From Chondrosia reniformis (taxonomy: Eukaryota; Porifera; Demospongiae; Chondrillida; Chondrillidae): DNA of 64,000 nt. Made by a program: the position numbers and the translations under genes. The DNA is taken from NCBI GenBank assembly GCA_947172415.1, contig OX359198.1, positions 4,681,401-4,745,400 of the forward strand, in the 5' to 3' direction. The notes under the pieces were generated by a model. It did no database searches and was not told where the DNA came from. It saw only the letters and a program-made list of their open reading frames with translations. Of the stretch, positions 1 through 64,000 are shown one piece after another. Numbering within the stretch: the stretch's first letter is position 1; the number at the start of each line of letters is the position of its first letter.

Positions 1-880
1 TGATAGTGTTATATCTTAGTGAAGTTGTTTTAGATGCAGTAATTGTATGCTGTCAGACACTGCTATAGCCAGTTAGGTACTACTGTAGCCATTTTGCTGT
101 CTGTGTGGCCTTTGACTAGCTTGTGTGTATGTATGTCTACATGGGACTAGTGTACTTACTTATGTGTATGTACGTACGTACATATGTTGTGGAGCATTTT
201 ATTACTTGTAAAGGTTGAATTTCAGCTGTGCCATGCATACATTTCAATCTGGATAAGTCTCTGGGACTATCATTTAACAACTCATAGATGAACAACAAAG
301 TGATTTTTGGCTATTAACATAATTAAGCATCGTGAGACAGATTGGCAATTTTTGAAGGATTTTTTATCCATTATAGTTCTTACAGAATTGAAAAGATTAT
401 TATTTACAATAGTGTGTACTTACGTACATGTAAGTCTTCATCAACAATAAGCCTTCATTATTACTGATAAAGTAATTCTACTCTATTTCATTTTGTAATA
501 AAAGCCAAAAGGTTAATTGCATACTAAAATTTCCTTTTTTGGAAATGTCGCATTTACGTATATTGAATAGATACTTTGAACAAATATAAGAAGAAAACCC
601 CAGCCTCAATCATGGTGGACAGAGACTTTTATGATATGGATTTCTTTCAACTGCACCAAATTATTTCTGAGATGGATTATTGTTAGACTTTTGAGCATTA
701 GAGACACAGCTACTGAAGAAGATCCCCAGGGTCAAAATGTCAGATTTCCAAAGAAGAAACTTTATACATATCTAGATGCTTAAAAGACTAAACATGAACC
801 ATCTCAAAGATACATGTATCCATGTAATGAAAATATGATTATCTCTTTATTGCCTACCTTCCGTTTGTGCTTATTTATAG
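1..880. other. 5' flank / intron 1 of MOB1, no gene seen
   Basis: No convincing exon was found here. The MOB1 coding sequence enters at 881 in the middle of a codon, and none of the ATGs in this stretch is followed by the short hydrophobic start expected for MOB1 and a donor of the right phase. The first coding exon is therefore probably upstream of the window. The stretch has short TACGTA-rich patches and, around 600-720, a piece that resembles sequence near 1860-1960. Confidence 0.6.
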
Positions 881-3800
881 AGGTCGACAGAACCAAAAAA
901 CTGTCAAATTAAAGAAAATGCAGGAAGGGTCACACGGCTCTGATCTGCTCAAGTATGCCTCAGCTACTCTTGGCAGTGGGAATATTAAGCAGGCTGTAGC
1001 CCTACCCGAAGGAGAGGACATGAATGAGTGGATTGCAGTCAATAGTAAGTTCTCTTAACTGGCTGGCAATACAAAATGTGTACTTCTGTACATGTGAATA
1101 TGTTGACACAATTTTTCAGCAAAACATTATTTTTAACCTGGCCTAAATTCGAGTTCAAAAATGACAGGAAACAAATAGAGGTCCATGCGTCCACTTGGAC
1201 AAACACATACGTACATACGTATGTACATGCTTATATGTATTTCTATATGATCTGTAAGAGGAATGGAGTAAGAAATCAACTCAGTATTTTTCCTATTCTT
1301 TTAGCTGTTGACTTCTTTAATCAGATAAACATGTTGTATGGTACAATAACAGACTTCTGTACACCAGAATCATGTCCAGTCATGTCAGCAGGAGCCAAGT
1401 GAGATGAAGCTTTGCATACTAATTCAATCTGTACCATCCTTTCTCTGAAGCTTTTATACGTATTGCTGATAATATCAGATTTAACATTTCTGTATACACA
1501 TACGTACGTACGTACACCAGTCACCCAGCATGCCTTGATATTAAGGATTCAGAACACCTCAACCCAGATGGTTTCCTCATTAATGACTGTTGGGTTAAAT
1601 AATCAGCATAATATTTTTCTAAAATGTAAATTACGGATCAAAGAGGTAGTTAAAAGTGAAACAAACTTTTTATTTTACACTAAGCAAAATACAAGCAAAT
1701 GATAAATGTTAACAGTGTTAAATGTTAGGACAAATTCTATAATTATAAATGGTTAAGGATACCTGTGAAGTTTTCTGCTAAATGACATGGGGTAACATTA
1801 ACTTCACAAATAAAATATGAAATATAAAAATCAGTAGCTGTAACAGGAAATTATGTAAAATGGTGAAAGGGGAAATGAAGAATGCAATATCTCTAGATGC
1901 TAGAATATGGATTTCTTCTAACTGCATCGAACTTACCTTTTGAAAGGATCATTGACTTTCAGAGCATCTCGATTAAGATGCGGTTTTGTTGTCTCTCTTG
2001 ATGGTCAATTAAGAGGGACAAGCAAACTGTGCATGTCTCTAGATGACATGGTAGGAGGGAGTTTGTAAAACAGAAGGTGATATGTGATGCAACCTCTGAA
2101 TTATGACAAATATTAGATATTATGTAGAAGCCTTCTTCATTGCTGATAAGGATCAGGGTTGAAATATTCAATTTGTTGCTGGTGTTGTACAAACTCCTTT
2201 CATAATTTTGTATATCTGTATTCGTACCAATTTGTGCACATTAATATGTTAAGGTTTAACAACCACTCAGTTTCAGTTCCACACACCATGTGAACCCTCT
2301 GTAACAGACTGTGGCACCTGTGGATATCTACATTGTCTACCTACATAGTTATTTTTAGTGTTTCACATCTGTGAATGAAACCAGTGCAATCTATGCAATC
2401 TGTATTTCTAGGAAATACCAATGAAGGAGGAAGGTGTGTTGCAATACAACTAAACAGAAAATCAATTTAGCCAGATGTTCAAAACAGGACCTACATAGTT
2501 CATTTAAACTTCTTTTTATGTACTATTGGGCCATTTTGGTACTTTTGGCATACATAATTGATGATTTGTTTAGTCGTATTGCAACAGACCTCCCTTTACC
2601 ATTGTGTGATCTTGGCTCAGTAGGACCTTGTGAAACTGATACTTTTGGGGTCAGTCCAGACCAGTCATTGCAATCATTAATCGTAAAACATTATTGCCAC
2701 ATACATGGTGATGTCATTCTAGTGGGAAAGTTTGTTCAAATACATAGTAGTCACAAGTAACTATTTGAATGTCTGCTCTGGACAACCGACCCAAAAAGTA
2801 TACATTATCCATTATGCGTGCTTGAGTGTACGTATATATTATCTCGTTTATGTGTGTCTCAATAGGTACGAGTATCACTGGGCTGATGGTACAACTGTGA
2901 AAAAACCTATCAAATGTTCAGCTCCAAAGTACATTGAATATCTTATGCAATGGGTTCAGGAACAGTTGGACGATGAGACCATATTCCCTTCAAAGATAGG
3001 TACGTATGTTACGTACGTACGTATGTAGGCCTTATCCAGAAGAATTTAGTGTTGTGTAATGTATATGCCTATGTGTTAAATGAATATACGTACGTATGTA
3101 TGTAACATAATAGTATGTTAGTATGACATTGTTACCTACGTAGTGATAGATGGATAGATCATAATCTCCATATACGTACATGTACGTATGTTTAGTTTGT
3201 GGTTTTGGTTGAATAGGCTAATTATAGCAAGCTCTACACACTAAAGTCAGCAAGTGTCTAATTAATGAACAGAAACTTGTTTATATGTGCTCCGTTTTTG
3301 CTAAATTTTTATGCATATCCTGTGACCTTTGACCTTTTTTAATTTTGTAAAATACGTATGTGGAGTGTTTGTGCATGTGTTTAAAATTTATTGGATACTT
3401 TTATAAAATTTGGATCGCATTTGAACTGATAAGACCTCTCAAATACAATACATCTTATAATAAAGTAAACTATAGGCCTCATTTTAGGGTGTTGATTACT
3501 GGAAATTGTATACATACGTATGTATGTACGTATGTATGTAGTGTGATATTAGCAACGCTCATTCTATGCACACTAAAGGCTATCCTTTTCTACTAGAATA
3601 CTATTGATGAGTCTAATATACACATTATTACTAATAGACTATCAGCACTCCCATTCAACTGTGTCCCTAAGTAAAATACTGGATACATACATACGTACGT
3701 ACGTATGTACATAATTAATTTCTTTCAATCTTTAGGTGTGCCATTTCCCAAAAACTTTTTGACAATTGCAAAGACCATCCTGAAGCGTTTGTTTAGAGTA

Positions 3801-4214
3801 TATGCCCATATTTATCATGCTCACTTCCGTGACGTAGTTAGACTAACAGAGGAGGCGCACTTGAATACATCCTTTAAGCACTTCATATACTTTATTCAGG
3901 TCAGTGCCAGTATCACATGGTGCCAATACATACAGATTTCAATCATTCTAGGGTGCTTCACCAGTAATCACATGCCTACCATTACAATGACTAACTGTAT
4001 ATCATACATTAGGTTTTTTCTATTCAAGTTGCGATCTTATGTCGTACATTAACCCTAGTAACATAGATTTGTACAAACGTACTTATTGTTTTATAATGAG
4101 TATTTCAATAATTCTGTGATATTGAGTGACTATACTGTTTTATAGGAATTCTCATTAATTGAAAAGAGAGAGTTAGCACCAATGCAGGAGTTGATAGAGC
4201 GACTCACCAAATGA
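881..4214 (+). CDS. MOB1: MOB kinase activator 1 (MOB1/Mats), 5'-partial, five exons seen
   Basis: MOB1 is the adaptor that binds and activates LATS/NDR kinases in Hippo growth control. Exons are 881-1044, 1305-1398, 2866-2999, 3736-3899 and 4146-4214 (stop TGA at 4212). All have GT/AG borders and compatible phases. The product follows the vertebrate/fly protein almost word for word: [62 protein letters not shown] and a C-terminal [13 protein letters not shown]. The zinc ligands are visible as the FCTPESC pair and the HIYHAH pair. The threonine that Hippo/MST kinases phosphorylate in the ATLGSGN segment is kept, as is the Thr in NQKTVKLKK. The first exon, which would encode about five residues ending in phase 2, is missing. 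Introns are 0.24-1.47 kb and carry MITE-like repeats. Confidence 0.96.
2640..2801. mobile_element. Fold-back MITE-like element in MOB1 intron 3
   Basis: The ends form an inverted repeat reading roughly ACTTTTGGGGTCAGTCCAGA at the left and its imperfect complement before the phrase CCCAAAAAGTAT at the right. A second, better-preserved copy lies at 60821-60973 inside the SAM synthetase gene. No coding capacity. Confidence 0.6.
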
Positions 4215-4519
4215 AAAGATGTAAGACATTTAGTAAATGTATCTGAAATATCATACGTACATACCTTAAAATACAACTTGCTTTTTAGAATTTGCTTGCT
4301 CTTATGTAATATCTTACCTAAGATTGTATAGCATTCACTCATTCCCTGAATACCTATTTTCCACAAGGAAAGATTATAATGCTCATGCACTTGTATTTCA
4401 AGTTTAAAACTCATGGGGACTGCCGCCCCCACACTCAAATTACTTACTTTATTAGGCTGACGTATATACATATATTGTCGTAATCTTTTTTACTTTTGCA
4501 TGTAATGATTCTTGACCCC
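4215..4519. other. 3' flank of MOB1, nothing recognised
   Basis: AT-rich sequence between the MOB1 stop codon and the minisatellite. I see no clear AATAAA signal and no other gene. Confidence 0.4.
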
Positions 4520-5331
4520 TTATTATCTTATACAGAACATGTATACCCCTTAGTACCTAGTATCTTATACAGAACAATATATACCCCTTAGTACCTAGTA
4601 TCTTATACAGAACATGTATACCCCTTAGTACCTAGTATCTTATACAGAACATGTATACCCCTTAGTACCTAGTATCTTATACAGAACATGTATACCCCTT
4701 AGTACCTAGTATCTTATACAGAACAATGTATACCCCCTAGAACTGAGTATCTTATACAGAACAATATATACCCCCTAGAACTGAGTATCTTATACAGAAC
4801 AATGTATACCCCTTAGTACCTAGTATCGTATACAGAACATGTATACCCCTTAGTACCTAGTATCTTATACAGAACATGTATACCCCCTAGAACTGAGTAT
4901 CTTATACAGAACAATGTATACCCCTTAGTACCTAGTATCTTATACAGAACATGTATACCCCTTAGTACCTAGTATCTTATACAGAACATGTATACCCCCT
5001 AGAACTGAGTATCTTATACAGAACAATATATACCCCCTAGAACTGAGTATCTTATACAGAACAACATATACCCCCTAGAACTGAGTATCTTATACAGAAC
5101 AATATATACCCCCTAGAACTGAGTATCTTATACAGAACAATACATACCCCTTAGTACCTAGTATCTTATACAGAACAATATATACCCCCTAGAACTGAGT
5201 ATCTTATACAGAACAACATATACCCCCTAGAACTGAGTATCTTATACAGAACAATACATACCCCTTAGTACCTAGTATCTTATACAGAACAATATATACC
5301 CCCTAGAACTGAGTATCTTATACAGAACAAA
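4520..5331. repeat. Minisatellite, 36-38 bp unit, about 21-22 copies
   Basis: Tandem units share the core AGTATCTTATACAGAACA. Two unit types alternate: one with ACCCCTTAGTACCTAGTA and one with ACCCCCTAGAACTGAGTA. The first type dominates the left half and the second the right half, with blocks of higher-order alternation. It lies between MOB1 and NOLC1 and has no open reading frame of note. Confidence 0.95.
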
Positions 5332-5815
5332 TCCCAAACGCTGCCATTTGCAAAGTAGATATAATAATTGTTTTGCTGAAATTAGGTGGTACTTCATGGA
5401 CATACGTACGTACATACATCCCATTTTGCCTAAAGTTATATTTGCAAGGGATGGAATTTGAGGAGAAGCATGTATTAATTGAGGTGCCTGGGAAATAGCA
5501 GTTATGCAACTTGTGTTATTTGTATTATTGCATATATAGAAATAGTAGTTCAATGTCTAGTTATTAATGTCAAGCTTATTGTTCCCTCCACAGACATGTT
5601 GAAAATGGAGATCAGAAGTGGCTGGTTTGCCTTTCTCCTGTTAATAATATACAGACATATACACTGAATGTGCGTATGGCCATTATTGTTTTCTTATACT
5701 GAATGTTGCATGCCTAATATTATGTATTATAGTTGTTGTCTATTATGCGTGCGGTTTACGGTGTTCGTTAACCTATTCGCGTGATTAAGCGTTATCAACC
5801 ACGTGGTAGTGGAAG
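5332..5815. other. MOB1-NOLC1 intergenic stretch / NOLC1 promoter side
   Basis: Unique AT-rich DNA. The last 80 bases are richer in CpG and include a CACGTG box just before the NOLC1 start. No gene or repeat recognised in the rest. Confidence 0.4.
5799..5806. promoter_or_regulatory. E-box-like CCACGTGG next to NOLC1 start
   Basis: A palindromic CCACGTGG sits about 10 bases before the NOLC1 ATG. CACGTG is the MYC/MAX-type E-box, and nucleolar genes are typical MYC targets in animals. A similar CACGTG lies just upstream of the SAM synthetase start (63871-63876). Function is inference only. Confidence 0.3.
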
Positions 5816-8800
5816 ATGGACGCAGTTCCTGCTCTTTTGCCGCATGTATACACTTTTCTGTTAGAGAATGGCTATAAAGAGGCTGCCAAACATGTGAAGA
5901 AAAGGACAAACGTAAGCGTATTTGACTATATAAGTAGAAAATGTAGCTCTTAATATAAATGTCAGTGTGCAACGAATATAAACTGATGCAATGGACTATA
6001 GATATAATACGAATCTCTATATTTATGGTTCGACGTAAAGTATTTCTGCATTGATCTGATCTGATTTCCGTCCCTTTCTCTCTGCGTGATTTGGTGAGAG
6101 AAACATTCATTCGATATCGTCCAAACATATGTAACAGTTTACGGCTGAAATGTGGCCAGGGCGAATCGGCCCTAGCTAGGTTAATCCCAAGTCAGAGATA
6201 CACGCATCCCTCTCCTCTTTGGCTATAAAACAGTTTATCACATCAGTTTACCCTTTTGCAAATTTGAAAAGTATTACACATAACTGTGATTTGTAAGAAG
6301 GACTTCTTAGCTTTGAGCATTGGGAATGTTGATTAGCAAGAAATGATTATTCCAGTGATTATTCCAGTGATTATTCCAGTGATTATTCCAGTGATTATTT
6401 CTTGCTTATCATCATAGCTTTGCACAGGCCAAGTGCAATTAACTCCCTTAATTCATTGGGAATGTTTTTGCACTATATACGTACATGTACCTCCAGTGAT
6501 CATATGTTTCTCGTTCAGGTAGCTGCAATATCTGGAGGATCAGGTCTACTTGACTTTTATGAATCTTATAAGAAATCGTGAGTTAAAGTACCACACTGCA
6601 TATGGGACTAGTAGTTGTTGATATGTTAAAGTGTTTAAATCCACTGATCCCCTGCAATTCAGCACAGTATAACAGTTTGTGTATTAGATTATTATTTGCA
6701 AAATTTGTATGGTAATTTTATATGAAACGCCATGTCCTGGAGTCATATGTACTTGTACATGAGACATTACATTATCTACACACTAACAAATAACAGCATT
6801 CTGTTAAGTACGACACATAATATAACAAGTAAAAAAAAAACTATCACAAAAATGATGTAGAAGTCACCAATGACTAGTACATCTGGAAAAAGTAACGAAA
6901 CAAGACAGTGATTAAGTATGTGATAAGGCTGACCATACAAAAGTTGCATATATATTGAAATGTAAGTAACTTAATCATACACTTCTGTGTGTGGACGCAC
7001 CAAGCTGAAGTAGGAATGGTGCGCCAAATGTTTAGGAGCTTGTTAAGTAAGACACGTAATAATTAGGGTTAGGTTTTATATCCAGTTGATCCTTGACCCT
7101 TGGGTACTTATAATGGCTACACAAGCTGTGATTCTGAAGGTTTATGGAGTGTCATATCTAATCACACATGCAGAAGTTCTCCATTTTTTACATGCAGTAC
7201 TGTGTTGGGTAAACGACAGCAAACTACCAATCAAGTTAATATACCTGCCAAGAAGCTGAAGGTGTGTGATGATAGCAACATCCCCAGTTGACTTTTTATT
7301 GTTAGAAACTCTGTGAAGTGTGCCATTTCTTCTATACCTAGGGATCAAGGACTACTGAGAGTGTAAAGAAAGGCAAAGTCAAAGAAGTGTCTAGTTCAGA
7401 GAGTGACTCCAGTTCTGAATCTGGAGAGAGTGAAATGGAAGTGGTTGTACCATCTAAGCCAACATGTTCAAAGGCTCCAGGTATTGCTTAGTTTTACTAT
7501 AAGAAGTAACAGAAGTTGAGAAGTTGGAGAGTGGTTATCCAGTTATTAAAGATATTAGTGTATATATTAATTTAGGGTTAACTACACATTAATTTGTTAG
7601 AAATCGCATTTCATTGCAAGATATGCATTAACATTATACTGTAGGAGTATTTGTTTTACATTACAGTACCTTCTATCAAATGTTTATGTCAAATAATGTT
7701 GTACATTAAAAGGAACTTGTATGAATCTATTTTTCTCTGCTGTAGATGTGGAGAGTAGTGAATCTTCTTCAGAATCAGAATCAGAAGCTGAACCTGTCAA
7801 AACAAATACACCCAAGAAAGTAGAATCTGATTCTGAAAGTGAGTCTTCAGAATCAGAATCAGAAGCTAAACCTGTGAGAAATGTATTAAAGAAGACAGAA
7901 TCCGATTCTGAAAGTGAATCTTCTTCAGAATCAGAATCAGAAGCTGAACCTGTCAAAACACCTAGAGTGAAGGCAAAGTCTGTTTCTGAAAGTGAATCTT
8001 CTTCAGAATCAGAATCAGAAGCTGAACCTGTGAAAATGAAGGTATTAAAGAAGACAGAATCAGATTCAGACAGTGATACCACATCTTCATCAAACTCAGA
8101 TATGTCCGTAACTAAGACACCCCCTTCAGCTACCAGTACCCCCTTAAAGCCTCCATCTCATGACAACAGCACACCAACAAGAGGTTCTTCTCGCAAGGTA
8201 CTGAAGGAATTGTGAATTTACATGAGGTAATACGTAGGTGTATCCTGTTTACTAATTTGTATTCTTATGCTTAGACACAAGTCAAGAAGCGAATTTTACC
8301 CTCTGCTAATACTGCTTCTTCATCTGATGAAGAAAGTTCATCTGAAGAAGAATCTGAACCTGAAAAAGTTACTGATAGAGGCAATAAAGCGAACCTTAAA
8401 TCTTCAGCTAAGACACTCAAAGGCCGTTCATCTGGTGCTATAAAGTCCAAAGTTGATAAATCAGATTCTAGCTCCAATGATAGCAGCCCAGAAGAACATG
8501 AAAGAGAAACTGTTCAAAGTACTATACCTACTAAGCGATCAAAACTGCCATCTAGTAAAACTACTTCAAAGGCTACTGCATCAAGCAAAAAATCTCCAAA
8601 CAAAGGCAGTATATCAAAAGGTGGTGACACTAAGAAGGGGACAGTCCCCCAATCAGTAGGTACAAGTAGTGACAGTAGCAGTGATGATGATACTTCTGCT
8701 TCCTCAAAGAGATCCAAATCTGTCAGTAGCCAGCAATCAGGTCCCAACACTTCCTTTGTGTCTAATGGAGTGAAAACAGTACCAGTAAGTGATGATGATG

Positions 8801-10413
8801 CAACCTCTTCTTCATCTTCAGAATCTTCTGGTGACAACCATCATAAGGTGAAAACACCTCAAAAGAATAAGAATTCCGATAAAGGCTCAACTACTCCTAT
8901 CAGTAAGCCTTGTTCCTTTGGTGACCAGCATTTTATGAATTTAATGTGTCAATCTGTAGGTTGTTTAGTGACAACTCAGTCTAAAACTCCCGCAACTGTA
9001 CCACAGCTTTCAAAACAATCTAAAGTAAGTTTTAATTTCTATATTTAGTTGTTATACTGTATGTAGCATTTTAGTTTATATGTGTTATATTTTATGGCAC
9101 TTTATACTCACACTGGTTTATCATGTATTCTGATCTAGAAAAAGAATAAACCAATTCCTAATCGTCCATTTAGAAGGGTGAAGGATGACGAAGATATTCA
9201 TCCATCTACTGTAGATAACTCATTTGAAGCTAAGGTACACGTTTAGCAATGCTGCTAGTATACATATATTATGAGCTTCCTATGCTCTGATTCTGTAGAG
9301 GGGTGCACGAGGTTCATGGGGCGAAAAGGCACACCATGTATTGAAACATACAAAAGGTACACTTTCAATTCAGTTCAATTTTTTAAAAATAGGAAGTCCC
9401 TTTGTCAAAGAGGCTACATACATATGACCTTATGTACATAAAAGTACAGTGTTTCCTGAATATGTTAGCCTTTTGATTGCACAAGCTTCAGTAAACCATG
9501 CAATCAGCACAAAGCCCTTCTTTTACTATGTAATAGTCTTGCAAAGAAACAACAGAGAGCAACGCAGGCTTCATTAAATCTACATATCAACTACTATTAT
9601 TTTGACCAACGTTGCCTGCATCCAATTGTAATTGTAATGGGGAAACAATGCAATATCCCTACGTAGGTAGTGATTTTTAAAAGGAGCTGTAATTTGCTAT
9701 AAAATTGTGTCGATCACTATTATTTTGCCCAACATAGCAACTATTACTGCATGAGCCTTTTTTGGTACAGACCTACGTATATGCAGTTCTCATTCTTGCT
9801 ATTGGCTTTAATGGTTAGTGGCACTGTATACCGTGTGCTTACAAATTTTCGCGGGACGTATATCTCGCGAGACGTATATCTCACGAATGCCCCTCAAGTG
9901 GGGATTTTTTCGTGAAGCCCCGAGTGTACCTGAAGATTTACTCCTTTTGTGCACGTGGTATCAACATCTGCAGCTGGAAATTTTCGCATTTTTATTTTCA
10001 CGAACCCATGCTGATTCGTGAAAATCGGGAAATTTATGTCCCGCGAAAATTTGTATGCATACGGTATATAAAAACGGTTGCGGTTCATATATATATATGT
10101 CTGTATGGTGAAATATCTCCTGCACTCTGGCTACTATATGTAGCTTTTATAGTGGCAAGATGTGTTACTATAACAAGGCTAATTGCATCTAAAAGGTATG
10201 CCCTGGTATTAGCAGGTACCTAGACAGCGTTGACCTCATGGATAAGATGTTCTTTTGTGATTGTTTACTGTGTTTGACCTCTCAATCTTATTACTCTGTA
10301 TTTTGTTGACAGGTAAATCCTTCAGACATGAGAAAACCAAGAAGAAAAGAGGGTCTTATCGTGGAGGTTTAATAGACACTCAAGTTAACAGTGTGAAATT
10401 TGACAGTGAATAA
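5816..10413 (+). CDS. NOLC1: Nucleolar phosphoprotein NOLC1 / Nopp140
   Basis: Nucleolar/Cajal-body chaperone for snoRNPs and rRNA synthesis. Exons: 5816-5911, 6519-6577, 7198-7261, 7342-7480, 7746-8197, 8275-9024, 9139-9234, 9299-9356 and 10313-10413; phases fit throughout, giving 605 codons with the stop. Residues 1-50 form the LisH-like N-terminus ([17 protein letters not shown], then [10 protein letters not shown]). The middle is the classic alternation of acidic serine tracts (repeats of [11 protein letters not shown]) with basic Lys/Pro/Thr linkers, the CK2-phosphorylated region. The C-terminus is the conserved signature of the family: [26 protein letters not shown], then [17 protein letters not shown] and ending VNSVKFDSE. 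Human NOLC1 is about 700 residues, so this one is somewhat short. A 66-bp stretch at 8903-8968 with GT/AG ends encodes atypical hydrophobic residues and may be a small in-frame intron. Confidence 0.95.
6344..6398. repeat. 12-bp tandem repeat in NOLC1 intron 1
   Basis: Four and a half copies of GATTATTCCAGT. The flanking TTATCATCATAGCTTTGCACA segment recurs in the other orientation near 14670-14710, so it may belong to a dispersed repeat. Confidence 0.85.
6862..7022. repeat. Dispersed repeat, copy 1 (inverted relative to copy at 23108-23282)
   Basis: The stretch containing AACAAGACAGTGATTAAG, ACTTCTGTGTG and GAAGTAGGAATGGTG matches the reverse complement of about 23108-23282 over roughly 160 bases with scattered differences. 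Non-coding and probably a MITE-type element. It sits in NOLC1 intron 2. Confidence 0.75.
9829..10066. mobile_element. MITE with CCGTA...AAATTTTCGCGGGA inverted ends
   Basis: Terminal inverted repeats read CCGTGTGCTTACAAATTTTC at the left and the complement of GCGAAAATTTGTATGCATACGG at the right, flanked by TA on both sides. It lies in the last intron of NOLC1. Two other elements with the same end pattern are at 21374-21643 and 45286-45615. Confidence 0.75.
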
Positions 10414-10571
10414 CACTCTTATTCTTACAAAAAATGATATTTTGGATTGACATGATTAATCCCATGATTCTATATTTTGAAAGAAATCCCTTTTAACAAT
10501 TTTTGTATATGTATAAATTTAAATCTCTGATTATTTGAGTACGCATTAACCTTATGTATTAAGTTGTGGTC

Positions 10572-10577
10572 AATAAA
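10572..10577 (+). terminator. Likely NOLC1 polyadenylation signal AATAAA
   Basis: A canonical AATAAA occurs 159 bases after the NOLC1 stop codon in AT-rich sequence. Confidence 0.5.
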
Positions 10578-11352
10578 CTATAATAGGCAACTTCATGGAT
10601 TAATTGGTGTATATATAGCTGGACTTTCATTGGCTAATTAAGTGTGGGTGGTTTATTTTTTCATTTTCACATACATGCATACATTGTATTAACGGCTACT
10701 GTGAAAGGACATACTGGAGTATAATTGGTACACCGGTAACCATAGGAGGGACATTAGGCCAACTGCAGGGGATGTTGCTGTTGCACCTGGTCCTGGCTAG
10801 GTCCGACATTTATATATAGATCCAATGTATACTAGTCTATATGCAGCTGTCAAATTTCAATCTTTTTCCATATTATATATGTGCCATCACTCGCCTCGAG
10901 TTTCATTACTGTTAATTTATTTTGATATTTGAATTTATCTGTATTGATCACACATCGTTTTTCTGCACACACATAAAATGAGAGAAACCCAATTAACTAC
11001 TAAAAAGTCGCTGTTTCCGATTTATACGTCGCGTGATCTACACACGCGTACAACGCTACGTGGCATATTTCACTTTTTCCAGGTATGGGATCGTCCTTCC
11101 CAAGAAAATTTTAGTGATCGTAGATGATCGGACGAACAGTGTTAGTAAAGCTTTATAATATCAAACAGAGTACAAAATTCTAACTGAATTAAGTTAAGGA
11201 ATTGTTTATCTACGACTATACAGTACTTTGATTTCCCTGGTAAGTATTATATCTTTGAGAGAATACGGTTTTTCAATTATCGTAGTTGGACCGGCAAATA
11301 CGGCATAGCTAATTTCAAGAAATCATTATTTTCTACTGAAACAATAGAATCT
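10578..11352. other. Intergenic, nothing recognised
   Basis: Between the NOLC1 poly(A) signal and the simple repeats. No open frame with family resemblance and no clear inverted repeat noted. Confidence 0.4.
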
Positions 11353-11380
11353 TATATATATATATATATATATATATATG
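11353..11380. repeat. (TA)n microsatellite
   Basis: About 13 TA dinucleotides. Confidence 0.95.
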
Positions 11381-11457
11381 CTTATATATAATAAAATTGT
11401 TAGCTACAAATGTATATATACATATACGTATAGATATAAAGCCAAGAATAATTATTC

Positions 11458-11534
11458 TATTATTATTATCATTATTATATTATTATTATTATTATTATTA
11501 TTAATATTATTATTAATATTATTATTATTATTAA

Positions 11535-11588
<54 letters not shown>
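11458..11588. repeat. (ATT)n microsatellite at the LINE 3' end
   Basis: More than 40 near-perfect ATT triplets. On the minus strand this is a (TAA)n run lying immediately after the C-terminal end of the LINE coding region at 11603. Several LINE clades, RTE among them, end in such simple repeats, so it is probably the LINE 3' tail. The long poly-Leu frame across it is not a gene. Confidence 0.9.
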
Positions 11589-11589
<1 letters not shown>

Positions 11590-11602
11590 ATAAAATTTAA
11601 AT

Positions 11603-13525
11603 TTACAATGGATAATGGATAAATAATAACCTATTAAAATTCTCGATCCATCTCTTCTTTGGTTGTCCTCTTGGTCTTTTCCCAGCTATATCACCCTCAT
11701 ACACCTGCTTTACTGGTCTATCATTATCCATTTCCTCTAGCTTCTCCTTCCACCTCATCTGCCTGTCCTTCACCATGTCCACCACCGCCACTTGTCCCAG
11801 AGATCTAGACTTACGAATGTCCTCATTTCTCACCCTATCTATCCTCGACATACCCTCTATTCTTCGCAAACACATCATTTCACAAGTCTGTAGCCTACTT
11901 TCATGCCTCTTTTGCACTGTCTACATTTCACATCCGTACAGAAGAGTAGGCACTACCATCGCATTAAAGACCCGTAGTTTCGTTTCCTTCTTTAACTCCC
12001 TCCGCTCCAGCACTTCCTTCCTTATTGCACCAATCACCCTTGTCGCAGCACCTATTCGTTGTTCCAATATCTCCATCACTCAACCCATCAGCACTAATAA
12101 TTGACCCAAGATACTTTAAACTCTGCACTTCTTCATTCTTCTCAGGATCCATTGTCACATACATTCCTCTTCTGTTCTACTCACTACCCTCACCTTAGAT
12201 GCATCTTCATCTCCCACTTCTCCATACCTGCCTTTAGCACTTTAAGATTCTTCTGTATGTCCTCCTTCCTCTAAGTGAACATTCAGCAAAAAGTAGCACC
12301 TGCATATTTACGTTAGATAGCTGCACACCCCCTACAAATTTGTCCATTGCCTCCTTAATTATTAAACAGCCATGGCGACATCACACACCCTTGCCTAACA
12401 CCTTGAGAGATAGGGAACCATCTTGAGAGTTTTCCATTTACCCGTACACATGCTTGACTCTCCTTGTACAATGATCGAATAACTCTTAGTAACTGTCCAC
12501 CTACTTTATACCTCACCAACATTCTCCAAAGGTTCTCCCTGTCATACGCCTTCGCCAAATCAACACACACTATATATATATTATCATCTGCTTATCTTTC
12601 TCTAGAATCTTTTCACTCAGCTGTCTGATGGTAGATCTGGTCGACACAGCTTCTCCCACTTTTAAAACCCCTTGCACTTCCATCACCATGTTCTCTGTTC
12701 TACTCCTCAGCCTACTATCAAAGATTTTGGCATACACTTTACTCGGTATACCTAACAAGCTAATCCCTCTATAATTACTGCACGCCAATTTGCTGCCCTT
12801 CTTGTGCAATGGTACTATGATAGCTCTTTTCCAATCTTCCACCACTTCACCCCTTTTCCACATCAAATGTATGACTGAGTGCAACCATTTAACCACTATA
12901 CCCCTTCCTGCTTTCAACATTGCAGCAATAATTCCACACACCCCTGGTGCCTTTCTATTCTTTAGCTTTCCAATGGCCTTAGCAACTTCCTCATACCTGA
13001 TATAATCCTCTTCTTGTGATTCACCTGCAACATCACCAGCCCCATCATCTGTCCCCTGGGTATCCCTTTGCAGCAGTCCAGCAAAATACTCTCGCCAGTG
13101 TTCCAGAATACCATGTTTGTCACCTATCACTTGACCATCAGCAGCACAGGCTCTTCTCTGTTTCTCTCAGATGTCTTAACTCTTTTCCAAAACCTCCGTT
13201 GGTTTTTCTCAAAATCATTTTGAAGGGATTCTCCCAACTCCGCCCACTCTTCATTTTGCGCTTGTCTTATTACTCTCCTTGCATTTTTCTTAGCTGTTTG
13301 GAATGCTTCTTTTGCTTCCCCTGTCTTCTGCTGAAACCATCTCAGGTATGCTATCTTCTTTTGCTTCACAGCTTCTTTTACGTTATTGTTCCACCACCTT
13401 GTTCTCTTCCTACATTCCTTGGACCATCTTACCCCACATACCTCTACTGCCACACCCACCTTAAACTCCAACCAAACATCTTCCACACTCACTCCACTCT
13501 CCTAGATTCTCTCCTTCCTACTTAA
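11603..13525 (-). pseudogene. Decayed APE-type LINE (reverse transcriptase part)
   Basis: Read from high to low coordinates, the minus strand gives successive pieces of one LINE ORF2. A region between endonuclease and RT (about 13490-13130) is followed by RT fingers and palm (13130-12570, with GKLKNRKAPG, WKRAIIVPLHKKG and NYRGISLL) and motif A (VDLAKAYDR at 12560). Then come QGVRQGCVMSP (about 12400), a piece with SLKYLGSIIS (about 12110) and a C-terminal tail ending in RGQPKKRW (about 11640). Frames change several times and the YADD segment between about 12350 and 12170 is missing, so it is dead. The C-terminal RGQPKKRW pattern and triplet tail suggest an RTE-like clade, which I hold loosely. 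Confidence 0.85.
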
Positions 13526-13964
13526 TCCCCGTACATATTATTCTATAATAATGCGATTTCTTGTTTGCAAAGGCTAATGACTAACTTATTTACATGATTG
13601 ACCATTTACAGAGATTTACTAGTAGTTAAATATTGTACATATTAGTATGTTAGAGATGGTTGTTTGAGGTCAGTATAGATTGGTTTGTATATTGACTATT
13701 TTATTTCTGAATGTATAATTTCATATATGGCCTTAGAGTAACATTATCCATGTATATACACACCAGTAAATTGCAAGAGAAAGAATAATGTCAAGAATCT
13801 CGACAGCTATGTGATTCTCTAACTGTAGATACATATAGGGTAGCTGTAAGGCCAAACAGTAAGGACATTAAACTTATTATCAAATCATTTGATTAGCCTT
13901 TTTATATGATTCTCACAAAGTGTAATTTCATAGCTGACTATATATATTGTGTGTCTCCTTGCAG
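13526..13964. other. Upstream flank of the HELZ2-like gene
   Basis: AT-rich sequence with no recognised gene. A TTGCAG splice-acceptor-like site ends at 13964, seven bases before the ATG used for the next gene, so a 5' UTR exon may exist upstream. Confidence 0.35.
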
Positions 13965-13971
13965 ATTGCCC

Positions 13972-16900
13972 ATGGCTTTCTCAGGACCAGGGCCCCCTCG
14001 TGATAGTAGATTTAGTGATGGTCAATCTAGCAAATATGCACCCCATGATCAGAAGGAAGAAACACTCAAAGACTCGGTTAGTTGTGTATACTATATATAT
14101 AGTCATGCATGGTATGATTTCCTTAATTGAACTAGCATGCATGTAATGTATGCATGGGTTCCAGGAAATCTTATTACATGAACAATAATGAATGGGATAT
14201 GTATAGCAATTTTCCTCAGTACGTGCACATAGCATCGAATCCTAACAAATGCTCTTCCAAAGATGCTGTAAGTAGGTTTTCCTCAGCAAAGTAATACAGG
14301 TTATTGTACAGTAGTAAATGCCTCTATTTAAAATTTTAGTACTATGCTTATGTGCCTATATATATATATATATATATATATATACTGCAAGTTACAATGT
14401 AGTAATATAGTAACTAAGCAATGCAGCTAACAGTGATGTAACATATATACATAAGGTAAATTTGTTCTTGAGCCAGTGGAACGTTTTAGATATATATATG
14501 TGTGCTTAAGTTTATGATAAACATTGTTTATAACAAATTAAATCTTAGAAGTTTTAAGAAATTTTAAGGAACAAGGTTTGATACCCATTTACCATTCATG
14601 TTTTATGTAATGCAAAATATGGCTACCCATGAGAATGTCATAGATTTTGATCTAGCTATGTAGAGGAGTTAATTGCACTGAGCTGTGCAAAAGCTATGAT
14701 GATAAGCAAATCATCACTGAAACGTATTACACCAAACTAGCCAAGTAATAGCAGTCTAATCTTGGCTGGGGATCTGGACCGAAGTCCCATTAAATTGGCA
14801 ACCAGCTATCGTCTCCCTATCACCCAAGATAGAAAATCATATTCTTTGCACGGATCAGCGCACTTAGACTGTAGCCTCCACCTTCACTTTTATGTAACCA
14901 CAAATACTTCACTTGTGGTGGATCAATAAGTGAAGCCAGTCATCATCATTGAAGTTAGTCTGGCTTGCTATCCCCTACTTCCTGCCTACTGACGATAATT
15001 GCACGTGGGTGAGAAAGTAGTAGACTACATTGAAGTGCATGTACCAAACTGATAAGCCCAAATGAGGGTGAAACAGCTGTCTGCAATTCTTTGATATTTT
15101 TTCCATCTTGGATAACTGGGAGATGATCACTGGTTGCCTATTTTTTAGGACTTCTGTTCCTCAGCCAAGATTATTTATAGACTGTATTCAGTCACTTGGC
15201 TGGCTTGGCATAATATTTTCCAGTGATATATTTTGCTTATCATAATAGCCTTTACAAGATTTCTTATATACATGAATAATAGCAATTTGCAAGTAAAGTG
15301 TCAATAGTTTTAAAGTTTTTATCCATGCTCCACTCCAATCTGCGTGTGAGGTTATGTCTCTCAATCCCATTACTTTTTATATACATCTGTGTTGTGCATC
15401 ATTTACATGCAGTTATATATAGATACTATCACAGGATCAAATTTCAGGTTTCATATGGCATGAAACCTATTTGAAACTTCTTGAACAGCCAGCTAGGTTT
15501 CAAAGGGTGCTCAAATATGTACTAATAGATTATGGGTTTCAAATTTTAACAGCCCCCTTTCCGAGTTTTATACATACTTTCATACCTTTTGAAACCTGGC
15601 TGTTCAAAGAGTTTCAAATAGGTTTCATACCTTCTGAAACCTGACATTTGATCCTGTGTATCTTTTAACCACAATTTCTGCTTATAAAGTTACCTAATAA
15701 TATATATTGCAATTGGTCATATTGGCACTTGTTTTACACACATGTTTATTAATTAATTTTTATTTAGCCGCAATTTATATTTTATGATGTACCTATAATA
15801 TATCTAGGCAACAAAGAAATTTCCTTTGCTTCCAAAAGATGCACTTGAGTCAAAGCAGAACTTGTTAGAGACTGAACTCACTCGAAAAACATATAAAGAA
15901 AGGTTTCATGTTCTTCTGTACTGGGAGGAGCATGAACATAATGAAATTTTGCACAAAAGGTACGTACGTATCTTATGTGACAACTTATTTACATATACGT
16001 ATATAAAATTAAAGTATATACAGTGCAGCCCACTTAATTCGAATTTCTGGGGACAATGGAAAAAATTTTAATTATCAGGTTATTTGAATTATTAGGGATT
16101 TAAGTTGATCTCAATCTAAGCATCTACATCTGCCTGTGATGAATCTCTATTGCGTTTTCTTGAATTTCTTCCATAGGACATGCTTTCTTTTTCAGAGTGC
16201 CACAGAGGGTGCTGGTTAGGATTCCAAATTCAGTGGCAATTTCTTTCTTTTTCTTCCCTGCTGGTGCTTTCTCTACAGCATCAATAATTTCTAATTTTCT
16301 TTTGATACTAAGCGACTGGTATTTAGAGCACTGCATTTTTACTCAACCTCAACAAAAGTATAGCCGTATACGTAATATGACACCGGTTACGCACGCTGTG
16401 CTAATTTGCTAATAAATCACACTGCAATATGATACATCCTGTGTGGTAACTTGTGTCAGCTGATTCGATTTAAGCGAGTTTTTTCCGTACGAAATAATGT
16501 ATTAGCTGCATACAGGGAAATAGAAAAATGTTCGAATTAAACGGAAATTCGAATTAAGCGAATTCGAATTAAGTGGGCTGCACTGTATTTTCTTGAAATG
16601 TGTGCATAAATTTTAACTTATGTTCTGGTCTTCTAAGAGACATCCTGCAAACCTTGCATCACAAGAGATCAAACCCACTCTGAAGGAGTCTACCACATTA
16701 ACCAAAGGCATGTATTGCAGGTTTAATGTCAGTGCCTTGGTAGGGAAAACTAGTCTCATGCATATAACCATCTGAAGTTGTCAATGTAATGCGATTAAGC
16801 AGTCATCAATTGATGTTACTAGCATATGATGGCAATTTTTTTCAATGTTTGGTATTAATATAAAATTATTGGCTAGAAGCAGTATATATGTACATGTACA

Positions 16901-19900
16901 GGTATCCAGAACTTATTCTCAGACTATTATATCAAGCAATCACAGTAGAATGGCATAAAAAGTAGATGGCTAAGTGATACTAGACGCTGCTTTGGGTGAA
17001 GTAACTCTACACCTAGAATGGCCATGATGTTTTATACAGGAGTTAGTTAGGAATAAAAGTTGCATGCACATTTGAGAGCTGTCTGCTATAAATATATATT
17101 TGGGGTCTGCTATAATGAGGTCCATTCTATGCATATGTACAGTATAAGCATATTCAATCACACTATATATGCACCTTCCCTTGCATCTATAGTTTACAAA
17201 CCATATATGCAAACCTGCGGTTTATCATAGCTCTTTTGTTAAGCCAAATGCATTCTTGAAAACTTTGTATTAAACCAGAGCTGAAACATCCTTAAAGGAG
17301 GTATTTAATGAGAGTGAAATGCTTGTGTGTAGCATTTTAAGGAAAACATTATACATACCTTTCATATATAATAGATTACATTTTTCTTAAACGTTAGGTG
17401 TAATGGCAAATATTCTGCCCAAAATTTTCCAAGAGAAGCTCATTTCATCCTACCTGGCTGGTTCAATGTCAATTGGTACCAATCTTTAATTGCTATTAGT
17501 GGAATGAAAGAAGATGACATTGATTATGTAAAACAGGCAGCTACACATGTAACCATCTCATCAGAATCATGTACATGCACTGGAGAAGTACTAAATTTTG
17601 ATTGTTACTATAAAGAAAGCCCTCGATTGATTGTGGGATTTAGGCAAGATAGTAACATTGACCAGTTGCTAGGTAGCACTCCTGAGGTAGCAGTAGATGT
17701 AAAATTCCTTTTGAAGCATAATTACTTTGAGAACCTTCACCAATCGGTGGAATGTATGCAAGATCCAATCCTCGCTAAAATACTACCAAAGGTGGCTGAC
17801 TTTATTAGTTATGAAAGGAAGGAGAGACCACACAAACCAACAGCCTATCAATTTTTACTTGATTCTCAATATCAGTTTGAAGCCCTTAAAAGAATTCTAT
17901 TCTGCAGTCCAAGAGTTCCCTTTCTAGTAACTGGCCCCTTTGGAACAGGAAAGACAAAACTGTTGGCTACAGCTGCCTACATGTTCCTAAGAGGAGAGGA
18001 AAAAAACCTTACTGATTCCAAGCAATGTCGAGTTTTACTTGCTACTCATCATCGCCAAACAGCTGATTGTTATCTGGACAGGTACTTTGGCCCAGCCACT
18101 GAAGATGGACACCTGCCTGAAGTTGACATCATCAGGCTAGTCTGGAACAAAGACAAATATAAGTACTCTGGAAGACACAAGCACCTAATAGGGTCAATTA
18201 AAGATATCGGAAGTCAAATTACATGGTATGATTTGATAATCACCACATTGCTTACTTCACTGGGTCTGTTTAGCAAATGTGAGGTTCAACCTGGATACTT
18301 TACCCATATTCTGATTGACGAGGCAGCTCAGGCTAGAGAAGCTGAAATAGCCGCAGTTCTGAGCCTCGCTAATGAACACACAAAAGTTATTATTGCAGGG
18401 GACCATCTGCAGGTATGAACATGTGTTAAGTGTTAACCTTAAAGGACAGTTGATAGGGGAGATACAATGTCTGCATATGTAAGAGCTACGTATATGTAAT
18501 CACTGGAATTATTACACTGAATAAGAACAATATTCACTGGCTATCATTTAATTGAAAAGGATACGATCCCCCATGTATGAATGCCACACACTCAGTGTAA
18601 TTAATACAGTGGCTGGTATATTCTCTTATTAAACTCTACCATGCCGGTTCCTTTTCATATTGTGAATGCTGTGTATACACATACAACTGTAATATAAATT
18701 GAGTGATTAAAAAGTATAGATATTCAATCACACCTGACGAATTAGGAACATTGCACTGAGCACATATGTACAGTATAAGTATAGTATACTGTACAGTACA
18801 GTATGTACAGTATAAGGTTTTGTTATTATGTACATATCTTGTATGTATATAATCAAGGTTGGTCCAGATACACTAGTCCTTGGACAGAAAGCCAGAGATC
18901 ATGGTCTTGGCAATTCCCTCTTGACAAGGCTGCATGCTCTCTACAGCTCGCCGGACAATAAGGAAAGGGCAGAACCCTACACAGCTAAGCTGCTGACTAA
19001 TTACAGATGCCATGACTCCATTTTAAAGTTACCTTCAGAACTCTTTTACAACTCCAAGTTAGAGGTACCATAAATTGATATACTCTCTCACTCACTAGCT
19101 ATATACATTAGGATACTCTGTATATTAACTGATTATGATTGAATCCATGATCATGAAACAGAAGGCATTACATGTTGTTGTCAGTGTGTTCATGTATAGA
19201 CTGTCAATTTAGTACAGATCCTGCAAAAAGTTGTTTCATTTTCTAAGTTCTTTGTAGTTATATGCATATATACACTCACTTATAAATTAAGGATATATAA
19301 AGCTGTACAAAAATGTCTTCAGCTCTGCATTTTTATTATACAGTCACGATCAAAGTCTAATCTTCACCCAAAATCAAGAAAAAATGGGGAGTTCAAAGAT
19401 GGTATTGTTTTTCAATGTACATCACTAGAGCAAGGAAATAAATTTTTAAGTGAAGAAAGTTTGATTTCCAATGCTGAACAGGAAGCTGATGAAATTTTTA
19501 ATTTAGTATCAAAGTTTTGCCGTCCTTGGCCTGATGAATGGCGGAGAGAAAATATAAGAAGGATATGTGTTTTAGCACCTTCCAAACTTCAAGTGAGTAC
19601 GTCGTATATTTTCGCTTAAACTGGATGCCAATCAAATGTACGTATAACCCCTCTATATACATATACATCATTATATTGAGGTTTTAATGAATTCTGCAGA
19701 AGATCCTCCCCTGGAAATTTATACCACTCTCATATGTATGTGTACAAATATCATTTTAATATCAATTTAAAATTAATTACCTGAAGGAAATATATAGACA
19801 CATACCATTTATATAGAAGTACAAAGCAATAGTTGTATACACATTTATACCTCTTGATTGGGTTTGTAGGTGGAAGTTTAGTAGGTCCATCTAGTAGTCC

Positions 19901-22900
19901 TAGAATTCCAGCATTCTTACAGCCTGCATTAATAATTTGCTGACCCCTTTCAGTGTTGTAAAAAATGTACAAACTTTTGAGCCACTGCGAGCATGAAGTG
20001 CTTTAATTGCTGTCAGTTGAAGGTTAACTCCTATATATGTCTTTAAATGCAATACCACTGTCAAATTGCCCTTTCACTGCAGTACAATTATTTTCGCATG
20101 TATACTTTTTGGCAGACCCATTGACTGTGAGGTCCATGGCTGAAATAGATGGGTCATGTTTGCTAGCACAGGTACAAGCTGAATATACAGCAACTCCAAC
20201 TTCTCCAGCACTGTTGCTGCCCTTTAAAACACATCTCATAGGGACTGTTGGGTTGTAGGTAATTGTAGCTGTGCTCGTTTCCTTACAGCATATAAGCGTT
20301 GATCACTTCATTTATTAGCTTTAAGGGTTCCTTTAAAATGCTATGTGTAATGTTTCATTTTAATGTGCATGTTTCTTTATTTATATACTATGTATGAGCT
20401 TGATGTATTATATAGCAAAGAAATATTCGAAAGAGATTTGATAATGATAAAGATTTATGGAAAGTAACTGTAGCAGTAGCTTATGACATACAAGGTACGT
20501 ACATATGCATGCACACATACATATATACATATATACGTATATATATATATATATATATATATACATACAAACACACATACCTATGTATATGCATCCTGAA
20601 CCTTGAAACTTTACAGTTCAACCTGATTTGTATATTACATACATATTATACATTCTCCATTTTCAAAATACTTAAAGGTCGTGAGTTCCGTGCTGTCTTC
20701 CTGTGTACATCAGAGCCCGTTCTTTCAGATGGTAGTACAGCCAACCCAACAAAGAGTATCTGTGATAAGTTTGTGTTTAACACTGTCATCACTAGAGCTC
20801 AGTCCTTGGTAGTTGCAGTTGGAAATCCATTCAGACTCTTTCAAATTGAAGAGAAACTACCTAATGGAGCTGGATGTTGGAAGGCTTATATAAAGCATTG
20901 CATCTCAATGGACTCACTAGGAGTGACACATACAGCATTGCTACATAGCAAATATCCTGAGGTTGCTTCACTAAAGAAATATTTGTCTTCATTTTTATAC
21001 AATGATGAGGTACATTGTGTATTTTGGTTCAATCAGAAATAGGCTATACATTATTGCCCAGAATTGAGGACTATATATCTATAGTCAAAATATAATATAC
21101 TAGGCTGAGAGACAGAGCTGATCATGAGGTCTAAATTATATTTTAGCAGAAGTCCAAGGCAATGGGCTATCACTGATTTATACCCCATTGCCATGGCATT
21201 CTAGTAGCCTAGGATTGAATAGCTAAAAAGGGAAAGGAATGCCTAACGTATATCTGCTTCAGTGACTAAAATATCACCAGTAACACAGAAATTAAAATGA
21301 TTGCATAATATTTACTTCGCACCCTGCATACACTTGCTTATGACATACAGCAATCCAGCTGTAGTAGATAATACCGTATGGACCTAAATTTTTGCGGGAC
21401 AAAACTTTCGTGGTTTCGGTTTTTCGCGTTTTTCGCGTTTTTATTTTCGCAGATGCTTCCTCACTCACGGTAGTCATATTGCAAACTATGACGTCATCGC
21501 ATTCTAAAATGGACGTACCTGGTAATTCGCTTGCACTTTTAAAGTGTATAGTCTAAATTTTCGTGGGACTAAACTTTCGCAGATGACTGCCAATCCGCGA
21601 AAACCGCAAAAGTTTAGGCCCGCGAAAATTTAGGTCCATACGGTGTTCTCCTCATTATCAGCTCGTTATCATGGCAATGGGTCATATATGATTATATATA
21701 TTGTGTCACTTTAATAATATATATACAATATAACAGGTACAAGTCAGCAGTGGCACTGAACATGAAGACAGCATTTTGACAGTCTATTCAGAGCCTAAGA
21801 CTTTCAAAATAGCAAAACCTTTTAGCTATAGGCGTCCCTATTCACAGCCAAAGGGACACAAAAAAGGAAGTAAGCAAATATGAAGAGGATAAAACAGAAT
21901 TGTTTTAATGTTTCAGGTATTACTTTCTATATAAACTTTAAATTACCGATGTATATATACATGAGCATGAGTTTTAATCATGATCAATTTCATATAAAAG
22001 TATATGAAATTGCTTATCAATATTGTATGAAGGGACACAATATTTGAATAAGCCTCCATCAACAACAAATCTGTCTGGAGACAGGAAGTACCACAAGCAG
22101 CATCAAAAATTCAAGGTACATGGGCTAGATCCTGTAAGTGAACCACAATGATATACGTATATACTCATAATTAATGGAATTTGCATATTTTATTTTCATC
22201 AAAGACAACACCTGGACATGGAGATGTGTATGAAGTTAATCCAGGATACTCTCAAAGTCCATTGTGTCTTGAGAACTTCATTCCTTCTGCAGACTTTAAT
22301 ATTGCTTGTCAAAAGAAAAGGTATTTCATGCTGATGACATTATAAATAAAAAAACAGCATTTTATATGTAAATTAGAAATACGTAAGCTTTGCATTAATA
22401 TTCGTCCTCAACATGTATATACTGTCATATGTACATATAATGGCATAGAACATGGTCAGAACAAGATACATATCCTGATCATGAAGAAATTCTTAATCAC
22501 CAAGTTGATGTGAGTAAATATAGCATTTTTTGACTGGGATAGAAAGGTGTACTTACATATATAATAATGTTTGAACCTGAAGTACAATGGAAACTGGCTA
22601 ACATGAACACGTTTTACATGTATACTTACTGCTAATGTAAACAGAATTTAGCGACTGATTATTAGTTTGACTATTGATTTAACCTACAAGTTAGTATAAT
22701 ATGGAAAGAAAGAAGAAAAGTGCTATTTTATTGATTTTGAATTTTCCGTGTCAAAACTTATTATAGAAGTATGTACTACTGTTAAACAAGAACTATAGTC
22801 TAATAATAAGAACTAAAAGATATGGTACCAGGAGCACTTGTTAACCAGTTTCCACTGTACGTATGTTATACTTTTTGTTTCATACTACAGGTATCTGTAT

Positions 22901-25900
22901 CTCAAATATAGTCCACTATAGGTGGCTTCATTGTGTATATGTACATAATATTGTCTTAAAGACATTGCTGTATTTTGAAAAGTTTACACAATATAGTATA
23001 TGTATATGTATCAGAGAGTACGGTAGTATGTATCAGAGAGTACGGTAGTACTCTCTAAGTAGGATTGCCCGAAAAAAAGATGGCCGGCCTATCTAATGTA
23101 TTACCAATTAACACCATTCCTACTTCAGGTTAGTGCGCCCAAACACAGAAGTGTATGGTTAAGTTACTTAAATTTCAGTATACATGTAACTTCTGTATGA
23201 TTAGCCTTATCATATAATCACTGTCTTGTTTTGATACCTTTTGCAGATGTATTAGTGAACACTGCCATTCCTACTTCTAACATTATTTTTGTAAATGTTT
23301 TTTATTTACTTGTAATATAATGCTCCCTCTATACGTATATGTGGTTGCATTGTATGATATTCATGTGTTTGTGTATATAGGATAATTTAAAATTACTTGA
23401 TAAAGAAGATTTGGAGGAAAGAGAGGCAATTCTTAAAGCTCCCCTTAATACTGAAAACTACAAAGACAAATTTCATGATTTATTATATTGGGAAGAACTT
23501 GAACATGAGGAAATACTTTCGGAAAGGTATAATATGTGGGTATTATGTACAAGTTATAGCCCATACACAGAGGCAAGGACGGTAGCCACAATATAATACA
23601 AGGCCAAGTAATTATATTTGGGCACTGTAAAAGGTGATTAATCCTATCTTTGGTATGGTACATCCTTTGACTTTTGAGCATTTAAAAATGCAGTTTGTTT
23701 TCATTTCTTCGTCAAACGTTTCAACCCTTGGGGTCTTTTTTCAGTGACTGATGGTTGAGTGGAAGAATTGCCTCTATTTATAGAGGATTTGTTTCCCACC
23801 ATTTCCACTTCCTGTCAAAACAAACTGCGTTTTTAAACACTCAAAAGTCGAAGGATGTACCATCCCAAAGATAAGTTCGATGCAGTTATAAGGAATCCTT
23901 ATTCTATTGTGATTAATCCTGTATGACATTTCTCAGGGTATATCTCTGAACCAACTGTGTATATCCCCCACAATTAACCAGCCCGTCCCATGGTATAAAT
24001 AGTATATATAATATATATAATATACAGAAGCAAGGTATTTAATATATATAGCCAAAATATAATCTAAACCTGAGGTGTAGTCGAGGCTAAGTCATTATAT
24101 TTTGGTTCAAGTCTGAGGTGATGGGATAAATTATATATACCCCATAGCCATGGGGTAACCCAGATTCAGTATATATGGCTAAAAAGCCTCTGGGTTATAT
24201 AGTTACATAATATGTAACCAGTGTATTATGTTTATTAATATTTTGTGTACTGTAAAGCTACAATTGTATGTGTGAGTTTTATTTACAAGGCACTGCCTAT
24301 TTCTATTTGCACTATATTAGTACCGCAAAACTCGAACCACACCCCTGGCCACTTCAAGCACGTTAAAATGAATTTCTTCTTCAAGCATTGATACAAAGTG
24401 TACTATAACTATGAATGCATCCGCAGAAGGATCGGTACCAGCAGTAAACGTAGAAGCGACCATATGCATTTCGAGTAATTTGTGATTGTCATTGTAGGCT
24501 TACCTCTAAAATGGAATTTTAAAATAGACACACCATTTAAACATATGTTTGACACAGTTGAAGGAAATCTATATTCTATTAAAATACATACTTGCATGCA
24601 TGCATTGCAGTATTCAGGTACTTACTTGTGCTTGCTTAATTTGTTATTCATATCCATCCATCATACACGTTTTAATTCTCAGTAATAAAAGAGGTTTGTT
24701 TAATCTTGATAGACAAAAACACATAAATAAAAATATTGCTTAGAGGCAAATTTTCCAAAACTGCATAAATTTCTCACACGCATACAATTGTAGCTTTACG
24801 TTATACATTATATTGTATATCAATATTATTATATATGTTTGTATTATTTAGATGTAATGGTACTTATAAAGTATCAGAACTACATCATTCATATTTACCA
24901 GAATGGGTTAATAAAGATGAATTTTATTCTTACTTATCAATTCATGGAATGTCAGAAATTCAGATGGATTATGCAAAGCAGGCCTCAGAAGGGGTATTCA
25001 TAGATATTAAATATTCTCATTCTCAACCATTGCAAGGAAAAGTTTTGCACATTACCAGAGAATATGACTTAGTGATTGGACTGACAGAATGTGTTATTGC
25101 AATTCCTCCACACTCCTCTGCTGAAGTAGAATTTGAGTTAAAGCATAGCTACTTCAAAAATTTACACCGTGCAATTAATAATCTGAAAGAGGAGATGATC
25201 AATAAGATAAATCCTTGTGAAGAAAGATTTCTTTGTAATGATTTCAAAGACAATGATACACCTAAAATAACAGCTAGAAATCTTAAGCAGTTTCAGTTAT
25301 CATATGAGCAGAATGACTCACTCAAGAAGGCCTTGTACAGCCCTCCCTGTGTGCCCTTTCTAGTGAGTGGTCCCTTTGGCACTGGGAAAACTAGAATGCT
25401 TGCTACAGCTGCACTTTTGATCTTACGAGGATGTGGATTTAAGAGTTCCCAGAAGCCTAGAGTACTATTGGCCACTCATCATCTCCAGACTGCAGATTCC
25501 TATCTAAACCTTTACTTTGGTCCTGCTGTAAGAAGCAGGGAATTAATTGAATCATCCGTTATAAGACTAATATCTAATACATCCTACAGATATGTTGGAG
25601 ATCAAAAATATGGCGAGCTATTTAAAATGACACAAAACATAACACCAAAAGACATTAACCAATCCAGGCTCTTCATTTCAACATTATTGACTGTACCTGC
25701 TTTAATGAAGAAAAGAAGTATTGTCCCTGGATTTTTTACTCATATTCTCATTGATGAAGCTGCTCAGGTCAGAGAACCTGAAGCTGTTGCAGCCTTTGCC
25801 CTAGCAGATAAGAATACAAAGATAATCTTAGCTGGAGATCACCTGCAGGTACGTGTATATATAAACATACATGCAGGAAAATAATGTATTTACACAGTTT

Positions 25901-28900
25901 CTGCTACATTGTAGATCTACATATTTGTGTGCTTTCACCTACCCATTATGTATTATACATGATGAACTTATTTAGGTGGGACCAGCAACTCTTGTATTGG
26001 GTGAAAAGGCACGAGAGTTTGGTCTAGGTCTCTCCATACTTCAGAGGCTTCACAAACTCTACAATTCAGATGGCATCAAAGACGTGGCTGAAGATTATTC
26101 CACAGAACTTATCACAAATTATCGTTGCCATTCAGGGATCCTCCGGCTCCCATCTCATTTGTTTTACAAGTCTACCTTACAAGTATGTTGATTTTATTGA
26201 AGTGCCCTGATTCAAAATGTTAGTTGTTGAATAAATTTGTACTCTTGAAGAATAGAGCCAGTCACAAATATAACAGAATTTCTATCAATATATATGCAGT
26301 ACCTATATACATATTTTTATACCTGTAATTTTAAAAAGCTACATTTAATTATGTGTAAAATTTATACGTATGTATTATGTAGGCTAGATCTGATAACCTA
26401 CTACATCCAGATACCAATCAGCCGATTCACTTCATTTGTACCTCATTTGAAGAAGATCTTAAAATACAGAGCAGAAAAGTAAACTTGAAAGAACAAGGAG
26501 AAATTGAAGCTAAAGAAATTTTAGATGCTATTAAGAGATATGGTTGGGCCAATTCTTGGCCTTTTCATTCTCAGACTGAAGATAGATGGTCCAATGTCGC
26601 AGTTGTGGCTCCTTCCAGATTCCAGGTTAGAATTAGCACATGCATGTATACATAATGTATACTGTAGTACATATATAAACAGCAATCCTTTAAATATTTA
26701 TAATCAGGAAAGAATTATTAAGAAGGTAATAAAGTCAAAAGAGTACAAGGAGATTGCTGGTATAAGTGTCCAAGTTGCCTTTGATATTCAAGGTGAGAGG
26801 TTAATATACATACACTTACACACCCAATTTATTGAGACTCAGCAAAAATTGTATTTAAAACCACATTGAATGTTTCAACCCGGAGGTCTGCATCAGCATA
26901 AATCATCAGCATCCTCATCAGCATTATGCTGATTAAGACCTCCGGGTTGAAACGTTCAATTTGGTTTTAAATACAATTGTTGCTGAGTCTCAATAAATTA
27001 TGAACGCAATATAAAACCCTTATCACTTCATTTACACACTGTATTATGGTTTTAAATATACATTTAAATTTATTTAATAAATCATATAATACTGTTTATG
27101 TGTTACTGTACACAGGTCGTGAGTTTCGTGCTGTCTTCCTCTGTACATCAGAACCTATTCAGCATAATGGAATAGTGGCCAACCCAACAAAGAGTATCTG
27201 TGATAAGTTTGTGTTTAACACTGTCATCACCAGAGCTCAGTCCTTGGTAGTTGCAGTTGGAAATCCTTTTAGACTACTTGGAACGGAAGAAAGTTTAGAA
27301 AATGGAGCTAGTTGCTGGAAGGCTTACATTAGGCACTGTCTAGAATGTAAATCACTGACCTTAGCTAATTCAGTAAGTCACAACTGTGCAACCTCATCAT
27401 TAAAAAGCCTTCGTGAGAGAGTGCTAATTAAGACCAGTGAATTAGTAGTTACAACCAGCCAATTGCATAGCACTAATACTGGAGATAGCATTTTGCAAGC
27501 TTACAGCAATGCAGTTCTAAAGAAAAAGCACATGGAGTGTGCTGCTCTTGCCTTACGTACTGTGGATGGTGATGCTAGTTGGACACTTTTGTGTAGTAAA
27601 AAGGAAAAAGGAGCGGTTTTGGGTAAAAGTGACACACCATCTCTATTTTCAGATTCAGAGACAATTAGATGTCAACTTTACCAGCAAACCCATAGATTTT
27701 GTGTTGCAAAACCTTTAGACTCAAAGAAAAATGACATTCACATTCAAGGAGTAAATAACAGAAAATGTGCATTTGATGGGGCTATTGTGGATGTACAACT
27801 ATTTCATAAAAATAGCAGTGGTTACAACTATGGCAAGGTGGTTAATATAGTTGAACAAGGACTTGTTGAGCAATATGTTTGCAGGGTAGACAAGTATAAC
27901 CCTATATTTTTCTTTCCACTTGACAGAAAGACACCCAAATTTATAAACCTTCCCCAGATTTCTAGATTGGGGGCAAAAAAGTTAAAGGAATCTAAGAAAC
28001 CAAATACAGAGAAGAAAAAGAAGAAATATGAACCACATGATGTGGTGTATTTTGACCCTGATTCTGTAAAAGAAGGTGAAGTTCCAAAGATTCGTGAATG
28101 TATTCCATTAGAGATTGCTGTAAACATGGTTTTTGTTGTTCAGCCTCTTAATTGGTGTAGCGACCATAGATTTCCGCTGGGTGTTGTGGTTGGAGTGTTG
28201 CCTCGTGGTGACACTATGTTTCATGCTGAAAGAATCTTGCAGGTGCAATATCAAATTACAAAAAATGAGGAAAGCTGTGATAATATTGAGATAAATAGTG
28301 AAACATCACCTCCCAAATGTGACAAGTGGAGGATGGCTTTCACTATAGATCCTAGTGAAGCCAAAAACTTGGATGATGCATTATCCCTAAATGTTTTAGA
28401 AAAAAATACAGACTACATCATTTTAGAATTTGCAGTACACATTGTAAATGCTGGCCGTTTGCTTCCTAAAGAGAGAAGGATTGAGGATTGCCTTCACTCC
28501 AGGTGTACTAGCATCTATGGAAAGTGTCAAGGAGAATACCGATTTACTCCTATGCTTCCTGAGCACATAACATGCCAACTCTCCTTGAATGCTAACCAGG
28601 AGAGGCAAGCTATTACAGTGTCAGGTAAGGCTAGGCTCAAATTATCTAATGGTGTAATTGACTTTCCTGATGACCCTCAAGTGGAAATTAAAGAAAGCGT
28701 TGTGTGTTCTTTAATTGCATTAACTTATGAGCAAGCAGAATGTCTGCTCTATTCAAATCAAGAAAGTCCATCAATTCAAGAGGCAGCGGAAGAAAAGCTA
28801 AAGCTGTACAATTGTTCAAAGTCTGCCAAAAGTTTTCCACTTGATGAGCAGTTGAAAATCTTGTTGATGATTGCTAAAGCTCTTCGCCTCAGGAGGCTAG

Positions 28901-31900
28901 GAGAGAGTGGACATATGTATGATCCAAGTGACCCTACATGTTTATCTGCTCCGTGCTCTCATATGTTAGTAGAAGAGATGATGATATGGGGTAATTCTGA
29001 GGTGGCAAAGAAATTATTTCATTCCTCAATTCCCTCTATTTTGCTTCGAATTCAGCCAAATCCAAAAGATGATGAATTAGAAAATTTTTGTACCAATTTT
29101 TCATCATTTTTATGTGCAAGTCTTAGATATGCTAGTGAGCAGTATCAAAGATGCATGGCAAGGGAAGAAGAAAAGATTCACCCACCTTTTCTGCTGATGC
29201 ATGACACAAAGAAGGAACTAATTGACAAACTTACTGAGAAGGATCTTCAAGGTGTGTTAAATCTGTTGAGTGCTGAGCACATCTATCCGCAGTTAGCTGT
29301 AATGAGTAGGCACAATGCCAGTATGAAGTCAAAAGCCTCATACAAGGCTATTGATGACCGCTCTAATGTTTCAGCTGAAGAAGTTAAGCAGAAATATGGA
29401 CACTATGACCTGAATGTGCTATACACACAGTTTTCCTCACCATTGCGTAGAGCCCCAGATGTAATTGTGCAAAGGTTACTACTGGATGCCATTTATGACT
29501 CACGAGATGCATCCTATAGCCATGAGGAGCTAAAGAAATTAAGTCAAACATTTAATGGTAAAATTAGAAATGCAAGCAGCTTTGAAAGAGCCTTGACTGC
29601 TTTAGATATAGCAATCTATGCTGGTAGATCTTCAATTTGTACAACTGCATTTATATCAGGTATATCAAAGACTAAAATAGAGTTGCTATTCCAGAACTTG
29701 GATCTTAAAAAGCTTCCAAAGAGACAGATGACTCTACCATCAACCGTGCTGCTTCCTCATACTTCCCATAAGCACAGACAATGGAAGGTTTTAGTTGCCA
29801 CATTTTTTAAGGATGACTGTGTAATGGATGTAACCCAATACACTGAACTTGTTCACTGTGATAGGAGAGTAAAAGCTAAACCCAATCATGAAACTAAGGC
29901 TTCTATGTTCACATGTACAGCTGATCATGACTCAAAGGACAGTGGTACATTTGAACGAAAGACATTACTATTTTGCCACAAGTCATTACTGACTATTGTC
30001 CCAATGTCATTCAGGATTGCAGCTAATGAGTTTATTCAGTCTCCAAGTGCAGAAAGCAGTGAGAAGATGCTATCCACATTGTCAAATCCTATTGACAGTG
30101 AGACTGATTTCAATATGGCTCCCCATATAGAGGATGCAAATTGTATTTTTGATGATGATTCTGATCTTGATTATTCAGTATCAAGTGAAAAGAACCAATT
30201 ACATGCTTCAGAAGAATCAGACGATGAAGACATAGAGAATCATCTGGCAAAGAGTAAAGATGCTAGCCAGACAACTGTTTCAGTTACAAAAGAAGACTTC
30301 TCTACTCAGTCACTTTTGAAAAAAGCTTCTTTTGCTTTTCTTGAGATTCCATTTTCTCTGCAGCTTTTTGATCCTCTAAAGATTTGGATGACATTTGACT
30401 CACGAGAGTTCATTTTAACCCCAATGATTCAACTAGTTGAAATAGCACCAAATCTCAATGTCTGCACTCAGCACCTTAGCTCACCTGCCATCTGTTTCTC
30501 CCCTAATGCTATCCAAATGGCATCTTCTGATGTTTATGAAGATATTGAGCAATATAAAAATCTCTGGGAAGGTGTCCTTCTACCAGAAGGAGCTGCATCT
30601 TCCTTTAAGTCTATTTCAGAAAATTCAAGATTGGTTATTATTCGTAATGTCTTACTTCAGTGGCCTAGGCTTGAGATTCCGAGCAATGCAGTTGATGATC
30701 CTTACTATGTGGTCAAGCAGAAAAATTTCATCACCTTGCAACTTCCAGACGGTTTCACTGAAGACTTAAATGCCTACATAGAGCTAAGACCTGGATGCCT
30801 ATTATGTGTCCGTTACATCATAAAATTGGAAGAAGATGAAACTAAATTATTATTTAGTTTAGCAAAGAGGATGGGGTTTGTAAAGGACACTGATGGAACA
30901 GAGGATGCTTTAAAGAGGCTATTAGGGCCTCACAGTGATGGCTATATTAGGGCTGTATATCATATGGTGATTAGAGAAACATCTGATCAAAAGGAGGAAC
31001 ATAAGGTAGGTTAATCAAAATACGTGCAACACTTTTATAAGATATCTTTTTTCAGGTAGATTTCTTTGCTTTTTAATGTATAGAAACCTTTGAAGCTGAA
31101 AGTCAAATTTCTCAGTGGTGGTGGACATAATGTATCTGTTGTAATGAAGGAGTTTCTGAGCCAAGAGAAATATAAATGTAACATTGAAGTGACTGAGATG
31201 AGCATTCCTGACATGTAAGTTTGACAATGTTACACGAGATTCTTCGAATTCTGTCTTTCTTTTATATGAAATATTTTTACATATGTCACTTGACATTTAA
31301 CATTTATATATGGCTGATAGGTTATTATCTTAATATCACAATATACAATACTGAGTATGTATATACAGCATGTACGTATAATACAGTCTGCTGAACAAAA
31401 AGCATGTGGCTAGGATGAACACTTACTATGTAATGGTCTGAACCACTAATTACCTGATAATGGGATAGAGCCATTAGTAAATATCCAATATTGTCTAGCT
31501 GCGTGTCCTAGGTTTGATTCCCAGAAATTAATTCTTTTGAGCTCTTTTCTAGTTCTTACGTGTATACTTGTGGTTTGATTATCAATAAAATTCTTCATAA
31601 TATGATGTCTGTATAGTAAAGCATTTATCATGCATACTTGCTTAATGTTTGTAGGAGAGTTTACAGTTCACTTGTAAGACTAAAAGAAGATTTCATAGCT
31701 TCTGATATAGCTCTTGTGAGGAAAGACAAGTTAAGAACTGTGAGAAACGGTAAGCGCTAAATTAAGTGAATTATTTTGTATGAGTCAATAATGAATACCA
31801 AAATGCATGCATGCCTCATGACAAGTTATGTATATAGGTTTGGTGGTATATAAGTATGTACCGGTGCTAATACAAGTACGTATAAATACTTACCCATGCC

Positions 31901-34687
31901 CATCTGCAGATAACTGGAAGATTGTTGAAAATGACAAAAATGTGCTAAAATTATGGAACAATCCTGGTTCTATAATGATCAATGAAGAACAACGAGAAGC
32001 CTTGAAACGATCAATGCAAGCTCCTTTCACTATGATACAAGGACCTCCAGGTTCATTATTGAGTGATCTACATACGTGCATACATACATACGTACATACA
32101 GTACCTATTAACAATCTGAGAATTATGCTATTATAATTCCCTCAGTTGATATATTAGTTGAGTCAATAAACTTAATAAAGACAAACTGACTTGTCAGAAA
32201 GGGAATGCTTCTGAGTCACCTATATTTGTTCATCCTCTTTGTTTCTCTTATAGGGACAGGAAAGAGTGTGACTGGTGCACACCTTGCTTACGCCTTTGCT
32301 TTAGTAAATAAGCAGAGGAATTCTTCTGGAATGAAGCCTCCATGTGTATTGTATTGTGGTCCATCAAATAAATCTGTTGAAGTAGTATTAAGTAAGTTTT
32401 AAATTAACACTACAAAGAAATAGTGTATCTACATATGCAGTGTGATATTTCCATTTACTTTCTAAATTTCATTGTACATGCCTTTCTAAAGTGATTAATG
32501 GTATTCATCCTTTAAAAGCCACAATTTGAAAGTAGCCAGGGTTAAAATTATACACTGAACCTTGCACAGTACTGATTATAAATACTGGGTTCAAATCCCA
32601 GTAATTGCTTTTTCCTTCTTTAATTGTTGCCTGATGTTTGAGAGTGATTACTTGTGGTTTGATTATCACTTCTCAATTATTCATGTATATTTATAATAAA
32701 CTGCATCCTTAGGAAACAGACTGAAAATTATTAGTTTAAGAATAGTTTCTGTGAAGGTTTTAATTTAATTACGTATGTTTGCAGACACACTTTTAGCTTT
32801 CCCTTTGTCATTAATATTAATCAACTAATAGAATTTTAATATTTCATTTGAATTTTGTGTAACTTGAATGTAGAAATGCTGCTGCCTATGAAAAACAACG
32901 TTAAATTATTGATGGTATATAGTCGCACCATAGAAAGTAATGATACCCAACCTATATTTGATCGTAAACTGCTGGGATACCCAAGGCATGAACACAAGTG
33001 TCCAGAGGAGCTGCAAGTACATATAATAGCTTTTTTAGTTCATACCATTGAAATAGTTGATGATATATACATACGTATGTACATACAGTACTGTATGTTT
33101 ACATACGTACATGAATTGCAAATATAGGAATTTGCTTTGCATCACTTGATAAGGAAGTCATCACATAGAAAAAAAATTAAAGATATTGAAGAAAGTTTGC
33201 AGCAGTCTAGAAAGGAAGGATTTGAGCCTAGTGGTAAAGCAATAAGAAAATGGAAAAAAGTAATTGAGAAATCTGAAAAGGAAATTATGGGAAAGGGATA
33301 CGACATTGTATTTTGTACTTGCAATGAGGCTGGGAGTGGAAGGATACCCAGAAGCCTTAGCCCCATTCAGTGCATCATTGATGAAGCAGCTATGGCCACT
33401 GAACCAGAGTGCATGGTACCTATATCCATATCAGAACATGTTGTTCTAATTGGTGACCACCAGCAGCTTCAGCCTATAATTGAGCACAGAGAGTCAAAGG
33501 AAAATGGACTGGAGTGTTCTCTCTTTGAGAGATATGCTCTGAAGATTGATGACCCTCCACTTATTAAATTGACGAAACAGTATAGAATGGTAAATAAATG
33601 TGTATAATGTATTATGCAGTATGTGTGTATTCTTCTGAATATATAGGTTAAGCTTTAGCATGTAACCATGCAGCAATTGTATACATAAATATTTTTATGA
33701 ATCTATCCAGAAAGCATTGAACTAATCCAATATGTACTTCTTCAGACTTATGTACATAATAGGCCATATACATATGAGGAGCTGGTGATGAAGGTCATAA
33801 TATACATATCAGAGAGTACGGTAGTACTCTCTAAGTAGGGATGGCCGAAAAAAACATGGCCGCCCTATTCAATGTATTATCAATTAAAACCTCATAAATC
33901 AAGTTTTACCACAGGCCATCCTGCAATCCATGTACTGTGTACATGTATGTATTTGATTGAAGTTGAAACTTATAGAGATTTAAGTGACATTTATATATGT
34001 CTAAATTATCAGTTTAATAAATATGGCCTCTATATAGATAGCCGAGGGTTTACCATGCACGTATGATTAACTATATGTCTATATTTATATAGAATGAATC
34101 TGTGTGCTCATTCCCGTCTGAACAATTTTATGATGGAGACCTGGTTGCTGATGAAAGCTTAAGAGGCAGAGTTTCAAAAGTTGAAAACTTAAAAAACTTC
34201 TGGCCCTCGAGTTAGTTATATTGATATATACCTATACTAGGATGTGTGTATGTTAGATGTTTTATATATATACAGAAAAACAACGAATTGTATTTTGTGA
34301 TGTGGAAGATACTGGGCAGAGAGCTGAAAAAGAAACTGCAGTGGGTACACACTCACAAAGTAATCATACTGAAGCCATTAAAGTGGTAAGGAGCTAGATG
34401 CAACCAACTGCAACAAGATCTTTAAGTTCAACTTTAACAACTGCAATATTACTTTATGATAGAAATATAGGCAGTCATGATTACATGATGCTATATATAA
34501 GTGCACATATAAGGTCAAACCTCCTATCATGCACTAATTGTCATTAACACATGTACACTATTTAAACAGTATTTAGTGTACATTCATTGATAAAGGTACG
34601 TATGTATATATATAAGCTGATGAAACACTTGAATTTGAATTGTTTATCTCTGCTAGTGTGAATAGAAAAGTGTTTTTGAGTCTATAT

Positions 34688-34718
<31 letters not shown>

Positions 34719-36940
34719 GTGAAACTATAAGTTATAGTTTCATCTAAGCAGGAATTGCATACGTATATATGTAGTAATTTGAACCAAACTTCCTGCCACA
34801 TAGAGCTATACATGGTACTAAACATTATGATCAAAACTGCTTTTGGTGTGTGTATTATGTGACTAGCATTGAATTATATAGTGGTAATAATATGTATATA
34901 TCCTGGACATGAAAAATCTAAGATATATACCATTTTCCTACATGCTATGCCTATTCTGTAAAAAAAGCTTATAGGGGGACTAAACCTAAAGAGAACTTTG
35001 GATGAAGATACAGGAGTCTTTTCTTTCTTCTTTTTCGTTCTTTCATCTACGGGGTCAGACAGCTGTTTCTGGGAATTCCACCCTTCATCAGTGATCCTGG
35101 GAGTCTTTGTCTTTTTCTTATCTTTATCTTGATCTTCTGTGAATCCTTGTATTAGTTAATTGGATTATATTATAAGGAGCACCTCCATATACTGTAACAC
35201 AGATTTCATTAGTTATTTAATTATAGTAATTTCAGTTATATATATACGTACATATAGTGGTTGCCATATTTTTCATTTTAAAACAACATTTAGGTGCAAA
35301 TTGTGGAAACTTTGATTAACAAATACAAAATTGAAACCAAAGAATTAGCTGTTCTTACCCCATATAAAGATCAAAAAATTCTCATCAGAAAACTTCTAGA
35401 GGAAAAAAGGATTGTAGATATTTCTGTACGCACTATTACTGAAAGCCAAGGTATGTACGTATGTAGATTATAATGGCTCTGGTAGCAATATATGTGCAAA
35501 TTACTCTGCATGGTTTGAAATGTTTATGCACCTCTACCAGTACCTTTAATCATGCATGTTCAGACACCATAAACATATAGGGAGAGAGTATTTACAGTTG
35601 TGTTCATATAATAGAGATTATTCTTCAATTGAGCAATCACAACAAAATTCAATTAATAATAAATGATGATGAGTGTACAAAAGCTTAAATATATAGAAAA
35701 TCTTTGACATGTACGTATTGATTGCGTTGCATACGTAGTAAATCATTTCAAATGCAAACAGAACATTCAATTCGGGCTTGGCTACAACGCACCTGAGAGA
35801 TTTGTACATACATTCATCATCATTATAGCTCATGAAGACCTACGTGCATGTGTTGAAATTAACCTTCTAGATCTACTAATTGATCATGAACATATTGTTG
35901 CTGATTGCTCAACAAGGACTATATAATCTCTATATATAATAGTAGTATACACTCAAATACATACGTATACTGTATATATGTCTATATATGTAGGCAGTGA
36001 ATTTGGACTGGTGGTTCTATCTACTGTCCGTTCACTTCCCATCAAGGATATTCAGGATGAGGAGGCTGTCCAAGCTGACAGACAGTGGATCTTGGAGAAT
36101 CTAGGATTTGTGACAGATCCCCATCAAGTGTGTGTTGGTATCACGAGAAGTAAATATGGACTGATTATAGTGGGTGAGTGAATCTAATGCCAAAACATGT
36201 GTCGATCAACTGCAGGTTGACATGTTTTATTTCATGTATTTTCAACCTATATAAATGCATTACTGTAACCCACAAAACTGCTAATATATATTACAGAACT
36301 GGTGTTAGGAGGTTCTGAATGCGAATGATGTGTAAAGTCTCTATAAACCTCTAAACAATATAATCACAATATTTTACATTTGAAGGTATTATGTATAATA
36401 TCCTGCTATCTGACACATATTTCAGTGGAATAGCATCCTATATATAGAACCTGTTTAGGCCACATTAATTATAAGTGATAAAAGGCTTTGAGTAAAATTC
36501 AAGAAAGTTAGGATTATATAAAGCTTACCTATAAAAATCAAGTTTTGAACTACAAAAGACTCAATGTAATGTATATATACGTATATCAGTGATATCACAC
36601 AATCAAATCAGAAATATGCATACATTATATAATTAATTGATCCAAAGTTTGTAATCCAACCATTGATTGTAATTAAAGAATACCAATTTTTCTTTCTTTT
36701 TCCACTTGGCCAGATAGCTAGCAGTTTTTGGAATGCACCTCAATTTCATCAGTATCTTTGTCTTCTATAAGTCCTATTGTGTGTTTTTATATGTCAATCC
36801 TTTTTTGCAACCTATATATATAATATTATGTAGGTAATGGAGTACTTTTAAATTATGACAAGTTGACTTGGAGTGAATTGCTGAATCACTATAGGAAGAA
36901 GAATTGTATAGTGGATGGAGCCAAATTTCCTTTAAAGTGA
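13972..36940 (+). CDS. HELZ2: HELZ2-like protein: three SF1 helicase modules plus RNB domain
   Basis: Relative of HELZ2, a nuclear receptor coactivator and interferon-induced RNA helicase/nuclease. Exons: 13972-14076, 14220-14267, 15808-15959, 17398-18412, 18858-19064, 19344-19592, 20416-20494, 20678-21009, 21737-21869, 22033-22133, 22205-22320, 22449-22509, 23381-23526, 24852-25848, 25976-26182, 26383-26625, 26708-26792, 27116-31005, 31084-31214, 31655-31749, 31910-32050, 32254-32391, 32874-33016, 33128-33589, 34093-34210, 34276-34385, 35294-35450, 35994-36173, 36834-36940. All junction phases agree and the total is 9,948 nt (3,315 residues). Helicase A: Walker A GPFGTGKT at 281-288, DEAAQ, GDHLQ, NYRCH, GREFRAV, NTVITRAQ. 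Helicase B: the same set, Walker A at 1088-1095. RNB: TIDPSEAKNLDDA around 1835-1847 and TSIYGKCQGE. Helicase C: GPPGTGKS at 2842-2849, DEAAM, GDHQQLQP, QYRMNES, ESQGSEFGLVV, GITRSK. No N-terminal zinc fingers seen. The first two exons are the least certain. Confidence 0.9.
14756..15173. mobile_element. MITE-like element in HELZ2-like intron 2
   Basis: The left end TAATCTTGGCTGGGGATCTG is mirrored by the right end CTGTTCCTCAGCCAAGATTA. The interior is non-coding. Confidence 0.6.
15431..15660. mobile_element. MITE-like element with CACAGGATCAAAT ends
   Basis: Left arm ACAGGATCAAATTTCAGGTT, with ATGAAACCTATTTGAAACTT further in, mirrors right arm AGTTTCAAATAGGTTTCATA and GACATTTGATCCTGTG. It is non-coding and lies in intron 2. 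Confidence 0.75.
16021..16585. mobile_element. Non-autonomous pogo/Tigger-like DNA transposon
   Basis: Terminal inverted repeats CAGTGCAGCCCACTTAATTC / GAATTAAGTGGGCTGCACTG are flanked by TA on each side, the tc1/mariner-type target duplication. Inside, the minus strand (16336-16124) encodes a CENP-B/pogo-type helix-turn-helix: LSIKRKLEIIDAVE followed by KKKEIATEFGILTSTLCGTL. The transposase catalytic domain is absent, so it is an internally deleted copy. It sits in intron 3 of the HELZ2-like gene. Confidence 0.88.
19858..20290 (-). other. Possible opposite-strand exons, unknown protein, inside HELZ2-like intron 6
   Basis: On the minus strand an open frame from about 20290 to 20024 reads ...TYNPTVPMRCVLKGSNSAGE and continues through VGVAVYSACTCASKHDPS and KKYTCENNCTAVKGQFDSG, a cysteine-rich, protein-like composition with a possible acceptor near 20252. 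A second open stretch at 19972-19858 contains NTERGQQIINAGCKNAG and GLLDGPTKLPPTN and ends at a weak AG/GTATAA donor. I do not recognise a family. It could be a nested gene, a retro-inserted fragment, or chance. Confidence 0.3.
20529..20562. repeat. (TA)n microsatellite
   Basis: Pure TA run in intron 7 of the HELZ2-like gene. Confidence 0.9.
21374..21643. mobile_element. MITE, same end type as 9829-10066
   Basis: Ends CCGTATGGACCTAAATTTTT and AAAATTTAGGTCCATACGG are inverted repeats. Internal palindromic pieces repeat the same CGCGGGAC/AAACTTTCG motif, as if one end had been copied inward. It lies in intron 8 of the HELZ2-like gene. Confidence 0.8.
22996..23282. repeat. Dispersed repeats with palindromic GAGAGTACGGTAGTACTCTC
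   Basis: Two parts. At 22996-23100, CAGAGAGTACGGTAGT is repeated twice and followed by a stretch that recurs at 33805-33890. At 23108-23282 lies the inverted partner of 6862-7022. Non-coding; intron 12 of the HELZ2-like gene. Confidence 0.7.
23652..23876. mobile_element. Fold-back MITE-like element
   Basis: Left arm GGTACATCCTTTGACTTTTG ... AAAATGCAGTTTGTTTT mirrors right arm AAAACAAACTGCGTTTTTAA ... CTCAAAAGTCGAAGGATGTACC. It is non-coding and lies in intron 13. Confidence 0.8.
26828..27003. mobile_element. Fold-back element with long arms
   Basis: About 70-base arms: TTTATTGAGACTCAGCAAAA ... GTTTCAACCCGGAGGTCT at the left is mirrored by AGACCTCCGGGTTGAAACG ... GCTGAGTCTCAATAAATTA at the right, with a short loop. 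It is non-coding and lies in intron 17, just before the RNB-containing exon. Confidence 0.88.
31435..31595. mobile_element. tRNA-like SINE, copy 1
   Basis: A box-B-like AGGTTTGATTCCCAG at about 31509 and the tail ACTTGTGGTTTGATTATCA are shared in order with the copy at 32510-32670. No cloverleaf can be completed, so it is not a tRNA gene. Intron 19 of the HELZ2-like gene. Confidence 0.5.
32510..32672. mobile_element. tRNA-like SINE, copy 2
   Basis: Contains CTGGGTTCAAATCCCAG, a good RNA polymerase III box B, followed by a diverged body and the same TACTTGTGGTTTGATTATCA tail as copy 1. Intron 22. Confidence 0.55.
33800..33895. repeat. Second copy of the GAGAGTACGGTAGTACTCTC repeat
   Basis: Matches about 23024-23105, including CTCTCTAAGTAGG and the following GGCCGAAAAAAACATGGCCG. 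Intron 24. Confidence 0.75.
34915..35115. repeat. Dispersed repeat family 'AGCTGTTTCTGGGAATTCC', copy 1
   Basis: Contains CAGCTGTTTCTGGGAATTCC, AACTTTGGATGAAGATACAG and CCTATTCTGTAAAAAAAGC. Inverted copies are at 37225-37460 and about 60440-60640, and a same-orientation copy at about 38930-39115. The copy here and the inverted copy at 37225 bracket the last three exons of the HELZ2-like gene. Confidence 0.75.
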
Positions 36941-37721
36941 TAAATTTATTTAAAAATATACTTGCATGCATTAGCTTTTGCTTTCGATAAATATAACTAT
37001 GTAATTATAATAGCAAAACTCATTTAATATAAACAGAATTGTTGCATAGTATATAGCAGGTGCACTGCTCATGTACATTTATGTATATTTATTATCATTA
37101 TTTACAGTATGTAATTAATCCCAACCCCAGACTGTTACTTAATCTTTTAATTGACATTGTACATCTGACATGCATGTTCAATTTTTGGCACCAAAATTGG
37201 GATAAGCCCCTTAGATTTAGCATATATAGAGAGGCAAGAGGATTCACAGAAGATACAGAAAAAGACAGACTTCCAGGATCACCGATGAAGGGTGGAATTC
37301 CCAGAAACAGCTGTCTGGCCCAGTGGAGAAAAAGAAGTGAGAAAAGACTCCTGTATCATCATCCAAAGCTCTCTCCAGGTTTAGTTCCCCTATAGGCTTT
37401 TTACAGAATAGGCATAACATGTGGAAAAATGGTGTATTAGATTTTTCATGTAAAACTTGTTAATATCATTGAGAGTTTATGAATGTGCATTAATATGATG
37501 TGAATTTGATAACAAATATATATGGATATAAATATCATTGAAATGTTGCAAAATTGCATCCTACTACGTATGCATGCAGTACACCTACGTATATTAAAAC
37601 AATGTTATGATATTATGCATAATTATAAAATACACTTACAGTATAATATAATATTATAACAAAATGATTTATACATATATAAAAGTATGTCATGACAGTG
37701 AAATACATGCACAATTGCAAG
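36941..37721. other. Convergent intergenic region with repeat copy
   Basis: Separates the HELZ2-like gene (plus) from oxidase gene A (minus), which converge here. 37225-37460 is an inverted copy of the 34915-35115 repeat. No canonical AATAAA is seen close to either stop codon. Confidence 0.6.
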
Positions 37722-40700
37722 TCAACTACCAGTATGGGTAATGGCCTCTTTGACCAGTTGACAGACAGTGTCAGCACAGCCCCACGAATAGTTGATCCCA
37801 TTGCTCCCATGACCATAGTTATGGATAACAATTCCATTCTGAAGCTTCTTGGATTCAACACGAATCTTTTTCCTACAAAAATTAAATATTACTACTAATT
37901 ATGATTCAAAAAAGGTTATGCTAATTAAGTCTTTTAAATAATATCTAAAGTAACACTAACAAAACATTAAAATAGTATCACCTGTAAGGTCTCCTGCCAG
38001 TCCATTCTGACAGCTTTGTGCATTTTCTCATGTTTGGTATGAATCTACTTGCTCCATCTATAATGTCACTAGTAATGTCTGGGTTTACCTGTGTGGAATT
38101 CAAATCTGGAATGGTAACTCCACCTAGTACCACAGAACCATCTGGACGAGGTAAAATTAAAACATGGCTGTCTATAGCAGGCTTGTCCCATATAATAAAA
38201 TGGTTCAACCAAGGAGCTTGAACACTCATCAATTGTCCAAAGTAAGGTTTGACTTGTTTATCATTGGCTAGATCTGCTGCTCCTAGTCCAGCACAGTTAA
38301 TTACTACATGAAAATCTGTAAGAAGGTCTTCAAGACTAGTTATCACCTTTTCAATGATGGGAACACCACTCTTTTCAATGTCTTTCATAAGCCAAGGTAG
38401 ATACATGCTACATAATATGGAATAAGATACGTACATTACAATGTAAACACACAATTAGTTATAATTATTACAGATTTCTAATACTAAATACATACAACTG
38501 AGCATCACCCCTAAAGGGTTTCCAGTTTTTGAGAAAAAAAGTTATTGATAGTCAAACGCACAAAAAGACTAAAGCTGCTTGCTCTCCCTATACGTATGGA
38601 TGGTAAGCAATGTAGAACTGATTAATCAAACTATCTACATTATGTATGTACAAAAAATATTACACAATGGCATATTGACTTCATATTTATAAATATAAAA
38701 AAATACATTTTTTTTCTATTCCTTCTTCTTTGTTCAATAAAAAGCAACAATTACTATATGAGAACTGCCTATTACCTGCAGTAACCTTGTAATGTAGAAG
38801 GGATCGATGGGTTTCAGTATGTATGGGAAAGAGAAAGAGGTGCATATACGTACGTATGTAGCACTAACTTATATGTCACCAGATTTAATAAAATCTCTAT
38901 CTATAGGCGAAACAGCAGCCCATGATAACATGAACACCATTTTCTACATACTATGTCTATTCTATGGTAAAAGGGCTAAAAGGAATTAAACCTAGTATCT
39001 AGTGAGAACTTTGGATGAGGAACAGCAGTCTTTTTTTTATTATTCTGTTCCAATGGGCAAGAAAGCTGTTTCTGGGAACATCACCCTTTATCAGTCTGGA
39101 AGCCTTTCTACATTAGACCCTAGCTCATATTAGTTTAGGTCATGTACAAACTTACAAAAGTATGGATTATAATTTCAAAAACTCACTTACAAAGTACTGT
39201 TAGCGTACTGTAAAACTGAGTGTTGGGCTGATCTGGAATTAGATTCATACGTTCCCTTTCCTCCCTTTTGACTGTTCTGTAACCAATCACTATGTCTTTG
39301 AACCAAGCCTCTTCAACAGGGACCGAATCAGCAATATTGCCTTTGGAATCATCAATTACATAGCCTGAAATTAAATTAACACCACATTCCACGGGACCTT
39401 TGGTTTGGTACAACTACATATATAAAAATAGTAGTAAGTCCAAAGTACTCTGCAATAATTAAACAAAGAAAATGGACTTAAAAAACAATGGACAATTTCT
39501 AAATCAATTCTCCACACAAACTTATAACTTTCTGATCAAATGCACAACCTTCTAACTGTACTCAGAGAGAGATTTAAAAATGGCGGTTAGAGCTGAATTA
39601 ATGGTGACATTGCTCCTATTACTTCTTATTATATCCCAAGCTATTGTTTAGAACTTGGCTATGCTATGGGCATAGAGAGTCGTCCACTGATTATTGAGAG
39701 TGCTTTGTCTTGCAGAGGGGCTTTCCCGATGATTGTTCCATTGTGGGAAAAAAGTTCACACCTTCGAACAAGATTGTTTCTGCGACGGTGTGGTATTCCT
39801 TGGCAGTATTGGATGATTCTTCAAGCTAGTGATGTTGAGTTAAATCCAGGGCCTGTAAGGTACCCGTGTACAACCTGTAGTAAGCCTGTAAAGAGAAATC
39901 AGCGTGGGTTACTTTGTGACGTATGTGAACAATGGATGCACGCTACTTGTTGTGGCATTGATGAGACTGAATACGAAAGACTTTGTTTAGCCGAGGAGGA
40001 GAAGTGGCTATGCGAAGCATGTAAGTCTTCAGAGTGTACCATGGAGTCCTGCACTGAATCACCACTGTGGAATCAATCATCTATCATGCAGCATTTTACT
40101 AGTAGTGGCAGATCATTATTGGTTAGCCATCTCAATATAAGGAGCTTAGTGCCCAAGTTTGATGAGTTGCAACACCTAATTGAGGATCTGGGTGACTGTC
40201 CTATGGTGCTTGGGTTGAGTGAAACTTGGCTTGATGATACAGTAGGAAGCTCTGAGATATCCGTTGAGGGTCACAGATTGTATAGAAGAGACAGGCATGA
40301 GGGAAGAGGTGGCGGTCTTTTACTATATGTCACTAACAGGATTAAAAGTATTCAAAGAAATGACCTTGAGTGAGACAATATGGAGGTAATATGGATTGAG
40401 GCAAGGGCTGGAATGGAAAGTCTTCTGATTGGCAATATGTACAGACCACCAAATGCTCCCTCTGCATGGATGAAATGTATGTCAGAGATGCTTGAAGTGG
40501 TAGTCCAAGAAAGCAAGGCTACAATATTAATTGGGGACATTAACTGTAACATGCTTAATCCTGACAGCCATACAGGAAGGCTAAATCTGGTGACTACAGA
40601 ATTTGACTTTTCTCAGATAATAACCAATCCTACCAGTGTGACACAGAACATGGAGACCCCCATAGACCTTCTCCTTATCACGAACCAGGACATGATTGAA

Positions 40701-42774
40701 ACTGTTTGATGCAGTGAAGTTGGTATGAGTGATCATGTTATGATATATGGGATGCTTGATACTACCATCGGAAAGGAAAAGCAGAAGCAGCATGTACGAA
40801 AAGTGAAAGACTTTCATAAATGTAATCAGGAGGAGTTAATTGACAGCCTGACAGGAATGCTCCTGGGAGGAAACAGAGAGTATGTGTTGGAGGTATTCAA
40901 TCAGACTGGACCCATGGTGCCGCAGGGTTCCATCTTGGGTCCACTGCTTTTTACTATCTTTGTTAATGATCTGCCCAATACGATTCAGAAGTGTCGAATT
41001 AAGCAGTACGCTGACGATACCACTGTAACTTGTGTAGCAGATGATCATACAGCTCTAGAGATGATGATGGAGAGTGATATGCAGAGGATTTCTCAATGGG
41101 CGGATAAGAATGGGTTGAAACTAAATATAAAGAAAACCCAGTTGTTACTGCTAGGCAGAAGGAGGGGGCAAACAGAGTTGGCGGAGGTGTAAGTAAGGTT
41201 GAATGAGAATCCTTTACCAAGAAGTAAGGATGTGAAGTGCTTAGGAGTCTGGATAGATGATTGTTTGATCTGGAAAAGACATATTTATTTTGTGAGGAAG
41301 ATAGATGGATAGATAGGCAAGAATTAGAAGGCCCGGAGTGTATTACCGACATCAATCAAGACTAAGCTGTACAACGCATTGGTCTTACCCCACCTTGACT
41401 ACTGCTCTGTAGTTTGGCAAGAATGTACCAAGGACCTGCAAAGAAAAGTAGAACGGATTCAAAACTATGGTATGCGCCTAATCCTTTCGAAACCACCAAG
41501 GACACCTAGTGAAGAACTGAGACTAAGACTCAAATGGTTAGCGTTAGTAGAAGGACGGAGAATTAATAGATTGGCTTTAGTCCACAGATGCACTAAGGGT
41601 GGTGGTCCTTGATGCATGACAAGTATGATCCAGACAAACAAGGCTGCTGGCTGCCGATCTACAAGAGGGTGGACCAAATTGCATGTGTTCCCAGCATGGA
41701 CATCCTTTTATGGGAAATCATTTACATGTAGAGGAACACACGATTGGAACCTCCTCCCAAGTGACATCAGAACCATCAAGTCAGGAAACATCTTTAAGCA
41801 AACATTGAGAAGATACTGTCTGCAAGAAACACTATCTTATTAATTATTTATAAAATTATAATGCAACTGTTATCATGATAAATCTAAGCAATTTTTGGCA
41901 ATAACATTATTTATTTACATATATATTTATATATTTATGTAACTAATCAATATACCCAAGTTGACCAGCAATTTCAGCTGATGGGTTCTTCCTGTTGAAA
42001 TATCATTATTCAATTCAATTCAAATTCAATTCAATTCAAACCTAAAAAGTCGTGCAAGATTCTGCATATCCTCACATGCACTTAACTGATTATAATTATT
42101 AACACTCACGTAACCAATCCACTAGGGAACTGGTTACTATATACACTGCAAATACACCAAATCTTAAGAGTTGTAACTACAGCTTCTCTAGTGCCGGAAG
42201 GAGACATACTATACCCTACTACCTCATACAACAGAATCAGAGTGTTAGATCTAAAACTGTTATCATGTACGCACCCTTTCGTAACCCTCATTACATAGCC
42301 AAAACACAGCTGTTTCATATGCTGGTCCAAGCTGACTCATTGATCTGAAGTAACTCTATTAACTATCGCCCAAATATCTTCACTAATTCACATATGCATT
42401 GTGTGTTGACCAATGCAAACATCTTACAATTGATTGAAATTACATAACTCCTTACTTTAGTAAATTAGCACTGATTAGCAGAGGCTGGGACAATGCAACT
42501 CTGTTATACATATGTTAGGACTCTGTTCACTTACACTTAAGAAGTGGCTGAATGTCTTGACAAACCAGCGTCTTTGTTGCATCCTATATTGTTCGTCTAC
42601 TTCCTTTCCGAGTTCGTACGGTATAAGAATAGCTCCTGATGCGTTACTCAACGTATTCGGAGAGACCCTATCGGCAAACACTTTAATATTTGTGATTCCC
42701 TCTTGGATGAGTCTCCAAGCAACGGACAAGCCAGATATACCAGCACCAACTATCGCTATCCTTTTGTCGGCCAT
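37722..42774 (-). CDS. D-amino-acid / D-aspartate oxidase, paralogue A
   Basis: FAD flavoenzyme that oxidatively deaminates D-amino acids to keto acids with H2O2, normally in peroxisomes. Exons on the minus strand: 42774-42535, 39413-39187, 38407-37982 and 37872-37722; phases 0/2/2 fit and the total is 347 residues, the usual length for DAO/DDO. The N-terminal FAD fold is IAIVGAGISGLSVAWRL. The DAO signature VIHNYGHGSNGINYSWGCA is complete and GRRPYR supplies the conserved substrate-carboxylate arginine. The C-terminus ends HTGS, with no PTS1 peroxisomal tripeptide. The sequence alone does not decide between neutral and acidic D-amino-acid substrates. Intron 1 (3.1 kb) holds a plus-strand CR1-like LINE. 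Paralogue B lies head-to-tail upstream. Confidence 0.93.
38930..39115. repeat. Dispersed repeat family, copy in oxidase A intron 2
   Basis: Contains AAGCTGTTTCTGGGAACATC and GAGAACTTTGGATGAGGA, matching 34915-35115 in the same orientation with divergence. Confidence 0.6.
39666..41843 (+). pseudogene. CR1-like LINE ORF2 with N-terminal 2A motif and PHD finger
   Basis: One reading frame runs through the whole span but is cut by nonsense codons only (TGA at 40371 and 40707, TAA at 41190, and further stops near 41310-41330 and 41610). Order: a 55-residue leader; a 2A-like motif DVELNPGP; a PHD-type finger (YPCTTCSKPV ... LLCDVCEQWMHATCC ... WLCEAC); the APE endonuclease start (LLVSHLNIRSLVPKFDEL, LGLSETWLDD, LIGDINCN); then an abrupt jump to RT motifs VPQGSILGPLLF and QYADDTTV. 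The RT thumb (KCLGVWIDD, LPHLDYCSVVW) and a C-terminal DWNLLPSDI tail follow. The RT fingers and motif A are deleted near 40870-40915. It lies antisense inside oxidase A intron 1. Confidence 0.9.
39831..39854 (+). other. 2A-like ribosome-skipping motif in LINE ORF
   Basis: Codons 56-63 of the LINE frame spell DVELNPGP, fitting the 2A consensus D-x-E-x-N-P-G-P, at which ribosomes fail to form the Gly-Pro bond. 2A motifs near the N-terminus have been described in CR1-like and other APE-type LINEs of sea urchin and other invertebrates. Confidence 0.8.
42007..42042. repeat. ATTCA-type simple repeat, likely LINE 3' tail
   Basis: TTCAATTCAATTCAAATTCA-type repeats begin about 160 bases after the end of the CR1-like frame and probably mark its 3' terminus. 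Confidence 0.55.
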
Positions 42775-43001
42775 TTTTAATTTTAATGACGATGGGCGGA
42801 GTTTGACCTATGGTTTGACTTATAAAAAGGCAGCCATTTAAATTTTACATTGTATTGACTGCTGTACATGTAGTACACTTAAAATATTCTCACATATTGA
42901 TAAACACAACTGATTTTGTGCAACAGCTTAATATAAATTAGAAAAGTTGAAATTTATCAGTGTCAATTAAGATTTTAACTAGTAGATGTACGTAGCTAAA
43001 C

Positions 43002-45236
43002 CTATAAAAGACTTTTTGGTCGATCTGTTTTAGCTGTTGCCTCTTTGACCAGTTGACAGACAGTGTCAGCACAGCCCCACGAATAGTTGATCCCATTACC
43101 CCCATGACCATAGTTATGAATAACAACTCCATTCTGAAGCTTCTCTGATTCAACACGAATCTTTTTCCTATACAAGGATATATTGACTGTAGCTGACTAG
43201 ACATTGTAATAGTTTCAAGTCCAATATAACAATATTGTAAGTAAGCATAATGAAATGTTGCAGATCTTGCTGGTGCCAATACTTACCTACAAGGTCTTGC
43301 ACCAGCCCATTCCTTTATGATAGGAGCTCTCTTTAGACTTGGAACATACTGGGCAGTTTCCTCAGTGATCTTCTTACTAATATCTGGTTTAACTTCACCG
43401 GAATCTAGATTCTCAATGGTGGTACCTCCTAGCATGACAGAGTTATCTGGACGAGGTACAATAAGTATGTAATGGTCTCCAGTGATGTCAAAGATGAAGT
43501 ATTTCAACCAGGGAGCCTTGACACTCATTCCTTGACCAAACACAGGCTGGAGCCCATTATCATGGGCAAGTTCTCTTGAGGCCAGCCCAGAGCAGTTGAC
43601 CACTATGTCACTATCAGTAAGTACATCATTGAGGTCCACCACATGTCTCTTAATGATGGGGACACCTTTACTTCTAATACAGTCAGTTAGCCATGGTAGA
43701 TATTGGCTATATATAGAACATATTATAAAGAGTAGACAGATTTATATATAATGCATTATGAAGAAAATAATGTGTAATGATACTATGTTTTTAAAACCAC
43801 ATCAGTATAGGTGTATACAGGGCTACATGCAGAATTCGGGTCTAGGGGGCAAAATGAAAAATTTCAAAGTTTAGGGGGGCAATGGTATGAGGGTGCCGAA
43901 GCAGTTTAGGGGTTCATGTTCTCTATAGGAAGTTGTCTGGGGCAAGTGTCCCCCTTGTATACAGCCCTGTTATATGTACATGGTAGTACAATGGCGAAGT
44001 ATAATAGTTGGATAGAAAACATACAGGCCATGCCATGCATGGAAAACAGTTGTAACTTATTTAGCTCTCAATCCATATGAAGGGAAATCCCTCACTACCT
44101 CTATCCCCATTTACACTTAATCCTAGTAATGTGCTCTAAGTTAGACCCTCCCTCCGGTTAGGCCATGATAATGAGCCTCCCATAAGTTTGAAGGATAATT
44201 ACGGCTTATGTAGAGAGAGAAGTAACACTTCCCTGAACATCCAAGCTCTATAACTAGGTATCAAATAATTAACATGCATCTACTTTACTGTACTAACTAA
44301 ATTGTTACAGTAATTAAAATTAAAATTATGCCAATAGGTAATTCATGATAGCAATTTGATGCTAAACATCTCATATATAAACTTACTTGCAGTTTACTAC
44401 AAATGTAGTGTAGAACCACGTCTCGGACTGATCAGTAGGAAGGTTCATGTTCTTACACTCCTCCTGGTCGACCCTTCTGAAACCTATCACTATGTCCTTA
44501 TACCATGGCCCTTCCATCCCTCCATTATCATCCCTCTCCACTTGATACCCGGGGACCAGACTTACTCCAGCTCCTGAGGCCTTTGGGGACTGGTAAACCT
44601 GCATTAACAAACAGGCTATAACCAGACAGACATACCCCACCATACCACTCAGGGGTGGATGTAGAAGTTTGTTGGGGGTGCTTTAGCATATCTTTAAATC
44701 TGCCACTGCAGACCAACCTTACTTCTAATACCTTCACCAATACACAAGTATTTATACAGTATTAGTGATATTGGTATAAATTGATGGTAAACGTTTAAAC
44801 GGTATGGATCAGTGTATATTATATATACTATTTACACAGAATCTGAAGGGTTCCTCCCGTATTATGTATAACTAGGACATAGCGCTGTGAGGGATGACCA
44901 GGGTATATATCCAGATGTACCTTTAGTGCATTCGGCGATGTGGCCTAGGGCACAAACATAGCGCCAAGTTTTAGCTGAAAATGTACAGAATATTACCTCT
45001 AGAAAATACTTGAATGTCTTTTCAAACCAATTCCTTTGTACTTCCAAGTATTGTTTATCCTCTGTAACGAGAAGGCTGTAAGGTACCAAGATGGCCGCGG
45101 CTGTGTCACTAAGTGTATGCGGAGAGAAATTGTCAGAGTATACAACGAGGTTGGTAAACCCTTCTTGTAGGAGTCTCCAGGCGACACTCAGGCCAGATAT
45201 ACCCGCACCTACAACAGCCACTTTAGGAGCAGCCAT
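43002..45236 (-). CDS. D-amino-acid / D-aspartate oxidase, paralogue B
   Basis: Same enzyme family as paralogue A. Exons: 45236-44997, 44598-44387, 43706-43287 and 43167-43002; identical phases, and the same 240-nt first exon length. The product is 345 residues. Motifs: VAVVGAGISGLSVAWRL (FAD), DIVVNCSGLASRELA, GQGMSVKAPW, GARPCR (the Arg-containing substrate segment) and VIHNYGHGGNGINYSWGCA. The C-terminus is PKSLL, close to but not a standard PTS1 tripeptide. The last exon is almost identical in DNA to that of paralogue A, whereas exons 1-3 are clearly diverged. The short, compact introns contrast with paralogue A. Confidence 0.94.
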
Positions 45237-45285
45237 ATTGTTGTAACAAGGTGAAATCCAAGGGACAGTCCCTGATTAATGTGTT

Positions 45286-45615
45286 TAACCATAGATCTTA
45301 TATACCGTAATTCGGGAAATTTTCGGTGTTGTGTCAAACCACGAAAATTTATTACACGAAATATTTTTAACAACGAATAATAACACGTTGTACAATCTAC
45401 GTATATGTAAACGCAACACAGCTGAGCGCGGCGAAAATGGCTCTACTGCTACCGATACCTGCAGCGCAAGGACGGTTTACCGGACCCAAAGGGCTCACTT
45501 TCGTCCGCAGTACCAGCAGCAACAATCGTTCGTGCGACCCAGACCACGAAAATATTTTAACACGAAAATTTCCCGAACTACGGTACTTACGTAAGTATAT
45601 AAGATCTATGGTTTA
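45286..45615. mobile_element. Nested inverted repeat between oxidase B and SAM synthetase
   Basis: Outer arms TAACCATAGATCTTATATA and TATATAAGATCTATGGTTTA enclose inner arms CCGTAATTCGGGAAATTTTC and GAAAATTTCCCGAACTACGG; the right side has an extra CTTACGTAAGTA between them. The inner part has the same end type as the MITEs at 9829 and 21374. It starts 50 bases upstream of the oxidase B ATG. Confidence 0.8.
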
Positions 45616-45879
45616 ACGCAATTTGGCATGTGTTAGGTCGAGTAATTGTGGTTAGTAGTGTATACGAAATGGTGTTAAGTGAAACGTACATTTCGCTTGC
45701 CTAGGCTAATTCGTAGGTACTTTTCGAAACATTTCGCCAGCTTGCTATACGTGCGCTACATGCTATTGCACGCGTTTACGGATCTTGCCCAATTGACATT
45801 TAAATATTTTCCTAAATATATAATAACTTCTCAACTGCCGAAAATGAAAATAGCATAGTTATCATTGACTAATTATGTT

Positions 45880-48800
45880 TTAATGCATCTCTAAGGCCTT
45901 TGGTTGTTCCCATGGAAATTCACTTCTGCCAAAATGACCATAACAAGCAGTCTTCTGGAACCAAGGTTCTCTAAGGTTAAGATCCCTACAGATATAAGAA
46001 GTTAAAGGACCATAAACAAAGTGCAAAATATCTCTAACAGTAGCCTTAAATTGAATATTTCTGAAACAAAATCACACATGCATACTAATTGTATAAGATG
46101 CATCATTTGTAGGTTCATGGCAACTAGTACTATCAACTAGTGCTACTTCCTTTAACCTACTATCAACTAGTGCTACTTCCTTTAACCTACTATCAACTAG
46201 TGCTACTTCCTTTAACCTACTATCAACTAGTGCTACTTCCTTTAACCTACTATCAACTAGTGCTACTTCCTTTAACCTACTATCAACTAGTGCTACTTCC
46301 TTTAACCTACTATCAACTAGTGCTACTTCCTTTAACCTACTATCAACTAGTGCTACTTCCTTTAACCTACTATCAACTAGTGCTGCTTCCTTTAACCTAC
46401 TAACTACATAAAGGTACAACTCTGAAATGAAGTCTGTAAACAGCAAATACTTTCAATAATCCTACTAAAAACTCACCTAATGATGATTCCTGGTCGAAGA
46501 TCAAAATTGCGTACTACAATCTTTAGGAGTTCATCATCGGGTTTGGTTCCAGTTCCATATGTGTCAATGTGAATGGAAACTGGTTCAGCTATTCCAATGG
46601 CATATGAGACCTAAGAAAAAAAGAATTAACACAAATAAATAGTTTCACATTAATAAGCAACATTTAGAGACATTAAGGGTTAGAGTGCTATGGTAACATC
46701 TGTCAGACATAGTTACACCCCTTTAAATAACCACCTCAATATGGCGACCATCTTAAAAAGCAACCATAAATTTTAGTCCCAAATTAAATGCTGTATTTTT
46801 AATAGCCAATTCATTCATAAATGCAACCACCTCACTATGGGGTGCCAAACGTGTCAAAATGTAGCATTCACTCTGTTAGGGATATCAGGCTCTGATATAA
46901 AACATATCATGACCTAATATATATGCATACATATCATAAGCTGATATTAAAACATATCATAAGTTGATATTAAAACATATCATAAGCTGATATTAAAACA
47001 TATCATAAGCTGATATGAAAACATATCAGGACCTGATATTAAAACATATCATAAGCTGATAGGAAAACATATCAGGACCTGATATTAAAACATATCATAA
47101 GCTGATATGAAAACATATCAGGACCTGATATTAAAACATATCATCATAAGCTGATATGAAAACATAAAACTACATGGTGTTATATGGCTACAAATACAAA
47201 TGACATAACCTATACTGAAATAACACTTAATGCAATGGCTCTTTGTGAGCATGCTCAGCTCCATGTGGTGTACTGTGGCTTCAATTGGAAAGTTGTAAAA
47301 AGGAACATTCTGCCAGTTTGTACTGACCAAGTATTCAATTAAAGTGATATGGATCATGATCAACTGAGAGATTTAATCACAGATGCTGTGGAACAGGTTA
47401 TTGAAAGCAGGTAAGACTTTATGGTTTACTATTTACATTTATTGTACTGACATTAATAAGTTATATGATCTACCCTAGGACACCAACACTACCAACATCT
47501 AGACCACATCTACCATCAACTATTCCTCCCACCAGTGATTCTAATACCAATCCTTTACCTATAACACTCTCCACTCAAAATCGACCATCTGTACTTAGGA
47601 ATAGGCCCCTTTCACAGAGGAAATCTGGGAAGGAAAAGGTACCACGTCTGATAACATGGGACAGAAACATTGTTTGCTTGCCAAAGAACTATCATGGTAA
47701 AGGTGGCAATAGGAGAGTTTTGCCCATTCCAAAGGGAAAGGCACGAATATCACTTCAAGCAAGGGGCCTTTGTGGAAAAATCCGCCTCCACTCAGAAATG
47801 TCAGAAAGTGAGGTTTCGAAAGAAGTCAGATCCACTTTTCAAGATGCAATGGGGCAAGACAGCAACTTCCCATTTTGTTTTCTCCAAACTGGTGGGGGAG
47901 GTACCAAGTCATTAACAATGCCGGCTGTTTCCTCATCATTTACTTGGACAGCAAAGGAAGTTGCAAAACTTAGTGGTCAAGGGTGTCTCTATATCCAGGC
48001 AGAGGCAGAGCTGGCAAAAGCTGATTATGAAAGTGACAAGGAAATAGATCTGACCAAGGATGAAGAACATGATCACAAAGTACTTATATATATATACGTA
48101 TATCAGTAAACTATGTTACATAATACCTTCCTTATGGTAACTAAGGCAGCTATATCTTATATTTCTCTCATGCTATAGGAAACCAGTGATGATCAATCCC
48201 CACAGGCTGAGATCATTGCAGACTGTGGTACTGTCAGTACAGGTAGTTCAACCAGACAATGTCAATCCTCTTCAAATTCAGGACCTTCCACTAGACATAT
48301 CCCACAGCTATCAAGAGATAGGGCCCTTTATGAAAACAGGTAAATTACAAGAGCTATATAGCAGATCTCACAAATAAATTAGTATTAGGGAATCATTATG
48401 TACCTAAATGATCTTTCACAGTTCCGAGAGTGACCAATCAGACAGTGACATAAAAATAGAAGATATTGCAATGCAAAAGGCATGTGAGATTAGCTATCTC
48501 ACAGAAATACAGCAACAACGGAATAGCAAGTAAGTTAAAATACTTTGGTATTGCATAAGTTCATCCATGGTTGCATATGCTGTGCTAGTATGCAAAACGA
48601 AGGGAAACTTACATTTTTCTTAGATCAATTGAAACCATCATACAATAAATGCGCATTCTACACCAGCTTCCTGAGAATCACCCGATGGGGGATTCCAGTA
48701 TCAAAATCCAAATCAGGAGAAAAAAGCTGTGGAGAGATACTTTACGTGCCTTCAGGCAACCGGATTTTACTACAAAGAAATGGTTAGAGATTCAAGGTTT

Positions 48801-51800
48801 TTCATTTTTTTTCTGTAGTGGTAAATTTGGCGGAGAATGCTATGGGCATTATCAGTAGAGTAGCAGATTACTGTGAGAAGAAGACAAAGGGTGAAATGTC
48901 AGGAAAGTACAAAGATGTGGCAAAAGTCCAGCTTCAACAAGCTTTTCAACTATCCAGCTCTATCAACCAAAAGTAAGAAGAGCAACGACGGTGATAAGTG
49001 GAAACACAAATTTGTCCACTTACCCTTCCGTGACCAGGAGAGGATATCCACCACAGAATGTGAAAAGGATGAGCTTCGGCAAGCAGGTTTGGAGGAAAAG
49101 GTAATAACGTTTTACAATCTCAACCTGAGTGCAGAGTTGTTCAGAGACGTCCTACAGGACCATTTCTGCAATTGAGGGATTCTGGTGGCTATATATCACT
49201 GTCCTCTCCTTCAGATCTTCCATGTCCTGAGAATCCAAAGTGCTATTCTGTACCGCAAGACTCGTGTCCTCGGTCAAATTATTGTCCCCTGATCTTCATA
49301 TGCCTTTGGGGGCTTTAGAAAATAACATATCCATGCCTTCAATGTTTGTGACCTTCCTTTGCTCAGGTGAGGTGGTGCTGATGGCACTAGTGCTTTCCCC
49401 ATTTGATGATAATGAAGAAATCTCTGCTTTGCATGCAATGAATAAACCATTTCAACTACTACAAAGATAAATCCTAGGAATACAAACTTGCACTTTGTAA
49501 ACATTTAATCAATTTACTTAAGGCTAATGTTTCAAACCACTATGAAAATTCCTCACATTAATAACTCAAAGAGCCTGTTTACGGTTAAATCATTGAAACT
49601 TTAGAAAAGGATTTTCATAAGAATTGAACATACTGTTTTAGTATGGGTTTCCATCCAGTACTATGGCACGCCATGGGCTCTTCACTAAACACTAGCAATG
49701 CACTTGTTGTACTAAATGCCTGAAAATGAATAAAATTATGCATGCACAATAAGTTATAGCCATTCTTATAAAAGGGTTGAGTGCAGGTGCGTGGCATATT
49801 TGCCGCATGCTGTTTCAGTTATTCATCTTCTCGTCTAGTTCTTGGATCGATTCGTTTGTAGTAGTGAGTAAAAGCCGCACTGTACTGTACTGTACTGTGT
49901 AAAACTAGAGATTATGTTAGCTATATAGAGCTAAAGCATTTCAATAATTAGTCGACAGATCTCTGGCCTATTTTAGTTTGCTTTAATAGCTGTATGCACG
50001 TTATAAAAGATGCCCATGTGGAACATGATATACTCAGTGAGACTGTCACTATATACGTATATTGTATATTCAAGGTTAGCTAAAAAAGAATTTACAAAAT
50101 TTACACTACAGATTAGGACTTCTTGCTTTTGGCTCAAATGGAAGACCTGGGGCCCCCAGAAGTGTGTACAGAAAAATCAGTTCTGGTCTGCTTTGGGGAA
50201 AGGAAGCGACCAATGACCTTTAAGTCAGGTGCATCTCGAGAGGAGCTGATTTCTTCAGTCCAAGAAACTTTTTGTGATGTGATTCCTGCCAAATCAGCAA
50301 TTTTCTTATAGCTCAAGGATGAAGAGTGGGCTGGTGAATTTATTGATCTACCAGAGGGCAGTGCAGACATCAATGTGCCAGAGGCAATTGGGTCCAAGTA
50401 CTGAATATGGTCTACGGGAAGGTTGGTTTCTACCCCACCTAAGAGCTGTATTAAGTGGATCCGTCATTCTTATGCTTTCTTGTACTTGATCTCGAGATAT
50501 TTGATGACCCATGGCACGAATTAGTTCCATGACTAGATTCACCAATAAATGTATATGGTAACTCCCTTTACATTCACCAATACAGTGTCACCCACTTAAT
50601 AGGTCACAATTCGTTTTAGCAAATCTTTGGCCTAATAGCCGTTTGGCCTAATAACCAGTAGCGTCCTTTATTACAAATAAATATGCTTATAAAATACAGT
50701 GGTTTGAAAGTTTAACATGTACATAGTCAATATCTCCTAAAATGGTCAAACAAAGTGCTCTGAGTTTGAGTTTGAGCAGACAGCTTAGTAACCAACTTTT
50801 CCATTCCAATCATTGCAAAGTTTCCTTCTGCACAATCTCTGCTGCTGAAGTAATTTTGCAGTATTCTGACTGCTTCAAAAGCCTGTTGGGAAGTTGGGGA
50901 AGGCGTTGGGTCATCTTCCAGCTGATCCTCCTTTGAGTCACTGTTCCTCCCTGCTGACCACTGCTAAGATATCCTCTTCAGTTGGTAGCTCCACTGTATC
51001 AAGAGTCTCATCTTGATCCAAGTAAGATTCGGCTGAGAGGCTAGAGAGATAGCTGTCCAGTCATGCTTCCGCTCCAAAATGTTGCCCACCGTTCTCCTTG
51101 CTATCCTCATGTTCCACTTGCTCGAGAAAAGCTTGGCGATTGAGTCCTGCGTTGCCTTCTTATGGTCATCTTTGTATTCGCATATCTCCTTCTTCTGAGC
51201 CAAAGTTAAGTCGGTTCGTTTGACACTGGCCATATTTGACGACGAAAACGAATGTTTTTAGTTTGGCCTAATAAACGCTATTAAAACGTGTGAAATTCCA
51301 CAACAGCTGCGTGGAAAAGATGGCGGATAGCGGATGGCAGTTGGCATATTATACCAATACTTCTCGTATACTTTTGAATTTGTGCCAGGCAGCTACTGGC
51401 CTAATAAGCGGTTTGGCCTATTATCCAGCGGTATAATAAGCGGGTGACACTGTATATGGTAACTGCCTGTGGAGATCATTTAAAATTTCATCCAAAGCAC
51501 TATCAGATAGTGGCATTCCTTCCTCATCAAGGATGTTGAATTCTTCACATCTTCTGTACACTGTCATGCGTGACAGCCCTAAAAGTAATGCTATCTGTGT
51601 CCATGAAAATGACAGAGAATGAAGATATTCTAACTGTTCCTTTGAAATAATAAATATTGGTCTTCCTCTTCTCTGGCCATGGGTATAGGTAGTTGAAACA
51701 GAATATGAAGAATTACTAGAGGAGGCTTCCATAATATAATAAAACATCTGCCATTGGGTTTGAAGTGATGAAAGAAGCATCAGTATAGCTCTTCAAGAGA

Positions 51801-54800
51801 GGCCTCAAACTGTCCTAAAATTTCATTACCATTAGTGGCTCTTTCTGCTGCAACATCTTTAACGTGTGTGACATTTCTAATACAGACACCTAGCCTGTCA
51901 ACTGCATACTCTGCAAATACCATATTTGCTATACCAGCTAACTTGTTTCTCCAGGGAGCCTATAAACCTTGTAAGCTCAGAAAAGTAATTTGTCCATCCC
52001 CATGGTTCATCCATAATAGATGCAATGTTAGTGATATACATATAAATGTTAGTGATATACATATAAATGTTAGTGATATACAGAACCTATATATCACCAA
52101 AAGTGATATACAGAACCTATATATCACCAAAAGTGATATATAGGCTCTGTAATTTGGAAGTCCAAGTTGATTAAGTAGTCTGTAGTATAAGAAGAGTCAC
52201 ATACCACATTGTGTATTACAGTATGTCAAACGATCGATGCATGCAATGAGTATCCTCAATCATGCAGCATACATATCAGTGCTTTGGACCCATCACAGCT
52301 GTCATAAATAAAAAAGGTAAGGGATTTAAACTGAGCCTATAGTATTTCAATTCTGACTTCAAAAAGGGGCCACCCCATTCAAAACCCCTAATGCCAACTG
52401 ACAGATTCCTGGTGCATTCTTGTGGATGCAATTATCATAACTTACCAAAAATAAAACCGGAGGCAACACTTGCAATGCTGAGAAAGACGACACAGAAAAT
52501 AGACTTCAGAATGCTAAGCGAAATGCAAATGATCCGTCAAAAACCTTTTTCATACAACGTTTGTTACAATGCGCATGCGAAAAGATATTCATAACCTACA
52601 TTATATACGTCTACGTTTATTATTATATATATTATACGAGTGTATATTATTCTCATGTATAATTTTATTCATAGTGTATTGCTGGTGTGTTTAGTGAAGA
52701 TCCCATGGCATTTATAGTCACAACGTCCTGAGTATCTTTATGACGTCCTGAGAAATCTTCATGACGTCGTGAGAACATTTCAGTTCACGACATCATGAGA
52801 ATCTTGACGACGTCGTGAGAGAGTGGTGATTTTTGTTACGAACGGTGTGCCATACGGTAGACACAAGTACAAGTACAGGTGTACTGTTCAGTGTTTACTG
52901 ACTGGTCCGTATGTCTTCTTTGTTATATATTTACTGTAACTCCAATAGACCAGAAATTAAATGTAAGTAATGTACGAAAACTCTTGTAAGATTGACCTTG
53001 TTTATTTTATGTATGATTTACATGTTGCTTATGAAATGTCCCTCACAATGATCTCAGTCTAGTAAACACCATAACACATCAACAGAAAGCAGGCTGACCT
53101 GAATAAGAACCCTGTAACACAGCTTAGCAGCGACCAGGCTCTTGGCAATCCATCTGGCAGCATAGGCTCCGGACCTGTCCACCTTTGTGCAGTCCTTCCC
53201 AGAGAAGCAACCACCTCCATGGGCACCCCAACCTCCATACGAGTCCACTATGATCTTGCGACCAGTCAGACCAGCATCACTCTAGGGAGAAAGTACAATT
53301 ATTACTAATAATAAATGAATTGTAGAAAAATGAATTTTATGCAAAAATGTACAAATATAGCTATGGAAGCTTAGTTATGACCATGCACCATCAGCCAGTT
53401 AGGACAAAAGGTTGCAGTATAGAGTTTATGTTTACATAAACTGAGTTAGCATCCAGGTGGGGGCGGCACCTATTGCAGTATAATGCTAAAACGGTATTGA
53501 CGCTGTGTATAGCAGGCGCTTTGACTACCAGTGCAGCAATAATATCTTCGCACGCCAAACAAAGAATCTCGAATGACGTACGTATACCGGAGGCCCGGCC
53601 TGGCATCGACCACATGTTTTTTCCAAGAACGACTGGCTAGCAACTAAGCAGCAGCTCTCTCAAAACTTAGTACTGTCCCGAGAATCGAAAGTTCCTTTGC
53701 GCAATGGCCACATCCGAAGCTCCCGACGTTCCTCAATCGAGTGAAAATCAACAGGACCTCCCACAGCTGGCCGATCTAGCCAAGCTCACGCCTTCACAAG
53801 CTCAACGCGTCTTGGAATCGGCACTCATGCATTTTCGCCGGACGGACAAACATGCTCCAACTTCAGGGGTCCAAATATCCACAGCTTCGCTACTCAACAG
53901 CGGCCTCGTAACGGCACCCACAGGTGAGTTTGCTAGAACGCACATTCTAACTGTTTTGATACCGCAATAAACTAACGCATATCAATGGCCTCGCGTTCAC
54001 AACCCGCCCGTATCGTCAGAACGCGATGCCAGCTCGCACCTTCCCCCCCCCCCCCCAAATAATAATATAGATTTCATAGCATCACAATAGCTTAAGTCCG
54101 GCACAGACGCATACAACTCCTATTATAAACTAGGCATGGGCCTATCAATACGCAGGCCTCAAAAGCAGCACAGGCCCAATAGCCCATATATAGCAGCAAA
54201 CGCATACAAGCACGGTTAGATAAAGCTACAAGCAGTTATGTAAAGCCAGGAGTCCCCCGGCAGGGCATAGCACGCAGCCTTTAGGAGGCATGGCAATCGA
54301 CCATTGCATACCAGCAGCACCACAGCGGCAGACTGGCAGGCATGCATTCGTGTAGCACTTATACACGCAGCAGCTGGCACACACACCACACTGGACATCC
54401 TATGACCATGTGGCCCTGGTATATAGGGTCGTCAGCATACGCGGCATACCAACAGCCATATAGCTAGGCAACAGCCTACACACTTTATTACGCGGCGCAG
54501 CATGCATAAACAAAAAAAAAATAATCAGCCACGCAAGCCTCGCATACCACCCACCCAGGCCACTCTGGCAATTGACGTAAGCTCTGAACTTCTCATTCTT
54601 CCCTTACATAGCTCAACAATTCACCCCCATTCAACCTGGCCAAATTCCCTCGGCGGCACAGCTAGCCCACCTGGCTCTTCAACCCTCTACCGACTCTGGC
54701 CAAACCATCCTGCCAACTCCCCCACGGGGGAGCTCCACCAGCCAAGCCACCCCACCTATCCTAGGCCTGGTAGCTCCCACAAACGGGACCACACCTACCC

Positions 54801-57800
54801 CATTGGCCCAACCGTCCATTTGCGATACCAGGGAACCTCTACCAGCTAAACTCCTGCAATGCCTCAAAGACTTATCCTTCGTAGAACTGCACTGGTTCCT
54901 GCCTGCCCCACTACTGCAAGCCAGCCTCCAAATGGAAGACAACTGCTCGCACAGCCACTGTCACTGCCAGACCACCCTATCCAGCAAACGTAATAGGAAG
55001 ACCGTTGACGATATCTTCACGTGGCTGTTGTACTTCAACAGGTATACAGCCACCCTATTCACATTCCATCTTAGCATGCTGCCTCAAATGACAGCATACA
55101 CTAACACAATCCTTCAGGCCAATCTCCAATTCCAAGGAGACGGCTGGCGGGTCTACGACAGGGCCTTCAGGATCCAGGCTGCCTCCTGCAAGTCCACTAA
55201 TTGGAAAGGGGTGGATCCCAGTCTCTATGCCAGGTTTGTTTCCTCCCAGACCCGCCGCTCAGCAATTTGCCAATTCTGCTGCAGCTCCAGCCACAGTTCC
55301 GCCTCCTGTCCTTGGGGGGTCGACGAGCCTCCTCAGAGGGATTCTGTTTCGATATCCTCACCGGGGCCAGCACGCAACCTATACACCCCTAACAGGGCAC
55401 AACCCCCTGCCTGCCTCTCATGGAATAGCGGGGCCTGCAGGTTCCCGGATACGTGCAGGTTTCGCCACGTGTGTACCACGTGCTTCTCCCCAGGCCATCG
55501 CTACACAGAGTGCTGGCGCATGCAATTCAGGCAGAGAGGCCCACCAGCCTTGCTTCCTCATCCAGCAAAGCGCCCCGCCCAGTTTAGTTCTCCGGAGAGC
55601 AGGACAATTTAGGAACATCTTAACAAACTCAGTCTAGTCAGGGTGATGCTTGCATGCCATTTTAATTACTAGTTATGATACTTTGTATGTTCAGTAACAT
55701 AGTTCACCCAGACATACATGCATTTATACGTACGTTAGGACATCGATATGCCCGCAGGTAGCCTATCAGAGCACGCCGCAGCTGGGCCCATCAGTGACCA
55801 CGATGGTACAAAAATGTAGGCATAGTCAGGAGTAGGCTGTCTAGCATGCGAGCAACGTTACAAATTCTAACATCTATATCATATATAAAATAAAAAATAA
55901 AATATAAAATAAATAAAAAGAAGCAATCCAAGGTAGCTGTCACATATACATTTCATGGCCCTGCAGGTCCCCCGCACTATGCCTACACAAGAGATCTCCA
56001 AGCACTATCAGTCTCTCCTCTTCGTTCTCCATCCTACTGGCAAATGGCCAAGCCCCCACAACCAGCACCGCCCCCCCTAGCTGTCCCCTTATGGCGGGAT
56101 GCACTACAGCACTACCCAGAAAAACAACTGGTCCACTGGCTCTTAGAAGGGCTTCAATATGGCTTTCGCTTGGGCTGCAGCTCAAATCCGCAAGACGCAA
56201 CATACCATCTGCCTATGAACACCCGGAGGTGGTGGGAGCATGTCTTCTAGCGGAATGTCAAAAAGGGCGGATACTAGGCCCCTTCCCAGCTCCTCCACTG
56301 AGGCCGATGCAGGTTAGTAGGTTTGGGGTTATTCCTAAGCGATCCCAACCAGGAAAGTGGCGCCTAATCCTGGACCTGTCATTTCCAGAGGACAGCAGTG
56401 TTAATACCAGTGTCTCCAAGGAACTGAGCTCCCTGCGATACCCGTCCATAGACATGGCGGTGACACAGATCCTACAAGCAGGCAAGGATGCCCAACTCTC
56501 GAAACTTGACATCAAAGATGCCTATCGCATCATTCCGGTACACCCAGAGGTACAGCGCTGGCTGATGTGATCCAGTGGCTCATAAGGGAAAGAGGCGTAG
56601 AGTGCTGCATCCACTACCTGGACGATTACTTATTTGTGGAAAAGCCACATACCCCAGCACAAGCCCTCCACCTTGCTACAACCGTCCTCACCGATCTGGG
56701 AGTCCCCCTGGCACCCGAGAAGGTAGAAGGTCCAGACAGGTGTCTAGTGTTCCTGGGCATTGAACTGGACAGCCAGACCATGACGGCGCGCCTCCCCCAA
56801 GAAAAACTTCAGCGGCTCGCAACCACCTTGAATGCCTGGCAGGATAAGAAAGCCTGCAGGAAAAGGGAGCTTCTCTCCCTGCTAGGGGTCCTCCATCATG
56901 CAGCCATGGTTGTCCGCTTTGATAGAATATTCGTACGTAGGATGATCGAACTGTCAAAACTTGCCAAGGAGGACCACCACTTCGTGCGACTGAATAAAGA
57001 GTTCCGATCAGACCTACAGTGGTGGAGGACATTCCTTCCAAGGTGGAATGGTAGCAGTTTTCTACTTCCAGTGGTAACAGCATCCCCAGATGTCTGGATA
57101 TATTCAGATGCATCGGGCTCATGACACATCGGGCTCATGGGGCTATGGAGCTTGGTCACCTTCCCCATATCAGTGGTTCCACGGCAGTTGGCCCAGTACC
57201 TGGGTGCCAAAGAACATAACCGCGAAGGAACTACTGCCTATTGTACTGGCCGCTGCTACATGGGGCCCTCAATGGCATCGTCTGTCGATACGCTTTAGAT
57301 GCGACAATATAGCAATAGTCCAGGCCATCTCATCAGGCAAAAGCACAGAGCCGCTAGTTATGCACCTACTCAGAGGGCTACACCTATTTGCCATGGAGTA
57401 CCGATTCTGTATATCGGCTACCCATATTGCTGGCAAAGATAATGGTCCAGCAGATGCATTATCCCATAACCGTCTCTCCGCCTTTTTTGCACAGGTTCCA
57501 GAGGCCCCCAGAGACCCTGCAGTCATACCTCAGACTCTTCTCCAATTGTTCTTGGTAGAACCACCACCAGACTGGCTCTCAGCCAACTGGAGACAGAAGT
57601 TAACTACTACATTAGAGAAGGTGTCTCAAAATCCACAGCCCAAATATACTGCTCCGGCCAAAAGCAGTACCTGACCTTCTGCCAGCTGACAGGTCTCCAC
57701 CCTCTCCCGGCATCAGAACAACAATTACTGCTGTTCTCGGCGTATCTCACATTGAAAGGCCTTAAGTGGCAGACTATCAAAACGTATCTAGCTGCAGTTC

Positions 57801-60800
57801 GGCACCTCCACATTACCAACGGTCCTAACACTCCATTCCCGGATGGAAGTCGCCCCCCGTCTTGAACTCATGCTAAAAGGTATAAGGAAGGCCACCTCAA
57901 TCCTCCAACAGAAAGCGCACCTCCCTATTACCCCGGCTATCCTACGCTGCGTTTGGGGCGTTGTGAGGTTACCTACTTCCCCGGATACTTTGATGATCTG
58001 GGCAGCCATGAACGTTTGCTTCTTTGGTTTTCTAAGATCGGGCGAAGTATGCTCACCATCCCCCGCATCTCATGACCCCACCTGGCACCTTTGCCTCAAT
58101 GACATAGCCCTGGACTCCCATGATAATCCAACTTAAAAGCCTTTATCACAATTAAGGCCTCCAAGACAGACCCCTTCAGGCAAGGGGTCACCATTACACT
58201 TGGAAAGACTAACCAACCCCTGTGTCCCCTTACAGCGTTACTCCCATACCTGGCTCTGAGAGGTGCGCTCACAGGCCCCTTATTCCAATTCACTGATGGC
58301 TCCTTCCTTATAAGAGAGACATTTGTGAAGGAAGTCAAGTCTCTACTACAAGCAGCCGACATTGACCCCACCCCATATTCGGGTCACAGCTTCCGCATCG
58401 GGGCAGCTACCACAGTGGCACAGGCTGGGATGGACGCTGCACTTATCCAGACACTGGGCAGATGGAAAAGCTCTGCGTACCAAGTTTACATTCAAATTCC
58501 CAGAGAGTCGTTAGCAACAGTCTCACAAGCTATGGCAGCTGCCAAAATAACAATGTATATATAGCCATTTAGCAACTTAAGACTATACTAAAATTTATTT
58601 ATTTTTTCCCGTTTATGGGCATATGGATAAGCATACACCTCTATATGGTTATTATATTTCCATTTATAGACACGTAGGTATCTATACATATACGTATAAT
58701 AAGGGGCATGTTAGTCTGAATTCAATAATTTATCTCTGTCTTGGGTGGAGAAACTCCTTGGGCCATAACAGCCTATACATATGTGAAAGCCCTAGCTGTT
58801 ATGATATATTCCACCCAAGCCATTAATTGGAAGTGACAATTATATATAGGCCCACCCAAAAAGCACTATATATAAAAAACTACTCAGCCTAATTGTAACT
58901 CAACGTACCTAGATTTATTAACTCACTTCCACAAAATATATAATTATTAATTACATGCCGGCAGCCCCCACCTGGTCCTGTACCATGCTCCAATCACCAA
59001 CCTGACACATCGCCAGGTGACCCATGCACATCGCCAGGTGACCCATGCACATTGCCAGGTGACCCATGCACATCGCCAGGTGACCCATGCACATCGCCAG
59101 GTGACCCATGCACATCGCCAGGTGACCCATGCACATCGCCAGGTGACCCATGCACATCGCCAGGTGACCCATGCACATCGCCAGGTGACCCATGCATATA
59201 TATGTATATATTGTCTACACGCGAGGGCATTAAGTAGGATGTAATGCAAATACACTTATAGGTCCTCAATGGGGCTTTAAGGCTTTATATGTCACCTGGG
59301 TGATGCTAATTGCAGTTTACAGTTCTCCTGTTTCACAGGAACAGTAGTGTATCCCTTATTCAGAGGCAAATGACTGTTATCATGCTGTCAAAAGCTGTAG
59401 ACAGTACGTACGTAGATCTATAATTTACTGTGACAAATATGGCTAGTATTGCGGTGTGTGTCCAAAACATACACAATTGTGTGTATATCTTTTTTATAAT
59501 GAAATTCAGTTCTAAAAAAATAAATTTTCGGCAATTTTGTTATATCGTATTCCAATGTATTAGCTTCCTTAAAAACTACATCTTCTGGTTGTTTCAATTC
59601 TTTCACAGCAATGTTTCAGTAGCAAAATTAACTTCTAACCCGCATACCAGCTTAGTGCCTTGTCATTAATATACATTAATGGAATCTTTTCAACTTGTTA
59701 ATGGAACAAGTGTATATTCATAGCATTATCTACAACTTCTCTCTATAACAATTACTATCAAAAGTATAACTTGGCAGCAACTAACCTGTGGTCCACCGAT
59801 GATGAACCTCCCAGATGGCTGGAGATGGTAGATGGTGTGTTCATCGAGATATTCATTAGGGATTACTTTCTAGAAGACACCAAAGAACAGGAGCAGAATT
59901 AGTTCACTTCATAAAAACACTGACTAAACTAGTAAGCTGGTATAATGCATGACTACTGACTACTATGGAACAAGAACACTTGTATTCCCCATACATATAT
60001 GTACATACATACATTTACAATACCTATAGAAGTAACATTACAGTTTGCATATTTTAGAACTGTACCTCTAAATATAATTGTAAGTGTAATAGTGTGAAAG
60101 GTAAGTTTGTATTACCTTAATGACTTTCTCTTGAAGGTCTTTCTTAATTTGTTCATTAGTCACATCAGGTGAGTGCTGAATTGAAATAACAACGGTGTGC
60201 ACTCTGATCGGGATGGTACGTCCATTGATAATACGATATTCTACGGTCACCTGCACATGGTCATAATAGAGAGAGAAAGGCATGAACCTTTGTACAGACT
60301 GTAATAATCGTGATCGGCAGGGTTTTATTTAGAAACTTTTCAAGGGGGAGGGAGGGCAAAATCATGGTACGTATGCTGAAATAAGGAGAGTAGGATGTTG
60401 GGTGGTGCATGGGTGTTTCCCTGATTAAGACTCAGACAGACACGCCCTTCTTGCTAGAATGATGTGGATGAAGAAGAAGAAAGAAAGGAAAAGTCTCCAG
60501 GACCTGTATCTTCATCCAAAGCTCTCTCCAGGTTTAGCTCCCTATAGGCTTTTTTAAAGCATGTAGGAAAATGGTGTATTAGATTTTTACATGATATGGG
60601 AGAATTTCAAGGGGAGATGCAACCAGCTCCCAAGGGGGAATGCCCCTACTCCCCCTAAATGAAACCCTGATTTCAGTGTCACTTGATTGTGGGCTAGGAA
60701 ATCAAGATGAAGACCACCCAAAGACAGGATCCCTGATTGTGTGACAACAGGAAAGACATTACTATCACTTCCTCCTTTCCCCACAAAATCACTCAAAACA

Positions 60801-63800
60801 GCAAAAGCACTTACTACATTACTTTTTGGTCAGTTGTCCAGACTGGACATTGCAATCAGTAATTGTAAAAGGTTAGTGCTGCATGCATGGTGACGTCATT
60901 CTAGTTGTATAGTTTGTTAGTCATGAGCTACCGATTGCAATGTCCGGTCTGGACAACTGACCCAAAAAGTACTGTAACAGAGAATACTCAATTGCTGTGC
61001 AAATGGATAAATACGTAGCTATTCTGAACATATGACATTATGATACCCTTTCCTGTGTCTACCCCTTTGTATGAAACCATAGCAACTCAACATTAGCAAC
61101 ACTATTAAATTAGCCATATTAAAGGTGTCTACTAAACATACTATTTTGCTGACAACTATCAACGAAACCATACCTATTCTAGTGTTCTCAAAATCACAAG
61201 ACTATATAGTTTGCTGTAGGTCACACAGGAAATATTAGATAAGTATAAAGTAGTTTGAGTTAAAAACTTGTGCCGCCTCTACACTGGAACTACTTGCCAG
61301 CTTTGTTATTTATACCATTTATAGTCATATTTTAACGATTCTGGACTGTTAAAAATTCTCAAAGTTTTAACAAACAGTAGAAGAAAGGAAACAAAGCTTA
61401 GTTAATTTAGACTTCCTGGACACCACCATTTGTAAATTACATGTGTTATATGTATGTATAAATAGTGTTATAATAATAGCATATGAACATATTACATCTA
61501 TCAAGCGAAACAGCTGGCAGTAGAAATGAAAACAATATAGGGATTTGGGGCCATCCTTAACAAATCAGGTGGAGAGTAACATCACATCTTCCTACACATA
61601 TGTACATTCTAATATACAACTGACAAACTCTATCATAGAGAAACACTTGCCTGATCCTACAAGAGATTACATTCCCTAAAGTTAGGGAACATGCAACTAA
61701 GACTCATTAAATACCTGAGTTTTTGAATCTGGTCTTGCCCAAGGCAGTTCTCCACTTCTTCTCAGTTCTGCTAACCTTCTGTTCATTCCATGGGCCAGTA
61801 CCACAGTCAAAGGCATCAGTTCTTCAGTTTCATCAGTTGCATAACCAAACATCAATCCCTACAAAAGGACAAATTACAGTTAAAGCCCATTTCTCTATAA
61901 ACCTGGTAAATGTGTCCATTATGTGCACCTTCTAATCATACATTGTGTCTCTGTCACGAAATTTGTTGGGCATGCTGTATAGATAATAGAGTGATTCCTT
62001 TGGACGATCAAGCACACCGACAAGTCACTTTATTAAATTTTAATTCAAGGCAACGTTTCGCCTTTTTTTCCTTTTTTCTTTATTTTGTGCCTGACAAAGC
62101 CTGTGATAGGCGAAATATTGCCTTGAATTAAAATTTATTAAAGTGACTTGTCGGTGTGCTTGATCATCCAAAGAAATCACTCTATTATACATTGTATCTC
62201 ACCTGAAAATGGCCGATATATACTGGGGTATGTACATATATATATACGTACTACGTAGTACTATAGATGTTGTAGATGTTGTAGATGTTGTAGATACCAT
62301 TTTCTGTGCTGTTATGTATTACACAACAGTTGCTCAAAAGGAAATGCTGACTCACCATCTCTAATAGTTAGCATCTGTCTCCTACTGTTCTCCCTATGTG
62401 TGCTTATGATGTAAGAATATTCACTGTATCTCACCTGATCACCTGCTCCAATATCTTCTTCTTTCTTTCCCTCGTGGACTGCCTGTGCAATCTCAGAGCA
62501 CTGTTCCTCCAGAGCAACCAACACATTGCACGTCTTGTAATCAAAACCTAAAGATATTATAAAGTAGAAATACTATATACACTCCTTTGCTGGGCAACCA
62601 AGGCAAATTATATTACACAAAATGGTGTATAACTGCACTTTGACCTCTTATTATAGTTATACAATACGATATCCCACACTCAGTAAATGCCTATAAGCTT
62701 GCGTTATCCCGCAAAAATGCAAAAAAGCCTAGTGGTAGAGTGTACGTATAACTATTACTTATAAATCTAAACCTCAGACTACCTTGAGAGTCATACAGAT
62801 GCTAATAAATCAACCAAGCCTTAATACCTTTTTAAAATATTGAAATAAATGCAACTCAGTGTGTTAGAAGATGATGAGATGATGATACAGAATCTAGTAG
62901 TAATCAGGTAATCTCCATTAATGAGAAACTATTATACTAACAACTAAAAACAAACCTTTTGAGGAATCATCATAGCCTATCCTCTTGATGCAGTTTCTGA
63001 TAACAGTTTGATAGTCAATCCTTGCATTAGTAGATATCTCCCCAAATACCATAATCATACCAGTTTTGGTAGCAGACTCTACATAGAGACACAAATAACA
63101 TTACAAACTGGGGCCTGAAGGTTATGAAATATATTGGACTTGTACATATATCTGAGGTGATGATATTCAAACTGTACTAATACATTTGGTTGACACTTGC
63201 TCCAAATATATTCAGTGAGCAAAGTGCTCTCTCTCCAATTGTACACCAATTAGTATATGTTTGCTAGTTACATAGTCGCTTAATTGCATTCTAGGAATAT
63301 CTTTGTACACAAATTCTTTACATAGCAATGCTTTGCACATACCACAGGCCACCTTGCTGAACCGATCTTGCTCTAAACACGCGTCCAAGACGGCATCTGA
63401 CACTTGGTCGCAGATTTTATCTAAAAAGAGGTCATTTAGTATATTTACACGATCGCACAGGGTACATGTTCTACACCTGTACAGAGCGGAGCTGAGAATA
63501 CCCACTAAACACACTAAAAATGTAATGTTTACACGTCAACTACCTCAGTATCTTTTGCAATGGGTCTGGCGTTGAGTTAATGTATTTGGACAATTAGTGA
63601 TGGCACTTCAATCCAGATATCATATAATTCTATTCTATTCTATCCTGAGTGCTCTGACACAAATGACATGTAAAAAGTGAAAATGAAAATGAAAATGAAA
63701 ATGAAAATTAAAATGAAAATGAAAATGAATGCGAGTACATCAACGTTTGTATCTCACCTGGGTGACCTTCTCCCACTGATTCTGAAGTAAAAAGAAACGT

Positions 63801-63848
63801 ATCATTGTGCAGACCACGGGTACTGGTGCTTCTCTGTGGTTCCGACAT
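45880..63848 (-). CDS. MAT: S-adenosylmethionine synthetase (methionine adenosyltransferase)
   Basis: Makes S-adenosylmethionine from methionine and ATP in the cytosol. Exons: 63848-63758, 63420-63343, 63078-62956, 62547-62435, 61858-61715, 60250-60116, 59869-59786, 53281-53099, 46610-46477 and 45985-45880. All phases agree and the total is 396 residues, the normal animal MAT length. Motifs: [17 protein letters not shown] (ATP/methionine binding), [15 protein letters not shown] (signature 1), GGGCFSGKD (signature 2; Cys is an allowed variant), [19 protein letters not shown] and [11 protein letters not shown] near the C-terminus. A second acceptor for the last exon at 46060 would add 25 in-frame codons. 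Two giant introns (46611-53098 and 53282-59785) contain transposons, a HECT-like gene fragment and repeats. The gene covers about 18 kb. Confidence 0.96.
46131..46404. repeat. 30-bp minisatellite, nine copies, in MAT intron 9
   Basis: Unit CTAGTGCTACTTCCTTTAAC followed by CTACTATCAA, nearly identical in all copies. Because the unit is a multiple of three, both strands stay open and give repetitive frames that are not genes. It sits between the two alternative acceptors of the last MAT exon and the previous exon. Confidence 0.97.
46885..47166. repeat. AT-rich tandem repeat, ATATCATAAGCTGATATTAA type
   Basis: Irregular tandem copies of AAACATATCATAAGCTGATA alternating with AAACATATCAGGACCTGATA, each part locally palindromic (ATATCAGG/CCTGATAT). 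It lies just upstream of the HECT-like fragment. Confidence 0.85.
47349..48529 (+). CDS. N-terminal part of a G2E3/HECT-like protein, four exons
   Basis: Exons 47349-47410, 47479-48079, 48179-48339 and 48422-48529 join in frame from ATG ([16 protein letters not shown]). Exon 2 contains a conserved block with [56 protein letters not shown] and YIQAEAEL. From memory, this block lies N-terminal to the HECT domain in many uncharacterised fish and cnidarian G2/M-phase-specific E3 ligase-like proteins. Exons 3-4 are Ser/acidic linkers. After 48529 I cannot continue the frame cleanly into the HECT-like piece at 48649, so the gene is probably truncated or degenerate. It lies antisense inside MAT intron 8. 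Confidence 0.6.
48649..48795 (+). pseudogene. Start of a HECT N-lobe, degenerate
   Basis: One frame reads [20 protein letters not shown] then FTTKKWLEI, resembling the beginning of HECT catalytic domains in this family (basic, LW-DTLRAF, then a linker). The following Gly-rich HECT segment is absent, and the sequence switches to another module at about 48830. Confidence 0.5.
48830..49245 (+). pseudogene. Second N-terminal module of a G2E3-like protein, frameshifted
   Basis: Contains [33 protein letters not shown] and [12 protein letters not shown], then in a shifted frame [10 protein letters not shown]. This matches, from memory, the KWKH...GLGEKK...F-LREGGG block found at the N-terminus of the same family. 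A one-base frame change near 49170 breaks it. The order (HECT piece before N-terminal piece) implies two truncated gene copies rather than one gene. Confidence 0.5.
49246..50132. other. MAT intron 8 sequence, nothing recognised
   Basis: AT-rich sequence with a short CTGTACTGTACTGT run near 49880; no gene or element identified. Confidence 0.4.
50133..50404 (+). pseudogene. Small domain fragment of G2E3-like type with in-frame TAG
   Basis: Frame reads [20 protein letters not shown], then [20 protein letters not shown] and, after a TAG at 50309, [20 protein letters not shown]. The pattern recalls the small ubiquitin-like N-terminal domain of the same E3-like proteins. The TAG lies exactly at the end of TTTTCTTATAG, a good splice acceptor, so either an upstream exon joins here or the stop is real. 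Confidence 0.35.
50376..51780 (-). pseudogene. Integrase-core-domain (DDE) gene split by a transposon
   Basis: Minus strand, 51780-51453: [40 protein letters not shown] and [14 protein letters not shown], a helix-turn-helix N-terminus typical of integrase-like proteins in corals and fish. After the pogo element the same protein resumes at 50582-50376: [47 protein letters not shown]. It stops at LWHID, where the first catalytic Asp belongs, and fuses to unrelated sequence. The frame also changes at the junction and VLGPN replaces the usual VPGPN. Confidence 0.75.
50583..51452. mobile_element. Non-autonomous pogo/Tigger-like transposon inside the integrase gene
   Basis: Ends CAGTGTCACCCACTTAATAG and TAAGCGGGTGACACTG are inverted repeats flanked by TA. 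Internal subterminal motifs TTTGGCCTAATA recur at both ends. The minus strand (51233-50964) encodes a CENP-B/pogo-like helix-turn-helix: [47 protein letters not shown]. The catalytic domain is absent. Confidence 0.88.
52026..52146. repeat. Short tandem repeats, GTTAGTGATATACATATAAAT type
   Basis: Three copies of a 21-base unit followed by two and a half copies of a 30-base unit sharing AGTGATATACAGAACCTATA. Confidence 0.85.
52718..52826. repeat. Cluster of ACGTC(C/G)TGAGA motifs
   Basis: Five degenerate copies at roughly 20-base spacing: CAACGTCCTGAG, TGACGTCCTGAGA, TGACGTCGTGAGA, CGACATCATGAGA, CGACGTCGTGAGA. TGACGTC is the core of a CRE/ATF site. It lies 270-380 bases beyond the 3' edge of MAT exon 8, within intron 8. 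Confidence 0.6.
52827..53098. other. MAT intron 8 flank, nothing recognised
   Basis: Unique intronic sequence up to MAT exon 8 with no clear repeat. Confidence 0.35.
53704..55612 (+). CDS. DIRS-like retroelement ORF1 (gag-like) with one intron
   Basis: Exon 53704-53923 starts at ATG ([16 protein letters not shown]). A GTGAGT donor follows and a TTACATAG acceptor ends at 54611. Exon 54612-55612 continues in frame to a stop, giving 406 residues with no interruption. The second exon carries a Cys/His cluster ([16 protein letters not shown] then GHRYTEC), typical of gag-like nucleic-acid binding. Without splicing, ORF1 would stop at about 53970. It lies on the plus strand inside MAT intron 7, antisense to MAT. 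Confidence 0.75.
53924..54611 (+). other. Spliceosomal-type intron inside the DIRS-like ORF1
   Basis: 688 bases with GTGAGT donor and pyrimidine-rich TTCTTCCCTTACATAG acceptor; the phase-1 join restores an open frame. It contains a run of 14 C's near 54040 and many stop codons. Confidence 0.65.
55613..56040. other. Between DIRS-like gag and pol, nothing coding seen
   Basis: AT-rich linker with a TAAAATAAAAAATAAAATAT run near 55880; pol-like sequence begins just after. Confidence 0.4.
56041..58564 (+). pseudogene. DIRS-like pol: reverse transcriptase, RNase H and tyrosine recombinase, broken
   Basis: Order: [20 protein letters not shown] (start), [16 protein letters not shown] and [12 protein letters not shown] (RT), [15 protein letters not shown] (motif A), [11 protein letters not shown] (motif C), [15 protein letters not shown] (RNase H), [17 protein letters not shown], then tyrosine recombinase with [28 protein letters not shown] (R, HxxR, W and Y in place). 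Breaks: a frameshift near 56180, a deletion at about 56566 removing RT motif B, a short duplication at 57109-57141 interrupting RNase H, and frameshifts near 57650, 57858 and 58135. RT-RNase H followed by a tyrosine recombinase defines DIRS/Ngaro-type elements. Confidence 0.88.
58565..58999. other. 3' flank of the DIRS-like element with a hairpin
   Basis: 58739-58820 is an imperfect palindrome (CTTGGGTGGA ... CCATAACAGC / GCTGTTATG ... TCCACCCAAG). GCCCCCACCTGG near 58965 is the inverse of CCAGGTGGGGGC near 53455 and might be part of the element's terminal repeats. Otherwise unremarkable. Confidence 0.45.
59004..59198. repeat. 21-bp minisatellite, nine to ten copies
   Basis: Unit CATCGCCAGGTGACCCATGC plus A, nearly identical, one copy with CATTG. 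The unit is a multiple of three, so several frames stay open on both strands; these are not genes. MAT intron 7. Confidence 0.97.
60440..60640. repeat. Dispersed repeat family, copy in MAT intron 5
   Basis: Contains GTATCTTCATCCAAAGCTCT, CTCCAGGTTTAGCTCC and AAATGGTGTATTAGATTTTT, matching 37330-37450 in the same orientation. Confidence 0.75.
60821..60973. mobile_element. Fold-back MITE, ACTTTTTGGTCAGTTGTCCAGA ends
   Basis: Near-perfect terminal inverted repeats (TACTTTTTGGTCAGTTGTCC / GGACAACTGACCCAAAAAGT) around a core that recurs in the MOB1 intron copy at 2640-2801. Confidence 0.85.
61985..62188. mobile_element. Long-armed fold-back element in MAT intron 4
   Basis: Arms of about 80 bases: AATAGAGTGATTCCTTTGGA ... 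CAAGTCACTTTATTAAATTT ... GGCAACGTTTCGCC mirrored by GGCGAAATATTGCC ... AAATTTATTAAAGTGACTTG ... AAAGAAATCACTCTATTAT, with a short T-rich loop. Confidence 0.92.
63676..63730. repeat. (GAAAAT)n microsatellite in MAT intron 1
   Basis: About eight hexanucleotide copies, directly beside the exon 1 donor. Confidence 0.92.
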
Positions 63849-64000
63849 CTTGCCAGAGTGGTGAGGGTAGCACGTGCACGGCAAGTCACGCTACTTACAT
63901 ATCATTCCTCGTTTAACATTCACACCAAACCTCTACTATCCGTGCCAAGCATGTACTGCCGCGCCATTAGTGATACCATTACGCGTATACCAGCATACCA
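63849..64000 (-). promoter_or_regulatory. MAT 5' flank with CACGTG box
   Basis: The 150 bases upstream of the MAT ATG are GC-richer than the surroundings and contain CACGTG at 63871-63876, about 23 bases from the start codon. No TATA box at a sensible distance. Assigned by position only. Confidence 0.35.

Follow-up and report, generated by a model that had tools for sequence, protein, structure and literature searches.

Does the DNA between positions 13972 and 36940 of the analyzed stretch hold one HELZ2-like gene with two helicase modules ahead of its RNB domain, or does it hold two neighboring genes? The stretch, referred to as the window, comprises 64,000 nucleotides of Chondrosia reniformis chromosome 10 (OX359198.1:4681401-4745400; genome odChoReni1.1, 117,379,552 bases in 15 contigs, i.e. 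14 chromosomes and the mitochondrial sequence), within which the gene occupies 4695372-4718340. In human HELZ2, superfamily-1 helicases flank the RNB domain on both sides, as is the case in the sponge gene, but the human protein contains one helicase before RNB while the sponge protein contains two and thus three helicases in total (human layout as described in PMC9839780). A three-helicase HELZ2 layout was not found in the open-licence PMC papers searched. Judging from the sequence, a single intact HELZ2-like gene of approximately 3,300 residues, composed of modules A and B, a central RNB domain and module C, is the probable answer, to which a likelihood of roughly 80% is assigned.

The predicted gene is located on the plus strand and extends from an ATG at 13972 to a stop codon ending at 36940. 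Its exon edges were picked by hand. Rebuilding the exons from the raw sequence revealed that all 28 introns are of the GT-AG type with compatible phases and that the sole stop is the one at 36940. The original prediction of 29 exons joined in one frame was thereby confirmed, while the length of the product had to be corrected from 3,315 to 3,309 residues. Least certain are the N-terminal exons N1 (13972-14076) and N2 (14220-14267), which have been assigned with low confidence. Module A (15808-21009) is encoded by six exons (15808-15959, 17398-18412, 18858-19064, 19344-19592, 20416-20494 and 20678-21009), followed by the linker exons L1 (21737-21869), L2 (22033-22115), L3 (22205-22320) and L4 (22449-22509), which together span 21737-22509. 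The first five exons of module B (23381-23526, 24852-25848, 25976-26182, 26383-26625 and 26708-26792) cover 23381-26792. The last motifs of this module (GREFRAVFL, ITRAQ) are located at the start of a single exon of 3,890 bp (27116-31005), which also contains an OB_HELZ2-like stretch (27667-27858) and the RNB domain (28336-29493). Module C (31084-36940) is composed of eleven exons (31084-31214, 31655-31749, 31910-32050, 32254-32391, 32874-33016, 33128-33589, 34093-34210, 34276-34385, 35294-35450, 35994-36173 and 36834-36940).

Outside this gene, two adjoining D-amino-acid-oxidase-like exons were detected on the minus strand (37978-38454 and 43283-43741; Pfam DAO, 6.7e-15 and 6.4e-17), which are probably tandem genes. 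The other features lie on the plus strand. LINE-like remains with a PHD finger and a reverse transcriptase domain are present at 39597-41192. A GC-rich stretch (46-47%) with several long frames (54427-58564) matched a phage-integrase-type recombinase (4.2e-7) and, by eye, looks like a DIRS-like retroelement. Very serine-rich and acidic, repeat-rich frames at 7697-9048 resemble, likewise by eye, a nucleolar phosphoprotein; the section 8275-9045 gave no Pfam match.

A Pfam search of the predicted protein, the check named together with the original prediction, detected helicase domains in each of the three modules in addition to RNB, which agrees with the predicted arrangement of two modules before and one module behind this domain. 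Module A revealed AAA_12 (1.8e-21), AAA_11 (1.6e-15) and Mov-10_helical (1.1e-5), module B AAA_12 (5.7e-16) and AAA_11 (5.1e-15) with Mov-10_helical slightly under the cut-off, and module C AAA_12 (4.1e-46) and AAA_11 (3.1e-42). NCBIfam models, among them those of the IGHMBP2 family and RNase R, matched only under their curated cut-offs and were left out of the naming. The helicase motifs claimed for every module were recovered as well. Modules A and B each contain GPFGTGKT, DEAA, GDHLQ, NYRCH, GREFRAVFL and ITRAQ; module C possesses variant spellings (GPPGTGKS, DEAA, GDHQQ, QYRM, GSEFGLVVL and ITRSK).

The layout A-linker-B-RNB-C is encountered a second time in a paralog located 0.49 Mb from the window gene (chromosome 10, 4184979-4209787; 26 exons, 3,600 residues). 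The two proteins are identical at 1,711 of 3,254 aligned residues (52.6%), and the entry phase is the same in all 24 exons common to both models (A1-A6, L1, B1-B6 and C1-C11), the exon edges of the paralog having been set with the window gene as guide. No separate exon of the paralog model corresponds to N2 (48 bp), and in both genes the ATG lies 7 bases past an AG acceptor. Going by the sequences, recurrence of the layout at two loci is more than chance. It also argues against an assembly artefact, that is a misplaced tandem copy. Though misassembly is known to occur at tandem copies in general, the layout is repeated here at a second, diverged locus, modules A and B are just 49% identical and hence far too different for a collapse or a false copy, and a quality of QV 69.8 is given for the primary assembly in PMC12181767. 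Such an artefact is scarcely credible.

The comparison of the two genes also bears on the integrity of module A. Between window gene and paralog, dN/dS values of 0.17 for module A (618 codons), 0.20 for exons 2-5 of module B (499 codons), 0.19 for the RNB exon (1,276 codons) and 0.16 for module C (582 codons) were determined, which are rough since dS is about 2 and thus near saturation, though all of them are far below 1. The UPF1-like patterns GxxGTGK[TS], DEAA, GDHxQ, QYRM or NYRCH, motif V and [IV]TR were identified in six of six modules of the two genes. That extra copies of domains frequently decay is general knowledge, and module A might be imagined as a functionless, decaying remnant of a tandem duplication. 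However, it is constrained like the rest of the protein and its six patterns are all present in both genes, rendering this explanation very improbable. The earlier impression that no module looks dead is borne out by these values.

To trace the origin of the extra module, a tree of 11 N-terminal modules (613 columns; chromosome 5 being represented by one of its three N-modules) was considered. Module A of the window gene paired with its paralogous counterpart A' (100/99) and module B with B' (100/98), which places the A/B split before the split of the two genes. The chromosome 13 module, the A pair, the B pair and a group from chromosomes 5, 2 and 9 emerge from one unresolved fork, and the modules of chromosomes 6 and 3 form a separate group. 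The path length between A and B is 1.93, those from A and B to the chromosome 5 module are 2.94 and 2.98. The same pairs would equally be obtained if a block of two neighboring genes had been duplicated. For a single gene, the tree suggests that the additional N-terminal module was gained before the whole gene was copied, either by doubling of the N-module or by capture of a neighboring single-module gene.

The link between modules A and B is the weak point of the one-gene model. Instead of one gene, a free-standing helicase gene (module A with its tail) could be followed by an ordinary HELZ2-like gene of the type B-RNB-C, the pair having been copied en bloc. A precedent for a single-module gene exists on chromosome 13, the final intron of the linker is long in both genes (871 bp in the window and 1,986 bp in the paralog), and several splice sites of the linker are weak. 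Compared with 45 other introns, the acceptors of L1, L3, L4 and of paralog L1 rank with the 3 to 6 lowest, the donors of paralog L1 and L2 with the 3 to 5 lowest. The poor conservation of L2-L4 (19-29% identity to the paralog linker) also speaks against the one-gene model.

These points are confronted with the coding character of the linker exons, which are phase-compatible with B1 in both copies. The codon scores of L1 to L4 (0.137, 0.141, 0.229 and 0.341) all exceed the 95th percentile of length-matched open intron windows (0.059, 0.087, 0.075 and 0.111, respectively), and the linker exons of the paralog are open over 206 and 108 codons, compared to 0 of 1,093 and 0 of 1,765 sampled intron windows. 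A blind search for the best exon chain from the A6 donor to the B1 acceptor was performed with scores trained without the linker exons and with one set of settings (exon penalty 10, site threshold 1.0, shortest intron 50). In the window it returned L1 to L3 exactly and L4 with a donor 4 bases later; in the paralog both linker exons were recovered exactly. Two small extra exons proposed by the search in the window were not accepted; together with the shifted L4 donor, they weigh against the one-gene model. The chain scores of 34.4 (window) and 85.5 (paralog) were reached by none of 60 shuffles per locus (maxima 20.6 and 29.1) and by none of the 17 and 16 stretches of real introns (maxima 14.5 and 15.0).

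Moreover, L1 encodes the conserved tail of a helicase module (EDSILTVYSEP in the window, DDSILQCYSEE in the paralog), which is also found after module B (GDSILQAYSNA), and therefore module A extends past 21009. The TGA at 21881-21883, at which transcripts had been predicted to end if there were two genes, is real and terminates the L1 reading frame, yet it lies beyond the L1 donor. Since the B1 acceptors are strong in both copies (10.2 in the window and 9.1 in the paralog, with 43 and 38, respectively, out of 45 other introns scoring lower), B1 is not a first exon. Within the last linker introns, 21 and 33 candidate start exons running from an ATG to a donor were counted. The best of them, with 5 codons scoring 2.6 and 21 codons scoring 2.7, remained below the paralog linker exons (58.8 and 28.5) and the window linker exons (3.8 to 8.7), so that in neither copy did the final linker intron reveal a start exon with coding character; a start inside the linker exons further upstream is conceivable. 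The alignment of L2-L4 to the paralog linker, at only 19-29% identity, was not counted as evidence. A TTPGH string occurs in both linkers, in an alignment that leaves the two places unpaired, and the two final linker introns share a stretch of 42 bases (79%) that was not taken for coding sequence. On balance, two adjacent genes are unlikely. The proposal of one gene with three superfamily-1 modules and RNB finds good support in the second locus of the same design, the coding statistics of the linker and the low dN/dS values, as far as sequence data can tell, and the gene would be transcribed as a single mRNA.

For the RNB domain, a Pfam match of 5.8e-38 was obtained; the OB_HELZ2 stretch scored 28.6 bits at a cut-off of 29.3. 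In human HELZ2, the 3′-5′ RNase activity was abolished by changing D1346, D1354 and D1355 (PMC9839780). The spacing of these aspartates is kept in the motif of the window gene (DPSEAKNLDDAL at 28348-28383, with the catalytic aspartates D1831, D1839 and D1840 of the model), in the paralog (DPLGAINLDDAL) and in the chromosome 6 gene (DHPGTVTLDDAL). At position +6 of the motif, the three sequences have Asn, Asn and Thr, respectively, and the DIS3-like gene of C. reniformis has Asp (DPQGCTDIDDAL). Three of the four further copies compared, namely those of chromosomes 2 and 9 and the single copy read from chromosome 5, have lost the aspartates, while the fourth (chromosome 6) keeps them. The HELZ2-like paralogs of chromosomes 2, 9 and 5 are thus candidate pseudonucleases. 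Parallel losses of the RNB active site, giving rise to pseudonucleases, have been described for fungal relatives of RNase II (PMC8097288).

By sequence, the RNB exon matches chains of DIS3L2 (2.7e-16) and RNase R (7.7e-13), and module B those of UPF1 (1.2e-11) and SMUBP2 (9e-7). What separates the sponge protein from DIS3L2, DIS3 and RNase R as well as from UPF1 and SMUBP2 is that helicases and RNB are joined in one chain. Cold-shock or S1 domains of the RNase II/DIS3 type were not detected around RNB by Pfam in the RNB exon. A scan with this exon yielded peptide-pattern matches in 7 stretches of viral contigs and in 38 stretches of bacterial or archaeal contigs, none of which encoded a relative.

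HELZ2 carries a zinc finger in its name, which is located N-terminally. Within the predicted exons of the sponge gene, neither a zinc finger family of Pfam (E 0.01, four protein pieces) nor a CCCH pattern was found; the RNB region contains one loose CxxC pattern (residue 1878), which was not interpreted as a finger. The features that mark membership in HELZ2, a helicase N-terminal of RNB, a central RNB domain and a helicase C-terminal of it, are all present. On the other hand, the protein possesses three modules and not exactly two RNB-flanking helicases as in the layout given in PMC9839780. Due to the deviation from one helicase before RNB and the outcome for the zinc finger, the gene was named HELZ2-like and not HELZ2. 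The three-helicase variant of the HELZ2 design is real, constrained and present twice, and the sequence indicates that it is probably one gene.

Relatives are spread over the genome. The P-loop exon of module A matched at least 13 places; among the matches listed, four belong to chromosome 10 (two loci), three to chromosome 5, two to chromosome 3 and one each to chromosomes 13, 2, 9 and 6. The exon of the C-terminal helicase matched at least 19 places, at least 11 of them with an identity of 48% or more, which among the matches listed comprise two on chromosome 10, five on chromosome 5 and one each on chromosomes 2, 6, 9 and 3. The HELZ2-like genes of chromosomes 2, 9, 5, 6 and 3 likewise show matches to an N-module, an RNB-type exon and the C-terminal helicase, but those of chromosomes 2, 9, 5 and 6 have one N-module per RNB exon compared to two in the window gene. 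The chromosome 13 gene is a free-standing helicase gene with a single N-module (approximately 5800-9800 of the 20 kb fetched) and a first part rich in Pro, Gln and Ser; matches to module B, RNB and the C-terminal helicase are absent across these 20 kb. On chromosome 3 (1414756-1444481), two N-modules that are 98% identical are separated by approximately 17 kb, and only part of the RNB exon follows the first of them; by its sequence, this pair is a recent partial tandem copy. Two loci on chromosome 5 (7976271-7981180 and 8066224-8071074) gave matches to the RNB exon and the C-terminal helicase with no N-module nearby among the matches listed, and they may have lost it.

In human cells, LINE-1 is repressed by HELZ2, a helicase-RNase whose expression is stimulated by interferon. 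This repression was relieved most by changes in helicase 2, to a lesser and cell-line-dependent extent by changes in helicase 1, and only slightly by a change in the RNase (all as stated in PMC9839780). By analogy, the likeliest mechanism of the sponge protein would be a helicase-driven remodelling of RNA or RNPs coupled to 3′-5′ degradation. The helicases and RNB are predicted to be enzymatically active. Acting on structured RNA or RNPs, which they would bind, unwind or strip, the helicase modules might help to feed a 3′ end into the RNB domain for degradation, while the extra motor may contribute processivity or a further RNA-binding site. It is conceivable, again by analogy with the human protein (PMC9839780), that this activity is used against viral or transposon RNA; the RNA-sensing or antiviral role put forward with the original prediction draws on the published work on human HELZ2 as well. 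In the sponge Dysidea avara, two HELZ2 transcripts were reported to be lower upon meeting symbiont consortia (PMC11229196). HELZ2 genes are thus expressed in a sponge, an observation on expression and not on the role in C. reniformis.

Taken from sequence comparisons, the family appears to be split into genes with two N-terminal motors and a competent nuclease (the two genes of chromosome 10), with one such motor and a competent nuclease (chromosome 6), with one motor and a pseudonuclease (chromosomes 2, 9 and 5) and with a free single motor (chromosome 13). Tentatively, and at slightly less than even odds, the protein may be a three-motor RNA helicase-exoribonuclease and this split may reflect the birth and specialization of an RNA-defence family in an early-branching animal. 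The variation in helicase number and nuclease site from copy to copy constitutes a natural series on the contribution of each motor and of the nuclease, and the sponge HELZ2-like family also bears on the age of the HELZ2 arm of RNA control.
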